Assembly: GCA_020161655.1 (NCBI GenBank)
Contig: JAIUPC010000004.1
Location: 1-64,000, forward strand
DNA: 64,000 nt
Source of the DNA: Pseudomonadota bacterium
GTDB lineage: Bacteria > Pseudomonadota > Alphaproteobacteria > Rhodobacterales > Rhodobacteraceae
Reading direction: 5' to 3'
The notes under the pieces are model-generated. The model saw only the letters and a list, made by a program, of their open reading frames with translations. It ran no database searches and was not told the DNA's origin. Of this stretch, positions 1 to 64,000 are shown one piece after another. How positions within the stretch are numbered: the first letter of the stretch is position 1; every line of letters starts with the position of its first letter. The position numbers were made by a program, and so were the translations under genes.

Positions 1-1
1 C

Positions 2-364
2 AAGTCTGGAAAGATTCCTGAGCTTGTCTCTAGGATCCGTAATACGGGTGCTAGCGTCATTTACGTGGGCTACCTACACAGCCCGGGGGTCTATTCGATC
101 GTGGATCATTGCAAGGACGAGGACATCGAATTTGAAAGACGGGTGGCCAATTTTGCTGCGGCGCACGACGGAGTGTTTTTTTTGTCGGTATCGAACCTGA
201 TTCCTGCCGGTGACCGCAGCTTTCACTCAGGGGATATGGTCCATCCCTCTGTTAAAGCGAGCAACTTGGTCGGCAGAAAAATAGCAGAGATCATTCGTAA
301 TGAGAGCAATAGCTTGAACCGCCAAAGCTCCTCGATGTGGCAACAACCAGAGTCTACTCAATAG
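2..364 (+). CDS. C-terminal part of an SGNH/GDSL-hydrolase-like protein (5' end outside window)
   Basis: The reading frame is open from base 2, so the gene begins before the window. The visible 120 residues end with a segment GDMVHPS, which resembles the conserved D-x-x-H block V of SGNH/GDSL hydrolases, where Asp and His complete the catalytic triad. The Ser block would lie outside the window. The preceding residues (alternating beta-strand and helix-like, ending in FLSVSNLIP) fit the last strand of that fold. The family is inferred from this one block, so substrate and role cannot be stated. It converges on the integrase gene, which ends 40 bases away on the other strand. Confidence 0.55.
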   Translation, partial: KSGKIPELVSRIRNTGASVIYVGYLHSPGVYSIVDHCKDEDIEFERRVANFAAAHDGVFFLSVSNLIPAGDRSFHSGDMVHPSVKASNLVGRKIAEIIRNESNSLNRQSSSMWQQPESTQ

Positions 365-403
365 TTTCAATACCTAAGAATGCGGCGTGCGGAAAACCAT
401 GCT

Positions 404-1648
404 CTATCTCACCAAGAATTCCGCCCAGTCTTCCATCATCTGTCGGCGTTTCTCCAGCATGTCCGACCGTCGATAGGCTCGCTCGACTTCGGTGCCGACC
501 TGGTGCGCCAGGGCGATCTCGGCAAGATCTCTCGGGTAGTTCGTCTTTTCGGCGACCCAGTCCCGAAATGTCGAGCGGAGCCCGTGGGGCACGGCGGCGC
601 GGCCATTCCGGGGATCGATCCACCTCGACCTCCCCTCACGAACTTCGGCCTCCTGCATCCGCCGCATCACCGCCGACAAGGTCATGTCGGACATGGCGCC
701 ACCACGACCCGACGGAAACAGATGGATGGAATTCGGAAAGCGAGGCATCTGGCGCAGCAACGCGAGTGCCGCCTGGCTGAGGGGTACCCGGTGTTCCTTC
801 CCCGCCTTCATCCGCTTCGCGAGGATAGTCCACAGCCCTTTGTCGAGATCGACCTCGGACCAGAGTGCGCCCCTCACTTCGCCGGAGCGCGCGGCTGTCA
901 GGACCAGAAACTGCAGCGCCTGCGCCGCGAACCCCGGCTGCTGGCGCAACGAGGCGAACCAATTGGGCACAACATCGATCGGCAAGGCAGGATGGTTCTC
1001 GCCGGCCGCACTAACTCTCCGCTTCGGCAGTAGCTCGCTGAGATTGCCTTTCCAGCGCGCAGGATTGTCGCCCGACCGCATGCCCGAGACGGTCGCCCAG
1101 TCGAGAACCCGCTCGATCCGCCCACGCAGCCGGGAGGCCGTCTCGTTCTTCTCATGCCAAAGGGGATCGAGCACGGCCTTCACGTCCGCGACAGCGATCT
1201 CATCGAGAGACTTCTCGCCTACGACGGGCACCGCATAGCTTCTCAGCGTCGTGCCCCACTGCGCCTGGTGCTTGGCGTTTCGAAGGCCCGCGAGCAATCC
1301 CGAGGCAAGAAACTCCTCGACCGCCTCTTTGAAGGTCTTTCCGTTCCGCTCTGCCGCGAGAAGCTCGGTACGGCGCTGTTTACGCGCTTCGACTGGATCG
1401 GAGCCTGCGGCGATCTCTGCCTTGAGCAGCCGCGCCTTCTCGCGCGCCTCGGCAAGTGTCACCGACGGGAAGCCACCGAGACCGATGTCGCGCCGTTTGA
1501 TGCCAACCATGGTCCGCAATATCCAGGACCTGCCCTCGCCCTCGTTGATCCGCAGGCACAGACCGCTTACACCTCCCACAGGATTCATGCCTAGCTTCTG
1601 AAGCCGCTTCACCTCGATCGCGCTGAGTTCCTTTGCCTTCTTCGGCAT
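404..1648 (-). CDS. P4-type tyrosine integrase (DUF4102 arm-binding domain)
   Basis: A 414-residue site-specific recombinase. The N-terminal ~95 residues have the DUF4102/P4-integrase arm-type DNA-binding layout (GLCLRI, then RDIGLGGFPSVTLAEAREKA). A core-binding domain follows and then the catalytic domain. Visible catalytic residues are Arg in TAARSGEVR (about residue 260), HGLRSTFRDW (H-x-x-R, about 355), the second His in LAHQVG and the nucleophile Tyr in ERAYRRSD (about 391). Length and motifs are complete, so it may be active. P4-type integrases usually insert elements at tRNA 3' ends, but I see no tRNA gene on either side, so the attachment site is not identified. It marks the left side of the accessory region. 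Confidence 0.93.
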   Translation of the reverse strand: MPKKAKELSAIEVKRLQKLGMNPVGGVSGLCLRINEGEGRSWILRTMVGIKRRDIGLGGFPSVTLAEAREKARLLKAEIAAGSDPVEARKQRRTELLAAERNGKTFKEAVEEFLASGLLAGLRNAKHQAQWGTTLRSYAVPVVGEKSLDEIAVADVKAVLDPLWHEKNETASRLRGRIERVLDWATVSGMRSGDNPARWKGNLSELLPKRRVSAAGENHPALPIDVVPNWFASLRQQPGFAAQALQFLVLTAARSGEVRGALWSEVDLDKGLWTILAKRMKAGKEHRVPLSQAALALLRQMPRFPNSIHLFPSGRGGAMSDMTLSAVMRRMQEAEVREGRSRWIDPRNGRAAVPHGLRSTFRDWVAEKTNYPRDLAEIALAHQVGTEVERAYRRSDMLEKRRQMMEDWAEFLVR

Positions 1649-1984
1649 TTGATACCTACATCTTTACCATCATAGAATTTGCCGTTGCTTACTGCCTGGT
1701 GCAGCAGTCTGCAAGCGCGAGTACAAAAGGAATAAAGTGATTTCATATACATGAGCCGCCGGGCTCCGGCTCAATCCGTTGCATAATACTGGGGAATGGC
1801 GGTCACCCCTTCCGCCAGCAACCCCGGTCTCGGTTTCCCCTGCAGATTGTGCGCTGATTTCCCGCGACATTCCGGGCGCTTGCGGGCGTTCGGATTCGGC
1901 TGAGACGCGCCGCGCGGGCGTCCGTGGAGCAATTTTCTGCCCCGGTCTCACCAGGCTGTTTGGGTCGGTGCGGTTTTGGGGATT

Positions 1985-2013
1985 TTCCCTGATAACAGCC
2001 AATTTACAGGGAA
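1985..2013. repeat. Inverted repeat TTCCCTG ... CAGGGAA
   Basis: TTCCCTG at 1985-1991 and CAGGGAA at 2007-2013 form a perfect 7-bp inverted repeat around a 15-base spacer. The same heptamer builds the tandem array at 2104-2173, so this pair is likely an outlying part of the same repeat family. A recombinase or plasmid-protein binding site is possible but unproven. Confidence 0.6.
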
Positions 2014-2103
2014 TTTCGGAAGATTCAGGCCGGACTGCTAAGATTTGGCAGATTTAACGATGATGTTTCAATGGCTTGCGATCAAGTTCCCTAGCGGTCG
2101 GAA

Positions 2104-2173
2104 CAGGGAATTTCTTCCGCGAAACAGGGAATCTTCCAGTGCGATCAGGGAAAGCTAGCCGGAGAGCAGGGAG
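2104..2173 (+). repeat. Four CAGGGAA-type repeats with exact 21-bp period
   Basis: CAGGGAA starts at 2104, 2125 and 2146, and a variant CAGGGAG starts at 2167. All steps are exactly 21 bp, two DNA helical turns, so the motifs lie on one DNA face. The array begins 5 bases beyond the stop codon of the recombinase remnant on the minus strand, where it reads as TTCCCTG. From memory, similar TTCCCTG runs follow serine-recombinase genes in other alphaproteobacteria. Function unknown; the phasing suggests protein binding. Confidence 0.75.
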
Positions 2174-2177
2174 GTCC

Positions 2178-2500
2178 TCACGAGGCAAACGCGAGCAGTC
2201 GTTCCTGGGCGGCCCAATCGACCGGGAGTTTCGTCCGCACCAGCGCCTCGAGATTGAGGAGCAGCGGTTGCGATCCCGAGACGATTGCGTCCTGGATCTT
2301 CGGCGACAGCATGGCGAGCGGGATGACGCGCGCAATATAGCTTTCGGAGGCAGAAGCCGCCTTGGCAATGTCGCAGACAGTGGTGCCGCCGCGCAGCTTG
2401 CCGGCCCAATGTTGGGCGCTGTTGGGCGTTCCCGGAGTGCGCGCAGCATCGCGCGGTCGGGGGCAGGGTATGGTTTGAGGCGGGCATCCGACTCGTAGTG
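2178..2500 (-). pseudogene. Decayed C-terminal fragment of a serine recombinase
   Basis: The last ~70 codons read clearly: a helix-turn-helix-like segment (CDIAKAASASESYIARVIPLA), then LSPKIQDAIVSG and a terminal LPVDWAAQERLLAF. This pattern matches the C-terminal tail of large serine recombinases found in alphaproteobacterial mobile elements. Upstream, about 2420-2500, the similarity continues in a second frame (PDRAMLRALRE), which implies a frameshift. The catalytic resolvase domain is missing. The assignment rests on remembered family patterns; the fragment is too short for function. Confidence 0.6.
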
Positions 2501-2579
2501 ATGCACTACGGCGGTACCGCCTTCGCTTTGGACTGTCGAGGACCCGCTGTATCGGCGCCGCGTCGAGGTCAGTGATCAT

Positions 2580-2800
2580 ACGGTGCGGCATTGCAAGACC
2601 TGGGCATCGCCGACAAGGAGGAAACCGGGCGCTGGCGCAACAACCGGGCCGCGACCTCATACTTGCCGTTCCGACGGCGGGAGCAGGCGATGCTGCGGTT
2701 CCGTCGGATGCGAACGTGCAGAAGTTCGCCGCTGTCCACCCCTCTGTCTCAAACCACGTCAGCCAGAAACGCAGTCTCTCCACGCCGAGCCAACTTCAAG
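2580..2800 (+). pseudogene. 3' fragment of an IS6-family transposase
   Basis: The frame starting near 2580 reads AALQDLGIADKEETGRW then NNRA.TSYLPFRRREQAMLRFRRMRT, closely matching the C-terminal third of the intact IS6-type transposase at 45531-46235 (NNRAENSHLPFRRRERAMLRF). The catalytic Glu of NNRAEN is replaced by Ala-Thr. After RMRT the match shifts frame (VQKFAAVHPSVSNH) and stops near 2800. The N-terminal two thirds are absent. It overlaps the last codons of the phosphate acyltransferase gene on the opposite strand, so an IS-linked deletion probably created this junction. Confidence 0.85.
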
Positions 2801-3707
2801 GCGCCTCACCCATCCGCACGGCGGCGGCCAGCAGTAGACCAAGACGCCGCTGCTCTGCCCCGTCCGCGCGGGAATTCAGCAGGACCGGCACCCGGGCGCC
2901 CATCACGATGCTGGCGGTGCGGGCCTGGCCGTGCAGTTTCCAGGCCTTGACCGTGGCATTGCCCGCCTCGATCGACGGGAAGAGGATCAGGTCGGCCCGG
3001 CCCGCCACGGGCGATGCGGCGAAGCCCTTCTTGGCCGCAGCGGCCTCGGACAGAGCCACGTCATAGCCGAAGGGGCCATCGACAAGCATCGTCCCGTCGC
3101 CGGTCGCCACCTCGTCGCGCAGCGCGGCGGCATCGGTCGTCGCGGGCTGAGAGGGATGGATCTTTTCCGACGCGGCGATGGCGGCGATGCGCAGAGGCTC
3201 CACACCCAGTCCGCGGAACAGCGGCACGGCATTGCGCAGGATCGCGCGCTTCTGGTCCAGCGTCGGCAGAACAAGAATGCCGTTGTCCGTCGCCCCGATC
3301 AGGCGCGGGACCGAGGGCATTTCGGCCAGCGTGACGTTCGACAACACATCTGAGGCGCGGAGACCCGTCTCGCGCGCGACGACCGCGCGCAGATAGGCGG
3401 CGCTGTCCACACTGCCTTTCACGAGCGCATCCGCCTCGCCCGCGCGGACCGCTGCCACGGCGGCGGCGGCGGCCTCCGTGGCGGTCGTGGCAGGACGCAG
3501 GACGACATGCGGGGCAAGCGCAGCCGGCAGGAGGGCCGCGATACGGTCGGCATCGCCCGCCAGAACCGCCCCGCAGATCAGCCCTTCGGCCAGCGCGGCA
3601 GCCAGGGCATCCAGCATGGCCGCGTCATCGGCGCCGGCCACGGCCGGGCGCAGCGGCGGGCGCCCTTTCAGCGCGACCTCAAGCGCAGAGAAGCTGCGGA
3701 TCACCAT
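2796..3707 (-). CDS. ptb: Phosphate acetyl/butyryltransferase
   Basis: A 303-residue protein of the phosphate acetyl/butaryl transferase family, which exchanges CoA and phosphate: acyl-CoA + Pi to acyl phosphate + CoA. Recognisable segments are ALVKGSVDSAAYLRAV, DGPFGYDVALSEAAAAKKG and a PSIEAGNATVKAWK block late in the protein, in the order usual for Ptb/Pta C-terminal domains. I chose ATG 3707 because it overlaps the butyrate kinase stop in an ATGGTGA junction; the open frame upstream is a shadow. Together with the kinase it would turn an acyl-CoA into the free acid and ATP. The stop codon lies inside the IS6 remnant, so the native C-terminus may have been changed slightly. Acyl chain length cannot be read from sequence. 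Confidence 0.88.
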   Translation of the reverse strand: MVIRSFSALEVALKGRPPLRPAVAGADDAAMLDALAAALAEGLICGAVLAGDADRIAALLPAALAPHVVLRPATTATEAAAAAVAAVRAGEADALVKGSVDSAAYLRAVVARETGLRASDVLSNVTLAEMPSVPRLIGATDNGILVLPTLDQKRAILRNAVPLFRGLGVEPLRIAAIAASEKIHPSQPATTDAAALRDEVATGDGTMLVDGPFGYDVALSEAAAAKKGFAASPVAGRADLILFPSIEAGNATVKAWKLHGQARTASIVMGARVPVLLNSRADGAEQRRLGLLLAAAVRMGEAP

Positions 3708-4810
3708 GGCATCGGCTCCACCTCGGGCGTCACGGGCCAGTGCCGCGCGACCTCGCCTCCCGCAAGAACGCGGGCGGCACCAGCCGCCAGCGCCTCGCTT
3801 TCGTGACTGCCAGGGAAGCAGGTGACGGGGGCGAAGCCGCCGATCCGGTCCGTCAGGGCCCTTGTCAGGCGGTGCGACTGGGCCATGCCGCCGGTCAGGA
3901 TGATCCCGTCGGGGCGAAAGTCCAGCACGGCAGCCATGCTCCCGATTGCCTTGCCGATCTGGTAGACCATCGCCTCCCAAACCAGACGGGCCTTCACGTC
4001 GCCTGCATCGACCATCGCTTCGACGAGGCGCATGTCCTTGGTGCCGAGAAAAGCGAAGACCCCGCCTTGTCCGTAAAGCCGGCGCTTGAGCTCTTCCTTG
4101 CCGAAACGGCCGGAATAGCACAGGTCGATCAGCGCCATCGGCGGCAAGCCCCCAGCCCGTTCCGGCGAGAAGGGGGAGTTCTCCATCCGGTTGGTGCTGT
4201 CGATGATCCGGCCCTCGCGGATCGCGGCCACGGAGATGCCCGCGCCCAGATGGGCGACCACGGCGTCAAGCGCTTCGAACGGCTTGCCAAGCTGCCCGGC
4301 CAGTTTCCGTCCGCAAGCGCGGATGTTCAGCGCATGGACGAAGGAGAACCGAGGAATGTCCGGACAGCCCGACACCCGCGCGACCGGAGGCAATTCGTCC
4401 ACCGAGACCGGGTCCACGACAAAGGCCGGACAACCCGCGGCGAGGGCAATCAGCCGCGCCAGAGGCGCGCCAAGGTTCGAGGCGTGGTGATGCACGGGCC
4501 GATGCAGCGCGAAGTCCACCAGCGCCTCATCCACCGCGATCACCCCGGCCGGCACCGGAGAGAGCATGCCCCCCCGGCCCGCCACCGCCGCCAGCGTCAC
4601 CCCGCCCGGAACCGCATCCAGAAACCCCTGCACCGCCGCTGCCCGGAACGGCAGTTGCGCGGCGATGCTGTCGAACCGCGCCATGACCGCCTCGTCATGG
4701 CTGATCGTTTCGTCCAGAACCGGCCGAACCTCGCCGCCCTCGCGCAGGAACAGCCCGATCCGGGTCGTCGTCGTGCCGGGATTGATTGTCAGGATCATCG
4801 GCTTCGGCAT
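3701..4810 (-). CDS. buk: Butyrate kinase
   Basis: A 369-residue acetokinase-family enzyme, acyl phosphate + ADP to carboxylate + ATP. The N-terminal TINPGTTTTRIGLF is the phosphate-binding entry motif; VVAHLGAGISVAA and the late DGIILTGGMAQS are typical of Buk rather than acetate kinase. Length is normal for the family. It lies 3 bases after the dehydrogenase gene and overlaps ptb by 7 bases, so translation is probably coupled. A branched-chain or other short acyl substrate is equally possible. Confidence 0.92.
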   Translation of the reverse strand: MPKPMILTINPGTTTTRIGLFLREGGEVRPVLDETISHDEAVMARFDSIAAQLPFRAAAVQGFLDAVPGGVTLAAVAGRGGMLSPVPAGVIAVDEALVDFALHRPVHHHASNLGAPLARLIALAAGCPAFVVDPVSVDELPPVARVSGCPDIPRFSFVHALNIRACGRKLAGQLGKPFEALDAVVAHLGAGISVAAIREGRIIDSTNRMENSPFSPERAGGLPPMALIDLCYSGRFGKEELKRRLYGQGGVFAFLGTKDMRLVEAMVDAGDVKARLVWEAMVYQIGKAIGSMAAVLDFRPDGIILTGGMAQSHRLTRALTDRIGGFAPVTCFPGSHESEALAAGAARVLAGGEVARHWPVTPEVEPMPW

Positions 4811-4813
4811 GGT

Positions 4814-6253
4814 TCAACCCCCGAAGCTGTAGGCGGTCTTGACCGTGGTGTAGAACTCCACAGCCTGCCGGCCTTGTTCGCGCGAGCCGTGCGAGCTGCC
4901 CTTGGTGCCGCCGAAGGGCACATGGAAATCCACCCCCGCCGTGGGCAGGTTGACCATGACCATCCCCGCCCGCGCCCCGTGCCGGAAGGCGCGGGCATGT
5001 TTCAGCGATCCGGTGCAGATGCCCGCCGACAGGCCGTAGTCGCTGTCATTGGCGACGGACAGGGCCTCGTCGAAGTCGCGGACCCGGATCACGGCGGCGC
5101 AGGGGCCGAAGATTTCCTCTCGGGCGACGCGCATGGTGCTCTGCGCATTCAGGAACAGCGCTGGGCGCTGGAAGAAGCCGTCGGTTGGGCCGCCCGACTG
5201 CCCGCCGCCGATCACTTCGCAGCCTTCGGCGTGGGCAAGTTCTATGTAGGCGAGGTTGGACTGCAACTGCGCCGAAGAGACGACCGGGCCGATCTGGCTG
5301 GCGGGGTCCAGTGCCGGCCCGACCCGCAGCGCTTGCATTGCCTCGGTCAGCCGGGCAACGAAGGCGTCGTGGATGCCCGCCTGCAGGATCAGCCGAGACG
5401 AGGCGGTGCAGCGCTGTCCGGTCGAGAAGAACGCGCCGTTCAGGCAGGCCGCCACGGCAATGTCCAGATCGGCATCGTCCAGCACCACCATTGGGTTCTT
5501 GCCGCCCATTTCCAGCTGCAGCTTTTTCATCCCCGCAGCGGCACCGCGGGCGATGGCCCGGCCCGTAGCGACAGATCCGGTGAACGAGATCGCGGTGACC
5601 AGCGAATGGTCCGCCATTGCGCGGCCAACGACCGAGCCAGGCCCCATGACCAGGTTGAAGATGCCGGGCGGGCAGCCTTCCTCGTGGATGATGCGGGCCA
5701 GATGGTGCGCGGTGCCGGGAACCAATTCGGCCGGCTTCAGCAGAACCGCATTGCCATAGGCCAGCGCCGGAGCGACCTTCCAGGCCGGGATCGCGGCGGG
5801 GAAGTTCCAGGGCGTGATCAGGCCGATGACGCCGACGGGTTCGCGCGTGACCTCGATATCAACGCCGGGGCGGACCGAGGCTATGGCCTCGCCAGGGATG
5901 CGCAGGGCCTCGCCGCCGTAGAAGCGGAAGATCTGCGCGGCGCGGCGGACCTCGGCGATGGCTTCGGGCAGGATCTTGCCTTCCTCGCGCGCCAGCATCT
6001 GGCCGATGGCCTCGGCCTCGGCGTCGATGCGGCGGGCGATGCGGTCCAGAAGCTCGGCCCGGACCAAGGGGCCCCTGGCCTGCCAGGGGGTCAGCGCGGC
6101 ATGGGCCGCTCGCGCGGCGCGGTCCACGTCTTCGGCGGTGGCCGAGGCATAGAGCCCGATCAGGTCGGACCGGTCGGACGGATTGCGGTTTTCGGTCAGA
6201 TGGTCGCCCGGCAGCCAGGCGCCGTCGATCAGGTTCAGATGCGGGTCAGTCAT
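4814..6253 (-). CDS. NAD(P)-dependent aldehyde dehydrogenase, semialdehyde type
   Basis: A 479-residue aldehyde dehydrogenase. TPWNFPAAIPAWKVAPAL carries the catalytic Asn, LEMGGKNP the general-base Glu, and STGQRCTASSRLI the catalytic Cys. The form of the last two motifs resembles alpha-ketoglutarate-semialdehyde and related semialdehyde dehydrogenases more than acetaldehyde enzymes. ATG 6253 is preferred to the upstream start because GAAGGA precedes it at good spacing. It lies between the aminotransferase and butyrate kinase genes, so it probably oxidises the semialdehyde made by the aminotransferase, such as succinate or glutarate semialdehyde. Exact chain length is unknown. Confidence 0.9.
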   Translation of the reverse strand: MTDPHLNLIDGAWLPGDHLTENRNPSDRSDLIGLYASATAEDVDRAARAAHAALTPWQARGPLVRAELLDRIARRIDAEAEAIGQMLAREEGKILPEAIAEVRRAAQIFRFYGGEALRIPGEAIASVRPGVDIEVTREPVGVIGLITPWNFPAAIPAWKVAPALAYGNAVLLKPAELVPGTAHHLARIIHEEGCPPGIFNLVMGPGSVVGRAMADHSLVTAISFTGSVATGRAIARGAAAGMKKLQLEMGGKNPMVVLDDADLDIAVAACLNGAFFSTGQRCTASSRLILQAGIHDAFVARLTEAMQALRVGPALDPASQIGPVVSSAQLQSNLAYIELAHAEGCEVIGGGQSGGPTDGFFQRPALFLNAQSTMRVAREEIFGPCAAVIRVRDFDEALSVANDSDYGLSAGICTGSLKHARAFRHGARAGMVMVNLPTAGVDFHVPFGGTKGSSHGSREQGRQAVEFYTTVKTAYSFGG

Positions 6254-6336
6254 TGCGGTCAGTCCTTCGGGCAATGCAGGGCTATCCCCTGCCCGGGACG
6301 GGCAGGCAGGGGCAGGTCGACAGGGTTGGCGAAGGG

Positions 6337-7632
6337 TCAGGCGGCCAGCTTCATCGCCGCCGCCTCAAGCGCGGCTTCCAGGATATCGAGCGCCTCGTGC
6401 AGTTGATCCATCGGGATGGTCAGCGGCGGCAACAGGCGGATGACGTTGTAGCGCGTGCCGCAGGACAGAAGGATCAGGCCGCGCGCCTCCGCCTCGGCCA
6501 CCACGGCTGCGGTCAGAGCGGCGTCGGGCGCGTTGGTCGCGCGGTCGGTCACCAGTTCCAGCGCGTTCATCGCGCCCAGTCCTCGCACATCGCCGATGCA
6601 TTCCATGCCCCGCAGCGACGAGATCTGCGTCAGGCGGGCGCGGATCACCTCGCCGATCTCGACCGCGCGGGTGCAAAGATCCTCGTCCCGGATCACATCC
6701 AGCACCGCATGGGCCGCAGCGACCGCGAGCGGGTTGCCGGCCTAGGTGCCATCCAATCCGCCGGGATTGGGCGCATCCACGATCTCGGCCCGGCCCGTCA
6801 CCGCTGAAAGCGGGAAGCCACCGGCCAGACCCTTGGCCATAACCACCAGATCGGGCACCACATTGGAATGGTCGAAGCCGAACATCCGGCCCGTACGAGC
6901 CATGCCGGCCTGCACCTCGTCGGCGATCAGGACGATGCCGTGCTGGTCGCAAATTTCACGCAGCGCGCGCAGGAAACCGAACGGGGCGATGTTGAAGCCC
7001 CCCTCGCCCTGGACGGGTTCGATGATGATGGCGGCAATGCGCTCGGGGTCGACGGACGAGGCGAAGAGGCGCTCCAGCTGGCCCAGAGCCTCAACCTCGG
7101 TCACGCCGTGGAAGGCGTTCGGGAAGGGTGCGTGGGCGACCTCGGGCGGCATGGCGCCGAAGCCCTTCTTGTAGGGCGCGACCTTGCCCGTCAGCGCCAT
7201 CCCCAAGAGGGTGCGGCCGTGGAACGCGCCAGAGAACGAGATCACGCCGGACCGTCCGGTGAAGGCGCGGGCCATCTTGATCGCGTTCTCGACCGCCTCG
7301 GCCCCGGTGGTGACCAGCATGGTCTTCTTGGCGAAATCACCCGGCGTGGCCTCGTTCAGCCGTTCGGCGAGCGCGATGTAGCTCTCATAGGGGGCGACGT
7401 GAAAGCAGGTGTGGGTGAAGGCCTGCGCCTGCTCCGCGACCGCCGCCATCACGCGCGGGTGGCGGTGACCGGTGTTGTTCACCGCGATCCCCGCCGCGAA
7501 GTCGAGGAAACGCCGCCCCTCGGCATTCCAAAGCTCGGCATTCTCGGCGCGCGCGGCGTAGATGCCGCGGGTGGCGACGCCACGGGCAACGGCGGCGGAT
7601 TTGCGGGTGGCAAGTCGGGCAGATTCGGTCAT
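6337..7632 (-). pseudogene. gabT: 4-aminobutyrate-type aminotransferase with one in-frame TAG
   Basis: A class III PLP-dependent aminotransferase of 431 codons, similar to GabT/DavT, which moves the omega-amino group of GABA or 5-aminovalerate to 2-oxoglutarate. LIADEVQAG (cofactor Asp) and VVMAKGLAGG (Schiff-base Lys) are intact. At 6742-6744 the codon after GGLDGT is TAG; family members usually have Tyr in the segment GTYAGNPLA, so one base change from TAC or TAT would explain it. The frame then continues uninterrupted for 134 more codons to a natural TGA, with good similarity (GDVRGLGAMNALEL, LLSCGTRYNVIRLLPPL). No frameshift or other stop is seen, so the change is recent, a sequencing error, or read through by a suppressor tRNA. 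ATG 7632 has AGGAG 8 bases upstream. Confidence 0.88.
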
Positions 7633-7672
7633 GGCGATGCTCCTGCGAACCAGATGCGACGGGGCTAGCATT

Positions 7673-7710
7673 GCTCAAAATATTGCGCAAACTATTTTGT
7701 GATATTGAGC
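7673..7710. promoter_or_regulatory. Candidate operator between gabT-like gene and XRE-cupin regulator
   Basis: In the divergent intergenic region GCTCAA at 7673-7678 is mirrored by TTGAGC at 7705-7710, and between them lies the perfect 8-bp palindrome TTGCGCAA (7683-7690). The stretch is much more AT-rich than its neighbours. The position suits control of both divergent genes by the XRE regulator. Inferred only from symmetry and place. Confidence 0.45.
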
Positions 7711-7779
7711 GTCTCGCGACAAAAGATTGTGCACTTCGCCGACAAGACCTATTGTCCAGAAAACAGCAGGGCGTTTCGC

Positions 7780-8358
7780 ATGCAGGAATTCAACGTCGGC
7801 GAGCGACTTCGCCAGATGCGGCTGGCGGCAGGAATGTCGCAAAGACAGCTGGCCGAGGCCTCGGGCGTGCCGCATGGTCAGGTCTCGATGATCGAAACCA
7901 ATCGCTCCAGCCCTTCCGTGGCATCCTTGCGCAAGATTCTGGGCGGTCTTTCGGTATCGATGTCCGAATTCTTCGAACCCGACGCCCCGATCAGCCAGTC
8001 GGTATTCTTCAAACCGCACGAGATGCGCGACCTGACAACGCGGCTTTATTCCGCGCTGGACGATCCACGCGGGAAGATCACCCTTCAGCAGGTGGGCGAC
8101 GCCAAGGCGCACAGCCTGCAGATCCTTTACGAACGCTACGAACCGGGCGCGGATACCGGCGCGCAGATGCTGGAGCATGTCTCGCATGAAGGCGGCATCG
8201 TCATCGCGGGCGAGATCGAAGTGACCGTGGGTGACCAATGCGCCGTGCTGAAGGCTGGCGACAGCTATCTCTTCGATTCCACCCATCCCCACCGCTTCCG
8301 CAACATCGGCGACCGCGAGGCGGTGGTCGTGTCGGCTTGCACGCCGCCTTATCTGTAA
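7780..8358 (+). CDS. XRE-family regulator with C-terminal cupin (PuuR-like)
   Basis: A 192-residue cytoplasmic DNA-binding regulator. The first ~65 residues form an XRE helix-turn-helix (GERLRQMRLAAGMSQRQLAEASG ... SMIETNRSSPSVASLRKI shortened here), and the C-terminal half is a cupin sensor (GADTGAQMLEHVSHEGG, then LKAGDSYLFDSTHPHRF). This architecture is that of PuuR, which represses putrescine/GABA catabolism. ATG 7780 was chosen because it sits just before the HTH; the upstream extension lacks domain similarity. It is divergent from the GABA-type aminotransferase, the usual arrangement for a local regulator of omega-amino-acid catabolism. Confidence 0.88.
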   Translation: MQEFNVGERLRQMRLAAGMSQRQLAEASGVPHGQVSMIETNRSSPSVASLRKILGGLSVSMSEFFEPDAPISQSVFFKPHEMRDLTTRLYSALDDPRGKITLQQVGDAKAHSLQILYERYEPGADTGAQMLEHVSHEGGIVIAGEIEVTVGDQCAVLKAGDSYLFDSTHPHRFRNIGDREAVVVSACTPPYL

Positions 8359-8367
8359 ACGGGGAAA

Positions 8368-8387
8368 CGCGGGTCCATCGACCCGCG
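8368..8387. terminator. Hairpin between convergent genes
   Basis: CGCGGGT (8368-8374) pairs perfectly with ACCCGCG (8381-8387) around a 6-base loop. It lies between the convergent ends of the XRE regulator (8358) and the binding-protein gene (8412). No clear T-run follows on either strand, so termination is inferred from position and stem only. Confidence 0.45.
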
Positions 8388-8411
8388 CCCCCTGAAGGCA
8401 TCTTGGCGAGG

Positions 8412-9581
8412 TTACTTGTTCATCAGCGCGTCCAGCGGAACCGGTTGCGAGATGCGCCATTCATCCACGCGGGCGGGCTTGCCGCCGGTAATCTCGATGA
8501 TCTGCATCAGCGCTGTGTTCTGATGGTGCAGCTCCGAGGTGAAGCTGCGCGGCCCAAAGGCCGTGGGTTCGTCGCGCATCTTTTCCAGCTCGACCGTGAC
8601 CGCCGCGCCATCGACCGTGCCCGCGCGCTCGACCGCCTTGGCCCAGAGGTCGATCAGAATGTAACCCGGATAGGCGTACTGGCTGGCCGGGCTGTTGCCG
8701 GTCTTGGCCTTATAGGCCGCGTTGAAGGCCGCGACCTCGGGGCGCGGGTCGTCGCCATAGATCGATCCCTGGACCGGCACGACAAAGCCGGACAGGTCCG
8801 GCGTGGCCTCAAGCCAGTAGGAGCCGTCCACGGCCGAACCGTTCAGGATCAGCGAATTGATCCCCGCAGCCCGCAACTGCCGCACCGCGGCTGCCGCCCC
8901 CGGCATGAAGGAACACAGCATGATCACGTCGGGCTCATCCGGCAGTTCCTTGATCCGGGTGATCTGGCTGGCGACCGAGGCATCGTCGTTCTTGAACGTG
9001 TCCGACCCGACGATCTTCGCGCCGTCAAGCTGCGGGAACATCCAGTTGAAGCCGGTGCAGATGCCCTTGTTGTATTCGATGAAGGTATCTTCCAGCACAT
9101 AGGCGGTGCGCGCCTCGCGCTTGGCATGGGCCCATTCGGCCATCGTGGCGCCCTGCACAGGGGCAAGCACGGACGCGGAGAAGCTGTTCGGCCCGACGCC
9201 CTGAATGCCGGCCTTCACGTCCTCGGCACACAGGAAGAAGCTGTTCATCCCCTCGCCCTCGGCCACCAGCGCGGCGGGGGCGCCGAAGTCATAGTCGCAC
9301 GAGACAACCATCATCTCGGCGCCCTGGTCCAGCACGTCGAGGCCGGCCTTGGCGCTTTCGGCGCGGTCGGTGCGGGTGTCGGCCTCGACCACCTTGATCT
9401 GCCGGCCCAAGAGGCCTCCGGCGGCGTTGATTTCGTCGATGCGGATCATCGCAGCGGTGGCGGCGGGGGTGTCATAGGCCTCCATCCAGCCGGATTTCGC
9501 AATGGCGAAGCCGACCGTCAGGTCCTCTTGCGCCAGCGCGGGGTGCGCAAGCAGGGCCAAGGCCAAGGCAAGTCTTTTCAT
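8412..9581 (-). CDS. Periplasmic binding protein of a branched-chain-amino-acid-type ABC importer
   Basis: A 389-residue LivJ/Peripla_BP_6-type binding protein. It begins with a signal peptide (MKRLALALALLAHPALAQ, cleavage probably after ALA) and then the typical entry VGFAIAKSGWMEAYDTPA and INAAGGLLGRQIKVVEADT. The lobes alternate as in amide-type binding proteins (DGAKIVGSDTF, QITRIKELPDEPDVIML). Gene order puts it last in an operon after hyuA, livG, livF, livH and livM. Such proteins bind amino acids, urea, amides or aromatic acids; with the lactamase-like genes upstream an amide or lactam ligand is plausible. SD AGGAGAGA lies before the start. Confidence 0.93.
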   Translation of the reverse strand: MKRLALALALLAHPALAQEDLTVGFAIAKSGWMEAYDTPAATAAMIRIDEINAAGGLLGRQIKVVEADTRTDRAESAKAGLDVLDQGAEMMVVSCDYDFGAPAALVAEGEGMNSFFLCAEDVKAGIQGVGPNSFSASVLAPVQGATMAEWAHAKREARTAYVLEDTFIEYNKGICTGFNWMFPQLDGAKIVGSDTFKNDDASVASQITRIKELPDEPDVIMLCSFMPGAAAAVRQLRAAGINSLILNGSAVDGSYWLEATPDLSGFVVPVQGSIYGDDPRPEVAAFNAAYKAKTGNSPASQYAYPGYILIDLWAKAVERAGTVDGAAVTVELEKMRDEPTAFGPRSFTSELHHQNTALMQIIEITGGKPARVDEWRISQPVPLDALMNK

Positions 9582-9609
9582 TTTCTGTCTCTCCTGTTGG
9601 TTGGGTCTG

Positions 9610-10662
9610 TCAGGTTTCAGTCGATGCCCGTCCCGCGACCCAGCGGGCAGGCAGCATCACTTCGCGTCCGGCCATTAGGCCGGAAGGGCGAAAGATCAGG
9701 ATCAGGATCATGGCGACCGCCAGGATGATTTCCTGGCTGCCGGGCGGCAGCGCGAACGTCGCCGCGCCGATAGAGACGCCCTTTTCCATCCGCACCAGCG
9801 CCTCGACCGCAATGGACAGCGCCAGCACCCCCACTACCGCGCCCGAGAGCGAGCCGACCCCGCCGATCACCAGCATGGCCAGCATCAGGAAGGTGAGGCT
9901 CAGGTAAAAGCCGTCGGGATTGATCACGCCGATGAAGTGCCCGATCAGCGCGCCTCCTGCCCCGCAGAAGAAGGCCGACAGCGTGTAGGCCAGAAGTCGA
10001 TGGCGAAAGCGGTCGATCCCCGAGGCGGCGGCGGCGACCTCGTCCTCGCGCGTGGCCCGCAACGCCAGACCCGAGGCCGCGGCCGCGTGAAGCGTTGCGA
10101 CCAGGATGGCTGCGACCGCCCAGCCCAAGGCTACCCAGGGGTTGACATAGCGGTCCAGCCCCACGACGGAAGAGGTTCCCCCCGTCACCGACGTCCAGTT
10201 CGCCCAAATCGTGTTGACCATGGCCAGGAAGGCGAAGGTCGCGATCGAGGCGGCGATGCCAGACAGGCGCAGGATCGCCGCGCCGGTGACCAGCGCCACA
10301 AGCGCCGCAACGGCGCCACCCGCCACCGCCGCGGGCAGCACATGCCAGTCGGCGGCGGCGATCATCTCGGGCAGGCCCGGAAGCAGGGTGGCCTTCATCT
10401 CGGGCTTCAGCGTCAGCCAGGCCGAGACATAGGCCCCGATGCAGCCGAAGGCGGCGTGACCGAAACTGACCACGCCGGAATTGCCGACAAAGATCCAGAA
10501 CCCCACCACCATGGTGACGCGGATCAGCGTTTCGGCGGCCATGCGGGCGATGGCGCGGTCCCCCAGCGCCAGCGCCGCCAGAACGAAGACCAAGAGGAGC
10601 AGCGCCAGAACCACCGGCGTCGTGGCCGCCATGCGGCGGCGGATCGTATGTTGGCTGGTCAT
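9610..10662 (-). CDS. LivM-type ABC permease
   Basis: A 350-residue integral inner-membrane permease of the branched-chain amino acid family, with about nine to ten hydrophobic segments. GFWIFVGNSGVVSFGHAAFGCIGAY near residue 55-80 (shown shortened: NSGVVSFGHAAFG) is the signature LivM segment, and GGVGSLSGAVVG occurs late. It forms the membrane channel with the LivH-type partner. It lies 2 bases after livH and 28 bases before the binding-protein gene, so it is co-transcribed. Confidence 0.92.
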   Translation of the reverse strand: MTSQHTIRRRMAATTPVVLALLLLVFVLAALALGDRAIARMAAETLIRVTMVVGFWIFVGNSGVVSFGHAAFGCIGAYVSAWLTLKPEMKATLLPGLPEMIAAADWHVLPAAVAGGAVAALVALVTGAAILRLSGIAASIATFAFLAMVNTIWANWTSVTGGTSSVVGLDRYVNPWVALGWAVAAILVATLHAAAASGLALRATREDEVAAAASGIDRFRHRLLAYTLSAFFCGAGGALIGHFIGVINPDGFYLSLTFLMLAMLVIGGVGSLSGAVVGVLALSIAVEALVRMEKGVSIGAATFALPPGSQEIILAVAMILILIFRPSGLMAGREVMLPARWVAGRASTET

Positions 10663-10664
10663 CT

Positions 10665-11573
10665 TCAGACCCTCGGCTTGGCCCCAACGGGGGCGAAAAG
10701 GCCTTGCGGCCGGAACAGAAGGACCAGGATTACGCCGCCATAGAGGAAGGCATCACGGAAGGGCCGCGCCTCGGCGGGCAGACCCGCCTGCAGAAGCGCC
10801 GAGGCAGCGCCGATCCCCAGCCCCGCCGCGACCGCGCCCGACAGGCTGCCCATGCCGCCGACGACCGTGGCGATGAAGGCAACCAGCATGATCTGCCCGC
10901 CCATCCGCACGTCAGCCACCCCGGTCTGCGCGACCAGCACCAGCGCGACCACGGCAGCCAGACCGCCGGACAGGGCGAATGCGGCCGAGATCACGCGGTT
11001 CGACCGCACGCCCAGCATCCGCGCCATGGTGAAATCCTCGGCGGCCGCGCGCATTTCCAGCCCCAGCCGGGTCTTGCGCAGCATCAGCGCAAGGCCGGCC
11101 AGGACCACCACCACCGCCGCGACGACGATCAGTTGCAGAAGTGGCACCGAGGCGCCGGCGATCCGCACCGGATGGCCGAGCTCGGCCCAGAGGCTGACCG
11201 CCTTGGGCCGCCCGCCGTAAAGCACCAGAAGCAGGTTCTGCAGTGCAACGCCAAGCGCGAAGCTGCTGACCATCAGCGCCACCGGGGAGGCATTGCGCAT
11301 CGGCCGGAAGACCAGCGCTTCAGCCGCGACAGCGAGTCCTGCGCCGATCAGCAGGATCAGCGGGATCAGCACCGGAGCGGGCAGCGCGCCCAGTCCCATC
11401 ACAGCCAGCGCATCGGCCGAGGGCACAATCAGCGCGAAGACGGCGCAGGCGATGAACTGCCCATGCGCAAAATTGACCAGCCGCATCACCCCGAAGATCA
11501 GGGCGATCCCCAACGCAGCAACGGCATAGATACCGCCCAGCGCCATCGCATCGAACAGCAATTGCAGACTCAT
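10665..11573 (-). CDS. LivH-type ABC permease
   Basis: A 302-residue permease, the partner of LivM. The start shows DAMALGGIYAVAALGIAL and FGVMRLVNFAHGQF, which is the usual LivH entry, and VVGGMGSLSGAVAAG occurs near the C-terminus. Eight or so membrane spans are visible as hydrophobic runs. Its ATG overlaps the LivF stop by four bases (ATGA), which indicates translational coupling. Confidence 0.93.
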   Translation of the reverse strand: MSLQLLFDAMALGGIYAVAALGIALIFGVMRLVNFAHGQFIACAVFALIVPSADALAVMGLGALPAPVLIPLILLIGAGLAVAAEALVFRPMRNASPVALMVSSFALGVALQNLLLVLYGGRPKAVSLWAELGHPVRIAGASVPLLQLIVVAAVVVVLAGLALMLRKTRLGLEMRAAAEDFTMARMLGVRSNRVISAAFALSGGLAAVVALVLVAQTGVADVRMGGQIMLVAFIATVVGGMGSLSGAVAAGLGIGAASALLQAGLPAEARPFRDAFLYGGVILVLLFRPQGLFAPVGAKPRV

Positions 11574-12289
11574 GCCGCATCTCCGAAATAGGCCTCGGTC
11601 AAGAGGTCACGAGCCGCGAAGCTGGCAGCATCGCCATCTGCGACGATCCGACCGCCCCGCATCAACAGCATCCGCCCGCCCACACGCGCGGCCCGGGCCG
11701 AGGATTGCTCGACGATCACCAGCGTCAGCGCGCGCAGGGCCTGAAGCTGGCAGAGACGATCATAGACCTCGTCCACCACCTTGGGGGCGAGGCCCAGCGA
11801 TGGTTCGTCCACAAGCATCACCTTGGGGTTCGTCATCAGGGCGCGGGCGATGGCCAGCATTTGCTGCTGACCGCCCGACAAGTTGCCCGCAGGGGACTTT
11901 GCCCGTTCGCGCAGGATCGGAAAGGCGGTGTAGGCGATTTCAAGGTCTTCCGCGACGGCGCTGCGGTCGTTCCGCATTCCCGTGCCGACTGACAGGTTTT
12001 CCAGCACCGTCAGGCCCGAAAAGATGCGCCGGCCTTCCGGCACCATCGACAGGCCGCGGCGGGCGATGGATTCGGGGCCAAGGCCCGACAGGATCTCTCC
12101 GTCCATCTCGATCCGGCCATGTGCGGCGCGTACCGCCCCCGCGATGGCCGACAGTAGCGAGGATTTTCCCGCCCCGTTCGGGCCCGAGATGAAGACCCGC
12201 TCTCCCTCGGCCACGGCGAAGGAGAGGTCCGAGATCGCGGTCAGCTTGCCGTAGCGCACCGCAAGGTCATAGACGCCCAGCTTCGGCAT
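11570..12289 (-). CDS. LivF-type ABC ATP-binding protein
   Basis: A 239-residue ATPase. Walker A GPNGAGKSS, signature LSGGQQQ, and Walker B VMLVDEPSLGLAP are all present, with PEGRRIFSGLTVLENL typical of LivF. ATG 12289 overlaps the last base of the LivG TAA; the longer open frame upstream runs through livG and is not used. It powers import as a heterodimer with LivG on the cytoplasmic face. Confidence 0.94.
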   Translation of the reverse strand: MPKLGVYDLAVRYGKLTAISDLSFAVAEGERVFISGPNGAGKSSLLSAIAGAVRAAHGRIEMDGEILSGLGPESIARRGLSMVPEGRRIFSGLTVLENLSVGTGMRNDRSAVAEDLEIAYTAFPILRERAKSPAGNLSGGQQQMLAIARALMTNPKVMLVDEPSLGLAPKVVDEVYDRLCQLQALRALTLVIVEQSSARAARVGGRMLLMRGGRIVADGDAASFAARDLLTEAYFGDAA

Positions 12290-13014
12290 TACGCTGCCTC
12301 CGCATTGACGCCGAGATAGGCCTCGCGCACCGCGGTTGACCCAAGGATCACTTGGCGGTCGCCGCGTTCGATGATGCGGCCGCCGTCCAGCACGACGACA
12401 TCGGAACAAACCGACAGGACGAGGCCCACGTTGTGTTCGATCAGCAGGCAGCCCGTGCCGCGCTCCTCGGCAATGCGCCGGATCAGCGCGGCAAGGTCCG
12501 CGGCTTCGGTTTCCGACATGCCGGCGGCGGGTTCGTCCAGCAGAAGATAGGCGGGCTTGCCCATCAGGGCGCGGGCAATGGCGACGCGGCGTTCGTTGGT
12601 GTAGGGCAGGCCCGCGGCGGGCCGGCTTTCGAGGTCCGCGATCCCCATCCAGCGCAAGAGGTGGCTCGCCTGATGCTCGGCTTCGGAACGGCGCAGGCCC
12701 AGTCCGACGCCGGCGCAGGCAAGATTGTCCAGCACATCCAGACCGCCGAACAGACGGCCCGCCTGAAAGGTGCGCGCCACCCCTGCGCGGCGCAGTCGGT
12801 GGGCGGGCAGGGACGAGACGTCCCGCCCGTCCAGCATCACCCGCCCGCTGGACGGGCGCTGGAACCCGGTCAGGACATTGACGCAGGTTGTCTTTCCCGC
12901 GCCGTTCGGGCCGATCAGCCCGACGATCTTTCCGGGCGCGACCGACAGCGACACGTCGCTCAGCGCCCGGAAGCCGCCGAAGGCGACCCCCACCTGCTCT
13001 AGCGCCAGGGCCAT
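12289..13014 (-). CDS. LivG-type ABC ATP-binding protein
   Basis: A 241-residue ATPase. Walker A GPNGAGKTTCVNVLTGFQ and Walker B YLLLDEPAAGMSETE are intact, and the LivG-specific VARTFQAGRLFGGL follows. The signature loop reads LPYTNERRVAIARAL, so the usual LSGGQ is replaced by LPYTNE; related LivG proteins also deviate here. ATG 13014 (MALALEQ) was chosen because it starts just after the hyuA-like stop and at the domain boundary; an upstream start would add 16 residues. Same operon as the lactamase-like genes. Confidence 0.92.
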   Translation of the reverse strand: MALALEQVGVAFGGFRALSDVSLSVAPGKIVGLIGPNGAGKTTCVNVLTGFQRPSSGRVMLDGRDVSSLPAHRLRRAGVARTFQAGRLFGGLDVLDNLACAGVGLGLRRSEAEHQASHLLRWMGIADLESRPAAGLPYTNERRVAIARALMGKPAYLLLDEPAAGMSETEAADLAALIRRIAEERGTGCLLIEHNVGLVLSVCSDVVVLDGGRIIERGDRQVILGSTAVREAYLGVNAEAA

Positions 13015-13015
13015 G

Positions 13016-15139
13016 TCAGGCCGCCTCGACAGCGCGGGCGGCACGCTGCGGGCTGGCGGCATCGGCGGCCATCGTCACGACATATACCGCCGAGGCGTCC
13101 AGCTCCGCGAGCCAGCCGGGTTCGATCACGATGGTCGTCGTAACCTCCTGGATCACGGCAGGGCCGGTGACCTGGTCTCCCGCGCCCAGAAGCGCCCCGT
13201 CATAGACCGGCGTCTCGTGTGCGATGCCGTCGGCGGTGAAGATCATCTCGCGCGTGCCCTTAAGGGCGGAATGCGCACCCTTGCCGGGGGCCGAGGACAT
13301 GCGGGCGGGCTTGTCCACCGCCCCGGTGATCGCGCATTCGACGTTCACCACTTCGACCGCGCTGTTCGGTTCGGAATAGGTGTAAAGCTCTTCGTGGCGG
13401 GCGTGGAACGCTGCCTTCAGGCGCTCCAGCGCGGCTTCGGTGATCTCGAACGGCTCGATGTCCACGGTGCATTCATGCACCTGCCCGACATAGCGCATGT
13501 CCAGGCTGCGGCGGATGCCGATCCGCTCGTCGGTGAAGCCGTCAGCCATCAGATCTTTCCGGCCGCGTCCCTCCAAATCCCCGAACAGGCGGTTCAGGCG
13601 GGCGGCAGAGTCGGCGCCCTCCAGACGGGCGGCGACGGGCGCCATATAGTTGTACTTCACGTCCGACAGGATCTGGCCAAAGGCGCACAGCCCCGAGGCC
13701 AGCTTGGAAATCACCACCTTGCGGATGCCCATTTCCCGCGCAAGCGCCGTGATATGCGCCGCCGTCGCGCCGCCCGCGCAGTTCAGCACGAAGTCGCGGG
13801 GGTCATAGCCGCGTTCGACCGAGACGCGCCGGATCGCGTTGACCATGTTGTTGTTGACGATGGTGAACATGCCATAAGCCGCCTTTTCCACGCTGATCCC
13901 CAGCGGGTCGGCCAGATGCTTCCTGATCGCGCGATGAGCCTTATCCACGTTCAGCGGCAGACGTCCGCCGACCAGGCCATCGGGATTCAGATAGCCGAGC
14001 ACAAGGTTCGCGTCCGTCGTGGTGGGCTTATCGCCGCCCTGGTCATAGCAGGCCGGACCTGGCTCCGACCCGGCCGATTGCGGCCCCATCTGCATCAGGC
14101 CCATGCTGTCGATCCAGCCGATCGACCCGCCGCCCGCGCCCAGCGTTTCCACCTGGATCATCGGGATGCCGATGCGGTAGCGCAGGAAGTCGATGTTCTT
14201 CGACACGTTCGCCCGACCGTTGCGGGTCAGGGTGATGTCAAAGGACGTGCCGCCCATGTCGACGGTGATGATGTCTTTCATCCCCCAGGGTTCGCCCAGC
14301 CACAGCGCCGCCTGCGGGGCCGAGGCGGGGCCTGAGTTGATCGCATAGACCGACTGGTCGCTGACCACGTGGCCAAGAGCCAGCCCGCCGTTGGACTGGA
14401 AATACCGCACCGGATGCCGCGCGCCGAGCGACTGGAAGTAGGCATCCACAGCCTCGACATAGCGCTGCAGGATCGGTGCGAGGTAAGCGTTCACGATGGC
14501 GGTCGACGTCCGGGTGTATTCGCGCACCTGCGGGTAGAGCTGGCTTCCCACGGTCAGGCGGACATGCGGCATCATCTCGCGCACGATCTCGGCGGCGCGC
14601 GCCTCGTGCTCGGGGTGCAGCACCGACCAGACAAAGCTGATCGCGACGGACTCCGCCCCTTCGCGCAGGAAGTGGCGGCAGGCCTCGCGCACGTCCTCCT
14701 CGTTCAGGGGCGTATGGACCTTGCCGTTCGACAGCACGCGTTCCGCCACGCCCCGGCGCAGGTAGCGCGGGACCAGCATGGTCGCGGGGGGATATTCCGG
14801 GTCGTAGCGGTAGCCGTCTTCCTTGTGGCCCAGCCGGATCTCGATGCTGTCCTCGTGGCCCCGCGTCGCGATCAGGCCGGTCTTCGCACCATTATGGGTG
14901 ATCAGGGCGTTCAGTCCGACCGTCGTGCCGTTGATGCATAGATCGGCGTTCGAGACGATCTGCTCAGGCGCAAGTCCGGTCTCTTCCTCGATCAGGCGCA
15001 GGCCGTTGCGGATCGCGGCGGTGGGGTCGTTGGGCGTCGACAGCGCCTTGAAGATGCGCACTCCCCCCTTGCGGTCGGCAAGGATGAAGTCGGTGAACGT
15101 GCCGCCCGCGTCGATGCCAAGACGATACTGGTTCTGCAT
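13016..15139 (-). CDS. Hydantoinase/oxoprolinase-family subunit A (HyuA-like, lactamase candidate)
   Basis: A 707-residue ATP-dependent enzyme subunit of the hydantoinase A/5-oxoprolinase/acetophenone carboxylase family. The N-terminal GIDAGGTFTDFIL is the actin-like phosphate-binding motif; NSGPASAPQAA and ITVDMGGTSFDI are the second and third family blocks, then ETLGAGGGSIGW. The family phosphorylates a ring carbonyl or amide and works with a B subunit. Known members open hydantoins, 5-oxoproline and lactams (for example the valerolactam/caprolactam enzymes OplBA and CapAB). The gene directly precedes the importer genes and is followed downstream by an aminotransferase and a semialdehyde dehydrogenase, so a lactam substrate is attractive, but N-methylhydantoin or a ketone cannot be excluded. 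Confidence 0.88.
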   Translation of the reverse strand: MQNQYRLGIDAGGTFTDFILADRKGGVRIFKALSTPNDPTAAIRNGLRLIEEETGLAPEQIVSNADLCINGTTVGLNALITHNGAKTGLIATRGHEDSIEIRLGHKEDGYRYDPEYPPATMLVPRYLRRGVAERVLSNGKVHTPLNEEDVREACRHFLREGAESVAISFVWSVLHPEHEARAAEIVREMMPHVRLTVGSQLYPQVREYTRTSTAIVNAYLAPILQRYVEAVDAYFQSLGARHPVRYFQSNGGLALGHVVSDQSVYAINSGPASAPQAALWLGEPWGMKDIITVDMGGTSFDITLTRNGRANVSKNIDFLRYRIGIPMIQVETLGAGGGSIGWIDSMGLMQMGPQSAGSEPGPACYDQGGDKPTTTDANLVLGYLNPDGLVGGRLPLNVDKAHRAIRKHLADPLGISVEKAAYGMFTIVNNNMVNAIRRVSVERGYDPRDFVLNCAGGATAAHITALAREMGIRKVVISKLASGLCAFGQILSDVKYNYMAPVAARLEGADSAARLNRLFGDLEGRGRKDLMADGFTDERIGIRRSLDMRYVGQVHECTVDIEPFEITEAALERLKAAFHARHEELYTYSEPNSAVEVVNVECAITGAVDKPARMSSAPGKGAHSALKGTREMIFTADGIAHETPVYDGALLGAGDQVTGPAVIQEVTTTIVIEPGWLAELDASAVYVVTMAADAASPQRAARAVEAA

Positions 15140-15238
15140 GGGATTGATCCTTTTCGGGTCGCCGAGGCCGGACGGAGCGCGATGCCCCGCAGGCGGTCTT
15201 CAGTCATGTGTCAAAAGGCGATGGGTTGTACGTCGGGG

Positions 15239-16987
15239 TCAGGCCGCGCGCAGGCGGGCCGTGGCCTCATGGTCGACGGTCAGGTCGTCACGGTCGGTGA
15301 TGACCACCCCGTAATCCAGCCGCGCCCCCTCGAGGCTGACCAGACCGTTGCGGACGTCATCGACCACCTTCTGCACGTCCCGCTCGAAGGGGTTGCCATA
15401 ACCGCCGCCGCCTGGGTTCTTGTTCGCCGCACGCTCGCCGGGCTGGATCGTTTCAATCACGTTGTCGGTGATGATGGTCGTCTCGCCGTTGCGGGTCACT
15501 TCCAGACGGCCGACCTTCTTCTCGACCATCGTGGACTTTGCCCCCGCCGCGCCCATCGCGGGGATCCGGCGGCCCTCGCCGAAGGTGATCAGCGTCATCG
15601 GGCTGTCCAGCGGCTCCACCTCCCAGCAGGTGCCGGATCCGCCACGGTTCCTGCCGGCGCCGCCCGAGTCCTCCATGAGCGAATAGCGGTGGATGATGAT
15701 CGGGTAGCTGTGTTCCAGCATTTCGATATCGCCGCTCGTCAGCGCGCCGAAGCAGCATTCCGGCCCCACGGCATGCCAGCCATCCGCCTGCGCCGTGGCC
15801 CCCGCCCCGGAGATGATCGAGGCCAGCACCATCGTCACATATTCCTCGTCATGCCGCTTGTCCCAGCCGGCAATGTTGCAGCCGTTGGCGTGGCCCCAGC
15901 TTGCCGAAACCTTATGCGGCGCGGCCTGCTCGAAGGCCAGGCGGACGGCGTCGGTCAGCGTCTCCATCGGCGTCGTCGTGCAGTTCATGTGCGGCGCCGG
16001 CGACTTGGCGTTGCAGAGCGTGCCCTTCGGCCCCATGTCGGTCGTCACGCAGCGATAAAGCCCTTCGTTGTAGGGTGGCGGCAGCTGGGCGAACATCATC
16101 AGGCCCAGATAGACGCCCGAATGGCTGTTTCCCTCGTAGCTGTTGATGAAATAGGGGATCTGCGGCGGGGACGAGATCGCGATGTGGCAGCCGTCATCCT
16201 TGACGGTAACGGTCGCGGTGATCTCGAAATCGCCGTAGCCGTGGCCCGCGTCCTCCAGGATCGCGGTGCCGGTATAGGTCCCGTCCGGCACTTCCGAGAT
16301 CAGCTTGCGCATATGCGCCTCGGCCATGTCCAGAAGCTCGGCGATGCAGTCCAGCACCACGTCCTTGCCGTATTTCTTTATCAGGTTGATCAGGTTGCGC
16401 GCCCCGACCTGACAGGCCCCGATCAGGGCGTTGAAGTCGCCTTCCTGATCGCGGCGGGCGCGCATGTTCGTCAGCAGGAGGTTCATCACGTCCTTGCGGG
16501 GACGGCCGCGATCCCACAGCTTTACCGGCGGGATGCGCAGCCCTTCGGCGAAGATTTCGGTGGCATTGGGGTTGTAACCCGCCGGAACGGGACCGCCGAT
16601 ATCGGTCAGGTGACCTTTGCACACCGTCCAGAAGACCAACTCGCCCTCGTAAAAGACAGGCATGTACATGCAGGTGTCGATGATGTGGCTGCCGCCGTAG
16701 GCGGGATCGTTGTGAAGGATCAGGTCGCCTTCGTGGATCTCGCCTTCGAAGAATCTGGCGACCGATTTCATCGCCGGGATCAGACTGCCCAGATGGATCG
16801 GGATATCCTGCCCCTGGAGGATCATTTCGGGCGTGTGGCTGAACAGCGCCGTGGAATAGTCATGCGCCAGATTGAACACAGATGACCGCGCGGTCTGTTC
16901 CAGAGTCAGCGTCATCTCACGTTGAGTGGTTTCAAGCACACCCCGAACAACCGACAGCGTGATCGGGTCCACATTGCGTTTGGTCAT
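15239..16987 (-). CDS. Hydantoinase/oxoprolinase-family subunit B (HyuB-like)
   Basis: A 582-residue HyuB-type subunit. It begins DPITLSVVRGVLETTQREM and has LILHNDPAYGGSHIIDTC, VCKGHLTDIGGPVPAG and a C-terminal glycine-rich NKNPGGGGYGNPFERD, all typical of the family. The His and Asp in KGHLTDIGG are probable metal ligands by analogy. It is 99 bases upstream of subunit A on the same strand and is the first gene of the operon. Together the subunits would couple ATP hydrolysis to amide-bond opening. Confidence 0.88.
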   Translation of the reverse strand: MTKRNVDPITLSVVRGVLETTQREMTLTLEQTARSSVFNLAHDYSTALFSHTPEMILQGQDIPIHLGSLIPAMKSVARFFEGEIHEGDLILHNDPAYGGSHIIDTCMYMPVFYEGELVFWTVCKGHLTDIGGPVPAGYNPNATEIFAEGLRIPPVKLWDRGRPRKDVMNLLLTNMRARRDQEGDFNALIGACQVGARNLINLIKKYGKDVVLDCIAELLDMAEAHMRKLISEVPDGTYTGTAILEDAGHGYGDFEITATVTVKDDGCHIAISSPPQIPYFINSYEGNSHSGVYLGLMMFAQLPPPYNEGLYRCVTTDMGPKGTLCNAKSPAPHMNCTTTPMETLTDAVRLAFEQAAPHKVSASWGHANGCNIAGWDKRHDEEYVTMVLASIISGAGATAQADGWHAVGPECCFGALTSGDIEMLEHSYPIIIHRYSLMEDSGGAGRNRGGSGTCWEVEPLDSPMTLITFGEGRRIPAMGAAGAKSTMVEKKVGRLEVTRNGETTIITDNVIETIQPGERAANKNPGGGGYGNPFERDVQKVVDDVRNGLVSLEGARLDYGVVITDRDDLTVDHEATARLRAA

Positions 16988-17292
16988 CCATAGTTCCTCC
17001 CGGATGGGAAAACGACACCGGGTTGTTCGGGACTGGTCAGATTTTTCCCCGTCACAACCGGGCTGTTTTCCAGCCTCTCATCATCCCGCAAGTCTGGCCG
17101 AAAACAGGGCGGCGATCTTGAAGCAAAGGGCACGATCCTTTGCATCTCTGGGAACGGTTGGGAGGGCACTTGAAGCACAGCGCGCGATGCCTTGACGCCC
17201 AGCGCACAGCATGACCGGCATCCGCAATAAAGCTTGCGACAAAGCGGATTCGCGCCTACCGATTCTCAAACAGCGCTTTGGGGAGAGGGCGC
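16988..17292. other. Divergent promoter region between hyuB-like operon and AraC regulator
   Basis: About 305 bases with no gene I can support. By position it should hold the promoters for the catabolic operon (left) and the AraC-type regulator (right). I see no convincing palindrome or tandem activator site by eye. GGGAGAGG at 17281-17288 is the ribosome binding site of the AraC gene. Confidence 0.5.
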
Positions 17293-18258
17293 ATGGATTT
17301 CGTCGCGCATAGCACGGGGCAAATCATGCCGCACCAGCGCTCGTCGCACTGGACGCGGGTGATTGCTGAAACCTACTTTCCCTTGCAACTCACCTTTCGT
17401 GACGCGGGGGCTTTCTCAGGGACGCTTGAAAGGCGGCAGATGGGAAGCGTCTCGCTGTCGCGGCTTGCAACAGAGCCGCTGCAATACGAACGCAGGCCGA
17501 CACACATCTCCCACACCCGCGAAGAAGAGTACCTGATCACGGTCCCGCGCCTCAGCCCGGTTGAATTCAAGCAGTTGGGCCGGGAGGTTCGCTGCGACCC
17601 GGGCGGCTTCATACTGGAACGCGGCGACGAGCCGTACCGTTTTTCCTACGACACCACCAACGAGCTCAGCGTCCTGAAGATCAACAAGCGGTCCTTGGCG
17701 GAAAAGGTTCGCGACCCCGACAGGTTTTGCGCCCGAACGATCGACTCGCGAACCGGACTCCCGGCACTCTTCACCTCGATGATGCATCAGATGCATTCGT
17801 TGCCTTTGTCGGCTGGGCGTGCCGCAGAAGTCTTGGGCCGACAGATGGTCGAAGTCCTCGCGCTGGCGCTGGACGAGTCTGCAGGCGACGATCACCAGGT
17901 GCGAACCTCAGTTCGGGCTGGCCATCTCAGACGGGCCGAGCAGGTGATACGCAAACACCTCTCCAATCCTGTGCTTTCGCCCGAGTTCGTTGCCGAAGCC
18001 TGCGGAATATCAAAGCGTTATCTCCACGAACTCTTCGGCGATACGAACCAGACGGTGTCTCAGTTCATAAGGGACGAACGGTTGATAGCGGCGAAGGAAA
18101 TGATCGTCTCGTCACTTTCGCTTTCCATGGCGGAAATCTCGTACCGGTTCGGTTTCTGCGATCAGGCGCAGTTCTCTCGCCTTTTCAAGGCAAAGTTCGA
18201 TCAAGCCCCTTCCGAATGGCGTAGGCTTTCCACGAACAGGTCATGTCAAAGGGCCTAG
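17293..18258 (+). CDS. AraC-family transcriptional regulator
   Basis: A 321-residue regulator. The N-terminal ~190 residues resemble the AraC-binding-like sensor domain (GSVSLSRLATEPLQYERRP, FILERGDEPYRFSYD), and the C-terminal ~100 residues hold two helix-turn-helix units (LSPEFVAEACGISKRYLHELF and SMAEISYRFGFCDQAQFSRLF, each given alone). I chose ATG 17293 over the TTG at 17278 because GGGAGAGG lies at proper distance. It is divergent from the hyuB-like operon and probably activates it. Confidence 0.9.
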   Translation: MDFVAHSTGQIMPHQRSSHWTRVIAETYFPLQLTFRDAGAFSGTLERRQMGSVSLSRLATEPLQYERRPTHISHTREEEYLITVPRLSPVEFKQLGREVRCDPGGFILERGDEPYRFSYDTTNELSVLKINKRSLAEKVRDPDRFCARTIDSRTGLPALFTSMMHQMHSLPLSAGRAAEVLGRQMVEVLALALDESAGDDHQVRTSVRAGHLRRAEQVIRKHLSNPVLSPEFVAEACGISKRYLHELFGDTNQTVSQFIRDERLIAAKEMIVSSLSLSMAEISYRFGFCDQAQFSRLFKAKFDQAPSEWRRLSTNRSCQRA

Positions 18259-18295
18259 GTTTTCGGTGGGCTGGGTCATTTCGTAGTGTCCCGAC

Positions 18296-19001
18296 ATGAC
18301 CAAGGGCGTGCCGTTCCGGTACTTCAAGTCGAGCCCCGAGATCATCCGCCTTGCGGGTGCTGATGTACATTCGGTTCCCGCTCTAGCTGCGAAACGTGGA
18401 AGACCCGCTCCATGAACGGGGCATCGACATCTGCGAGGAGACGGTCCGGTTCTGGTGGCACAGGTTCGGACCGATGTTCGCCGCCGAGATCCGTAAGCGC
18501 CGCATCGTGGGCATGCGATCGAGCCGCTGGGGATGGCACCTCGACGAGGTCTTCGTGAAGATCACCGACGAGCGGCACCACCTCTTGCGGGCCGTCGATC
18601 ACGAAGGCGAAGTGCTTGAGACCTTCGTGACCAAGAATCGGGACAAGCAGGCCGCATTGAAATTCCTCAAGAAATCAATTCGGAGATATGGTCGGACTGA
18701 GAAGTTCGTCACCGACAACTTGAGGTCCTTCGGTGCCGCGCTCAAGGAGATTGGCGCAGCCGATCGGCAGGATACCGGTCGCTGGCTCAACAATCGGGCG
18801 GAGAATTCGCACCTGCCATTCCGACGACGCGAACGGGCGATGCTCCGGTTCCTTCGTATGCGAACCCTGAAGAAGTTCGCCGCCATCCACGCCTCCGTCT
18901 CAAACCACTTCAATCAGGATCGCTGCCTCTCCAGCCGGGACATCTTCAGGACCAACCGCGCCGCCGCTCTCGCCGAGTGGCGCGGTCTTCTCGCTACCTG
19001 A
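18296..19001 (+). pseudogene. IS6-family transposase, frameshifted and with an amber stop
   Basis: A near full-length copy of the transposase at 45531-46235. Starting at ATG 18296 it reads MTKGVPFRYFKSSPEIIRLA, then an extra G in the GGG at 18355-18357 shifts the frame, and TAG at 18384-18386 interrupts the corrected frame where the intact copy has Ser. From 18396 the frame is open: WHLDEVFVKI (Asp), FVTDNLRSFGAA (Asp) and NNRAENSHLPF (Glu), so the DDE residues persist. Two lesions make it inactive. The right end GGTGCTGGCAGAC (as read outwards) is at 19043-19055. No matching left inverted repeat is visible. Confidence 0.9.
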
Positions 19002-19138
19002 CACCCGGGCGGCGCAAGGGGAACGGAGACTGGTTCGCATTCGTCTGCCAGCACCATACGGAGCTCACTTCTCTCGGCTCCCGCCTGGCGAAAAGCGTAT
19101 GTCTCGCAGTCCAGGGGATTTGGTCGAAGACCTCCGTC

Positions 19139-19930
19139 TCAGTAACCGCGCAGCGTCTCGGTCGCGGTTCCCCTGTATTCGGCCAGCGCGCCCGCGAGGG
19201 CCGACGAAAAGAGACGTGCGTCGGTGAGGAGCGAGCCGAAATGAAAACCCACGTCCTGAAGGCCCCGCACCATCGCAGGCGAGCCGCAATGGCAGCCGGC
19301 GATCTTGCGTTCTTTGCGCGCCTGCGTCCCGATCTCGGTTATGGCGGCACGGACCTCTTCGGCCTTCGGTTCCAGCGTCGGCTCGTACCCCATCGAAAGG
19401 CCGAGGTCGGAGGGCCCGACATAGACGCCGTCGATCCCTTCGACCTTCAGGATCGCATCGAGATTGGCAAGCGCCTCGCGCGTTTCGATCATCGCGATCA
19501 CCAGGATGCCGTCGTTCGCCGCCTTCTGGTAGCCGGCGCCAAAGACCATGTTGGCGCGGGTGGGGCCGAAGGAGCGGCCGCCAAGGGGCGCGTAACGGCT
19601 TGCCGCGACAAGGCGGCGGGCGTCATCCTCGGTGTTCACCATCGGGCAGATCACGCCCTCGAACCCTGCGTCGAGGCATTTCATGATGATCCCCGGCTCG
19701 TTCCACGGCACGCGCGCGAGAACCGGCCGGCCCCCCGTCTGCGCGGCTTGCAGCATGGTCAGCGCCATCTGGTAGTCGATGAGGCCGTGCTGAAGGTCGA
19801 TCGTCATCATGTCGAAGCCGGCGCGGGCGGTGATCTCGGCGGTCACGGGCGAGGGGATGGCGCACCAGCCGTTGATCGCGGTGCCGCCGGCTGCGAGACG
19901 GCTGCGGAGGGAAAGGGCTTCGGTCGGCAT
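19139..19930 (-). CDS. HpcH/HpaI-family aldolase
   Basis: A 263-residue class II pyruvate aldolase. The family cleaves 2-keto-3-deoxy or 4-hydroxy-2-oxo acids to pyruvate plus an aldehyde. Visible are DMMTIDLQHGLIDY with the catalytic-base region, VLARVPWNEPGIIMKCLDAG (metal-site Arg/Glu region), IAMIETREAL (metal Glu) and GVYVGPSDLGLSMG. Length is usual. It is the last gene of a five-gene minus-strand run starting with hisD1. The substrate is unknown; the run suggests degradation of a hydroxylated side chain or sugar acid. Confidence 0.9.
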   Translation of the reverse strand: MPTEALSLRSRLAAGGTAINGWCAIPSPVTAEITARAGFDMMTIDLQHGLIDYQMALTMLQAAQTGGRPVLARVPWNEPGIIMKCLDAGFEGVICPMVNTEDDARRLVAASRYAPLGGRSFGPTRANMVFGAGYQKAANDGILVIAMIETREALANLDAILKVEGIDGVYVGPSDLGLSMGYEPTLEPKAEEVRAAITEIGTQARKERKIAGCHCGSPAMVRGLQDVGFHFGSLLTDARLFSSALAGALAEYRGTATETLRGY

Positions 19931-19932
19931 GG

Positions 19933-20622
19933 TTACTCCTCTATCCAGCGCAGGATTTCCGCCGTCGTCGCGGCGGGGGCTTCAAGGGTCGGAAGATGAC
20001 CGGCACCGGGGATGATGATGAGGCGCGACTGCGGCATCAGCCGGTGCATCAGGTCGTGCCGGTCGCGCGGGCAAAGCCGGTCCTCGGCCCCCATCAGCAC
20101 GAGGGCAGGGCCAGCGAAGGCGGCAAGCGTCGCCTGCTGGTCGGCGCGGTCGCGCAGTGCGCGGGACTGGCGGGCAAAGACCTCCGGCCCGAGCGCAAGG
20201 GCCATGTCCATGCAAAGGTCAAGGATCGCGCCCTGGCCGGGGCCGGCGGCAAGGTAGTTGGGCTTCATCTCATCGCGCATTACCGCCGCGAGGCCGCCCG
20301 TCAGGGCGCGCCCGATCTGCGGCGCGCGCCCTGCCTGCACCTCGGGCGTCTCGGCGCGCGGGTTGGTATCGAGGAGGGCGAGGCGCTCTACCCGCTCAGG
20401 TGCTTGTCGCAGGATTTCCATGGAGAGGATGCCGCCCATCGAAAGGCCGGCGAGCGCGAAGCGGGGGGGCGCATCGGCCAGGAAGATCGCCGCGAGTGCG
20501 GCCATGCTGTCAGCGCCGGTCGGGACATGATGGATCACCGGACGCGGGGAAAGGCTTGCGGGCAGGCCGCCCCACATCCGCGCGTCGCACATCATGCCGG
20601 GGATAAGGACGAGGGGCGTCAT
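19933..20622 (-). CDS. Alpha/beta-fold hydrolase
   Basis: A 229-residue soluble hydrolase. LVLIPGMMCDARMW provides the oxyanion strand, GLSMGGIL the nucleophile elbow with Ser, MGAEDRLCPRDR the Asp, and PGAGHLPTLEAP the catalytic His. This matches the small esterase/C-C hydrolase class. ATG 20622 overlaps the MetE-like stop by four bases, and it ends 2 bases before the aldolase gene, so it belongs to the same transcript. Ester or lactone substrate is likely; not identifiable further. Confidence 0.88.
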   Translation of the reverse strand: MTPLVLIPGMMCDARMWGGLPASLSPRPVIHHVPTGADSMAALAAIFLADAPPRFALAGLSMGGILSMEILRQAPERVERLALLDTNPRAETPEVQAGRAPQIGRALTGGLAAVMRDEMKPNYLAAGPGQGAILDLCMDMALALGPEVFARQSRALRDRADQQATLAAFAGPALVLMGAEDRLCPRDRHDLMHRLMPQSRLIIIPGAGHLPTLEAPAATTAEILRWIEE

Positions 20623-21740
20623 CCGACCCGCCGCGCCCCTTCCTTCAGCGTGGCAAGCTTGGCCCAGGCGATTTCTGGGTCGACCGCGCCGAAACCCGCA
20701 AACGTGCCGAAACCGCAGTCGCTGCCGGCGATGACGCGCTCGGCGCCGACGATGTCGACAAAGCGCTTCAGGCGTTCGGTCACGAGGTCGGGGTGTTCGA
20801 CGAAGTTCGTCGTCGTGTCGACCGCGCCGGGGACCAGAACCTTGTCGGCCGGGATCTCGGCCGCGCGGTCACGGAACACCGTCCATTCGTGGCCGTGGCG
20901 GGGGTTTGCCGTCTCGAACAGGATGTAGCGCGCGGGGACCGACATCAGCAGAGGAAAGACCTTGGCCATGTCGATGTCGCAGACATGCGGGCCTTCGTAA
21001 TTGCCCCAGCAGATATGGAGCCGAATCCTGTCTTGCGGCAGACCGTCGAGCGCATGCTGCAGCGCCTCGACATGGGTCGCGGCGATGGCGAGAAACTCTT
21101 CGTCGCTGAGATCGGTGAAGAGCATATGCCGCGACAGTGCCAGATCGGGGCAGTCGAGCTGCAGGTCAAGACCGGCCTCAAGGATGGTGCGGTATTCGTC
21201 GCGCATCGCGGAAGCCAGCGCCTCAAGATAGGCGCGGCGGTCGGGGTAATGTGCGTTCTGCAGGAAGAGGCTGATGACGCCGGGCGAGGCCGCGTTCATG
21301 AAGCCCTTCGCGGCGCCATGTGCGGCCATCGCGGCCTTCAGGTTGGCGATGTCCTTCTGCAACTCGCCCTGGCCCTTGCTGCGAACCTCGCCGGTGCATT
21401 GCGGGCGGGCGTATTTCGGCGTGCCGCCCTGCCGGGCGAGCCTGTCGAGGAAGGTGGGGAAAAGCTTCAGGTCCTGGGGCGCATTGCGCGGGCTGTCACC
21501 GGAAAAGCCGGTGTAGCGATCCTTCACATAGGTCGCGTAGCTGATCTTCGAACATTCGCCGTCCGACACGATGTCGATGCCAGCCTCTGTCTGGCGGCGG
21601 ACATTTTCGTTGACTGCTGCCGCCATGCAGGCTGCGAAGGCAGCCGGATCGTAGGCCTCGCCCCTTTCGCGGGCAAAGAGGAAATCGACGACCTCCTGCG
21701 GACGGGGGAGCGAGCCGACATGCGTGGCGGAAAGTGGCAT
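20619..21740 (-). CDS. MetE C-terminal-domain-like methyltransferase family protein
   Basis: A 373-residue protein equivalent to the C-terminal catalytic barrel of cobalamin-independent methionine synthase; the N-terminal MetE half is absent. It begins ATHVGSLPRP, usual for the family. Zn-ligand equivalents are seen: LHICWGNYEGPH (His-x-Cys), ETANPRHGHEW (Glu) and GSDCGFGTFAG (Cys). In catabolic clusters such stand-alone barrels act on thiols, CoM-epoxides or methyl groups. Its place between a cupin and a hydrolase suggests a role in substrate catabolism, not methionine synthesis. True substrate unknown. Confidence 0.85.
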   Translation of the reverse strand: MPLSATHVGSLPRPQEVVDFLFARERGEAYDPAAFAACMAAAVNENVRRQTEAGIDIVSDGECSKISYATYVKDRYTGFSGDSPRNAPQDLKLFPTFLDRLARQGGTPKYARPQCTGEVRSKGQGELQKDIANLKAAMAAHGAAKGFMNAASPGVISLFLQNAHYPDRRAYLEALASAMRDEYRTILEAGLDLQLDCPDLALSRHMLFTDLSDEEFLAIAATHVEALQHALDGLPQDRIRLHICWGNYEGPHVCDIDMAKVFPLLMSVPARYILFETANPRHGHEWTVFRDRAAEIPADKVLVPGAVDTTTNFVEHPDLVTERLKRFVDIVGAERVIAGSDCGFGTFAGFGAVDPEIAWAKLATLKEGARRVG

Positions 21741-21789
21741 CTGGGCGACCTCGGCGGGTTGGGGCGGGCTGCGGGCCCGCCCGGGAAGA

Positions 21790-22758
21790 TCAGATAAGGC
21801 GGCCGGTGGCGCCTGCAGGGTCGCTGGTGTTGACGACGCGGTAAAGGCTCGCCTCGCCGGTCATCGAGGGCGTCAGGCTGTGTTCAAGCCCCGGCGGGAT
21901 CGCAGCCGTGTCGCCGGGGTTGAGCGTGGTCTCTCCCCCCGACCAGTTCAGCCGCCAGTGCCCGCGCATCGGCATCAGGACTTCATGCCGGTTGAGCGTG
22001 TAGGGCGCGGCGGGGATCGAATTGCGCGACAGGAATTCGACCTCGAAGCCCGGCCGGTCGCGCAGGACGCCGTTTTCGCCGATCACCTTCGCGGGCTGGC
22101 GGTCCGAAAGCGCCATGAGGTCCCAGTAGCGGGCGACGCTGTTGGGGATGACCTCGGCCGTCGTCGGCTCGGGGTAGGCCTTCAGCTCCTCATCGGTCAG
22201 AAGCGGCATCGGGGAGACGTCTTCGGGCAGTTTCTGGCCCTTCTTGGTGTCGTAAAGCTTGCCGTTCTTGCCGAGGACAAGGCCAAAGTCCTTGGCATCG
22301 GTGATGACCTGCGGCGCCCAGATCACGCCGCCGCCGGCGTCGTCGCCGCCCAGGATGGCCATGATCATCCCGTAGTCGGTTCCGACGTTTTCAAAGGCGC
22401 GGAAGATGCCGGTCGGGATGTTGAAGATATCGCCTTCCTCGGCGATGAATTCGCCCGCCGTGCCCCAGCGGCCCCAGAAGAAGCGCCAGCGGCCCTTGAG
22501 GACGAAGAACACCTCTGCGGTGCGGTGCGAGTGCAGGCTGTTGCGGCAACCGGGGGGCTGGCCGGCGGCTCCGATGTTGAAGCCGGGGGTTTCCCGGATA
22601 TGGACGTGCTGGTCAGGGCTTTCCGACACGCCGCCACCGATGATCGTGAAGTTTTCCTTGCGGTCCGAGCCGGGCGTATGGGCGTCGATGAAAGCGGTCT
22701 TGCAGGGCTTCAGGTCGCCGTAACGGACGATGCGCGCTTCCATTTCCTGGGGGGTCAT
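21790..22758 (-). CDS. Two-domain cupin (bicupin) protein
   Basis: A 322-residue protein with two cupin domains. The first holds SLHSHRTAEVFFVLKGRWRF and GDIFNIPTGIFRAFEN; the second holds LNRHEVLMPMRGHWRL and GDTAAIPPGLEHSL. The first domain retains a His-x-His and later Glu suited to a metal site; the second has fewer ligands. The arrangement resembles ring-cleavage dioxygenases such as gentisate dioxygenase, but similarity is only in fold. It shares the operon with SDR and HisD-like genes and is probably an enzyme or isomerase of the same pathway. Confidence 0.75.
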   Translation of the reverse strand: MTPQEMEARIVRYGDLKPCKTAFIDAHTPGSDRKENFTIIGGGVSESPDQHVHIRETPGFNIGAAGQPPGCRNSLHSHRTAEVFFVLKGRWRFFWGRWGTAGEFIAEEGDIFNIPTGIFRAFENVGTDYGMIMAILGGDDAGGGVIWAPQVITDAKDFGLVLGKNGKLYDTKKGQKLPEDVSPMPLLTDEELKAYPEPTTAEVIPNSVARYWDLMALSDRQPAKVIGENGVLRDRPGFEVEFLSRNSIPAAPYTLNRHEVLMPMRGHWRLNWSGGETTLNPGDTAAIPPGLEHSLTPSMTGEASLYRVVNTSDPAGATGRLI

Positions 22759-22776
22759 GTTCCTAGCCTTTCGGTT

Positions 22777-23541
22777 TCAGTCGGCGGTCCATCCGCCATC
22801 GACGATGAGAGAAGTTCCGGTGATGAGCGCCGCCGCATCCGATGCGAGGAAGACGACGGGCCCCATGATGTCCGTGACCTCGCCAATGCGGCCGAGCTTG
22901 ATCTTGTCCTCGATCCAGCGCGCCCGTTCAGGGTTGGCGAAGGTCTCTGTCGTCAACGCGGTGCGGATGAAGGTCGGCGCAATGGTGTTGACGCGGATGC
23001 CGTGGCGGCCCCATTCGATGGCCATGCTTTTGGTCATGCCCTCGACCGCGTGCTTGGTCGCGGCATAGACGGCGCGGTCGATCCCGCCGACATGGGCCAT
23101 CTGCGAGGTGATGTTGATAAGGCTGCCAGGTTTGCCCGCAGCGATGAGGCGTCCCGCGACGGCGCGCGTCAGGAAATAGGCCGCGCGGAAGTTCAAGCCC
23201 GCGGCTGCGTCGAAATCTTCCGGCGTCGTGTCGAGGGCGGCAGAATGCCGGGCAAGACCGGCCGAGTTCACCAGGATGCCGAAGGGCGGCAGCGATGCAA
23301 GCGCGGCCTCGGTCGCCTTGATGTCGGCGATGTCGAGAGGCAGCGCATGGGCTTTGTGGCCGGCTGCGGCAAGCGCGGCCGCGAGCGCTTCAAGCTCTGC
23401 CGCGCGCCGGGCCGCCAGCCAGACCTCCGCCCCCGCCTCGGCCAGCGCGACCGCCGCCGCCGCGCCGATCCCGGAGGATGCGCCCGCGACAAGGGCGGTG
23501 CGGCCGTCAAGCCGGAAGGAAGGCGTGGCCGGCAGGGTCAT
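22777..23541 (-). CDS. Short-chain dehydrogenase/reductase
   Basis: A 254-residue classical [16 protein letters not shown] is the nucleotide-binding TGxxxGxG-type motif (Ala for Thr), NSAGLA is the NNAG-type motif, Ser lies in NITSQMAH, and YAATKHA gives Tyr and Lys. The C-terminus ends [18 protein letters not shown] 23541 overlaps the hisD1 stop by four bases, which fixes the start and shows coupling. It probably oxidises or reduces an alcohol/ketone intermediate of the HisD-like pathway. Confidence 0.92.
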
Positions 23542-24848
23542 TCCGCCGCTGCCCCGTAAGGCACGTTCCTGTGGCCATAACGACGTACCCGGATATTGCA
23601 CTGTTCGGCATGGCCGACAAAACCTTCGAGCATGCAAAGCCGGCTGCCGTAGGCGCCAATCGTGGCTGCCGCCTCATCCGTCGTGATGCGCTGATAGGAA
23701 TGGGTCTTGAGAAATTTCCCGACCCAGAGGCCGCCCGTGTAGCGCCCGGCCTTCTTCGTCGGCAGGGTGTGGTTGGTGCCGATCACCTTATCGCCATTCG
23801 CGACATTGGTGCGCGGGCCAAGGAAGAGCGCGCCGTAGCTGTGCATGTTCTCAAGGAACCAGTCGTCGCGGTCGGTCATCACCTGCACATGCTCGGACGC
23901 GATGTCATTCGCGACGGCGAGCATCTCGTCATAGGTATCGCAAAGGATCACCTCGCCGTAGTCGACCCAGCTTGCCGCCGCCGTGGTCGCCGTGGGCAGA
24001 AGCTTCAGGAGCCGGTCGATCTCGCGCAGTGTCGCCTCGGCGAGCTTGCGGCTGTTGGTCAGGAGGACGGCGGGGGAATTGAAGCCGTGTTCGGCCTGTC
24101 CCAGAAGGTCGGTCGCGCAGATCTCACCGTCCACCGTGTCATCGGCGATGACCATGGTTTCGGTCGGCCCGGCGAAAAGGTCGATGCCGACGCGGCCGTA
24201 AAGCTGGCGCTTGGCCTCGGCAACGAAGGCGTTGCCGGGGCCGACGAGCATGTCGACCGGGCGGATGGTTTCGGTGCCGATCGCCATGGCGCCAACGGCC
24301 TGCATCCCGCCGAGCACATAGATTTCATGTGCGCCGCCCATATGCATCGCCGCGACGATGGCGGGGTGGGGGGCGCCCTGCACAGGCGGGGCAGAGGCGA
24401 TGATGCGCGGCACGCCGGCAACCGAGGCCGTCAGCACCGACATATGCGCCGAAGCGACCATCGGGAACTTGCCGCCCGGCACATAGCAGCCGACCGACTG
24501 CACCGGGATATTGCGGTGCCCGAGGATGACGCCTGGCAGCGTCTCGACCTCGATATCCTGCATGCTGGCCCGCTGCGCTTCGGCAAAGCGGCGGATCTGG
24601 GTCTGGGCGAAACGGATGTCGTCCATGTCCCGCGCCGACACCTTCTGCATGGCGGCCTCGATCTCGGACGGGGACAAGCGGAAGCTCTTGGGATCGTATT
24701 TGTCAAAACGGACCGACAGTTCGCGCACGGCAGTATCGCCACGCGCCTCGATATCGGACAGCACCCCTTCGACGGTGGCGCGGACCTTGGCGTCATCCGC
24801 CGCCCGCTCTGATTCCGGCTTGCCGCGCTTGAGCCAGGTGACGGCCAT
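23538..24848 (-). CDS. Histidinol-dehydrogenase-family enzyme 1 (HpsN-like candidate)
   Basis: A 436-residue NAD-dependent dehydrogenase of the HisD family. It has [46 protein letters not shown] (Gln and His metal ligands), ASEHVQVM (catalytic Glu-His), [13 protein letters not shown] (Asp) and EGFVGHAEQ (His). No other histidine-biosynthesis gene is nearby, and the wording resembles HpsN, which oxidises sulfopropanediol to sulfolactate; other diols are possible. ATG 24848 has GGGAG upstream. A LacI-type operator half-palindrome sits 16 bases before the start, so the gene leads a regulated operon running down to the aldolase. Confidence 0.85.
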
Positions 24849-24863
24849 TGGAATCTCCCTCAA

Positions 24864-24877
24864 TGCATACGAATGCA
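24864..24877. promoter_or_regulatory. LacI-type operator site 1
   Basis: TGCATACGAATGCA, an inverted repeat with arms TGCAT and ATGCA. It lies 16 bases before the start of hisD1. It is one of four related sites in this block; consensus TTGCATACGTATGCAA. Form and position are typical of LacI-family repressor operators. Confidence 0.75.
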
Positions 24878-24995
24878 GAATGAATGAATGATTCCCGTTT
24901 GCTTGGCAAGTGCTAACTGGGGCGGGAATGCGCCAGTCTTAGCCTATAGCCCCCAACCGCCCAGCGACTTGGGGTTGAGGGCTTTCACTCATGTA

Positions 24996-25011
24996 TTGCA
25001 TTCGTATTCAA
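24996..25011. promoter_or_regulatory. LacI-type operator site 2
   Basis: TTGCATTCGTATTCAA, two mismatches from the block consensus TTGCATACGTATGCAA. It lies 45 bases before hisD2, on the other side of the same divergent region as site 1, so one repressor could control both directions. Confidence 0.7.
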
Positions 25012-25056
25012 ATTGATTATCGTCACGCCAGTTTGATCGAACCTCAGGAATCAGCC

Positions 25057-26352
25057 ATGCCCGACATGCCCGCGCCCTATCCCGCAGACCGTATCGACTG
25101 GGTCCAAAAGCCCGCGCGGAATGCGGAGACAGACAACAAGCCCGTTGCCGACCTGGTGGCCGGGGTGCTTGCCGATGTGAAGGCGCGCGGCGATGCGGCG
25201 GTTCGCGACTATTCCCTGAAGTTCGACAAGGCCAAGGTCGAGGCCTTCGAAGTATCGCCCGAGGCGCGCGAAAGGGCCGTCGCGAACCTTGATCCGCAGA
25301 CGCGCAAGGACACCGAGTTTGCCATCGCCAACGTCCGCCGCTTTGCCGAGGCACAGCTGGCGACGATCCTGCCGCTTGAGCTTGAGTCCCTGCCGGGCGT
25401 CTTCATGGGCCACCGGGTGATCCCGATCGAGCGTGTCGGCTGTTATGTGCCGGGCGGTCGTTTCCCGCTTCTCTCTGCCCCGATCATGACCATTGTTCCG
25501 GCGAAAGTGGCCGGCGTCGGCGAGGTTATCGCCTGCCTGCCCCCCAATGCGCATGAGGCCATGGTGGCGGGGTGCCACCTGTCGGGTGCGGACCGCATCT
25601 TCCGCATCGGCGGCGCGCAGGCGATTGCGGCCATGGCTTTCGGCACCGAGACCGTGCCGCCGGTGATGAAGATCATGGGGCCGGGCAATGCCTTCGTGAA
25701 CGAGGCAAAGCGGCAGGTCTTCGGGCCGGTCGGCATCGACCAATTGGCCGGCCCGTCAGAGATCTACATCCTTGCCGATGAAACCGGCGACGCCGAGATG
25801 ATCGCGACCGATCTTCTGGCGCAGGCGGAACACGACGTCCGCACAAGGGTCGGCCTCATCACCACGCACCGGCCACTGGCCGAGGCGGTGAAGGCAGAGG
25901 TAGAGCGTCAACTCAAAGGCCTCTCGACTGCCCATGTCGCCGAACCGGCCTGGCGCGACTATGGCGAGATTGCCGTTTGCGCGGACGAGGATGCGATGAT
26001 CGCCTATTCCGACTGGATCGCGGCAGAGCATCTTCAGGTCCATACCCGCGACCCGATGGCGTTTGCCAAGCGGCTGACCAACTATGGTTCGCTCTTCATC
26101 GGCGAACTGGCGAGCGTGGTCTATTCCGACAAATGCTCGGGCACCAACCACACGCTGCCGACGATGGCGGCGGGGCGCTATACCGGGGGGCTTTGGGTTG
26201 GCGCCTATGTCAAGATCGCCACGCATCAGCGGCTGACGCCGGAAGGCGTGCGCGCCGTGGCGCCGCCAGCCGCGCGTCAGGCGGCGAGCGAGGGGCTTGA
26301 GGGCCATCGCCGGGCGGCGCAGTTGCGCCTTGACCGGCTTCAGCAGGGCTGA
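25057..26352 (+). CDS. Histidinol-dehydrogenase-family enzyme 2
   Basis: A 431-residue HisD-family dehydrogenase, clearly diverged from enzyme 1. Metal and catalytic residues are kept: [34 protein letters not shown] and SEGLEGHRRAA. It retains the CSGTNH form closer to true HisD, whereas enzyme 1 has VIGTNH. ATG 25057 follows AGGA at suitable distance; the upstream in-frame ATG 24991 overlaps operator site 2 and is unlikely. It is divergent from enzyme 1 and would share repressor control. Substrate unknown; a second alcohol or a different stereoisomer is a reasonable guess. Confidence 0.86.
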   Translation: MPDMPAPYPADRIDWVQKPARNAETDNKPVADLVAGVLADVKARGDAAVRDYSLKFDKAKVEAFEVSPEARERAVANLDPQTRKDTEFAIANVRRFAEAQLATILPLELESLPGVFMGHRVIPIERVGCYVPGGRFPLLSAPIMTIVPAKVAGVGEVIACLPPNAHEAMVAGCHLSGADRIFRIGGAQAIAAMAFGTETVPPVMKIMGPGNAFVNEAKRQVFGPVGIDQLAGPSEIYILADETGDAEMIATDLLAQAEHDVRTRVGLITTHRPLAEAVKAEVERQLKGLSTAHVAEPAWRDYGEIAVCADEDAMIAYSDWIAAEHLQVHTRDPMAFAKRLTNYGSLFIGELASVVYSDKCSGTNHTLPTMAAGRYTGGLWVGAYVKIATHQRLTPEGVRAVAPPAARQAASEGLEGHRRAAQLRLDRLQQG

Positions 26353-26354
26353 GG

Positions 26355-27707
26355 TCAGAGGGGCGGGCGCTGGACGGAGAAGTCCGTCGCCCGCTCGAAC
26401 GCCGCTCCGGTGGCGCAGAGGATATCTTCCGCCCCGCGCGCAGCCACAAGCTGCATCCCGATCGGCAGGCTGCTTTGAAAGCCGCAGGGCAGGACCAGCG
26501 CCGGATGCCCGGTCAGATTGAAGGGAATGGTCCGCATCGGGGTCCAGACCGCGCTTTCGCCGTCGAAGGCCGAGAAAGGCAGGGCAGGGGTCATCGCCGC
26601 GGCCGTCAGGACAAGGTCGAATCCGGCCATGGCCTGCGACATCTCTTCCGTCAGCCGGCTTTGGGCGCGCCGGGCGTTCCTGACATCGGCTTCATCGAGC
26701 GCCGCCCCGAAGGCGAGGCTTTGCAGAACCGGGCGGCCGTAGTCGCCCGCATGATCCGCAATGAGGCTGCGGTGAATGTCCAGCGCCTCGGCATGGAGAA
26801 TGACCGAGGCCGCAGCCTCGCAGACCGCATAGTCGGGCAGCGGGATCAGCGTGATCTGCGCCCCGAGCATTGAGAGCTGAGCGGCGGCATCGTCAAGCGC
26901 GCGGAGGACCCCCGGCGTCGTCTCGGGGTCGGCGGCGTGCCAGTCGCGGGCGAAGCCGATGCGCAGACCGGAAAGGCCGGTGCCGAGCCTGCCAGCGGCG
27001 GGACGCCAGCCTTCGTCACCGATGGCATCGAGCATGATCGCGGCCTCTTCGACGGTCGCGGCAATGGGGCCGACATGGTCGAGCGTGGGTGACAGGGGAA
27101 AGCTGCCCGTGACGGGAACCCGGCCAAAGCTCGGCTTCAGCCCGACGCAGCCGCAATAGGCGGCAGGGCTGCGGGCGGAGCCGCCCGTATCCGTGCCAAG
27201 GGCGGCGCGCATCATGCCGCCCGCCACAGCCGCGGCTGAGCCCGAGGAAGAGCCGCCAGTGATATGCGCCGGGTTCCAAGGGTTCCGGGCGGGCGGATCG
27301 GGCAGGTCGTTGTCCGGCCCGACCATGGCGAATTCGTAAGTGGCAAGCTTGCCAAGAATGACGGCACCCGCTGCCCGCAGCCGCGCGACGGCGGCAGCAT
27401 CCGCTGCGGCCACGCGGGCGCGGAACAGGGCCGAGCCGGAGGTTGCCGGCAGGCCCTCAACGTCGATCAGGTCCTTGATGCCGATGGGGATGCCGCAAAG
27501 CGGCTGCGCATCGCCCGCGTCGATCATCGACTGGGCGCGGTCCGCTTCCTCTTGCGCGGAAGTGTTGAGATGGGTCAGCGCCGCAAGCCGGGGATTGCGC
27601 GCCTCGATCCGCGCCAGCGCCGCTTCGGTCAGCGCGCGGCAGGAGATTTCGCCGGTACGGAGCAGGCGGGACGCTTCGGGGATGCTCAGGTCGGCAAGAT
27701 CAGTCAT
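26355..27707 (-). CDS. Amidase-signature-family hydrolase
   Basis: A 450-residue amidase. The Ser-cisSer-Lys triad is visible: GIKDLIDVEG (Lys), HITGGSSSGSAAAVAGG (cis-Ser) and TDTGGSARSPAAYCG (nucleophile Ser). It resembles AtzE/GatA-like amidases. ATG 27707 overlaps the end of a tiny upstream ORF; the longer frame upstream is out of context. It converges on hisD2 with 2 bases between stops. It may hydrolyse an amide side chain of the substrate imported by the nearby transporter, but the substrate is not known. Confidence 0.9.
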   Translation of the reverse strand: MTDLADLSIPEASRLLRTGEISCRALTEAALARIEARNPRLAALTHLNTSAQEEADRAQSMIDAGDAQPLCGIPIGIKDLIDVEGLPATSGSALFRARVAAADAAAVARLRAAGAVILGKLATYEFAMVGPDNDLPDPPARNPWNPAHITGGSSSGSAAAVAGGMMRAALGTDTGGSARSPAAYCGCVGLKPSFGRVPVTGSFPLSPTLDHVGPIAATVEEAAIMLDAIGDEGWRPAAGRLGTGLSGLRIGFARDWHAADPETTPGVLRALDDAAAQLSMLGAQITLIPLPDYAVCEAAASVILHAEALDIHRSLIADHAGDYGRPVLQSLAFGAALDEADVRNARRAQSRLTEEMSQAMAGFDLVLTAAAMTPALPFSAFDGESAVWTPMRTIPFNLTGHPALVLPCGFQSSLPIGMQLVAARGAEDILCATGAAFERATDFSVQRPPL

Positions 27708-27846
27708 CGGCTTTCGCCAACCATTTCGACACCAGCGCCGCGCTTTCGGACAGACCTTGCGCCCCTTCCCAGGCCCGATCAAAGGCTTTCGGGTCAAGCT
27801 TCAGCCCAAGCGCCTCAAGCCGCGCGCGGAACTCGGCCCTCGTCAT
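27700..27846 (-). CDS. Small 48-residue protein between LacI regulator and amidase (AtzG/GatC-like position)
   Basis: A 48-codon ORF beginning MTRAEFRARLEALGLKLDP. Its ATG overlaps the last base of the LacI-type gene (TGATG) and its TGA overlaps the amidase start by 8 bases, so it is tightly embedded in the transcript. Small proteins of 50-70 residues (AtzG, GatC) stabilise amidases from such a position, and the short LGLxLDP segment resembles that class. The arrangement supports a real gene; the function is inference. Confidence 0.55.
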   Translation of the reverse strand: MTRAEFRARLEALGLKLDPKAFDRAWEGAQGLSESAALVSKWLAKADD

Positions 27847-28862
27847 CACGGCTCACCGTGGCGTCGGGTGGAGCCGCGAATCCTCAGGGCGCCCGGAACG
27901 ACGACCTGTTTCGGATCGGCATGGCCGCTGTCGATCGAATCCATCAGGAGGCTGACCGTTTCGGCCACCATGCGATCAGCCTGCTGGCGGTAAGTCGTGA
28001 GGCTGTAGGCCGGCCAGGCGGCAGGGGGCACGTCATCGAACCCGGCCACGGAAACATCCTGCGGGATGCGCAGGCCAAGCTCGAAGCGAAGGACATCCAT
28101 CACCGCGAAAGCCATGTGGTCATTGCCGACAAAGACCGCGTCGGGCCGGCGCGAGGTGGCAAAAAGCGCACGTGCCGCAGCCTGGGCGGCCTGATAGTCG
28201 AAATTCCCGTCGGCGCGGGCGAAAAGCTCCTGCCCTGCCTCGGCAAGCCCGGCGCGGAAACCGGCCTCGCGGTCGCGCTGGGTCGTGGCGCCGGCAAAGC
28301 CCGCGACATAGGCAATGCGGCTGTGACCGAGCGAGCAGAGGTAATCGGCGACGGCCTTGCCGCCGGCATAGTTGTCCGTGGTGACGGAAGACAGCGTCGG
28401 ATCGTCCTGCCCCCGGTTGAACAGCACAACGGGCAGGCCGGTTTCCTGACAGCGTGCGGCAAGGTCCGAGGACAGCGATACCGAGGCAAGCACGATGCCG
28501 TCGACCTGGTAGTCCATCAGCTCCTGCACGATCTTGTCGACATTGGCCGAGGCGACGGGCGCAAGAAAGATCAGGACGTGATAGCCGACCTTCTGCAGGT
28601 CGACCGAAAGCCGCTCCACCAGTTCGGGATAGAAGTAGTTTTCGAGATAGGCGACGACGAGGCCGATCATCCGGCTCTTGCCGGATTTCAGCGACCGCGC
28701 CAGCACGTTGGGCCGGTAGCCAAGCTGTTCGGCGGCGGCAAGCACCTTGTCGGCGGTCTTGCGCGAGACGGACGAACCCGGCGTGAAGACGCGGCTGACC
28801 GCAGACTGGCTGACCCCCGCCAGCGCCGCGACCGCCATCGAGGTTACCTTTTCATTTGCCAC
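27846..28862 (-). CDS. LacI-family transcriptional repressor
   Basis: A 338-residue regulator. The N-terminal HTH is VTSMAVAALAGVSQSAVSRVF followed in the next helices by SRKTADKVLAAAEQLGY, the standard LacI hinge layout RPNVLARSLKSGKS, then a periplasmic-binding-protein-like sugar-sensing domain (IGLVVAYLENYFYPEL, FDDVPPAAWPAYSLTT). GTG 28862 is chosen because it sits 5 residues before the HTH; another GTG at 28919 is possible. It is encoded inside the block that contains four matching palindromes and is therefore their likely reader. It sits between the transporter ATPase and amidase genes on the same strand. Confidence 0.9.
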   Translation of the reverse strand: MANEKVTSMAVAALAGVSQSAVSRVFTPGSSVSRKTADKVLAAAEQLGYRPNVLARSLKSGKSRMIGLVVAYLENYFYPELVERLSVDLQKVGYHVLIFLAPVASANVDKIVQELMDYQVDGIVLASVSLSSDLAARCQETGLPVVLFNRGQDDPTLSSVTTDNYAGGKAVADYLCSLGHSRIAYVAGFAGATTQRDREAGFRAGLAEAGQELFARADGNFDYQAAQAAARALFATSRRPDAVFVGNDHMAFAVMDVLRFELGLRIPQDVSVAGFDDVPPAAWPAYSLTTYRQQADRMVAETVSLLMDSIDSGHADPKQVVVPGALRIRGSTRRHGEP

Positions 28863-28935
28863 GTCGATTGCCCCACAGTCCTGTCGTGCCCACGTCTTAG
28901 CCCGAATAGTGCCGGTCACAAAGGCGACAAAAGCG

Positions 28936-29988
28936 TCACGCGGCGATCCGGGCGCCGGTCTTTGCGTCGAAGAGGTGAACCGCCGTCTGTTCTATGCTTG
29001 CACGGATCGTCTCACCGATGGCGATGCGGAACTCTTTCGATGCCTTGAGCGCCACCAGCGCCTCGCCCACACGCACCGAGACGAGCGTTGCGTCGCCGAG
29101 AAGCTCCACCGTATAGGCGGGTGCTACGATGTTGGCGCCACTGTCGCTGACCGTCGCATCCTCGGCCCGGAAGCCGAGCGTGACGGGCCCGCTGACATTG
29201 CGGGGAAGTCCCCCGATCTCGACCCCCGGCGCGCGGAAGATGCCGTCCCTGGCTTCGCCCGACATCAGGTTCATCGCCGGGTTGCCGATGAAGGCGGCGA
29301 CGAAGGTGTTGGCGGGCCGGTCGTAGATTTCGGTCGGCGTGCCGACCTGCTGGACAAGGCCGTGGCTCATCACCACCACGCGGTCGGCAAGGGTCATCGC
29401 CTCGATCTGGTCATGGGTGACGTAGATCGTCGTCGTCTTCAGCGTGTGATGCAGGTTCTTGATCTGCGCCCGTGTCGAGACGCGCAGCTTTGCATCCAGG
29501 TTCGACAGGGGCTCATCCATCAGGAAGGCGTTGGGCTCACGCACGATGGCGCGGGCAAGCGCCACGCGCTGACGCTGGCCGCCGGAAAGGGCTGCGGGCC
29601 GCCGGTCAAGGAAGGGGCCAAGTTCAACCATCTCGGACGCGCGGGTCACGCGTTCATGATGTTCGGCCTTCGGGATGCCGCGCACGCGGAGCGGAAAGCG
29701 GATGTTCTCATAGACCGTGAGGTTGGGGTAAAGCCCGTAGCTCTGGAACACCATGGAGATGTCGCGGTCCTTCGGCTCAAGCCCGTTGATCTTGCGGTCG
29801 CCGATCCAGACCTCGCCTTCGGTGATATCCTCAAGGCCGGCGATCATCCGCATCGTCGTCGTCTTGCCGCAGCCCGAGGGGCCAAGGAGGACAAGGAATT
29901 CGCCATCGGCGATGTCGAGGTTGATGTCGGAGACGGCCGTCACGGCGCCCCATTTCTTGGAGACATTGTTCAGCTGGATACGGGCCAT
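28936..29988 (-). CDS. MalK/UgpC-type ABC ATP-binding protein
   Basis: A 350-residue ATPase of the carbohydrate-importer type. Walker A GPSGCGKTTT, signature LSGGQRQRVALARA, Walker B NAFLMDEPLSNLDA and a C-terminal TOBE-type regulatory domain (VTLGFRAEDATV) are present. It follows the permease gene by 3 bases in the same minus-strand operon and energises uptake by the two permeases. Confidence 0.94.
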   Translation of the reverse strand: MARIQLNNVSKKWGAVTAVSDINLDIADGEFLVLLGPSGCGKTTTMRMIAGLEDITEGEVWIGDRKINGLEPKDRDISMVFQSYGLYPNLTVYENIRFPLRVRGIPKAEHHERVTRASEMVELGPFLDRRPAALSGGQRQRVALARAIVREPNAFLMDEPLSNLDAKLRVSTRAQIKNLHHTLKTTTIYVTHDQIEAMTLADRVVVMSHGLVQQVGTPTEIYDRPANTFVAAFIGNPAMNLMSGEARDGIFRAPGVEIGGLPRNVSGPVTLGFRAEDATVSDSGANIVAPAYTVELLGDATLVSVRVGEALVALKASKEFRIAIGETIRASIEQTAVHLFDAKTGARIAA

Positions 29989-29991
29989 GGC

Positions 29992-30873
29992 TTACCCTTT
30001 CACGGCGCCAGCGGTCAGTCCCGAAACGATCTGACGCTGGAAGAAGAGGACGAGGATGAAGAGCGGGACCGTGGCCGACACGACGGCGGCGACGGCGAAC
30101 ATTACGTTGCCCGATTCCTGGATCGACCCCAGGAAGGACGCGATCTTGGGGATCATCGTCTGGTTGTCCTGGCTGAGGAGCATCGAGGTCACGGCAAAGT
30201 CGTTATAGGCCAGAAGGAAGCTGAAAAGGCCGGTGGTGATGACGCCCGGCCACATCACCGGCATGACGGCAAGGCGGAAGGCCTGAAACCGTGTGCAGCC
30301 GTCGACCAGTGCGCTTTCGTCCAGATCCTTCGGGATCGAGAGGAAGAAGCTGTGGAGCATCCAGAGCGTGAAGGGCTGGTTGATCGCCACAAGAACAATG
30401 ATCGTGGTGGGCAGGATGCCCCAGATGTTCATCTGGAAGAACGGCAGCATGTAGCCCGAGACGAGCGTGATATGCGGCATGGCGCGGAAGACGAGCGCCG
30501 CGATCAGGATCCAGAAGGCGTAGCGCTGCCCCGACCGCGCCAGCGCATAGCCGCCAAGCGTGCCGATGGTCAGCGAGATCACCGTGACCGAGATCGTCAC
30601 GATCAGAGTGTTGATGGCCGAACGCCAGAAGTCATTCTCGATCCAGGCGCCGCGATAGCCGTCCAGCGTGAAGGCGCTGCCGGTTTGCATCTGGGTGCGA
30701 ACGCCTTCGATCGCGTCCCAGAAGCTCGTCCGCGAGAAGAAGTCAGGCTCTACCTTGAAGCTTCCCCATACCGTCCAGGCAAAGGGAAAGACGGCGGCAA
30801 CAAGCCAGAGCGCAAGAAAGACCGTGGTCAGCAGGCGAAGCGAACCCGGCATCCGGTTTGCGGTCGTCGACAT
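29992..30873 (-). CDS. MalG-type ABC permease
   Basis: A 293-residue integral membrane permease with about six spans. The EAA loop is DLDESALVDGCTRFQAFRLAVMP (in part ESALVDGCTRFQAF), which contacts the ATPase. ATG 30873 was chosen as the first start that leaves the N-terminal span intact; the upstream frame overlaps the partner permease. It sits 1 base after the MalF-type gene. Confidence 0.93.
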   Translation of the reverse strand: MSTTANRMPGSLRLLTTVFLALWLVAAVFPFAWTVWGSFKVEPDFFSRTSFWDAIEGVRTQMQTGSAFTLDGYRGAWIENDFWRSAINTLIVTISVTVISLTIGTLGGYALARSGQRYAFWILIAALVFRAMPHITLVSGYMLPFFQMNIWGILPTTIIVLVAINQPFTLWMLHSFFLSIPKDLDESALVDGCTRFQAFRLAVMPVMWPGVITTGLFSFLLAYNDFAVTSMLLSQDNQTMIPKIASFLGSIQESGNVMFAVAAVVSATVPLFILVLFFQRQIVSGLTAGAVKG

Positions 30874-30874
30874 C

Positions 30875-31906
30875 TCACACCGCCTTGCTGTTGAATTCGC
30901 GCCAGGTGCGCACCAGCACCGGCAGAAGAAGCACGATGACACCGATGATGGTGATGACCGAGGTCGCCGAGGCAGAACCGAACTGCTGCGCGTCCTGGCT
31001 CACAAGGTCATTGTAGACGAGCCACGAGAGCGAGGTCGCCGTCGCCTCGGAGGAAAAGCCGACGACCGGCTCGAAGACGCGGAAGTTGTCCATAAGCTGC
31101 ACCAGCGCAACGAAGGTCGCGAGCGGCCCGAGATGCGGCATGATGACGAAGCGCGTCACCTCCCACCGGTTCGCGCCGTCGATCCGGGCGCTTTCCACGG
31201 TGTCCTGCGGAACGGTCTGTAGCCCGGCATAGAAGACGACGAAGGAGAAGGGCGCATTGGTCCAGATGCCGTAGACGAGAAGCACGATCCAGCTCAGCAC
31301 CGCCGAGGTCTTGAGCGACAGCCCCGGATCGCCGGTCAAGGTTTGAAGTCCAGCGCCGAGAATGCCGGCGGGGTGGAACATCCAGGCGAGGATCAGCGAA
31401 CCGACAAGCGGCGTGATGATCATCGGCAGGATCGAGGCGAAGATTGCCGGGCCCCGCGCCATTCGGGGAAGCGTGTTGACCGCCAATGCGATGGCAAAGC
31501 CGAGGGCCATCGCGAAAGGGGTCACGATGAAGGTATAGGTCAGCGTGAAGGCCAGCGCGCGGTAGAAGGGCAGGTTCATCAGCTGTCCGAGCGCCGCCAC
31601 AAAGCCCGGCGCCGTTCGAAAGATTTCCCCGACTTCGCCGATGGCGAGGTGGTTCCGGTTGAGATAGTTCGACAGGCCCGCGAACTGCCCGAGCGGCTTT
31701 TCCGCCCTGAGCTCGGCCATCGCCTCGGTGTCGACCGTTGTCTGATCGGAGCAGCCGAAGGGCGTGCAGTTCTCGACCGCAATGAGAACGGCCTCATGCT
31801 CGACAAACACGGACTGCACGATGACCGAGAAGATCGGCAGCGTGATGAAAAGCACCATCGCGAGGATGGAGGGAAAGATGAAGGCCATGAAGGTGCGATG
31901 GGGCAT
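30875..31906 (-). CDS. MalF-type ABC permease
   Basis: A 343-residue permease, larger than usual because of a periplasmic loop after the first span (about residues 40-95, containing ENCTPFGCSDQ with two Cys that might pair). The EAA loop is ESARIDGANRWEVTRFVIMP (ESARIDGANRWEVTRF). About six spans are visible. ATG 31906 begins MPHRTFMAFIFPS; upstream codons lack similarity. Probably specific for a polyol, sugar or phospho-glycerol-like ligand. Confidence 0.92.
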   Translation of the reverse strand: MPHRTFMAFIFPSILAMVLFITLPIFSVIVQSVFVEHEAVLIAVENCTPFGCSDQTTVDTEAMAELRAEKPLGQFAGLSNYLNRNHLAIGEVGEIFRTAPGFVAALGQLMNLPFYRALAFTLTYTFIVTPFAMALGFAIALAVNTLPRMARGPAIFASILPMIITPLVGSLILAWMFHPAGILGAGLQTLTGDPGLSLKTSAVLSWIVLLVYGIWTNAPFSFVVFYAGLQTVPQDTVESARIDGANRWEVTRFVIMPHLGPLATFVALVQLMDNFRVFEPVVGFSSEATATSLSWLVYNDLVSQDAQQFGSASATSVITIIGVIVLLLPVLVRTWREFNSKAV

Positions 31907-31964
31907 GAATCGTTCCAGTTCAGAGCGGTTCAGGAGGGTCGGCGCAGACCCGTGACAGAGGGGA

Positions 31965-31994
31965 CGGCACCGGGCGATCACCCTCCCGGTGCCG
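31965..31994. terminator. GC-rich hairpin after the binding-protein gene
   Basis: CGGCACCGGG (31965-31974) pairs perfectly with CCCGGTGCCG (31985-31994) around a 10-base loop, 5 bases past the stop of the binding-protein gene and before the MalF-type permease on the same strand. With no T-run it is more likely an mRNA-stabilising or partial-termination element that lets the binding protein be made in excess. Confidence 0.6.
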
Positions 31995-31999
31995 ATGCC

Positions 32000-33244
32000 T
32001 CACTTGATGAAGCCGCCTTCCTTCGCGGCGGCGCCATAGGCTGCCGCAACGTCCTTCAGCGCCTGGTCGGCTTCTTCCTTGCCGGCGATGAAGTCGGCAA
32101 GCTCGGTCGACAGGGCCGTGTGCAGAAGACCCATGTAGGGCTGCATCGGATAAGCCTTGGCGCCGCCTGTCGCGTTGGCGATGACGCCCTCGGCGGTCGG
32201 CCCGGGCTGGAACCCTTTCACCAGCCAGGTCGCCACGGCGGAATGTTCGGCAACGACGGCGGGGCTGATGCCATGGACCATGGCCTGGAATGACACGGCG
32301 GCGTCTTCGTCCGAGATGTTCTTGGCGATGGCGAAACCGTCCCACCAGAGCGCAGCGCCGGGAATGGTGCCGCCGCCGATGGTCGGCGCACCCGCGAAGG
32401 CGGTATTGGCCGCGACATCGGGATTGGCCTTCGCCGGATCGACCGCCGCGCCCGCGAGCGAGCCCCACTGCACCATCATCGCGGTCTGGTTGGCGTCCCA
32501 GACCTTGCTGATCTCATTGGCGTCGAAATTCAGGTAATCGGGGCTCATGTAAGCGGTCATCTCGCGCATGTTGGCAAGAACCAGTCGACCCTGATCGCTG
32601 TCGATGTTGAGTTCGGCAGACCCTTCCTTGAAGAGATCGGCGCCCGTCCCGAGGAAGCGGTTGACGAATTCGGCCGCGAGATCCCAGCCGGGCTTGTCCG
32701 ATGCCGCGAGGGGATGCTCCATCAAGCCCTTTTCCTTGATGACCTTGGCCGCCGCGACCATGTCCTCATAGCTTTTCGGTACTTCGAGCCCGGCCTTCTC
32801 GAGGATGTCCTTGCGGTAGAAAAGGTGCTGTCCGTTGCCGAGGAAGGCGATGGCCATCACCTTGCCGTCGATCTTGATAAGCTGGTTGGGCTGAAGGTCC
32901 TGTCCGTATTTCGCGACCAGATCGTCAAGCGGCCGGATCAGGCCGTCGTTCAGCAGCGGCACGATCGAGTTGTTGGCGACGACAGCGACCGTGTATTCGG
33001 CCGGGTTCGCGGTCAGGGCAGGGCCTTGGATGTTCTTGTGCTCGGTCGTGGCGTTCGACGAAACCTTCACGGTGTCGGACGCGCATTCGGCCGCCGCGGT
33101 GTTCACGATGCGCAGCGCCTCGAAATCGTTCGACAGGATCGCCACATTGCCGGCGCCCTCGACCTTGCATTCAGCCAGGGCAGCCCCGGCACCGATGGCC
33201 AGGGCCAAAAGACTGACAGCATTCGCCTTCCAGAAACGGGTCAT
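32000..33244 (-). CDS. Extracellular sugar-type binding protein of ABC importer
   Basis: A 414-residue MalE/UgpB-like binding protein. A signal peptide is seen (KANAVSLLALAIGAGAALAE, cut likely after ALA). Typical later blocks are FYRKDILEKAGLEVPKSYED and MMVQWGSLAGAA. Start ATG 33244 has AGGAG 6 bases before it; the annotated longer frame adds 14 residues with no signal character. It leads the transporter operon and has LacI-type operator site 3 about 94 bases upstream. Ligand unknown. Confidence 0.92.
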   Translation of the reverse strand: MTRFWKANAVSLLALAIGAGAALAECKVEGAGNVAILSNDFEALRIVNTAAAECASDTVKVSSNATTEHKNIQGPALTANPAEYTVAVVANNSIVPLLNDGLIRPLDDLVAKYGQDLQPNQLIKIDGKVMAIAFLGNGQHLFYRKDILEKAGLEVPKSYEDMVAAAKVIKEKGLMEHPLAASDKPGWDLAAEFVNRFLGTGADLFKEGSAELNIDSDQGRLVLANMREMTAYMSPDYLNFDANEISKVWDANQTAMMVQWGSLAGAAVDPAKANPDVAANTAFAGAPTIGGGTIPGAALWWDGFAIAKNISDEDAAVSFQAMVHGISPAVVAEHSAVATWLVKGFQPGPTAEGVIANATGGAKAYPMQPYMGLLHTALSTELADFIAGKEEADQALKDVAAAYGAAAKEGGFIK

Positions 33245-33334
33245 TTTCACTCTCCTCCGCGAGTTGAAGTCTGGGTCTGCCGGCATCGCTGGGGCATCCT
33301 CCCGCCCCGGTCTGCACTGCCGGGTAGTCTAGTC

Positions 33335-33356
33335 AATTTGCATACGAATGCAAATT
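33335..33356. promoter_or_regulatory. LacI-type operator site 3
   Basis: Arms AATTTGCAT (33335-33343) and ATGCAAATT (33348-33356) are perfect inverted 9-mers around ACGA. The core TTGCATACGAATGCAA differs by one base from the consensus. It precedes the binding-protein operon and is the best-extended palindrome of the four. Confidence 0.8.
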
Positions 33357-33406
33357 CCGATCTGGCCTGGCCCGCCGGGGCGGCTCCGCGCCCGGCAGGA
33401 CCAACA

Positions 33407-34555
33407 TCAGGATTCGATCCCGGCCGCCGGGACGTCCGCCATCTGCGCAAGCTTGACCTGCACCAGGGCCGAGGCCTCGTCGTAGACGCGCCACTCATCG
33501 ACGATCTTGCCGTTCTTGTAGTGGAAATGCGTGATCCCCATGAGGCGCACGTATTTGCCCGTCGGCGCACCCAGATGATTGAGCGTGCCCCAGCCGATGT
33601 GGTGGCCTTCCATGATCCAGCGTACGGCGACCTTTTCGCCGCCTTCTTCGCAGGGCGTGGAGCAGATGTGCTGTGGCGCGAAAACCGCATCGGGGAGCGA
33701 GCCGATGAGGCCAAGCGTCTGGTGGATCACCGAGGCCTGACCATAAAGCTCAAGCATCAGGGGTCCGTGGTACTGGACCGTCGGCGCATAGACCTTGGCA
33801 ATGGTCCCGAGCATCTTGCGGTTGAAAACCTCGTGCAGCCAGCGCAGCGTGTGCCGCTCAAGCTCGGTCGAGGCCAGCGAGGTGTCGGCCTCGGCCTCCG
33901 GCGGATACTGTCCGATCATCAGGCGGTTCTCGCCGATGTCGAGCGAAACCACCCCCTTCTCGAAGCTCGCCTTCGCGATCCGATCGGCATAGGCCTGCAC
34001 GTCAACGCCCAGTTGCTGCAGGATCGCGGTCGTGTCGGCGACCACCCATTCGCGGTAGATCTTGTTCTCGAAGATCATGCAGTCCGCGATGGTGCGCGAG
34101 GTGAACATCCGCCCGGTTGCCGGCCCCAACTGGCCGTTCTGGCTGTGCCGCCCCGTGCCGGTGACGAGGTGCGAGGTATAGAAACCCTCCTTGTCGTTGC
34201 CTTTCCAGACAACCTGGGTGGCCATGCCGCGGCGCTCAGGGAAGGACACGAGCCGCTGGATCGTGTCGCGAACGACCTCCTCACGGGTGTAGAGCGTGCC
34301 GGTCGTTCCGTAGAGCACGCAGTTATGGGTGTAATGGGTGTAGATGAGGCCGATGTCGCGCTCGTCCCAGATCAGGTGGGTGCAACGAACGATGTAGTCG
34401 ACAATATCGGTATAGATGTCGTCGAAACCCTGCAGCGACTGGGTCCGCTTGCCGTCCTTGGGCGCCAGATCGGGATAGTCGTGCCGTTCGACCTGCAACA
34501 CCTTCTCATTGCGTGCGGAAGCTGCATTTGCTGCCGTCTCGCTCTTGTCCGCCAT
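33407..34555 (-). CDS. Protein with two SnoaL/NTF2-like domains
   Basis: A 382-residue protein with two cone-shaped SnoaL-like domains. The first (about residues 40-190) has YTDIVDYIVRCTHLIWDERD and YREWVVADT; the second (about 235-370) has EVFNRKMLGTIAKVYAPTVQYHGP and DEWRVYDEAS. Proteins of this type act as cyclases, isomerases or hydrolases on small hydrophobic substrates. The gene stands alone between operator sites 3 and 4, with site 4 upstream, so it is probably part of the LacI regulon. Catalytic residues cannot be assigned. Confidence 0.75.
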   Translation of the reverse strand: MADKSETAANAASARNEKVLQVERHDYPDLAPKDGKRTQSLQGFDDIYTDIVDYIVRCTHLIWDERDIGLIYTHYTHNCVLYGTTGTLYTREEVVRDTIQRLVSFPERRGMATQVVWKGNDKEGFYTSHLVTGTGRHSQNGQLGPATGRMFTSRTIADCMIFENKIYREWVVADTTAILQQLGVDVQAYADRIAKASFEKGVVSLDIGENRLMIGQYPPEAEADTSLASTELERHTLRWLHEVFNRKMLGTIAKVYAPTVQYHGPLMLELYGQASVIHQTLGLIGSLPDAVFAPQHICSTPCEEGGEKVAVRWIMEGHHIGWGTLNHLGAPTGKYVRLMGITHFHYKNGKIVDEWRVYDEASALVQVKLAQMADVPAAGIES

Positions 34556-35120
34556 TGCCCACTCCTGCTTTGGGTTCCGCCAAGGTCCGACTCATGCCCG
34601 CGACCAGCTTCGGTGCAGGGAACCTGAAGGGTTTCGCATACGTATGCAAGAAAAATCTGTATGGCCGGGCGGAGCGCGAGATTTCGCGCGTTGCCTGCCC
34701 GTTTGCTCAGTTCACAAAGCTCAAGGCGCAGCAGAACAAAAACAACGTCTACTTTCGGACCGACCCGAAGGTCTGCGACATAACCCCCGGTCTGCGCTTC
34801 TGATCCACTGATCCTGGCCCAGGAAGCTTATTGGGTGGATCAGGTCCATGCGTTGCAATCAGGCGACTGCGGTGGCAGTGCAAGTTCTCGTCATTGCGGC
34901 TTCAGGGCGCCGTGCGCGGCCCATTCCTGCCGCTCGATCCGTGGCAGGTCATTCCAGAGAGCGACGCCTCACCACCTGTGAGATCACCTTCAACGGGCCC
35001 ATTCGCCCAAGAAAGGCCGGCCTAACCTTCTTCAGCATACCATCCGCAGGCAGGCTTCTTGCGTTGCGATCTAGGTCCGTTCCTCACAACAGGACCCGTC
35101 AGTGGAAAACTTCGCTGGCA
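34556..35120. other. Gene-poor region between LacI block and ROK/sugar block
   Basis: About 565 bases. Operator site 4 and the SnoaL-gene promoter occupy the left side. In the rest I see no gene with a recognisable domain; short ORFs on the plus strand look random. It marks the border of two separately regulated catabolic units. Confidence 0.55.
34634..34649. promoter_or_regulatory. LacI-type operator site 4
   Basis: TCGCATACGTATGCAA, with a perfect 12-bp palindrome GCATACGTATGC at 34636-34647. It is 79 bases upstream of the SnoaL-like gene. Matches the block consensus in 15 of 16 positions. Confidence 0.78.
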
Positions 35121-36125
35121 CTAGCGAGACAGACCGAGCACGCGCAGCACCTCTTTCGGTGCGGGCTGGCGCCAGACTTTCTGGAAGCTCTCAACCACAT
35201 TGTCTCGCGTCACCCTAATGCCTGGTAGGGCAATCCATGCCGGTACCGGGCGAGCGAGCAGGCTCAGGATCACGGTCTGGGCCGCTGCGATGCCCTGCAG
35301 ATAGGGCTGCTGTGCGGCGATGCAGCATATGTATCCTTCCCGGGCGATGTCGATGGCCGCCGCCTCGCCAAGGTCGACAGTCGCCATGGGGAGGGCCCGG
35401 CCAAGCTGGCTCAGCCTCTCCGACACAGCCATCGCCGGGGTGTCCCAGACGACAAACAGCCCCGCCATGGCCGGGTGTTGGCCCACCAGCTTCTCGGCCA
35501 GGTTTGCAGCTTCGCTCATCCGGTCAAAGCGCTCAACATGGACGCGGATATCAGGCCGGTGGGCCTGTAGCCACTTGGTAAAGGCGATTTCGCGTTCGTT
35601 CGTCGCAAAGAAATCGGCGGCAAAGCCCAGCACGCCCACTTCGGCGCCCTCGCGCAGATCCCGGGAAAGGCCTGCCGCCGCGATCTTGCCGAGCCCAAAG
35701 TTATCGGCCGAGACCAGCGCCGTGTAATGCTTGCCCGGCAAGAGGCCTGTCGGCACATTGTCGAGAAGCACTAGCCTGATACCAGCCGCCGACACCCGCG
35801 CGTGGGCGGCGGCAACCTCTTCATTGGCAACCGGCAGCGAGATGATGGCATCGGGCCGATGGGCGATCAGCCGGTCCAGTTCCGTCACCTGCCGTTCGGG
35901 TGAGAAGCCGCAATCGACCACGTCGATGACCGCCGTGCCGCAGTCGCCAAAGATGCCGACCATGCCGGCAAGCTGCTGCTTGGCCCAGTCGCTTTCCACC
36001 GTGTGCAGGACCACCGCCGCACGCCATGCTGCATCCTTCGCGGCGGTACGGTCATCGGGCAGAAGGGTTACGCGCTCCGGCGGGGCGGCGCGTTCGCCAT
36101 GGGGTCCAAGGCCAGAGATCGTCAT
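35121..36125 (-). CDS. Cytosolic (signal-less) paralogue of a periplasmic sugar-binding protein
   Basis: A 334-residue Peripla_BP_4-type protein without a signal peptide. It aligns well with the exported binding protein at 38605-39726: shared wording includes LVLLDNVPTG/LVFMDNVPTG, VSADNFG/VSADNYG and AADFFATNERE/AADFFVTKQR. The start is fixed by a four-base overlap (ATGA) with the ROK regulator stop. A cytoplasmic sugar-binding copy coupled to a regulator suggests an intracellular ligand sensor or co-regulator, not transport. No HTH is visible in it. A mis-annotated exported protein is unlikely because codons upstream belong to the ROK gene. Confidence 0.8.
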   Translation of the reverse strand: MTISGLGPHGERAAPPERVTLLPDDRTAAKDAAWRAAVVLHTVESDWAKQQLAGMVGIFGDCGTAVIDVVDCGFSPERQVTELDRLIAHRPDAIISLPVANEEVAAAHARVSAAGIRLVLLDNVPTGLLPGKHYTALVSADNFGLGKIAAAGLSRDLREGAEVGVLGFAADFFATNEREIAFTKWLQAHRPDIRVHVERFDRMSEAANLAEKLVGQHPAMAGLFVVWDTPAMAVSERLSQLGRALPMATVDLGEAAAIDIAREGYICCIAAQQPYLQGIAAAQTVILSLLARPVPAWIALPGIRVTRDNVVESFQKVWRQPAPKEVLRVLGLSR

Positions 36126-37504
36126 GCCGGGGGCTCCTCTCCGGGCCCGCTGGCCGGAGGCATGGGCGGAGCGGGGTCCGGCTCTGCGCCCCGGGCAAGT
36201 TGCGCACGGAAATCGGCAAAGGCGGGATGGGCCTGCGGGCGGCCCTGCATCACCCATTCTTTAAGGAAGGCCGGTGCGAAAAGCGCTTCGGACGCCACCC
36301 GCGCGGCGCCGACGAGACCAGCCGAACTGCCCATCTGCGACCGGATGATCCGCAGATCGCGCGTCACCAGGGGATGCGACGCGCCATAGACTGCCTCGCG
36401 CACCGCAGCGAGGAGGATGTCGTTGGTCTGCACGATAGACCCCGACAGCACGATCAGTTCGGGATTCAACGCATTGGCCAGTGTCGCCACGACCTGCCCG
36501 ATCAGATGCCCGGATGTGGCCAGAATGGCGACCGAGGCCGGGTCCCCCAACTGCGCGGCCTGCAACACCTCGATCGCGGTGATCTCGCCGCTTCTGCGCA
36601 GGATATCGGCCAGCACTTCGCTGCGGCCATCGTTCGCGGCGCCCAGCCCTTCGCGCTGGATCATGTCCGACCCGGCCATGCTGTCCAGCGATCCGGTCTG
36701 CCCGCCCGAGGTGACGGGCAGCGAGCCGATCAACCCTGCCGCGCCCTGTGCGCCGCGAAAGAGCTGCCCCTCGCAAACGATCCCGGCCCCGATGCGGCGT
36801 CCAACCTTGATGAAGAGCATCGTGCGCTGCCCCAGCCCGGCCCCGGCATGCAGTTCGCCCATTGTCATGGTTTCCACGCTGGACCTGATCCAGACGGGAA
36901 CGCCAAAACCGCGGGTGAGAGTCTCCACAAGAGGATAGCCTTCCCAGGTTGGCATGAACTGGGGCGTTGCGGTCAGAAAGGCGCCGTCGTTGCCGCTTTG
37001 CACTGCGCCAGGCACCGAAAGCGATAACCCCCATACCCCGTCCTGCGCCGGGTGGCGTTCCAGCGACCAGCGAAAGAGCGCGGATAGGCGGTCTGTCAGC
37101 TGCGCAGGCGGCACGGTCAGGTCGGCCGCCTCGTGGTGTTCGGTGAGCAGGTTGCCCGACAGATCGGCGACGCCCACGCCGATGGCAGTCTGGTCAAGTG
37201 TGGCCACGAGGATCGCCGCCCGGCGTGCGGCAAAACGCACGAGGCGCGGCGCCCGCCCGCCCGTGGTGGCGCCGAGCTCGCTTTCATCCACAAGGCCGAG
37301 TTCGCCCAGCATCGTGAGCCGGTCGGCGACCACCGCGCGACCGAGATCGCTTTGGCGTTCGAGTTCCTGCCGCGTGGTCGCCGCCTCGCTCCGCACCAGG
37401 TTCAGCAATTCCACAAGCGATGGTGCGGCCGTCTCCACCGTCCGGGGCCGCCCCTTACCCCGAGGGCGCAGTGATTCGGCTTTGGCAAGGGCTGAAGGCG
37501 GCAA
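36122..37504 (-). CDS. ROK-family transcriptional regulator
   Basis: A 460-residue ROK regulator. Residues ~25-90 form a winged HTH (TRQELERQSDLGRAVVADRL), followed by the ROK sugar-kinase-like domain (GLSLSVPGAVQSG, FIKVGRRIGAGIVCEGQLFRGAQGAAG). The usual ROK zinc signature CxCGxxGC is absent; the equivalent region reads DSMAGSDMI. A proline-rich ~35-residue C-terminal tail is unusual. The gene is divergent from the isomerase/transport operon and coupled to the cytosolic binding-protein paralogue, so it likely controls the operon. TTG or GTG start choice upstream remains uncertain. Confidence 0.87.
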   Translation of the reverse strand: MPPSALAKAESLRPRGKGRPRTVETAAPSLVELLNLVRSEAATTRQELERQSDLGRAVVADRLTMLGELGLVDESELGATTGGRAPRLVRFAARRAAILVATLDQTAIGVGVADLSGNLLTEHHEAADLTVPPAQLTDRLSALFRWSLERHPAQDGVWGLSLSVPGAVQSGNDGAFLTATPQFMPTWEGYPLVETLTRGFGVPVWIRSSVETMTMGELHAGAGLGQRTMLFIKVGRRIGAGIVCEGQLFRGAQGAAGLIGSLPVTSGGQTGSLDSMAGSDMIQREGLGAANDGRSEVLADILRRSGEITAIEVLQAAQLGDPASVAILATSGHLIGQVVATLANALNPELIVLSGSIVQTNDILLAAVREAVYGASHPLVTRDLRIIRSQMGSSAGLVGAARVASEALFAPAFLKEWVMQGRPQAHPAFADFRAQLARGAEPDPAPPMPPASGPGEEPPA

Positions 37505-37567
37505 TGCAACGTCCCTAGTGGCGATGTTTCAGGGATATGGGCCGCCTTTATGTTGTTCAAGAAAAAA

Positions 37568-37590
37568 CTTTTGCTGAAAAAAAGCAGAAG
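37568..37590. promoter_or_regulatory. Inverted repeat in the ROK/isomerase divergent region
   Basis: CTTTTGCT (37568-37575) and AGCAGAAG (37583-37590) form a 7-of-8 inverted repeat in an AT-rich stretch, unlike the surrounding GC-rich DNA. It is the best operator candidate between the divergent ROK gene and the transport operon. By-eye evidence only. Confidence 0.35.
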
Positions 37591-37727
37591 AAGGCTGCAA
37601 TGTGCAGAAATAATATTGACCAAGCACGAAACGACGCCTAAGCAACTGGTGACGCGGCCGGAGGAGGCCGTCGGAAACGCGGGCCTTCGGAAAGCTGATG
37701 GGGCCGAGCCAAAGGGGGGAGACCACG

Positions 37728-38549
37728 ATGAAAGCCTGGAAGCTGGCCTATCACGCCAATTGCTGGGGTGGCCTCGGCGGGGATGCGGTGGGCGTCACCT
37801 CGATCACGCAACTGGCCTATCGCACCTTTGGCGACATGGACCGCGCCTGTGCCGACATCGCCGCTGCCGGCTATGCCGGGGTGGAGATGTTCGACGGCAA
37901 CCTCCTGGACCGCAGCGCCGCCGAGCTCAGCAAGATGCTGGCCGACAACGGCCTCGAACTGGTCGCTACCTATGCCGGCGGGAACTTCATCTTCGATGAC
38001 ATCCTGCCCGAGGAACTGGCGCGCGTGACCCGTGCCGCCGACCGAGCGGCCGAACTCGGCGCGCCGCATCTGGTGGTGGGTGGCGGGGCCAAGCGCTTCG
38101 ACGGCACGCGCGAGCCGGATTATCACAAGCTTGGCGCGGCGCTTGACCGCGTGAAGGCGCTGGCCGAGGCGCGGGGTCTCAGGGCGCATTACCACCCGCA
38201 CCTGTCCACCATCGTCGAAGGCCCGGCTGAAGTGGCCAAGATCTTCGATCTGACCGCCATAGATTTCTGCCCCGACACGGCGCATCTCGCCGCCGCCGGG
38301 GGCGACCCGGCCCAGCTGATCCGCGACCACGCGGCCCGCATCACCTATGTCCACCTGAAGGGGTTCCAGCGCGACCCCTTCGCCTTCACCCCGATTGACA
38401 GGGGCGATGTGCCGACGGGACCGATCCTTCAGGCGATGATGGATGTGGGCTTTGCGGGCTGGGTCTGCACCGAACTTGATGCCTGGCCTGACCCCGCCGA
38501 GGGCGCGCGGCTGAGCATGACTTACCTGAACCGGGCACTCGCGGGCTGA
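37728..38549 (+). CDS. Sugar-phosphate isomerase/epimerase-type TIM-barrel protein
   Basis: A 273-residue xylose-isomerase-like barrel. YHPHLSTIVEGP, IDFCPDTAHLAAAG and YVHLKGFQRDPFAF give the usual His/Asp/Glu metal-site segments; the C-terminus ends VCTELDAWPDP. It is related to inosose dehydratase (IolE)-type and epimerase-type enzymes. ATG 37728 has a GGGGGGAGA ribosome site. It starts the transport operon, so it likely acts on the oxidised sugar or inositol product made by the Gfo/Idh enzymes. Confidence 0.85.
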   Translation: MKAWKLAYHANCWGGLGGDAVGVTSITQLAYRTFGDMDRACADIAAAGYAGVEMFDGNLLDRSAAELSKMLADNGLELVATYAGGNFIFDDILPEELARVTRAADRAAELGAPHLVVGGGAKRFDGTREPDYHKLGAALDRVKALAEARGLRAHYHPHLSTIVEGPAEVAKIFDLTAIDFCPDTAHLAAAGGDPAQLIRDHAARITYVHLKGFQRDPFAFTPIDRGDVPTGPILQAMMDVGFAGWVCTELDAWPDPAEGARLSMTYLNRALAG

Positions 38550-38604
38550 ACCGCCTGCCCACCAAACGGGGACATCCCCGCCACTTCTCTGGGAGGAAGA
38601 AGAC

Positions 38605-39726
38605 ATGTTGACCAGACGTAGCCTTTTGGGCTCTGCCACCGCGCTTGCGCTTGTGATGGGTGCTGCCGTGCCGGCCTTTGCCGATCCGGACGCGGCTCTT
38701 GCAAAACTGCAGGAAACCGTCCTGTCCAAAGGACCCAGCGGCGAGGATCCTTCGCCCGCGTCGGATGTCGTCCTCAGCGACGAGGAACTGGCGAAGATCA
38801 AGGAGATGGGCGCCACCGCCGCCATCGTGATGCACTACGGCGGCAATGACTGGAGCCGGGCACAGATCAACGGCCTGCAAACCCAGTTTGCCGCGATGGG
38901 CATCGAGGTGATCGCCGTCACCGATGCTGGCTTCAAGCCTGAAAAGCAGGTCAGCGATCTCGAAACCATCATGGCGCAGTCGCCCGACATCATCGTGTCG
39001 ATCCCGACCGACCCGACCGCCACCGCCAGTGCCTACCGCGCGGCTGCTGAGGCGGGGGCCAAGCTCGTGTTCATGGACAACGTGCCGACAGGTTTTGTTC
39101 CGGGAACCGACTATGTCTCGATCGTTTCGGCCGACAATTACGGCAACGGCGTCGCCGCCGCCCATCTGATGGCCAAGGCGCTTGGCCCCGATGGTGGCGA
39201 AATCGGGCTGGTGTTCCATGCCGCCGATTTCTTCGTGACCAAGCAGCGCTATGATGCCTTCAAGGCCACCATCGCCAGCGATTACCCCAACATCACCATC
39301 GTCGATGAACAGGGGATCGGCGGTCCGGACTTCTCGGGCGATGCGGAAAAGGCCGCGGGTGCGATGCTGACCTCCCACCCCGGCATCAAGGGCATCTGGG
39401 CTGTCTGGGACGTTCCGGCCGAAGGCGTCATGGCGGCAGCGCGGGCCAATGGCCGCGACGACATCATCATCACCACTGTGGACCTTGGCGAGAACGTCGC
39501 CATCAGCATGGCGCAGGGCGGTTTCGTCAAGGGTCTTGGTGCACAGCGCCCCTATGACGCCGGCGTGGTCGAGGCGAAGCTGGCCGGGTACGCCCTTCTG
39601 GGCAAGGACGCGCCCGATTTCGTGGCCCTGCCCGCGCTGCCCGTCAGCAAGGACAACCTCCTTGAGGCCTGGAAGCAGGTCTATTCGACCGAAGCCACCG
39701 ACAATGTGAAAGCTTCGATGCAGTAA
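38605..39726 (+). CDS. Periplasmic sugar-binding protein (RbsB/IbpA type)
   Basis: A 373-residue Peripla_BP_4 binding protein. The N-terminus MLTRRSLLGSATALALVMGA has an RR-containing signal peptide ending at AFA. The binding lobes show AAIVMHYGGNDWSRAQ, VSIPTDPTATASAYR and TVDLGENVAISM. It delivers a monosaccharide or polyol to the RbsA/RbsC-like partners encoded downstream. It is followed by a strong hairpin at 39732-39764. Confidence 0.93.
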   Translation: MLTRRSLLGSATALALVMGAAVPAFADPDAALAKLQETVLSKGPSGEDPSPASDVVLSDEELAKIKEMGATAAIVMHYGGNDWSRAQINGLQTQFAAMGIEVIAVTDAGFKPEKQVSDLETIMAQSPDIIVSIPTDPTATASAYRAAAEAGAKLVFMDNVPTGFVPGTDYVSIVSADNYGNGVAAAHLMAKALGPDGGEIGLVFHAADFFVTKQRYDAFKATIASDYPNITIVDEQGIGGPDFSGDAEKAAGAMLTSHPGIKGIWAVWDVPAEGVMAAARANGRDDIIITTVDLGENVAISMAQGGFVKGLGAQRPYDAGVVEAKLAGYALLGKDAPDFVALPALPVSKDNLLEAWKQVYSTEATDNVKASMQ

Positions 39727-39731
39727 GCAAA

Positions 39732-39764
39732 GGCGCGCGGGGGAACTCCCGTCCCCCGCGCGCC
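39732..39764. terminator. 12-bp GC hairpin after the binding-protein gene
   Basis: GGCGCGCGGGGG (39732-39743) pairs perfectly with CCCCCGCGCGCC (39753-39764) around a 9-base loop, 5 bases beyond the binding-protein stop. There is no T-run. The downstream oxidoreductase lies on the same strand, so this looks like a processing or attenuation hairpin setting a high binding-protein to permease ratio. Confidence 0.7.
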
Positions 39765-39855
39765 CATCGGGCCTTCATTGGTGGCGATTGCTCCCCGTCC
39801 GTGAAGGCCCGCCCCAATTTCCCATACCCGCCTCCCGCAACCCCGGAGACCGACA

Positions 39856-41022
39856 ATGACCAAAGTGATGAACGTCGCCATGATCGGCGGCGGGTTCATG
39901 GGCAAGGCGCATGCCATGGCCTATGCCTCGATGCCGATGTTCTTCTGGCCCGCACCGGCCATTCCGCACCGCAAGGTCGTCGTCGATGTTACCGACGGCG
40001 CCGCCGAGGAAGCCCGCCGCCGCTTCGGCTTTGACGAAGCCTCCAGCGACTGGCGCAGCGTCGTGGAGCGGCCCGATATCGACGTGGTCGATATCTGCAC
40101 CCCGAACAACGTCCATGCCGAAATCGCCATCGCGGCGGCCAAGGCCGGAAAACACATCATCTGCGAAAAGCCGCTGGCCCGCACGGTGGAAGAGGCCCGC
40201 GCGATGACCGAGGCCGCCAAGGCCGCCGGCATCATCCATATGGTGGCCTTCAACTACCGCCGCACGCCCGCCGTGGCGCTGGCCAAGAAGTACATCGACG
40301 AGGGCCGGATCGGCCGTATCCTGAACTTCCGCGGCACCTATCTCCAGGACTGGTCGGCGGATGAGAACGGCCCGCTCTCCTGGCGGTTCCAGAAGAAGAT
40401 CGCCGGGTCGGGCACGGTGGGCGATATCGGCACCCATGTCGTTGATCTGGCGCATTATCTCGTCGGTCCGATCGCCGAGGTGATCGCCATGACCAAGACC
40501 TATGTCACCACGAGGCCCATCCAGCAGGGCGGGGTCGACAAGCTGGGCGCATCCGAGAAATCCGCCGAAGCCGAACGCGCGCCGGTCGATGTGGATGACG
40601 AGGTTGTGTCGATGCTGTGCTTCGAGGGTGGCGCCATCGGCAGCCTTGAGGCCACCCGCAACGCCTGGGGTCGCAACAATTTCATCACGCTGGAGATTCA
40701 CGGCACGAAGGGCTCGATCGCGTTCAACTACGAACGCCGCGACGAGTTGCAGGTGATGTTCGCCGACGATCCCGCCGACGCGCGCGGCTTCCGCACCGTC
40801 TACACCGGCCCCGCGCATCCCTATGGCGGCGGTCTGTGGCCGATCCCGGGTCTCGGCATCGGCTATTCGGAGACGAAGATCGTCGAGTGCTTCGATCTCT
40901 TCAACGCGATTGCCACCGGCAAGCAGCCCAGCCCGAACTTCGAAGACGGTCTCTTGACCGAACTCGTCGCCGACGCGCTGCTGCGTTCCGGAGAAAGCGG
41001 CAAGTGGGAGCGGGTGGAATGA
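39856..41022 (+). CDS. Gfo/Idh/MocA-family oxidoreductase 1
   Basis: A 388-residue NAD(P)-dependent oxidoreductase. The nucleotide-binding loop is VAMIGGGFMGKAHA, the EKP motif is IICEKPLARTVEE and a GDIGTHVVDLAHYL segment carries the catalytic Asp/His. This family oxidises sugars, inositols or glycosides, often at C3. Its TGA overlaps the ABC ATPase start (ATGA), so it is part of the transport operon. Confidence 0.92.
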   Translation: MTKVMNVAMIGGGFMGKAHAMAYASMPMFFWPAPAIPHRKVVVDVTDGAAEEARRRFGFDEASSDWRSVVERPDIDVVDICTPNNVHAEIAIAAAKAGKHIICEKPLARTVEEARAMTEAAKAAGIIHMVAFNYRRTPAVALAKKYIDEGRIGRILNFRGTYLQDWSADENGPLSWRFQKKIAGSGTVGDIGTHVVDLAHYLVGPIAEVIAMTKTYVTTRPIQQGGVDKLGASEKSAEAERAPVDVDDEVVSMLCFEGGAIGSLEATRNAWGRNNFITLEIHGTKGSIAFNYERRDELQVMFADDPADARGFRTVYTGPAHPYGGGLWPIPGLGIGYSETKIVECFDLFNAIATGKQPSPNFEDGLLTELVADALLRSGESGKWERVE

Positions 41023-42602
41023 CCAGCCCCGCCCCTGTCGCCGTGCGGATGACGGGGATCTCCAAATCCTTTGGCGGTATCCGCGCGCTGGACGCCGTGG
41101 ATTTCGAAGTTCACGCCGGCGAGGTCCATGCGCTTCTCGGTGGCAACGGGGCGGGGAAATCCACCATACTCAAGGTGCTCAACGGCGTGCATGTGCCGGA
41201 TGAGGGCGAAATCGTCGTGGGTGGCTCAAGACTTGCCGCCCACACGCCCGAAGCCGCGCGGGCTGCCGGGATCGCCATGAACTTTCAGGAAATGTCGCTG
41301 ATCCCGACCCTGACCGTGGCGCAGAACATCTTCCTGACGCGTGAGGCGCGCGATGCGCGCGGCATGATTGACGACGCGGATTCCCTTCGCCGTGCGCAGG
41401 CAATCTTTGACATGCTGAAGGTGCAGGTCGATCCGGCCGCGTTGGTGGGCGATCTGGGTGCCGGGCAAAAGCAACTGACTGAAATCGCCAAGGCCATCAG
41501 CCAGGATGCGCGGGTGCTGATCCTCGATGAGCCGTCGACCGCGCTTGCGGTGTCCGATGTCGAGCGGCTGTTCGTCTTCCTGCGCAAGCTGAAGTCCGAA
41601 GGCGTGGCAATCATCTACGTCAGCCACCGCATGGACGAAATTGCCCGCATCGCCGACCGCGCCACCATCCTGCGCGACGGCAAGCACGTCATCACCGCAC
41701 CGTTGTCAGACCTGCCCATCGACACCATGATCGAACATATCGTCGGCAAGCGGTCCAAGGGTCTGGCCGATGTGGTGCGGGGCGATGTTTTCAGGGGCGA
41801 GGTTCTTCTGGAACTGTCCGGCGTGACCGGCCCGCACAAGCCCGACGATGTGAGCCTGTCGCTTCACCGGGGCGAGGTTCTGGGTCTGGCGGGCCTCCTC
41901 GGCTCGGGCCGATCGGCGCTGGCGCGCGTGATCGCAGGGATCGAACCTGCTGTTGCGGGCGAAATCCGGATCAAGGGACATAAGGTTGCAATCCGCCGTC
42001 CCGCCGATGCGATTGCCAACGGTATCGCACTGGTGCCGGAGGCAAGGGCCACCCAAGGCATCATTCCGGCCCATAACGTCGCCGACAACATGGTGATGTC
42101 GGTGCTCGGCCGCATCGCGCCGCGCGGTATGGTCGATCGCCCCCGCGTCCGGGAGATTGCGGACGACATGATCGCACGCCTGTCGATCAAGACAGCCAGC
42201 CGCGACCACGCAGTTTCCACGCTTTCGGGCGGCAATCAGCAGAAAGTGGTGATCGGCAAATGGCTGGCCACCGAGCCCGAAATCCTGATCCTCGATGAAC
42301 CCACGGCGGGCATCGACATCGGCTCCAAGTCCGAGATCATCCGTCTGGTCCGCGATCTGGCGCAGGCGGGGAAGGGCGTGATCGTCATTTCCTCGGAACT
42401 GTCGGAACTGCTGACGGCCTGCGACCGCATTCTCGTGATGGCCGATGGCCGCGCGCATCAGATGCTGGACCGTGCCGATCTGGACGATCCGGCCGAGAGC
42501 GACCCCGAACATGCCCTGCAAGTCGCCGAGCGCCGCCTGCAGGTCGAAATCCAGAAAGCCCTAAGCGCGGACACCCGCATCAAGGAGGCCAGCCATGGCT
42601 AA
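41019..42602 (+). CDS. RbsA-type ABC ATP-binding protein (two ATPase domains)
   Basis: A 527-residue ATPase with two nucleotide-binding domains, usual for ribose/xylose/inositol importers. Domain 1: Walker A GGNGAGKSTILK and Walker B VLILDEPSTALA. Domain 2: degenerate Walker A LGSGRSALAR, signature LSGGNQQKVVIGKWL and Walker B ILILDEPTAGIDIG. The degenerate second P-loop is normal for the class. ATG 41019 overlaps the oxidoreductase stop; the longer frame before it is a shadow. Confidence 0.94.
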   Translation: MTSPAPVAVRMTGISKSFGGIRALDAVDFEVHAGEVHALLGGNGAGKSTILKVLNGVHVPDEGEIVVGGSRLAAHTPEAARAAGIAMNFQEMSLIPTLTVAQNIFLTREARDARGMIDDADSLRRAQAIFDMLKVQVDPAALVGDLGAGQKQLTEIAKAISQDARVLILDEPSTALAVSDVERLFVFLRKLKSEGVAIIYVSHRMDEIARIADRATILRDGKHVITAPLSDLPIDTMIEHIVGKRSKGLADVVRGDVFRGEVLLELSGVTGPHKPDDVSLSLHRGEVLGLAGLLGSGRSALARVIAGIEPAVAGEIRIKGHKVAIRRPADAIANGIALVPEARATQGIIPAHNVADNMVMSVLGRIAPRGMVDRPRVREIADDMIARLSIKTASRDHAVSTLSGGNQQKVVIGKWLATEPEILILDEPTAGIDIGSKSEIIRLVRDLAQAGKGVIVISSELSELLTACDRILVMADGRAHQMLDRADLDDPAESDPEHALQVAERRLQVEIQKALSADTRIKEASHG

Positions 42603-43551
42603 GGCAGCAACCGCACCCGCCGGGGCATTCTTCGCCAACTGGCGGCAGAACATCATCTATATCGGCTTCGTGGTCATCTTCCTCGTCTTCGCGCTGACGC
42701 TGAACGACAAGGGCTTCCTGAACCCGAACAACCTGCTCAACATCGTGCGCCAGACTGCGATGATCGCGGTGATGGCGGTGGCCATGACCTTCGTCTTGTC
42801 GGCGGGCGAGATCGACCTGTCGGTTGGCGCGGTGGCGGGCCTTGCCACGGTGACAGTTGCGATGGCGATTGCCGTCGCCGGGCCGGTCGGGGGCATTCTT
42901 GCAGGCATCGCCACGGGGCTTGCCGTCGGCATGTTCAACGGCTGGCTCACCACGAAGATCGGCATTCCTTCCTTCCTGACGACGCTTGCCATGATGGGTA
43001 TCGCCAAGGGCGTGGCGATGTGGATTTCCGACACTGCCGCTGTCCCGATCCTGTCGCCCGGCTATTCCTGGGTCTTCGGCGGCGGATCGGTCGGCCCGAT
43101 CCCGGTGCTCATGTTCTGGATGGCCATCATTGCGGGCGTTGGCCATGTCGCGCTCCGCCGATCCGGCTTTGGCCGCAGGGTACTGGCGACCGGAGGCGGA
43201 GAGACAGCGGCGCGGTATTCCGGCATCGATACGGCCTCGATCAAGTTCCGGGTGCTGGTCCTGTCCTCCTGCGCGGCCGCTTTGGCCGGGATGCTCTATG
43301 CTGGTCGCCTGCAATCGGGGCGCTTCCAGCTGGGCGAAGGGGACGAGCTTTCGGTGATTGCCGCGGCGGTTCTGGGCGGCACCAGCCTCTTCGGCGGCAA
43401 GGGCACGGTCATCGGCACCATCGTCGGCGCGCTGATGATCGGACTCATCAACAACGGCCTGATCCTGATGGGGCTGGAGTTCAGCCAGCAACTTATCGCG
43501 CGGGGCGGGATCATCATCCTCGCCGTGGCGCTCAGCCAGAAGAGAGGTTGA
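42595..43551 (+). CDS. RbsC-type ABC permease
   Basis: A 318-residue integral permease with around nine to ten spans. It has VRQTAMIAVMAVAMTFVLSAGEIDLSVG in its first third (core SAGEIDLSVGAV), and LGGTSLFGGKGTVIGT late, both typical. Its start overlaps the ATPase gene end by 8 bases. It forms a homodimeric channel with RbsA-type ATPase. Confidence 0.94.
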   Translation: MAKAATAPAGAFFANWRQNIIYIGFVVIFLVFALTLNDKGFLNPNNLLNIVRQTAMIAVMAVAMTFVLSAGEIDLSVGAVAGLATVTVAMAIAVAGPVGGILAGIATGLAVGMFNGWLTTKIGIPSFLTTLAMMGIAKGVAMWISDTAAVPILSPGYSWVFGGGSVGPIPVLMFWMAIIAGVGHVALRRSGFGRRVLATGGGETAARYSGIDTASIKFRVLVLSSCAAALAGMLYAGRLQSGRFQLGEGDELSVIAAAVLGGTSLFGGKGTVIGTIVGALMIGLINNGLILMGLEFSQQLIARGGIIILAVALSQKRG

Positions 43552-43553
43552 GC

Positions 43554-43853
43554 ATGTACACGATCATCGGAACCGTCACTGCACGCCCGGAGACGCGGGA
43601 AGAGCTGGCGGCCCTGCTGCATGCGCTGGTTGCGCCGACGCGGGCCGAGGCAGGTTGCATCAACTACGACTTCCATGTCGATGCCGCCGACCCCTGTGTC
43701 TTCGTCTTCTACGAGAACTGGACCGACCGCGCCGCGCTGGACGCGCATCTGGCGATGCCGCATCTGCAACCCCTTTTTTCGCAGCTCGACCGCCTGCTGG
43801 CCTGTCCGGTGGAGATCCGCCCGCTGACCATGCTGTCGGAAAGGGCCGCGTGA
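43554..43853 (+). CDS. Antibiotic-biosynthesis-monooxygenase-domain (ABM) small protein
   Basis: A 99-residue ABM/YgiN-like ferredoxin-fold protein. EAGCINYDFHVD, FVFYENWTDRAALDAHLAMPH and the C-terminal beta strand are characteristic. Such proteins are quinol or heme-type monooxygenases or simple sensors; in sugar-acid operons the function is often unclear. It lies 2 bases after the permease gene and so is co-transcribed. Confidence 0.87.
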   Translation: MYTIIGTVTARPETREELAALLHALVAPTRAEAGCINYDFHVDAADPCVFVFYENWTDRAALDAHLAMPHLQPLFSQLDRLLACPVEIRPLTMLSERAA

Positions 43854-43935
43854 TGGCAGGCGCTATCCAGGGGCCGGGGATATGCCGCGCGCGGTCTGGT
43901 CAAGCGCGGCCCGATCATATGCTGGGAATTTCGGA

Positions 43936-45060
43936 ATGCGCCTGAAACTCGGGATGGTCGGTGGCGGGCAGGGCGCCTTCATCGGTGGCGTTCACCGGAT
44001 CGCGGCACGGCTCGACGGGCGCTGGGAACTGGTTGCAGGCGCTTTTTCATCAGACCCGAAGCGTGCCGCTGCTTCGGCTGCCGATCTGGGCATAGCACCT
44101 GATCGCGCCTATGCCGACTTCACCGAGATGGCGCTGAGCGAGTCTCGCCGCCCCGACAAGATCGACGCTGTCGCCATCGTCACGCCGAACCATTTGCACG
44201 CCAAAGTCGCTTCGGCCTTTCTCAAGGCAGGCATCGCGGTCATTTGCGACAAGCCAATGACGGCAACGCTGGGCGAGGCCGAGGAACTGGCCACGCTTGT
44301 CTCCGAAACCGGTGTGCCGTTCATCCTGACGCAGACCTACACCGGTTATCCCATGGTCCGGGAGGCGCGCGCCATGGTGGCGCGCGGCGACATTGGGCAA
44401 GTGCGGCACGTTCAGGTCGAATACCTGCAGGACTGGTTGTCCGGGCCGGTTGAACAGACCGGGCAGAAGCAGGCGGCCTGGCGCACCGACCCGAAGTTCT
44501 CGGGCGAAGGTGGCTGCATTGCCGATATCGGAACACATGCCGTCAACCTCGCCACCTTCGTGACCGGGCTGCGGCTGCAGGCTGTACTGGCTGACCTGAC
44601 CGCCTTTGAGCCGGGCCGCCGACTGGATGACAACGCGGCAGTCCTGCTGCGCTTTACGACAGAGGCAAAAGGGATGATCTGGGCCAGCCAGATCGTGCCC
44701 GGCACCAAGAATGCCCTCCGCCTTCGCATTGCAGGCGACCGTGGCGGTCTCGCCTGGGATCAGGAAAACCCGGATATGCTGGAATTCACTCCTGTCGGTG
44801 AGCAGATACGGCTCATTCGGCGCGGTGAGGCTGGGACCAGCGCCTTTGCCCGAACGCCGGCAGGCCATCCCGAAGGCTATCTTGAGGCCTTCGCCACACT
44901 TTACGCGGATGCGGCGGCACGGATCGGCCAGAAGGCGGCCGCTTCCGCAGTAGAGGCAAATGACCTCTTGCCGGGCGCAGAGGATGGCCTTGTGGGAATG
45001 CGCTTCGTCGCCGCCTGCATCCGCTCCAGTCATTCTGGCGGGACCTGGACCCCGGTCTGA
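43936..45060 (+). CDS. Gfo/Idh/MocA-family oxidoreductase 2
   Basis: A 374-residue oxidoreductase. It has LGMVGGGQGAFIGGVHRIAAR (nucleotide loop GGGQGAFIGGVH), VICDKPMTATLGEA (EKP-type Lys, Asp for Glu) and GCIADIGTHAVNLATF. It differs from enzyme 1 in the loop and belongs to a separate subgroup. ATG 43936 was chosen; the earlier frame overlaps the ABM gene region. It is the last gene before the IS debris, 80 bases from its left edge. Two such enzymes may act in sequence on the same sugar. Confidence 0.92.
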   Translation: MRLKLGMVGGGQGAFIGGVHRIAARLDGRWELVAGAFSSDPKRAAASAADLGIAPDRAYADFTEMALSESRRPDKIDAVAIVTPNHLHAKVASAFLKAGIAVICDKPMTATLGEAEELATLVSETGVPFILTQTYTGYPMVREARAMVARGDIGQVRHVQVEYLQDWLSGPVEQTGQKQAAWRTDPKFSGEGGCIADIGTHAVNLATFVTGLRLQAVLADLTAFEPGRRLDDNAAVLLRFTTEAKGMIWASQIVPGTKNALRLRIAGDRGGLAWDQENPDMLEFTPVGEQIRLIRRGEAGTSAFARTPAGHPEGYLEAFATLYADAAARIGQKAAASAVEANDLLPGAEDGLVGMRFVAACIRSSHSGGTWTPV

Positions 45061-45138
45061 TCCGGCGTCAAGGGATGTTAGCCGCCCCCTGCCGCCGGGC
45101 CGAATAGCCGGGCATCAGGGTCGAATGGCTATGCCGGG

Positions 45139-45475
45139 GGGTGTCAAAAGAACCGGGCTTGAGGCGGGCAGGGCGGTTTCGTTACTTCAAGACCAATGCC
45201 GAGATCATCCGCCTTGCCGTCTTGCTGTACGTCCGGTTCCCACTCTCGCTCCGGAACGTCGAAGGTCTAATCCATGAGCGGAGCATCGAAGTCTGCCACG
45301 AGACGGTCAGGTTCCGGTGGCACCGATTTGGGCCGATGCTCGCTTCGGAGATCCGCAAGTGACGCGTCGAAGGGATGAAATCGAGCCACTGGCGCTGGCA
45401 TCTCGACGCGGTGTTCTTGAAGATTACCGGTGAACGGCACAACCGTTGGCGGGCGGTCGATCACGAAGGCAAGGG
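45139..45475 (+). pseudogene. 5' fragment of an IS6-family transposase
   Basis: Reads FRYFKTNAEIIRLAVLLYVRFPLSLRNVE, like the intact copy, then hits TGA at 45360-45362 where the intact gene has CGA, and continues to about 45475, where the next IS copy begins. Compared with the intact copy, the leader GGTTTCGT is joined directly to TACTTCAAG, so the start codon and about ten codons are deleted. Nonfunctional; remains of an earlier insertion. Confidence 0.88.
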
Positions 45476-46288
45476 GTCTTGTCAGAAGAACCTGCTTGAG
45501 GCGGGCAGGGTGGTTTCGTAGTTTCCGTCCATGACGAAGCGCTCCCCCTTCCGTTACTTCAAGACCTCGCCCGAGATCATCCGCCTCGCGGTGATGATGT
45601 ACGTCCGGTTCCCGCTTTCGCTTCGAAATGTGGAGGATTTGCTGCACGAGCGCGGGATCGACATTTGTCATGAGACTGTACGGTTCTGGTGGCACAGGTT
45701 CGGCCCGATGTTTGCCGCTGAAATCCGAAAGCGACGTGTCAAGGGAATGCGATCGACTCGCTGGCGGTGGCATCTCGACGAGGTTTTTGTGAAGATTAAC
45801 GGCGAACGCCACTATCTGTGGCGGGCCGTTGATCACGAGGGTGAGGTCCTCGAAAGTTTCGTGACGAAGAAGCGGAACAAGAAGGCAGCTTTGAAATTCC
45901 TCAAGAAATCGATGAAGCGGCACGGTCGCGTCGATACGATCGTAACTGACCGGCTTCGCTCCTACGGCGCGGCCTTGAAGGAGATCGGCGCGGTCGGTCG
46001 CCAGGAAACCGGTCGCTGGTTGAACAATCGCGCGGAGAATTCGCATCTGCCGTTCCGACGACGCGAGCGTGCCATGCTTCGGTTCAGGCGAATGCGAACG
46101 TTACAGAAGTTTGCGTCCGTCCACGCATCCGTTCTCAACCTGTTCAACTCGGAGCGCAGCCTCTCCTCGCGACAGAATTTCAAGCTGAACCGCGCCGCTG
46201 CTCTCGCCGAGTGGCGCGGTCTCTATGCTACATAAGGCACAGCCATCCTGCCCTAGCTGAGACTGGTTCGCATTTGTCTGCCAGCACC
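45476..46288 (+). mobile_element. IS6-family insertion sequence with intact transposase
   Basis: The element spans about 813 bases around one transposase gene. The right end, read outwards, is GGTGCTGGCAGAC at 46276-46288 and begins GGTGCTG, like IS6-family ends. It is fixed because the next base continues an interrupted IS481-type gene. The left end is approximate: the copy joins the truncated copy near 45475 and no exact inverted repeat is visible, so the element may be left-truncated. The same right-end sequence occurs at 19055 and 62609. Confidence 0.7.
45531..46235 (+). CDS. IS6-family transposase (intact)
   Basis: A 234-residue DDE transposase. The N-terminal HTH region (FRYFKTSPEIIRLAVMMYVRF) is followed by WWHRFGPMFAAEIRKR, first Asp in WHLDEVFVKI (about residue 84), second Asp in IVTDRLRSYGAA, and Glu in NNRAENSHLPF. 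Length is usual for IS6/IS26-like enzymes. It is the only undamaged IS6 transposase in the window and could mobilise the others' ends if those persist. Confidence 0.95.
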   Translation: MTKRSPFRYFKTSPEIIRLAVMMYVRFPLSLRNVEDLLHERGIDICHETVRFWWHRFGPMFAAEIRKRRVKGMRSTRWRWHLDEVFVKINGERHYLWRAVDHEGEVLESFVTKKRNKKAALKFLKKSMKRHGRVDTIVTDRLRSYGAALKEIGAVGRQETGRWLNNRAENSHLPFRRRERAMLRFRRMRTLQKFASVHASVLNLFNSERSLSSRQNFKLNRAAALAEWRGLYAT

Positions 46289-46540
46289 ACTTCGCTTCCT
46301 CGGCCTCGGTCAGAACGTTCGAGCGCGGTTCCGCCTGCCTCGTCTTCATAACTTCGACCGTGGTCTGCTTCTGCCATTTCGCGACGGGTCTTGGGGTTGA
46401 TGCCCGGTTCCCGGCTCAGCTGCGCGGGCGAAGCTTGCGATCGCGGTATTGCTGCTCTGACGGCGTGCCCTCGCCATGGTGCTCGGACCAATGGCGCACC
46501 ATGGCTCGATCGTGGCGCTGCCATGACGAACTTGTCCCAA
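46289..46540 (-). pseudogene. N-terminal fragment of an IS481-type transposase, cut by IS6
   Basis: On the minus strand the start reads (TTG) GQVRHGSAT, similar to the MGQVLHGSA start of IS481-type transposases, then continues after frame changes as GINPKTRREM and MKTRQAEPRSNVLTEAEEA. The similarity breaks exactly where GGTGCTGGCAG, the IS6 right end, begins. The remaining part of the gene is absent, so the IS6 element inserted here and later lost the other side. Nonfunctional. Confidence 0.7.
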
Positions 46541-46576
46541 AGTGCATCATTCCAATCCTTCGAAAGGATCGCACCA

Positions 46577-47308
46577 TCAAACCGTGGGATCAAACACCTC
46601 GGCGTGGTGCTCTTTCAGTCGCGGAAAGCCGTAGGCACCGACTTTCGAGGTCAGATAGCCACCTCCCACCAGGCCCTCGCCCAGCTTCACTGCGGCGCTG
46701 ACGCCGTCGATCACAGGAATTCCGGCCACGTCCTGCAAACGGGCGCAGAGTTCGGACATTCCCGCGCAGCCCAGCAACACCGCCTCGGCACCATCGCTGT
46801 CGCGGGCGGCGCGGATCTCGTGCAGCAGTCGCCGCTCGCTGGTCTCGGGATCCTGCTCGAGCGCAAGCACTGGCATGTTCACCGACCTCACGCTGCGGCA
46901 GCGCGGCGCGGCGCCGTAGCCCGCGACGAGATCCTCGATGATCGGAACCGACCGGGGCAGGGTGGTGACAACGGAGAACCGGCTGGCAATGGTGGCGGCG
47001 ACATGAACCCCGGCCTGACAGATGCCGACCACCGGCCCGCGGGCAATTTCGCGTGCCGCGGCCAGTCCTGGGTCGTCGAAGCAAGCGATTACATAGGCGT
47101 CGATGCCTCGCGCCTCGCCGCCCCGGATCAGGTCAAGCATAGCAGGAACGGCCATCGCCTCGTCAGCATGGCCCTCGATGCTGGCAGGTGTGCCATGTGC
47201 AGTCACCGCTTCGATCCGTGTGCCGGGAAAGGCGCAGCGTCGGGCGCTTTCGGCGATCTGCGCCGTCATCGAGGCCGTGGAGTTCGGGTTGATGACCATG
47301 ATCTTCAT
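46577..47308 (-). CDS. Asp/Glu/hydantoin racemase-family protein
   Basis: A 243-residue racemase of the Asp/Glu/hydantoin family, with MVINPNSTASMTAQI at the start and two Cys positions: VIACFDDPGL and VLLGCAGMSEL, which act as the acid/base pair. Hydantoin racemases interconvert D- and L-5-substituted hydantoins. ATG 47308 overlaps the flavin-reductase stop (ATGA). With two amidohydrolases in the same block a cyclic-ureide pathway is plausible. A malonate-decarboxylase-like role is an alternative. Confidence 0.87.
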   Translation of the reverse strand: MKIMVINPNSTASMTAQIAESARRCAFPGTRIEAVTAHGTPASIEGHADEAMAVPAMLDLIRGGEARGIDAYVIACFDDPGLAAAREIARGPVVGICQAGVHVAATIASRFSVVTTLPRSVPIIEDLVAGYGAAPRCRSVRSVNMPVLALEQDPETSERRLLHEIRAARDSDGAEAVLLGCAGMSELCARLQDVAGIPVIDGVSAAVKLGEGLVGGGYLTSKVGAYGFPRLKEHHAEVFDPTV

Positions 47309-47958
47309 GAATTCACCGTGGTCGAAAGGCGCGCTGCCGCCGGCATCGGAGGGGTGGGCATGACGAACTGGCGGTCCGAGGTGATGTAGTTGTCGGCATG
47401 CAGGCGGGCAATCGGCTGGTAGGTGTCGGGGTCGACGTAGCGCCCGGCGGCATCGAGGCATTCCCGTCGGACATGCATCTGGACGACCTCGCCGATCACG
47501 ATCAGCCGGCGCCCGTATTCCAGCAGCCTGTCCACCCGGCATTCCATCGCGCAGGGGCTTTCGACGATGCGTGGCGCCCCGATATGCAGGCTCCGCGCCG
47601 AGGTCAGCCCCGCCAGTTCAATCTCGTCAACATCTGCGGCGACGGGAAGGCCGCAGACCAGCATCGCGTCGGCCAATGCCATGTCGACCATGTTCACCAC
47701 GAATTCGCCGTCCCGGCGAATGTTGCGCACGGTATCTTTCTCTTGCCCATCGGGCCGGGTCTGGATGCCAAGGATCACCAGGGCCGGATCATGCGAGAAG
47801 ACGTTGAAGAAACTCATCGGCGCGGCATTGCCCTTGCCGCTCTCGGACCTTGTTGACACCAGCGCGATGGGGCGCGGGCCGACGAAGTTCGTCAGCAGTC
47901 GATATCGGTCCTGCGGCTCGATCCGGGTGAAGTCGAATGACATGGTCTGAACATGCAT
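47305..47958 (-). CDS. Flavin-reductase-like FMN-binding protein
   Basis: A 217-residue flavin reductase-domain protein: YRLLTNFVGPRPIALVSTRS and GNAAPMSFFNVFSHDPALV are FMN-site segments. It could supply reduced flavin to a partner monooxygenase, but none is encoded in this block, so direct oxidoreduction is possible. ATG 47958 follows a GAGGG site; an internal Met at 47943 is an alternative. It is divergent from the GntR regulator with the operator between them. Confidence 0.87.
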   Translation of the reverse strand: MHVQTMSFDFTRIEPQDRYRLLTNFVGPRPIALVSTRSESGKGNAAPMSFFNVFSHDPALVILGIQTRPDGQEKDTVRNIRRDGEFVVNMVDMALADAMLVCGLPVAADVDEIELAGLTSARSLHIGAPRIVESPCAMECRVDRLLEYGRRLIVIGEVVQMHVRRECLDAAGRYVDPDTYQPIARLHADNYITSDRQFVMPTPPMPAAARLSTTVNS

Positions 47959-48011
47959 CGTGAAGGCCCTCTGGATTGCGGATTGCAATCCGGTTATGAT
48001 GCCCAACATGA

Positions 48012-48030
48012 TTGTCGACATTTTTGTTGT
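48012..48030. promoter_or_regulatory. GntR-type operator, copy 1
   Basis: TTGTCGACATTTTTGT (48012-48027) contains the palindrome TGTCGACA and occurs again, inverted, at 48896-48911. It lies between the divergent flavin-reductase and GntR/FCD genes. TTGTC...GACAA half sites are usual for FCD-type GntR repressors. Confidence 0.65.
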
Positions 48031-48101
48031 CAACCGGAACCTGATGTCGATCGACATTCCGGCCTGCGCACCAGAAGCGTCACTGCCAACGAGGAGACCA
48101 G

Positions 48102-48788
48102 ATGTATCAGGGCACGGAAGCAGCTGTCGGACCGGCCGCCGAAATTTGCGAACGAATCTGGCTTTCCATCGCGGAACGGCGCCTGCGGCCTGGAACCCGG
48201 CTGAAGGAAGAGCAGCTGGCGGAAGTCTTCGAGGTCAGTCGTGCACGTGTGCGACAGGCTCTCGCGATGCTGGAAAGCGATGGGTTGGTCACGATCCTGC
48301 CGAATCGCGGCGCCTTCGTGGCAGAGCCCGGCGTGCATGAGGCGCGCGATGTGTTCCACTTTCGCCGCCAGGTCGAGGCGCGCGTGTTGGAACGGCTGAC
48401 GGACAGCATCGACGAGACCGCCATACCCCGGCTCGAAGCCCATCTGGCACTGGAACGGGAAGCTGATGCGAAGGGCGACAAGACTGCGATCATCCGGCTG
48501 TCAGGCGGGTTTCACCTGCTCCTGGCCGAGCTTTCTGGGTCGACCTTCCTGGTCAGCATGCTGCGCGACCTGATCTCGCGTTCGACCCTCATTGCCACGA
48601 TGTATCGCCGTCAGGTCGATCACAATTGCGGCCCCGACGAACATGCCGCGCTCATCGAGGCGATTCGTGCAAGCGACCTGGCCGAGGCGGTTCGACTGAT
48701 GGACGACCACCTGTGCCACGTCGAGGATGAGTTGGACCTGACGGAAGCCGTGTCCGTGCTGCGGGACTTGCGCGAAGCGCTGGTCTGA
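48102..48788 (+). CDS. GntR-family (FCD) transcriptional regulator
   Basis: A 228-residue regulator. The N-terminal winged HTH includes LRPGTRLKEEQLAEVFEVSRARVRQALAML (key part EVSRARVRQAL) and the C-terminal FCD all-helical effector domain includes FHFRRQVEARVLERL, SGGFHLLLAELS and DEHAALIEAIRASD with the metal His residues. Likely represses both the racemase/flavin-reductase transcript and the peptide-transport operon, because the same site is found before both. Such regulators often sense carboxylate or amino-acid-like ligands. Confidence 0.9.
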   Translation: MYQGTEAAVGPAAEICERIWLSIAERRLRPGTRLKEEQLAEVFEVSRARVRQALAMLESDGLVTILPNRGAFVAEPGVHEARDVFHFRRQVEARVLERLTDSIDETAIPRLEAHLALEREADAKGDKTAIIRLSGGFHLLLAELSGSTFLVSMLRDLISRSTLIATMYRRQVDHNCGPDEHAALIEAIRASDLAEAVRLMDDHLCHVEDELDLTEAVSVLRDLREALV

Positions 48789-48895
48789 GTCCCGCCTTTC
48801 ATGGCCGAAACCGGTGTGGTCTTGCCAGCCGCACTGTTTGCTGCTGCCTCCCTTCCAGCCTGAACACCCGAAGTCTACGTGAGGAAAAATGCCAG

Positions 48896-48936
48896 ACAAA
48901 AATGTCGACAAAATGATTGACATAAAAGTCGTCAAG
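48896..48936. promoter_or_regulatory. GntR-type operator, copy 2, before the dipeptide-type transport operon
   Basis: ACAAAAATGTCGACAA at 48896-48911 is the exact reverse complement of operator copy 1. Further half sites (TTGACAT at 48918, GTCGTCAAG at 48928) follow. The site is 133 bases before the binding-protein start. Confidence 0.65.
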
Positions 48937-49043
48937 CCTGACTGTTGATATGTCGCCGGGCTGGAATCGCCGGGTCGACCGTTTCAACCGCCGGCAAACC
49001 CGCAGCAGACGGGCAACACCGGCCACGACAGGGACCGATCCTG

Positions 49044-50606
49044 ATGACCATCAAAGCCTCGCTACTTACCTGTGCTGCCATCGCCTGTCTCGCCGGCGGC
49101 GCTTCGGCCGAGACGCTGCGCTGGGGGGCAGCGCGCGACATCAACTCTCTTGACCCCTATTCCTACGGGTCGACCTTCACGATCAGCTTTCTGAACCACG
49201 TCTACGAAGGGCTGGTGCGATACAACGACAAGCTTGAGATCGAGCCCGCGCTGGCCACCGAATGGGAAGTGCTGGAGGGCAATGTCTGGCGGTTCAAGCT
49301 GCGCGAAGGGGTCAAGTTTCATGACGGGGCCGAGTTTACAGCCGATGACGTCGTGGCTTCGCTGACCCGCGTCAGCCACCCGGATTCGCCGTTGCGGGGG
49401 AATCTGCCGGCCTATGTCTCGTCGGTGAAGGTCGATGACTATACCGTAGACATCACGGTGAACGGCACCTATCCGCTGCTGTTGAACGACCTGACCAACA
49501 TCCACATGTTCGATGCCGGTTGGCTGACCGAACACAAGGCCGAAGTGCCCACCGACGTGGCCAAGAAGGTGGAAGGCTATCCGACCTTCAACGCCAATGG
49601 CACCGGACCCTTCATCGTGGAAAGCCGCGTGCCGGACAGCAAGACTGTACTGGTGGTCAACGAGGGTTGGTGGGATACACCGAAGCACAACCTGACGCGG
49701 ATCGAGTTCACGCCCATCGCATCGGATGCCACCCGCGTTGCGGCGCTGCTGTCGGGCGAGATCGACTTCACCGAAAAGGCCCCGATCCAGGACCTGCCGC
49801 GGCTGGCGGAAACGCCGACGGTGAAGGTGCTGGAAGGCAGCGAACTGCGCACCATCATGTTCGGCTTCACCTTCGCCGACACGCTGAGCAACGGTCAGCC
49901 CAACCTCTTCAAGGACAAGAAGATGCGCGAGGCCGTTGCCGCCGCCATCGACCTCGAACTGATCCAGAAGAAGGTCATGCGCGGCAAGTCGCGGCTTGCG
50001 GGCACCGTGGTCGCGCCGGCAATCCCGGGCTACGACGCTGCGCTCGACACGCCCACGGCTTACGATCCCGACAAGGCTGCGGCCCTGATCAAGGAAATGG
50101 GCGCCGAAGGCTATGAGTTCGAGATCGTCTGCGCCAACGATGTCTGGCTGAACGAGGAAGAGATCTGCAACGCCATGGTCTCGATGCTGACCCGGGCCGG
50201 GCTGAAGCCGATCCTGTCGATCGGACCGAACGCGGTGCAGCAGATCAAGCAGACCAACGGCGAGGCCGACATGTTCAGCTTCGGCTGGGCGAACGAGCCG
50301 ATGCTCGACAGCTACTCGATCCTGCTGCAGGTGTTCCACTCCAAGACCGACAATGCCGGCGTGTTCAACTGGGGCGGTTGGGTCTATCCTGACCTGGACA
50401 AGCTGGTCGATGCCGCCGCGACCGAACTGGACCGGGAAAAGCGCCTGGAGATGCAGGCCGAAGCGCTGAAGATCGTGAAGGATGAGCTGATCATGCTGCC
50501 CTTCCATCAGCAGCCGATGGCCTGGGCCACGTCGGACAAGGTCGAGGCTGTGGTCCAGCTGTCGGACAACAAGGGCCGCCACTGGATGACCCGCATGGCG
50601 GAATGA
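49044..50606 (+). CDS. Dipeptide/oligopeptide-type ABC binding protein
   Basis: A 520-residue DppA/OppA-type (SBP_bac_5) binding protein. Signal peptide: MTIKASLLTCAAIACLAGGA, cut after ASA. Family blocks include WRFKLREGVKFHDGAEFTADD, NGTGPFIVESR and IVKDELIMLPFHQQP. ATG 49044 gives a proper signal peptide; the longer frame from 48945 lacks one. The ligand may be a peptide, but DppA-type proteins also carry glutathione, opines and sugars; given the hydrolases downstream, an N-acyl or cyclic compound is plausible. Confidence 0.92.
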   Translation: MTIKASLLTCAAIACLAGGASAETLRWGAARDINSLDPYSYGSTFTISFLNHVYEGLVRYNDKLEIEPALATEWEVLEGNVWRFKLREGVKFHDGAEFTADDVVASLTRVSHPDSPLRGNLPAYVSSVKVDDYTVDITVNGTYPLLLNDLTNIHMFDAGWLTEHKAEVPTDVAKKVEGYPTFNANGTGPFIVESRVPDSKTVLVVNEGWWDTPKHNLTRIEFTPIASDATRVAALLSGEIDFTEKAPIQDLPRLAETPTVKVLEGSELRTIMFGFTFADTLSNGQPNLFKDKKMREAVAAAIDLELIQKKVMRGKSRLAGTVVAPAIPGYDAALDTPTAYDPDKAAALIKEMGAEGYEFEIVCANDVWLNEEEICNAMVSMLTRAGLKPILSIGPNAVQQIKQTNGEADMFSFGWANEPMLDSYSILLQVFHSKTDNAGVFNWGGWVYPDLDKLVDAAATELDREKRLEMQAEALKIVKDELIMLPFHQQPMAWATSDKVEAVVQLSDNKGRHWMTRMAE

Positions 50607-50614
50607 TGAGCCGG

Positions 50615-50643
50615 CCGCCCGACCCCGAAACGGGGTCGGGCGG
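50615..50643. terminator. 13-bp GC hairpin after the binding-protein gene
   Basis: CCGCCCGACCCCG (50615-50627) pairs perfectly with CGGGGTCGGGCGG (50631-50643) around AAA, 8 bases past the binding-protein stop and 34 bases before the permease. No T-run. Third case in this window of a perfect hairpin directly after a binding-protein gene. Confidence 0.72.
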
Positions 50644-50676
50644 TGCCGCGCCAACTGCAACCGGGGAACCACCGCG

Positions 50677-51648
50677 ATGATCGTCTTTCTTGTGAAACGT
50701 CTGGCCAATGCGGCGCTGGTCATGCTGGCCGTTGCGCTGATGGCCTTCCTGATCTTCCGCTTCGTCGGCGATCCGGTGCAACTGATGGTCAACGAACAGA
50801 CCACCCAGGCCGAGAAGGACGCCCTGCGCGAGGGGCTGGGACTGAACGACCCGGTCGCGGTGCAGTTCCTGCGCTTTGTCGGCAATGCCGTGCAGGGCGA
50901 CTTCGGGGTCTCCTACCGCAACCAGCAAGAGGTGATGAGCCTGATTGCGGAACGCTTGCCCGCCACGATCGAACTGGTCCTGCTGGCCACGATCATCTCG
51001 CTCGTCGTGGGCGTGCCTCTTGGCGTCATCACGGCAATTCACCGCGGCACCTGGTATTCCGAGGGCTTGCAGTTCCTGTCGATCATCGGGGTATCGTTGC
51101 CCAGCTTCGTGATCGGCATCCTGTTGATCCTGGTCTTTTCGGTCATGCTCAACGTCTCGCCTGCCTTCGGACGCGGCGAGGTGGTCAGCATCGGCTGGTG
51201 GACGACCGGCCTTCTGACGCCATCGGGACGGGCCGCATTGATCCTGCCCTCGGTCGCGCTGTCACTTTACCAGATCACACTGGTGATGCGGCTGGTCCGG
51301 GCCGAGATGATGGAGGTTCTGCGCTCCGACTTCATCAAGTTCGCCCGCGCCCGCGGCGTGCCACGCTGGCGCGTCTACTATGTCCACGCCTTGCGCAATT
51401 GCCTGATGCCCGTGGTCACCATGACTGCGATGAACATCGGGTCGCTGATCGCTTTCGCGCTCATCACCGAAACCGTGTTCCAGTGGCCCGGCATGGGAAT
51501 GCTCTTCATCCAGGCCGTAACCTTTGTCGATATTCCGGTGATGGCGGCCTATCTCTGCATCGTTTCCTTCATCTTCGTCGCGCTGAACACCCTGGTCGAC
51601 ATCACCTATGCGCTGATCGATCCGCGCCTGCGCACGGCAAGAGGCTGA
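50677..51648 (+). CDS. DppB-type ABC permease
   Basis: A 323-residue membrane permease. Start IVFLVKRLANAALVMLAVALM contains the first span; GDFGVSYRNQQEVMSLIAERLPATIEL (core GDFGVSY) is the usual B-type segment, and the EAA loop is DFIKFARARGVPRWRVY. About six spans. It is 4 bases before the C-type permease gene. Confidence 0.94.
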   Translation: MIVFLVKRLANAALVMLAVALMAFLIFRFVGDPVQLMVNEQTTQAEKDALREGLGLNDPVAVQFLRFVGNAVQGDFGVSYRNQQEVMSLIAERLPATIELVLLATIISLVVGVPLGVITAIHRGTWYSEGLQFLSIIGVSLPSFVIGILLILVFSVMLNVSPAFGRGEVVSIGWWTTGLLTPSGRAALILPSVALSLYQITLVMRLVRAEMMEVLRSDFIKFARARGVPRWRVYYVHALRNCLMPVVTMTAMNIGSLIAFALITETVFQWPGMGMLFIQAVTFVDIPVMAAYLCIVSFIFVALNTLVDITYALIDPRLRTARG

Positions 51649-51652
51649 CCCA

Positions 51653-52585
51653 ATGATCGCGAACACGCAAACCTCCGGCCGCATCGCCCGTTGGCGGCAA
51701 AGCGACCTGTGGTGGTCGTTCACCCGCAACAAGGCCGCAATGTTTGCGGCGGGGTTGCTGGCGCTGCTGGTGATCTCGGCGTTCACGGCGCCGCTTTATG
51801 CACCGCAGAACCCCTTCGATCCGGCGCAACTTGACCTACTGAATGCCGAGTATCCGCCGATCTGGATCGAGGGCGGGCAATGGCCCTTCCTCCTGGGTAC
51901 CGACACGCAGGGGCGGGATATCCTCTCGGCGATCCTCTACGGCTCGCGCATTTCGATCCTGATCGGGATCGCGTCGGTCCTGCTGGCGCTGCTGGTAGGC
52001 ATCGGGTCCGGGCTGGTGGCGGGATACTTCGGCGGGCTGATCGAAAACCTGCTGATGCGGGTGGGTGACATCCTTCTGTCGATTCCGACGATCCTGATCG
52101 CCATCCTGGTCAGCGCCATCGTGCGCGAGTTGCTGCCCGTCAGCCTGCGTGACGTCGGTGCGGCCGGGGTACTTGTTCTCGCCATCGTGCTGTCGGGCTG
52201 GGTGCAATATGCCCGCACGGTGCGTGCGCAGACAGCCGTGGAGCGCGGCAAGGAGTATGTGCAGGCGGCACAATTGCTGGAAGTGCCGGCGCGCCGCATC
52301 ATGTTCAGCCATATCCTGCCCAATACCCTGACACCGATCCTGGTAGCCGCCACGCTGAATTTCGGCATGGCGATCCTGACCGAAGCGACGCTTTCCTTCC
52401 TTGGCATCGGCATGCCCGCGAGCCAGCCGAGCCTTGGCACGCTGATACGGCTCGGCAACCAGTTCCTGTTTTCGGGGATGTGGTGGATCACTGTCTTTCC
52501 CGTCCTGCAGCTCTGCCTGTTGGTCGTCTCGGTCAATCTGCTGGGCGACTGGCTGCGCGACGCCTTGAACCCGAAACTGAGGTAA
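51653..52585 (+). CDS. DppC-type ABC permease
   Basis: A 310-residue permease. GTDTQGRDILSAILYGSRISI is the characteristic C-type segment (GTDTQGRDILSA), the EAA loop is EYVQAAQLLEVPARRIMFSH, and FGMAILTEATLSFLGIG is near the C-terminus. It pairs with the DppB-type partner as a heterodimer. Two bases separate it from the amidohydrolase gene. Confidence 0.94.
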   Translation: MIANTQTSGRIARWRQSDLWWSFTRNKAAMFAAGLLALLVISAFTAPLYAPQNPFDPAQLDLLNAEYPPIWIEGGQWPFLLGTDTQGRDILSAILYGSRISILIGIASVLLALLVGIGSGLVAGYFGGLIENLLMRVGDILLSIPTILIAILVSAIVRELLPVSLRDVGAAGVLVLAIVLSGWVQYARTVRAQTAVERGKEYVQAAQLLEVPARRIMFSHILPNTLTPILVAATLNFGMAILTEATLSFLGIGMPASQPSLGTLIRLGNQFLFSGMWWITVFPVLQLCLLVVSVNLLGDWLRDALNPKLR

Positions 52586-52587
52586 TC

Positions 52588-53790
52588 ATGCCCGACCTGC
52601 TGATCCGCAACATCCACCCGATGGGCCTCGACGCGCAGGACATCCTGATCCGCGACGGTCGCATCGCCGCCATCGGCACCGGCCTTGCCGCCGAGGGTGC
52701 AGAGGTCGTGGACGGGAAGGGCGCCATCGCCATTCCGGCCCTTGTGGACGCCCATACCCATCTCGACAAGACCACCTGGGGGATGCCTTGGTACAAGGGC
52801 CGCAAGGGTGGCGATCTGCAGGCGCTGATCGACAACGAGCGAAACGAACGCCGCGCCATTGGTCTTGATGTCCACCGCCAGTCGATGCGTCATGCAATCC
52901 GTCTGGTCGAGAACGGAACCGGCCATATCCGCAGTCATGTGGATGTGGACACTGACCACAAGCTGACCCTTCTCGAGGGCAAGCTGCGAACACGCGCCGC
53001 ACTCAAGGACGCGGTCGACATCCAGATCGTCGCCTTTCCGCAATCCGGCCTGATGGTCCGCCCCGGCACCTATGAACTGCTGGACGAGGCCTTGGCCATG
53101 GGCGCCGATGTGGTCGGCGGGCTGGACCCCAGTTCGATGGACCGCGACCCCAAAGGCTCGCTTGATGCGATCTTCCGGCTGGCGGGAAAGCATGGCAAAC
53201 CCGTCGACATCCATCTGCACGAATACGGCGAGTTGGGTTCCTTCACACTCGAGGAGATCATCGCCAGGACCGAGGCACTTGGGATGCAGGGCAGGGTGGG
53301 CGTGTCGCATTGCTTCTGCCTCGGAATGCCCGATCCACTTCGGGTCGGGCAACTGATGGAACGCGTGGCCCGCGCCGATATCCGCATCTTCACCACGGGA
53401 CACCCTTCCGCCGAGGTACCGAGCCTGCAAGCCATGCGCGCGGCGGGTATCAAGGTCGGCATGGGTTGCGACGGCATCCGTGACACCTGGGGCCCCTGGG
53501 GCCAGCCCGACATGCTGCACCGCGCCCGCATCGTCGGCATGAAGAACCGGATGCGCCGGGATGACGAGTTGGAACTGCTGCTGGATGTCGCTTCGCGCGG
53601 CGGAGCCGAGGCGATGGGGCTGGAGGCGCCGGGGCTGGCGATCGGCGGTCCGGGTGACCTGACGTTGGTGGCCGGTGAGACGCTGGCCCATGCCGTGGTC
53701 GAGGAAGCGCCGCGGCCGCTGGTGGTCAAGCGGGGTAGGGTGGTGGCGCGTGATGGTGTGCTGGCGCTGGCCGGGGTGACGATGCCATGA
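52588..53790 (+). CDS. Cytosine-deaminase-like amidohydrolase
   Basis: A 400-residue amidohydrolase-family metalloenzyme. It has IPALVDAHTHLDKTTWGMPW (His-x-His metal site, with the HLDKT form usual in cytosine deaminase-like enzymes), IDIHLHEYGE (written DIHLHEYGE), VSHCFCLGM and GMGCDGIRDTWGPWG with the catalytic Asp. Length is family-usual. It probably hydrolyses a ring C-N or N-acyl bond of a compound imported by the surrounding transporter. Starting ATG 52588 was fixed by the 2-base spacing. Overlaps the next gene by four bases. Confidence 0.88.
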   Translation: MPDLLIRNIHPMGLDAQDILIRDGRIAAIGTGLAAEGAEVVDGKGAIAIPALVDAHTHLDKTTWGMPWYKGRKGGDLQALIDNERNERRAIGLDVHRQSMRHAIRLVENGTGHIRSHVDVDTDHKLTLLEGKLRTRAALKDAVDIQIVAFPQSGLMVRPGTYELLDEALAMGADVVGGLDPSSMDRDPKGSLDAIFRLAGKHGKPVDIHLHEYGELGSFTLEEIIARTEALGMQGRVGVSHCFCLGMPDPLRVGQLMERVARADIRIFTTGHPSAEVPSLQAMRAAGIKVGMGCDGIRDTWGPWGQPDMLHRARIVGMKNRMRRDDELELLLDVASRGGAEAMGLEAPGLAIGGPGDLTLVAGETLAHAVVEEAPRPLVVKRGRVVARDGVLALAGVTMP

Positions 53791-55277
53791 CGGACCTGTC
53801 CGATCTGCCCCTTGGCGCCGCCGCGCCGGGCCGAACGGCCTTGACGGCGCAATGGGTGCTGGGCCATGCCGAGGGGCGACACTGCCTGATCCACGGTGGA
53901 GAGGTGGTCTTTGAAGGTGGCCGCATCGTTTGCGTCGGCCCCCGCTTTGACGGCGAGGTGGCGCGGCGGATCGACCTTGGCCGCGCGCTGATCTCACCCG
54001 GGCTGATCGACCTGGATGCGCTGTCGGATCTGGACACCACCATTCTCGCGATTGATCACAGCCCCGGCTGGGCCAAGGGCCGCGTCTGGCCGCGCGGCTA
54101 TGTCACCCGTGGCCCTTTTGAGATGTATGCGCCCGGCGAACTCGCCTTCCAGAAACGCTACGCCTTTGCGCAGCTGCTGCTGAACGGGATCACTACCGCC
54201 GCCCCCATCGCCTCGCTGTTCTACCGCGAATGGGGCGAGACGGTTGCAGAGTTTACCGCCGCCGCCGATGCCGCCGGCGAGATGGGCCTGCGGGTCTACC
54301 TCTCGCCCGCCTACCGGTCTGGAGGGATGGTGCTGGAAGCGCCGGGACAGATGGAGGCGGTGTTCGACGAGGCACGAGGCATGGCCGGATTGGATGCGGC
54401 TGTGGGCTTTTTCGCCGCACAGGATGGCCGGTATGGCGGGCTGGTCCGCGGCATTCTGGCGCCCGATCGGGTGGAGACCTGCACCGTGGGCCTGTTGCGC
54501 CGCACCATGGACGCGGCGCTCGATCTGGATTGCAAGGTGCGCCTGCACATGGCGCAGGGCGAGATGGAGGTGGCCACCGTCCGCAAGCTGCACGGCACGA
54601 CGGCGCCCGACTGGCTGGCACGCGAAGGGCTGCTGAATGACCGGCTGATTGCCCCCCATGCCACCAACGCGACCGAAACCGATCTGGCGCATTACGCGGC
54701 GCATGGCGTCAGCGTGGTGCATTGCCCGTTGGTCTCGGCCCGCTTCGGCTCTGCCTTGCGCAGCTTCGGGCGGCTCAAGGCGCAGGGGATCAACCTGTGC
54801 ATGGGCACCGATACCGCGCCCGCCGACATGCTGATGAACCTGATGACGGGGCAAATGGCCGCGCGGATCGCCGATCCGGCGGCGCCGCACCAGAACAGCG
54901 CCGACTTCTGGGATGCGGCAACGCTGGGCGGCGCCCGGGCGCTCGGGCGTGACGATCTGGGGCGGCTTGCCCCCGGCGCGCGCGCCGACATTGCCGTCTT
55001 CCGGCTGGATGACGTGGTCATGACCCCGACCATCGACCCGATCACCACGCTGGTGGCCGGTGGCACGGGGCGTGTGACACAGGCGGTTTTCGTCGATGGG
55101 CGGTTGTCGATGCGTAACGGCCAGGTAGCGTGCATTGACCTTCCTGCCGCACAGGCCCGCGCCCAGGCGCAGTTTGACGGGCTGGTCGCAAAATACCCTG
55201 AGCGCAGCTGGCAGCACCCCCCGGTGTCCGAACTTTTCCCCCCGAGTTATCCGATCCGGCAGGAGGCCGTCGCATGA
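53787..55277 (+). CDS. Chlorohydrolase/TRZ-like amidohydrolase with altered first metal motif
   Basis: A 496-residue member of the ATZ/TRZ amidohydrolase family. LHMAQGEME (His), LIAPHATNATE (His) and MGTDTAPADML (Asp) are kept, but where the first His-x-His motif is expected (PGLxxxHxH) the sequence reads SPGLIDLDALSDLDTT, with Asp in place of both His. The enzyme may therefore bind metal differently or be inactive. Other conserved stretches (YVTRGPFEMYAPGE, RLAPGARADIAVF) are intact. ATGA overlap with the previous gene and with DppD-type ATPase shows coupling. Confidence 0.82.
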   Translation: MTDLSDLPLGAAAPGRTALTAQWVLGHAEGRHCLIHGGEVVFEGGRIVCVGPRFDGEVARRIDLGRALISPGLIDLDALSDLDTTILAIDHSPGWAKGRVWPRGYVTRGPFEMYAPGELAFQKRYAFAQLLLNGITTAAPIASLFYREWGETVAEFTAAADAAGEMGLRVYLSPAYRSGGMVLEAPGQMEAVFDEARGMAGLDAAVGFFAAQDGRYGGLVRGILAPDRVETCTVGLLRRTMDAALDLDCKVRLHMAQGEMEVATVRKLHGTTAPDWLAREGLLNDRLIAPHATNATETDLAHYAAHGVSVVHCPLVSARFGSALRSFGRLKAQGINLCMGTDTAPADMLMNLMTGQMAARIADPAAPHQNSADFWDAATLGGARALGRDDLGRLAPGARADIAVFRLDDVVMTPTIDPITTLVAGGTGRVTQAVFVDGRLSMRNGQVACIDLPAAQARAQAQFDGLVAKYPERSWQHPPVSELFPPSYPIRQEAVA

Positions 55278-56260
55278 CTGCACAACCGACACTCGAGATC
55301 CGCAACCTCAGTGTGAAGTTTCCGGGCCGTCACGGCACGGTTACTGCGCTGGACGATGTAAGCCTGACGATCCAGCCCGGCGAGATCCTTGGCGTGGTCG
55401 GTGAATCCGGGGCCGGAAAATCAATGACCGGCCTCGCGGTGCTGCGGCTTCTGGAGCCTCCGGGGCATATTTCCGGCGGCGAGGTGCTTCTGAACGGCCA
55501 TCGTATCGACAACCTTCCCGAACACGAGATGGAAAAGATCCGCGGCCGCGAGATCGGCGCGATCTTCCAGGACCCCCTGACCTCGCTGAACCCATTGTTC
55601 TCGGTCGGTCGTCAGCTGGTCGAGACCATCCGGTTGCACAGCCCCATGTCAAAGGCCGCCGCCCGGCTGCGGGCGGTCGAGTTGCTGGCTGAGGTTGGCA
55701 TTCCGGCCCCGGCGGAGCGCGTGGACCACTTTCCGCACCAATTCTCGGGCGGGATGCGCCAGCGCGTGGTGATCGCATTGGCATTGGCGGCGCGCCCGAA
55801 GCTTGTCATCGCGGACGAACCGACGACAGCGCTGGACGTCTCGATCCAAGCGCAGATTACTGCCCTGTTGCGCCGGCTCTGCAAGGACAATGGCACGGCA
55901 GTGATGCTCGTGACGCATGATATGGGCGTCATCGCGGAAACTGCCGACCGGGTGGCGGTGATGTATGCAGGCCGGCTTGTCGAAATCGGCCCGGTGGCGG
56001 ACGTCGTTGCGCGGCCGAGCCATCCTTACACGCGCGGTCTGATGGGCTCGATCCCGACGCTTGGCGCCCGTGTGCCCCGGCTGCAGCAGATCGACGGGGC
56101 AATGCCTCGACTGGACGCCATTCCGCCAGGTTGCGCCTTCAACCCGCGCTGCCCCTTGGTGCATGACCGATGCCGAAGCGAAAGGCCCAACCTGCGCGCT
56201 GCCGCGTCCGGACTGGCCGCGTGCTGGCTGGCCGCCGCTTCCGAGGAGAAAGCCGCATGA
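55274..56260 (+). CDS. DppD-type ABC ATP-binding protein
   Basis: A 328-residue ATPase: Walker A GESGAGKSMTGLA, signature FSGGMRQRVVIALAL, Walker B LVIADEPTTALD, and C-terminal CAFNPRCPLVHDRC, the Cys-rich oligopeptide-ABC tail that can bind an iron-sulfur cluster in some relatives. ATG 55274 overlaps the amidohydrolase stop. Confidence 0.94.
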   Translation: MTAQPTLEIRNLSVKFPGRHGTVTALDDVSLTIQPGEILGVVGESGAGKSMTGLAVLRLLEPPGHISGGEVLLNGHRIDNLPEHEMEKIRGREIGAIFQDPLTSLNPLFSVGRQLVETIRLHSPMSKAAARLRAVELLAEVGIPAPAERVDHFPHQFSGGMRQRVVIALALAARPKLVIADEPTTALDVSIQAQITALLRRLCKDNGTAVMLVTHDMGVIAETADRVAVMYAGRLVEIGPVADVVARPSHPYTRGLMGSIPTLGARVPRLQQIDGAMPRLDAIPPGCAFNPRCPLVHDRCRSERPNLRAAASGLAACWLAAASEEKAA

Positions 56261-57261
56261 TCCCCGCCCAGCATTCCGCCCCCAGTGCGCTGACCGTTAC
56301 CGGCATGACCCGACGCTTTGACGTTTCGGCACCTTGGCTTAACCGCGTGCTCGAAGGAAAGCAGCGCTCCTATGTGCGCGCGGTCGACGACATCACCTTC
56401 GAGGTTCCGAGAGGCGGCAGCCTCAGTCTTGTCGGGGAATCCGGCTGCGGCAAGTCTACGGTTGCCCGCCTTGTAACCGGGCTGCACATACCCACGTCGG
56501 GCACCATCGCTTTCTCACCGGGCCGCAAGGGTAAGCCGCTATCAGTGCAGATGATCTTTCAGGACCCCTATGCCAGTCTCAATCCGCGCTGGCGGGTCTT
56601 CGATGTCATTGCCGAACCACTGCGTGAATTGAAGCTGCGCGACACCGAAGCAGCAATTTCCGAGCGCGTTTCAGACCTGCTCAAGACCGTCGGTCTAGCC
56701 GCCAGTGACGGGCGCAAGTTTCCGCACGAATTCTCCGGCGGGCAGCGGCAACGCATCTCGATCGCGCGCGCGCTGGCATCGGAACCGGAGTTTCTGGTCT
56801 GTGACGAGCCAACTTCCGCGCTGGATGTCTCCGTGCAGGCACAGATTCTCAATCTCATGCGCCGTTTGCAGGACGAGATGGGCCTGACGTACCTTTTCAT
56901 CAGTCACGACATGAGCGTGGTGCGGCACATGTCGGACCAGATCGCGGTGATGTATCTCGGCCGTATCGTCGAACAGGCACCGACCGAGGTGCTGTTCGCC
57001 ACGCCGCGGCACCCCTATACGCGCCTTCTCCTCGACACCATTCCGAACGTGACCAGTCCGCGGCGCGACCGGATACCGCAATCCGGCGAGGTGCCAAGTC
57101 CGTTGAACCCACCCACAGGCTGCACCTTCCACCCCCGCTGTCCGGACGCCGACAGCCGCTGCACCGCGGAACGACCCAAGATGGAGAGCCTTCCCGATGG
57201 CAGCCGCGTGGCTTGTCACCGCGTTTCGGAGATCCTTGCTGCTCTGGCGGTTCCGGCCTGA
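56257..57261 (+). CDS. DppF-type ABC ATP-binding protein
   Basis: A 334-residue ATPase: Walker A GESGCGKSTVARL, signature FSGGQRQRISIARAL, Walker B FLVCDEPTSALD, C-terminal CTFHPRCPDADSRC. ATG 56257 overlaps the DppD-type stop; the longer frame upstream is a shadow of dppD. An insert LNRVLEGKQRSYVRAVD before Walker A is normal for F-type partners. This ends the block C operon. Confidence 0.94.
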   Translation: MIPAQHSAPSALTVTGMTRRFDVSAPWLNRVLEGKQRSYVRAVDDITFEVPRGGSLSLVGESGCGKSTVARLVTGLHIPTSGTIAFSPGRKGKPLSVQMIFQDPYASLNPRWRVFDVIAEPLRELKLRDTEAAISERVSDLLKTVGLAASDGRKFPHEFSGGQRQRISIARALASEPEFLVCDEPTSALDVSVQAQILNLMRRLQDEMGLTYLFISHDMSVVRHMSDQIAVMYLGRIVEQAPTEVLFATPRHPYTRLLLDTIPNVTSPRRDRIPQSGEVPSPLNPPTGCTFHPRCPDADSRCTAERPKMESLPDGSRVACHRVSEILAALAVPA

Positions 57262-57325
57262 GCGGCCGCCCGGTCGCGGCCGGCTGAAAGGCCAGTGGCA
57301 GGTCACTCCGGGCCGACGAGGCTCC

Positions 57326-57656
57326 TCAGCAACTGGTTCTCCCGACGATCTGTGTCGTGCCCATGAAGAGTACATCGAGCCGGGCGACCTGGGCACGGTA
57401 GATCGATCTGATGTCCTCGGCCGTCGGCAGAGCGTCCGGTGTATCATCGGTCGCACGCGCGGCAATCCTCTTCCGAAGGCGGGATCGCTCCTCTTGCCGT
57501 TCGCGAAGACGCCCAATCAGCGATTTGCCAAGTCCATAGGTTTCGAGCCGATCGAGCAGTCTGGCAATGGATCGTTCAGCCGACTTCAGTTCGGCGAGAA
57601 AACGGCTGTTTGTTGGGGCACTGAATGAGTCTTCTTTGATAAATGACTGACCGGCA
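57326..57656 (-). pseudogene. C-terminal fragment of a serine recombinase
   Basis: On the minus strand about 105 codons read FLAELKSAERSIARLLDRLE, GLGKSLIGRLRERQEER and DIRSIYRAQVARLDVLF, a charged coiled-coil layout like the C-terminus of large serine recombinases. An in-frame TAA lies just upstream, and the catalytic domain is missing. Assigned from pattern memory only. Confidence 0.55.
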
Positions 57657-57755
57657 GTTTAGGGCCTATCCGTGCCGACCGAGATGGATGCTGTCCCGTT
57701 GAGTGGTGTATCTGGCGCTGATCGTCACCGTGATGGGCGGCGCGGGCATGCTTGA

Positions 57756-57905
57756 TCAGGTTGCCTCGGCGGGCAGGCTGATGACGGGATCATCGCCCAT
57801 CGGTGCGATTGTTTCCAGCGTCACGTAGCGCGCGCCGGACTGCCTATTCGTCGTTCTGTTCCAGCAGCAAGGCCTCGACCAGGCTCGCACAAGTGCGGTC
57901 AGGAT
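57756..57905 (-). pseudogene. C-terminal fragment of an IS256-family transposase
   Basis: Minus-strand codons read EALLLEQNDE, then a TAG where Trp of NDEW is expected, then after a frame change ARYVTLETIAPMGDDPVISLP. This resembles the end of alphaproteobacterial IS256-type transposases (ARYMTLET, DDP, SLPA). The rest is missing. Nonfunctional debris between blocks C and D. Confidence 0.6.
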
Positions 57906-58082
57906 GGCGTCCCGATCCATTGTGAGAGCCCTCCATCCTTCAACGCCCACCCCTAAGCGGCCCCGGGCTCCAATCCCGAACTGGCCCGCCTGAAAGCGCG
58001 GCTCCGTGGACAATGCCGAGGTCCAAGCCCCTTCGGACAGCATGGACTTGCAAAGAACAGCTTGGTGGAGCAGCGTCTTGGA
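57906..58082. other. Leader region upstream of the P450 gene
   Basis: About 175 bases with no recognisable gene. It should hold the promoter of the P450-NRPS pair. GGTGGAG at 58064-58070 is the only weak ribosome-site candidate, about 12 bases before ATG 58083. Confidence 0.4.
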
Positions 58083-59423
58083 ATGAAACTGCGAAGCCGT
58101 TTGCCGGGCGCGGGCGCTCATCGGCGATTTGACGTCGTGCAGGCAAGGGCGGCGCTGGTTTCGCTGTTTCGTCGAACCCGCTTGCCGCCGGGAGATAAGG
58201 CGCAGGCGCTAGATGTTATTGAAAAAAATGACCGTCTGGCCTTGCTTCGCATGGCGGTTGAAGTGGGGCCTGTTTTCAAGGGCCGTGGTTGGGGCAGCCT
58301 CTGGATCTATGTCGTCGGCCTGCCGCGCTGTCGCCAGATCCTGCGCGCCCACGAAGATGATCTGCACCCGGTGACGATTGATGTCGGCACGCTCTTCGAC
58401 AAGGGCATCCTGCGGCAGATGGAGGGTGACGATCACCGCCGTTACCGGTCAGCACTTGTTCAGGCGATCGGGGCCCTGCCTGCCGACCGCGCAGAGGGTC
58501 AGGTGTCGCGGGTAGGGCATTCTCTAAAAGACATGTCAGGTCTGCAGGATGCGGCCCCGATGCCAGTTCAGACTTTCAAATCTCTGCTTGCCCGGATTGT
58601 CCTCGACGAGCTGGCCCATGTCATCTTCGGCGTCGAGCCGGGCGAGCCGGCGCACGATGAGTTGGTTGCAGCTTACGGCGAACTTGGGGGCAATGGACTG
58701 GTGTGGAACATCGGAACGCGGCAGGCCCGCGCCTACGCCGCGATTGCCGCGATCCTGCGCCGGCACAGCGCTACGACGGAGGCCCGCGGGCCTGCAAGCA
58801 CAAGTGTCCTCGCCAATCTTTTGCAGCAGGGCCCGGTTGATGCCGTCATGCTGGGCAACCTGATCTACATGGTCGAGATGGGGCGCTACGACATGGCCGC
58901 CTTTTTCCGCTGGCTGACCTGGTTCGCCGCCATGCATCAGGACTGGATGCAGCGGATCGCCGAAGCGACTGACACGCAGCAAGCTGTCGCCGCGGCATTT
59001 GTCATGGAGGCCCTGCGACTGGAGCAATCCGAACGCCTGGTGCGGCGGGTCAAACGCGATTTTGTGGCCGAGGGGTTTCTCTTCCCGAAGGGCGCAAATG
59101 TCCGGTTCTGCATCTGGGAATCTCACAAGTCACCGGACGCGCATGCCGAGCCGTTCAGCTTCGATCCGGGCCGCTTCTTGGGCGAACGGCCCGGGCCGGA
59201 CCGCTATTCACCGTTCGGCATCGACCGCCACCAGTGCCCCTTCGGCGCCTATTCGATCCGACTGGCCGCCGCCTTCGTCACGGCTCTGGCGACACATTTC
59301 CACATCGGACTGTCCGGCAGCGGCGCACCGGTGCGTGGGCTCTACCACTGGGAACCGGCGGAGGACTTTTCGCCGGTGTTCACCGAAAGAAAGCCTCGTT
59401 CAACCAACGGCTCGCGGCCTTGA
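58083..59423 (+). CDS. Cytochrome P450 with atypical I-helix and heme loop
   Basis: A 446-residue P450. The K-helix ExxR is MEALRLEQ (E309, R312). The heme-binding loop is SPFGIDRHQCPFGAYS, with axial Cys385; the usual FGxGxHxCxG is altered to FGIDRHQCPFG. In the I-helix, where A/G-G-x-D/E-T is expected, I read NLIYMVEMGRYDMAAF, so the oxygen-activating Thr is not visible. This may signal an unusual oxidation or substrate-assisted proton delivery. ATG 58083 is preferred to upstream TTG/GTG. It ends 14 bases before the NRPS start, so the pair is one transcript, and the P450 likely acts on the aminoacyl group held by the NRPS carrier domain. Confidence 0.88.
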   Translation: MKLRSRLPGAGAHRRFDVVQARAALVSLFRRTRLPPGDKAQALDVIEKNDRLALLRMAVEVGPVFKGRGWGSLWIYVVGLPRCRQILRAHEDDLHPVTIDVGTLFDKGILRQMEGDDHRRYRSALVQAIGALPADRAEGQVSRVGHSLKDMSGLQDAAPMPVQTFKSLLARIVLDELAHVIFGVEPGEPAHDELVAAYGELGGNGLVWNIGTRQARAYAAIAAILRRHSATTEARGPASTSVLANLLQQGPVDAVMLGNLIYMVEMGRYDMAAFFRWLTWFAAMHQDWMQRIAEATDTQQAVAAAFVMEALRLEQSERLVRRVKRDFVAEGFLFPKGANVRFCIWESHKSPDAHAEPFSFDPGRFLGERPGPDRYSPFGIDRHQCPFGAYSIRLAAAFVTALATHFHIGLSGSGAPVRGLYHWEPAEDFSPVFTERKPRSTNGSRP

Positions 59424-59437
59424 CGCAGATCACCGAC

Positions 59438-62089
59438 ATGCATGCAGAAGTCGGTGCAAATCTGGCAGCACTCATCGCGCGCCAGGCGGGCGAAACCCCG
59501 GAGGCGACCGCGCTGGTGGCCGAGCGCACCTGGACCTACCGCGATCTCTACGAGCGCATGCTGGCCTATGCCAAAGGGATCGCGCGGCTGGGTCTGCCAC
59601 CCGAGACGGCGGTCGCGGTCCTCGTTCCGCGCGACGCCGACATGGTGGCGCTGCTGCTCGCCATCCTCTGGTCCGGTCTGGCCTATGTTCCCATTGATCC
59701 GGAGGACCCGCCGGAGCGCGGCTTCCGCATCCAGAAAGCGGCGGCCTGTCAGGTCATTCTGGGGGCCGCCGAGCATTTGGCGAAGCTGGGGGCGGCGGGG
59801 CCAGACCTTCCCAGGACGATCGAGCCTGCGGCCCTGCTCGCATCCGGACAAGGACAGGAGGCCCCCGACTGCGCGCCGGGACATGACCGGCTCGCCTATG
59901 TGCTCTTCACATCGGGCAGCACCGGCGAACCGAAGGGCGTCGAGATCGAGCATCGCCAGCTGATGAACCTGCTCCACGCATCGCGCGATCTTCTGCAATT
60001 CGGCGAGGGCGACCGCTATCTGGCCATTGCCACCATCGCCTTCGACATTTCTGTCGTCGAACTCTTCCTGCCGCTCTTGGTGGGGGGAAGTTTCCTGCTG
60101 CGCAGCAGGTCGCTGCTGCGCGATCCGGCGCAACTGGTTGCCGATCTGCGCCAGCATGATGTCACCGTGGTTCAACTCGGGCCGTCCAGTTGGTCGGTGC
60201 TTCTGCAATCCGACGCCGACTTTCCGCATCTGCGCGTCACAATCAGCACGGGCGAGCCGATCACGCCGTCACTGGCCGCACGGCTGCCAGAGGTCGCTGA
60301 CCTGGCGCTGAACCTCTACGGCCCAACCGAAACCACCGTCTGGGCAACGGGCTATCGCCTCGATCCATCGCCCGCCGACAGCCCGCTCGCCTCGAAGATT
60401 TCTGCTCCCATCGGCAAACCTCTGGCCGGCTGCACTACCCTTGTCGTCGGTCCGGACGGGGTGCCCGTCGCCGATGGGGAGGAAGGCGAACTGCTGATCG
60501 GCGGCGCGGGCGTGGCGCGAGGCTATCGCCTTCGGCCCGACCTGACAGCGGAGCGGTTCATCCGGTCTGGGGTAGATGAGCAGCGCTTCTATCGGACTGG
60601 CGATCTGGTGCGGCGGGACCCCGACGGTGTCATCCACTATTTCGGACGCAACGACGATCAGATCAAGGTGCGCGGCGTGCGGATCGAGCCGCGGGAGGTC
60701 GAGGCAGCGCTTCAGCAGGTTCCCGGTGTCGCCGACGCGGCGGCGACCTGGTTCGATACCGGATCTTCGACGCGCGGCATCGTCGCCGCCGTGGTCTGGC
60801 GGCAGGGCCGGTCGCTGCCGTTTGAAACCCTGCACGAAACGCTGGGCCGCAGCCTGCCGCGGGCGATGGTGCCATCGCGCTTCGTCGCCTTCGACCGCCT
60901 GCCGCAGACCGCAAGCGGCAAGGTCGACCGCGCCGCGATCCGCGCCGCCACACCCTATCCGGTCGGCTCGAACGAGCCGGGCTATTCCCGATCGCTCACC
61001 CTGTCGGACACCGAGGCGCGGCTGACGATGATCTGGCAAAAGGTTCTCGGCCTCGACCGGGTTGAACTCGACACCCATTTCTTCATCGAGGGCGGAGACT
61101 CGCTTTCGGCGATTGCCATGATCCTGGATGCGGAGAAAGCCTTCGACACAGCGATCGATCCGAACAGCATCTGGGACGCGCCGCGACTTTACGATTTTGC
61201 GAAGACCGTCGAGCGCGCGCGACGGCAGCCCGATGACCTGCAGAACCGCCGGACGGTCTTTCCGCTGGTTCGGGAGGGCAAGGGCCATCCCTTGTTCTTC
61301 AGCAATATTGACCTGAAACTTGGCCGCCCCGGCCTCTGGACCGCAGGCTGTCCGCTCTATGCCGTCACGCAATGGGCTTCGGGCCAGGGTTTCGTGAAGG
61401 CGCGTTCGATCAGCGATCTTGCGGCGGCGCAGATTCCAGAAATCAGGGCCGTCCAGCCCGGTGGTCCCTACAGGATCGGCGGCTACTCACTGGGAGGTCT
61501 CATCGCGCTCGAGATTGCGCAACAGTTCCGCGACGAGGGCGAGGAGGTCGAACTTCTGTTCCTTCTCGATCCGATGGCGCCGGTCCGCTACAGGACAGCC
61601 GGGTCGGGTGATATCGCAAAGGCCCCCGGGTTCGTCCGTCCTCCGCTCATACGGCGGATCGGCGAACAGGTGCGGGAACTGGCCCGCGCACCGCGACAAG
61701 AAGCGCCACGTGCGCTGACGCGGCTTGCACAGGCACTCCGGCGTTTGCCGGTCTGGCAACGGGTCGAGTATCGCCTCGTCGATCTTTACGGCCGGCATCC
61801 GAACAGCGTCACGCGCCGCCTGATGCCCGGGAACCGCTGGCCCGCCTTCTGGTACGCCGCACGCAACCTCGCGCAGTCCTATGTGGCACAACCCTACGAA
61901 GGGCGGGCGCTGGTCGTGTTCCACGACCGGGCCGAACGCTTCGGGATCTGGAGTTCGCTCCTGCCCGCAGACCCCGACATTGCCGTGATCGAAGCGACAC
62001 ATCTGGGGATGTTTGTGGCACCTGCAATCGGGCTCTGGATGGATGCGTTGGAGAAGACCCTGGATCACCGACAGAGCGACATGGTTTGA
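59438..62089 (+). CDS. One-module NRPS: adenylation, carrier and thioesterase domains (A-T-TE)
   Basis: An 883-residue synthetase. A domain (about 1-510): A3 YVLFTSGSTGEPKG, A4 FDISVVELF with the Asp that binds an alpha-amino group, A5 NLYGPTETTVW, A7 YRTGDLVRRDPDG, A8 GRNDDQIKVRGVRIEPRE, A10 PQTASGKVD (Lys). Carrier domain: FFIEGGDSLSAI, Ser about 555, for phosphopantetheine. TE: GGYSLGGL (Ser684), LLDPMAP (Asp region), IEATHLGMF (His855). No condensation domain is present, so it activates and releases a single amino acid, probably after P450 oxidation. ATG 59438 is chosen; TTG 59420 would overlap the P450 stop. No MbtH-like gene is in the window. The TGA lies in sequence shared with the IS6 leader. 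Confidence 0.9.
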   Translation: MHAEVGANLAALIARQAGETPEATALVAERTWTYRDLYERMLAYAKGIARLGLPPETAVAVLVPRDADMVALLLAILWSGLAYVPIDPEDPPERGFRIQKAAACQVILGAAEHLAKLGAAGPDLPRTIEPAALLASGQGQEAPDCAPGHDRLAYVLFTSGSTGEPKGVEIEHRQLMNLLHASRDLLQFGEGDRYLAIATIAFDISVVELFLPLLVGGSFLLRSRSLLRDPAQLVADLRQHDVTVVQLGPSSWSVLLQSDADFPHLRVTISTGEPITPSLAARLPEVADLALNLYGPTETTVWATGYRLDPSPADSPLASKISAPIGKPLAGCTTLVVGPDGVPVADGEEGELLIGGAGVARGYRLRPDLTAERFIRSGVDEQRFYRTGDLVRRDPDGVIHYFGRNDDQIKVRGVRIEPREVEAALQQVPGVADAAATWFDTGSSTRGIVAAVVWRQGRSLPFETLHETLGRSLPRAMVPSRFVAFDRLPQTASGKVDRAAIRAATPYPVGSNEPGYSRSLTLSDTEARLTMIWQKVLGLDRVELDTHFFIEGGDSLSAIAMILDAEKAFDTAIDPNSIWDAPRLYDFAKTVERARRQPDDLQNRRTVFPLVREGKGHPLFFSNIDLKLGRPGLWTAGCPLYAVTQWASGQGFVKARSISDLAAAQIPEIRAVQPGGPYRIGGYSLGGLIALEIAQQFRDEGEEVELLFLLDPMAPVRYRTAGSGDIAKAPGFVRPPLIRRIGEQVRELARAPRQEAPRALTRLAQALRRLPVWQRVEYRLVDLYGRHPNSVTRRLMPGNRWPAFWYAARNLAQSYVAQPYEGRALVVFHDRAERFGIWSSLLPADPDIAVIEATHLGMFVAPAIGLWMDALEKTLDHRQSDMV

Positions 62090-62609
62090 GGCGGGCACCC
62101 GACTGGCGGGGATGCGATACGTGTTGTTGCCGCTCTCGCTTCGGAACGTGGAGCACCTGCTGCATCAGCGCGGCGCCGAGGTCAGCCAAGAGGCAGTCAG
62201 GTTTTGGTGGCACAGGTTCGGTCGGATGTTCGCTGCCGAGATACGGAAACGTCGGCACAAAGGTCTGAGACGAGGCCGGAGGCGTTGGCATCTCGACAAG
62301 ACTTTCTTGAAGATCGGTGGCGAGGTACTGGAAAGCCTGGTCACGAAAACTCGGGACAAGAATGGCGCTGTTAATCGGCGCAGCCTTGAAAGGCATGGGT
62401 GTCGCCGACACTCTGTGATCAGTTCCGTCGGCTCAGGCCCTGATCTTGACGTAGCAGAGGGGGCAATTCTGGATGCCGACAGGGGGTCAGTTTTGCGCGC
62501 CGATTGACAGACCGCACGCCACTCTCGCCGAGTGGCGTGGTCTCTGAGCGGGATCAGGGTCAGCCGTCCTGCCATGGCTGAGACGAGTTCGAACCAGTCT
62601 GCCAGCACC
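62085..62609 (+). pseudogene. Deleted IS6-family transposase remnant
   Basis: From about 62112 the plus strand reads VLLPLSLRNVEHLLHQRGAE and VRFWWHRFGRMFAAEIRKRR, and WHLDKTFLKI near 62290, matching the intact IS6 transposase. Much of the middle is lost (WRAVDHEGEVLES shortened, catalytic second Asp and Glu region missing), and the tail LAEWRGL occurs at about 62523-62544. The right end GGTGCTGGCAGAC (outward) is at 62597-62609. The leader TTTGAGGCGGGCA overlaps the NRPS stop. Inactive. Confidence 0.85.
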
Positions 62610-62644
62610 GTCCGGACTGTCCGGACCCGGCCGGGCACCGTCGT

Positions 62645-64000
62645 TCAGGCGCGCCCTTCTGCGCCCTCCAGGGCCTCTGCCGCCGGTTCCGGTCGGCGAA
62701 GGGCACGGCGTACGAGGACGAAGAAGAGCGGCACGAAGAGGATGCCAAGCACGGTGGCAGATATCGTCCCACCAAGCACCGTCGCGCCGATCGTGTTCCG
62801 CCCGTTTGCCCCCGCGCCGGTCGAGATCACCAAGGGCAGGACGCCAAGCGAGAAGGCGACCGAGGTCATGATGATCGGCCGGAACCGCTGGCGTGCCGCT
62901 TCGATCACCGCGTCATAGAGCGGTCGGCCCGCTTCCGCCTGTTCTCGGGCGAATTCGACGATCAGGATGGCGTTCTTGCCGGTCAGGCCGATCACCGTCA
63001 GGAGGCCGACCTGAAAGAAGACCCCGTTGTCAAAGCCGCCGAGCCAGGCGCCGCAGAGTGCGCCAAGAACGCCGATGGGCATCGCGAACATGACAGCCAG
63101 CGGAATTGCCCAGCTTTCATAAAGCGCGGCCAGGCACAGGAACACGACGCCGAGCGAGAGAGCGTAAAGCAGCGTCGTCTGGCTTCCGGCCTGCTGCTCC
63201 TCAAGCGATAGCCCGGTCCAGGCGACGGCATAGCCCGTTGGCAACTGCTGCGAGATTTCCTCGATCGCCGCCATGCCCTGACCGCTCGACACGCCGGGGG
63301 CGGGGCTACCCTGGATCTGCATCGCGGGCACGCCGTTATAGCGCGTCAGGCCCTGCGGACCGTAGCTCCACCGGCCTTCCGCGAAGTTCGAGAAAGGCAC
63401 GAGCCCGCCGGAGCTGTTGCGGACCCGCCAGCGATCCATGTCCGACGGCAGCGCCCGGGATTCAGTGTCGCCCTGAATATAGACACGCTTGATCCGGCCC
63501 CGGTCGACGAAGTCGTTCACATAGCGCCCGGCCCAGGCGACCGACAGGAGGTTGCCGACATCCGTTGCGGAAACCCCCATGGCGCCCGCCTTCCGCCAGT
63601 CGATATCAAGGTTGTACTGCGCGGCATCCTCAAGCCCGTTCGGGCGGGCCGACGCGATGCGCGGGTCCTGCGCCGACATGCCAAGTAGCTGGTTCCTCGC
63701 ATCCAGAAGCTGCTCATGCGCCTGACCCGAGCGCGCCTGCAGGTAGAAGTCAAAGCCCGAGACGTTGCCAAGCTCGATCACCGAAGGCGGAACGATCGGG
63801 AAGGCCATCGCATCGCGGATCTGCATCATCGCCGGGAAGGCCCGGCCCGCGACGGCCTGCACCGACTGATCCGGTCGCGGACGTTCCTCCCAGTCCTTCA
63901 GTCGCACGAAGGCCATGCCGGCGTTCTGCCCCTGACCGGCGAAGCTGAAGCCCGAGACACCGAAGAAGCTTTCAACATTCTCGGATTCGTTGGTCATGAA
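62645..64000 (-). CDS. RND multidrug efflux transporter, C-terminal part (5' end outside window)
   Basis: The C-terminal ~450 residues of an AcrB/MexF-type HAE1 inner-membrane pump. The periplasmic part has GFDFYLQARSGQAHEQLLDA and SPAPGVSSGQGMAAIEEI; the membrane part has LAALYESWAIPLAVMFAMPIG, GLTGKNAILIVEFAREQAEAG and FVPLFFVLVRRAL. The usual conserved RND end is complete at 62645; the N-terminus lies beyond base 64000. Proton-driven efflux of drugs or solvents with an outer-membrane partner; neither partner is in the window. It begins 35 bases past the IS6 right end. Confidence 0.93.
   Translation of the reverse strand, partial: FMTNESENVESFFGVSGFSFAGQGQNAGMAFVRLKDWEERPRPDQSVQAVAGRAFPAMMQIRDAMAFPIVPPSVIELGNVSGFDFYLQARSGQAHEQLLDARNQLLGMSAQDPRIASARPNGLEDAAQYNLDIDWRKAGAMGVSATDVGNLLSVAWAGRYVNDFVDRGRIKRVYIQGDTESRALPSDMDRWRVRNSSGGLVPFSNFAEGRWSYGPQGLTRYNGVPAMQIQGSPAPGVSSGQGMAAIEEISQQLPTGYAVAWTGLSLEEQQAGSQTTLLYALSLGVVFLCLAALYESWAIPLAVMFAMPIGVLGALCGAWLGGFDNGVFFQVGLLTVIGLTGKNAILIVEFAREQAEAGRPLYDAVIEAARQRFRPIIMTSVAFSLGVLPLVISTGAGANGRNTIGATVLGGTISATVLGILFVPLFFVLVRRALRRPEPAAEALEGAEGRA

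Follow-up and report, generated by a model that had tools for sequence, protein, structure and literature searches.

In the window (the whole 64,000-nucleotide stretch of DNA that was analysed), an intact one-module A-T-TE (adenylation, carrier, thioesterase) NRPS gene lies beside an intact gene for an atypical cytochrome P450, and the two are inherited together as one unit, also among bacteria that are only distantly related. The pair probably makes a small oxidised molecule. Our best explanation, held tentatively as a whole, is that the two genes are a self-contained, horizontally spread pathway in which glycine is loaded, the carrier-bound group is oxidised by the P450 (on its nitrogen or its alpha carbon) and the product is released by the thioesterase.

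A two-gene cassette in changing surroundings

The two reading frames (Table 1) are separated by 14 bases, contain no internal stops and have Pfam domains above the cut-offs, which bears out the preliminary description of a P450 beside a one-module A-T-TE. AMP-binding, AMP-binding_C, PP-binding and Thioesterase domains were found in one protein, so the three activities are fused, as had been proposed. Condensation domains (PF00668) were absent from the one genome of this host in a search that was positive in 4 of 14 control genomes, which supports the earlier view that a single amino acid is loaded and released without condensation.

Table 1. Features of the P450/A-T-TE cassette and adjoining insertion sequence remnants (positions in the window)
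Feature	Position	Strand	Evidence
Cytochrome P450, atypical, 446 aa, first cassette gene	58083 (ATG)..59423 (stop)	+	Pfam p450 E=2.7e-16
I-helix motif EMGRYD, residues 265-270	58875..58892	+	MGRYD in 7/7 cassette P450s
Cys loop FGIDRHQCPFG with heme-ligand Cys385	59214..59246	+	FGxDxHxCP in 7/7
A-T-TE one-module NRPS, 883 aa	59438 (ATG)..62089 (stop)	+	Pfam, NCBIfam; adjoins P450 in 7/7 loci
Adenylation core	59477..60526	+	Pfam AMP-binding E=7.4e-75
Adenylation C-terminal subdomain with Lys495 (GrsA 517)	60695..60922	+	Pfam AMP-binding_C; Lys in 7/7
Carrier (T) domain, phosphopantetheine Ser555	61019..61207	+	Pfam PP-binding; Ser in 7/7
Thioesterase domain, Ser684, Asp711, His855	61250..62086 (outer limits by eye)	+	Pfam Thioesterase, residues 638-723
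IS6-type remnant beside cassette, pieces 62096-62314 and 62522-62609	62096..62609	+	72% and 80% DNA identity to element 45475-46289
IS256-like remnant, weak assignment	57684..57884	.	1/12 listed plasmid matches annotated IS256 transposase

The A-T-TE is the next gene in all seven loci that carry this P450 type (window included), five of which are alphaproteobacterial and two from the Opitutaceae phylum; these loci are the yield of sampled genomes, with some candidates scored per genome, and do not constitute a census. Adjacency throughout this set supports the view that the two genes are partners, and their combination, which the preliminary description did not know from alphaproteobacteria, occurs elsewhere in that group. 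The cassette P450 profile matches 2 of 398 sampled genomes of the phylum (Pseudomonadota), both alphaproteobacterial, and the cassette has no match in two other genomes of the same genus; a PHROGs search also gave no match. Apart from a Pseudomonas protein, 'NRPS 10', we found no description of this P450 plus A-T-TE pair among the literature matches listed. 'NRPS 10' has the same four domains fused in the order A-T-TE-P450 and is likened here by description only; its authors give no prediction of A specificity (PMC8719888).

In L003, L004, L026 and L027 the P450 and A-T-TE genes have 4 bases in common, and the frames used for L005, where gene starts are uncertain, overlap by 19 bases. The L006 P450 was read from two codons past a likely ATG, and that of L027 was taken from one stop codon to the next (477 aa), with 32 residues trimmed for the identity and dN/dS analysis. 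Pairwise identities of the P450 and A-T-TE proteins are correlated at r=0.98 over 21 pairs, and both trees have the same topology. Compared with its nearest relative, L003, the window P450 has a dN of 0.088 and a dS of 0.40; dN/dS is about 0.22 for both genes, which are under purifying selection in this comparison.

The surroundings are mostly unrelated. Around the pair, the window and L003 share a single block of DNA homology (window 58044-62079), the full window has no DNA match to L004, L006, L026 or L027 outside the cassette, and matches to L005 outside it are short, those listed being IS-type pieces. Among 480 flanking ORFs (window with L007, six loci), 38 cross-locus matches were obtained, all between window/L007 and L003; they comprise transporter families, IS6-type frames and one pair with 50% identity over 229 aa, which adjoins IS6-type pieces in both places. 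A larger gene cluster was considered and rejected because no further gene is common to the loci in the flanks compared, which differ in length (L005 contributes only 1.7 kb and 0.3 kb).

The remnant to the right of the cassette includes a 71-aa transposase fragment (62112-62324) that matches NCBIfam NF033587 at E=3e-13 and 50 bits, below the cut-off of 125, and an intact IS6 transposase 12 kb upstream (45531-46235) scores 192 bits against the same cut-off. To the left, 314 plasmid records have a match somewhere within 57262-58060, and all 12 of those listed match about 57684-57884; further out, in a comparison aimed at finding an empty site, window 55274-57261 has partial matches only, at 64 to 93% and many per genome, in two same-genus genomes and the genome of L003. 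The idea that the pair is flanked by IS debris is therefore sound for the right side and weak for the immediate left, where it depends on 57684-57884 only. No repeats bounding the cassette were found in the window. IS6-type pieces occur near the pair in three of the seven loci, and in L005 and L003 they lie to either side of it. A conserved unit with a scattered distribution in mostly unrelated surroundings is the pattern of a mobile cassette, in agreement with the suggestion of mobility made earlier.

An atypical P450 and a glycine-type pocket

The usual acid-alcohol motif of the P450 I-helix is AGx(D/E)T. Cassette P450s lack the canonical (A/G)Gx(D/E)T form and have MGRYD in all seven cases, with the I-helix register set by alignment to 3DBG and by Trp277, ten residues past Gly267. 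ExxR (residues 309-312 in the window protein) and the Cys heme ligand are kept in 7/7. Other P450 genes of this genome, counted without a Cys-loop filter, have the Cys loop FGxGxxxCxG (three of four) or FSEGPRVCPG (one of four), and their I-helix reads AGHE(T/A)(T/S) in three, with no recognisable motif in the fourth (L011). Of the NCBIfam models, the ApyO-type RiPP P450 NF050147 fits the window P450 best (E=2.8e-13), as it does L002, L004 and L006; with 49 bits, where 525 is the cut-off, the window P450 is a distant relative and not a member. No model named for NovI, NikQ or Qui15 was among the P450 family-model matches (the window, L002, L004 and L006 were among those searched). P450s that belong to this clade but are more remote from the cassette proteins have other neighbouring genes in the three loci examined. 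The cassette proteins also provide a defined group of P450s for studying replacement of the acid-threonine pair by Tyr-Asp.

At the residues that correspond to GrsA positions 235 to 331, the pocket of the window A domain has D203, I204, V207, Q246, I269, T271, L293, V301 and W302, which gives the code DIVQITLVW-K; across the seven A domains the code is D(I/V)(V/A)Q(I/V)TL(V/I)WK. Asp235, Lys517, Gln278 and Trp331 are each kept in 7/7, and conservation of the first two points to an amino acid substrate. Q246 and W302 lie at +43 and +99 from D203, which is the spacing of D656, Q699 and W755 in DhbF. According to a review, DhbF activates glycine and its Trp, which bonds Gln, seemed to occlude the pocket, and DhbF (5U89) and AB3404 (4ZXH) are both entered as Gly (PMC11253843). 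When solved structures were queried with the A core, DhbF ranked first and AB3404 ninth; with the whole protein, LgrA (a Val plus Gly protein) ranked first and DhbF ninth.

The canonical glycine code is DILQLGL(I/V)WK. Cassette domains depart from it at position 239, where L is replaced by V or A, and at position 301, where T stands for G, so that the substrate might instead be Ala, Ser or some uncommon small acid. DhbF and AB3404 differ from the cassette in being parts of condensing assembly lines. Of 18 A domains used for comparison, five have Gln278 together with Trp331, each with the code DILQLGL(I/V)W; these 18 are few, biased to good matches and drawn from five plasmid loci chosen among matches. 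In the A-domain tree the cassette groups with just one of these five DILQ-type domains, at a support of 0.11, which does not settle the substrate. In the literature searched, no paper contained DIVQITLVW or DILQLGLIW, and two contained DILQIGLIW. The pocket residues give fair support to glycine, or some other very small amino acid, as the predicted substrate of the A domain. Reading the A-domain code, which had been recommended as a check, showed a glycine-like Gln/Trp pair in a code that as a whole is non-canonical.

The thioesterase is fused in 7/7 (by Pfam in the window, L006, L026 and L027, and by alignment in all seven). Its nucleophile is Ser in six; the TE of L026 is a different one, in which Cys is the nucleophile and the His855 position falls on an alignment gap.

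Candidate chemistry and its alternatives

In the proposed pathway, glycine, or else an amino acid of similarly small size, would be activated by the A domain and loaded on Ser555 of the T domain. The P450 might then oxidise the carrier-bound aminoacyl group at nitrogen, to give an N-hydroxyglycyl group or oxime, or at the alpha carbon, where an alpha-hydroxyglycyl group would collapse to glyoxylyl. The fused TE would free the oxidised group to water or an acceptor, so that a small, oxidised derivative of glycine is the expected product. A more specific version envisages a minimal complete carrier-linked pathway in which loading and release of glycine are the work of one gene and the MGRYD P450, its oxygen-activation motif rewired from acid-Thr to Tyr-Asp, oxidises glycyl-S-carrier at nitrogen or the alpha carbon to yield a diffusible metabolite made from a single amino acid (N-hydroxyglycine, glyoxylate oxime or something formed from it), with horizontal transfer between Rhodobacteraceae and the Opitutaceae phylum helped by IS6-type elements; it is unlikely to hold in every particular. 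If the glycine assignment is right, evolution has tied this P450 to a carrier that bears an amino acid lacking a side chain. The P450 would then either work on the carrier, at N or the alpha carbon, or act elsewhere, and both would extend the known chemistry of carrier-linked P450s. Because the cassette has only two genes, the whole pathway can be rebuilt in E. coli and the question is directly testable.

Action elsewhere is the essence of a serious rival, a somewhat unlikely one in our estimate, in which the P450 acts on a separate small molecule, whose hydroxylated form the A-T-TE then joins to the loaded amino acid, with the TE as acyltransferase. A family 2 glycosyltransferase gene adjoins P450 relatives at L002 and L022, which may mean that P450s of this clade ready their products for conjugation. 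Cysteine thioesterases often favour transfer over hydrolysis, and L026 has such an enzyme; the other six loci have Ser, and beyond the pair no acceptor-making gene is shared across loci in the flanks compared.

On-carrier oxidation of glycine, the preferred reading, also has to be weighed against beta-hydroxylation of a larger carrier-bound amino acid, the NovI/NikQ-type role first suggested for this P450. Glycine has no beta carbon, and a glycine-type pocket makes a beta carbon on the substrate unlikely. NovH/NovI, NikP1/NikQ and Qui18/Qui15 load one amino acid on an A-T protein and oxidise it on the carrier with a P450, with release proposed and not studied (PMC3578932). In the nikkomycin system a thioesterase frees the oxidised amino acid: NikP1 is a didomain, and its product is set free by a separate TEII (PMC4147253). 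NikP1 also has a fused N-terminal MbtH-like part (PMC6668435) and is thus no A-T-TE. The cassette would share this division of labour, with an A-T protein and P450 encoded together at 7/7 loci, and the retained Asp235 also suits beta-hydroxylation. In contrast to those systems, its TE is in line and not a stand-alone protein (the TE is separate in the nikkomycin, balhimycin and echinomycin systems that these papers describe), its P450 has an unusual I-helix and Cys loop, its pocket contains the Gln278 and Trp331 pair that seemed to occlude the pocket in DhbF, and its two genes are not seen inside a larger antibiotic cluster. Beta-hydroxylation is therefore not favoured and we regard it as improbable.

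A decaying cassette, or one left functionless in this host for want of a suitable phosphopantetheinyl transferase, is very unlikely. The genome contains one PF01648 match, an AcpS, and no PF17837 match, and IS remnants adjoin the pair; against decay, the catalytic residues are intact and the dN/dS ratio relative to L003 is low. No Sfp-type transferase (PF17837) was found in seven genomes by a search that missed an Sfp-like protein in the Amylibacter genome (L038), a protein found among plus-strand frames of nine loci, of which L008, L036 and L038 were classified. The carrier may be primed by AcpS, or by an uncommon transferase of Sfp-like type such as the Amylibacter protein.

To our knowledge, A domains for aryl-pyruvates (aryl alpha-keto acids) lack Asp235, the residue that binds the amino group. 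RalA, EchA, TdiA and MicA share the A-T-TE order without a condensation domain, and RalA and EchA are bacterial (PMC5523082). A synthetase of furanones or quinones like RalA, EchA or TdiA, in which the A-T-TE dimerises aryl-pyruvates, is extremely improbable here because the cassette keeps Asp235 in 7/7 and has a small-amino-acid pocket; its fixed P450 partner also sets it apart from these enzymes.

Conservation of the P450 and A-T-TE gene pair

The P450 gene and the gene for a one-module protein with A, T and TE domains form a real, conserved and horizontally spread two-gene cassette. The preliminary description had recognized this unit correctly: both genes are intact in the window and lie 14 bases apart, and a search of the window's genome revealed no condensation domain. 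The A-T-TE gene is the next gene after the P450 gene in all seven loci (the window, L003, L004, L005, L006, L026 and L027). Pairwise identities of the two proteins correlate at 0.98 (21 pairs), their trees agree in topology, and dN/dS against L003, the window's nearest relative, is ~0.22 for both genes; the loading and releasing enzyme and the oxidase are shown to be intact and co-inherited. GC contents of the cassette genes range from 50 to 69% across loci, with 64.9% for the window genes versus 64.6% for the whole window. No paper describing the present pair was found among the records listed by literature searches.

Coordinates of the features discussed
Feature	Locus	Position	Details
P450 gene	window	58083-59423	446 aa, intact
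A-T-TE gene	window	59438-62089	883 aa, intact; Pfam AMP-binding, AMP-binding_C, PP-binding and Thioesterase, each over cut-off
Block shared with L003	window	58044-62079	single block, 86% DNA identity
IS6-type pieces	window	62096-62609	adjoins cassette
IS6-type pieces	L005 (Roseovarius)	1-302, 5785-6076	both sides of cassette
IS6-type pieces	L003		4 to 6 kb from cassette, either side
IS6 transposase	window	45531-46235	intact
Second IS6 transposase	window	18396-19001	barely above cut-off
Racemase-like frame (by eye)	window	46580-47617	minus strand
Matching frame	L003	4530-5285	50% identical over 229 aa
Transporter and amidohydrolase-like genes	window	50643-57261
Partially matched region	window	55274-57261
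RND efflux permease, AcrB-type, and neighbouring gene	window, into its continuation L007	62645-64000, to 8779 of L007	minus strand
Sfp-like phosphopantetheinyl transferase	L038 (Amylibacter genome)	1177-1818	214 aa
A-T-TE gene	L026	5441-8026	different thioesterase domain
EFARYD P450 and glycosyltransferase	L002 (Mesorhizobium plasmid)	9947-12237
EFARYD P450 and glycosyltransferase	L022 (another alphaproteobacterial genome)	4766-7128
Distant P450	L023	5702-7090	minus strand

A P450-based scan of genome contigs returned 46 pattern matches, four of which encode a relative, from a Rhodobacteraceae MAG (84% identity), an Amylibacter MAG (53%), Roseovarius litorisediminis (52%) and an Opitutaceae MAG (45%, or 46% in another comparison). 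Profile searches added two loci, one in the family to which the window belongs (2 of 394 genomes positive, including the window's own) and one in the phylum that contains the Opitutaceae genome (2 of 240, including that genome). A single-protein search of 196 genomes of the window's order returned only the window's own. Samples of the class (2/385 genomes positive) and phylum (2/398) each yielded the window and one more distant P450. No A-T-TE gene adjoins the P450 at the three more distant loci examined: L002 (from one of the five Mesorhizobium plasmid records), L022 and L023, a contig of 7.9 kb.

For carrier priming, the genome of the window yielded one AcpS. The 4PPT_N domain (PF17837) was found in none of seven genomes, while the same search was positive in 3 of 14 controls. 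The Sfp-like transferase of the Amylibacter genome was missed by this search and has AusB, under cut-off, as its nearest model; similar unusual types may occur in other cassette hosts.

Adenylation pocket and possible chemistry

P450s of the novobiocin, nikkomycin and echinomycin pathways are described as hydroxylating an amino acid while it is carrier-bound (PMC3578932). Release is ascribed to separate thioesterases, which are NikP2 for nikkomycin and Bph for balhimycin (PMC4147253), and for echinomycin release by Qui14 is proposed, not studied (PMC3578932). The A-T-TE proteins RalA and EchA take substrates like phenylpyruvate (PMC5523082). A Pseudomonas survey contains one A-T-TE-P450 fusion of unpredicted specificity, which has the same four domains as the cassette and may be homologous (PMC8719888).

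The window A domain has the code DIVQITLVW-K by alignment to GrsA (numbering checked), and the seven cassette codes differ only within D(I/V)(V/A)Q(I/V)TL(V/I)WK. Since Asp235 and Lys517 are kept, an amino acid substrate is indicated. In glycine-activating DhbF, W755, bonded to Q699, seemed to occlude the pocket and D656 contacts the amino group, according to a review (PMC11253843); the window's Gln and Trp lie +43 and +99 from Asp, as in DhbF. Among solved structures, the A core alone matches DhbF (5U89) best; the next places go to five rows of LgrA (Val and Gly) and two other entries, and AB3404 (4ZXH, Gly) is ninth. For the whole protein, LgrA ranks first, AB3404 eighth and DhbF ninth. The Gln/Trp pair recurs in 5 of 18 comparison A domains (five plasmid loci), all coded DILQLGL(I/V)W, which we take to denote glycine. 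Against glycine, cassette positions 239 and 301 deviate from this code, and the A-domain tree joins the cassette to just one of those five domains (support 0.11). Read from sequence, the substrate is probably glycine, a reading held with modest confidence, and another small amino acid is a less likely candidate.

This pocket disfavours the mechanism proposed in the preliminary description, beta-hydroxylation of a carrier-bound amino acid in the manner of NovH/NovI or NikP1/NikQ, which needs changing, although its two-gene unit stands. The carrier would be loaded with glycine or another very small amino acid; the P450 might then oxidize the bound group at N or the alpha carbon, and the TE might release the oxidized product. 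The main rival is that the P450 hydroxylates an acceptor that the A-T-TE protein then glycylates, partly because P450 relatives adjoin glycosyltransferase genes (L002, L022) and the L026 thioesterase has a Cys nucleophile instead of Ser. Judged by its domain sequence, the latter is a release-domain swap within the cassette family.

An unusual P450

All seven cassette P450s have ExxR, the Cys ligand and a Cys loop FGxDxHxCP. Their I-helix reads MGRYD with M or T as the next residue; it lies in register with GSET of 3DBG, and this alignment, together with a Trp ten residues further, indicates Tyr-Asp in place of the acid-threonine pair. The three more distant P450s have Arg-(Tyr/Glu)-Asp at the same site. 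Among the four other P450 genes of the window's genome, three have FGxGxxxCxG and three an AGHE(T/A)(T/S) helix. The closest NCBIfam model is the RiPP P450 ApyO, with a score far under cut-off.

A sister type with an EFARYD motif, followed by a family 2 glycosyltransferase, constitutes a second P450 pair; its L002 member is ~29% identical to the window P450. The distant L023 P450 has MGRED in its I-helix and, by eye, an aldo/keto reductase and a Hint-domain protein as neighbours.

Flanks and mobility

The suggestion that the pair is mobile is supported by IS6-type pieces near the window, L005 and L003 cassettes, and by comparison of the whole window with L004, L006, L026 and L027, in whose available flanks no DNA match was found beyond the cassette. 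Short matches beyond the cassette number nine to L003 and seven to L005, and those listed fall within IS6-type pieces. No repeats bounding the window cassette were found. Comparison of 480 flanking ORFs gave 38 cross-locus matches, all between the window (or L007) and L003.

The end and start pieces in L005 are opposite in orientation and enclose the cassette and an adjoining P5CR-like gene, an arrangement like that of a unit carried between two copies of an element. The racemase-like frame and its L003 match adjoin IS6-type pieces in both loci. Upstream of the window cassette lie genes for dipeptide-type ABC transporters (one ATPase assigned by NCBIfam, the others by eye) and two amidohydrolase-like genes, one of chlorohydrolase family PRK06151; the end of this stretch has only partial matches in two same-genus genomes. 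Beyond the cassette, the gene neighbouring the efflux permease resembles, by eye, its membrane-fusion partner.
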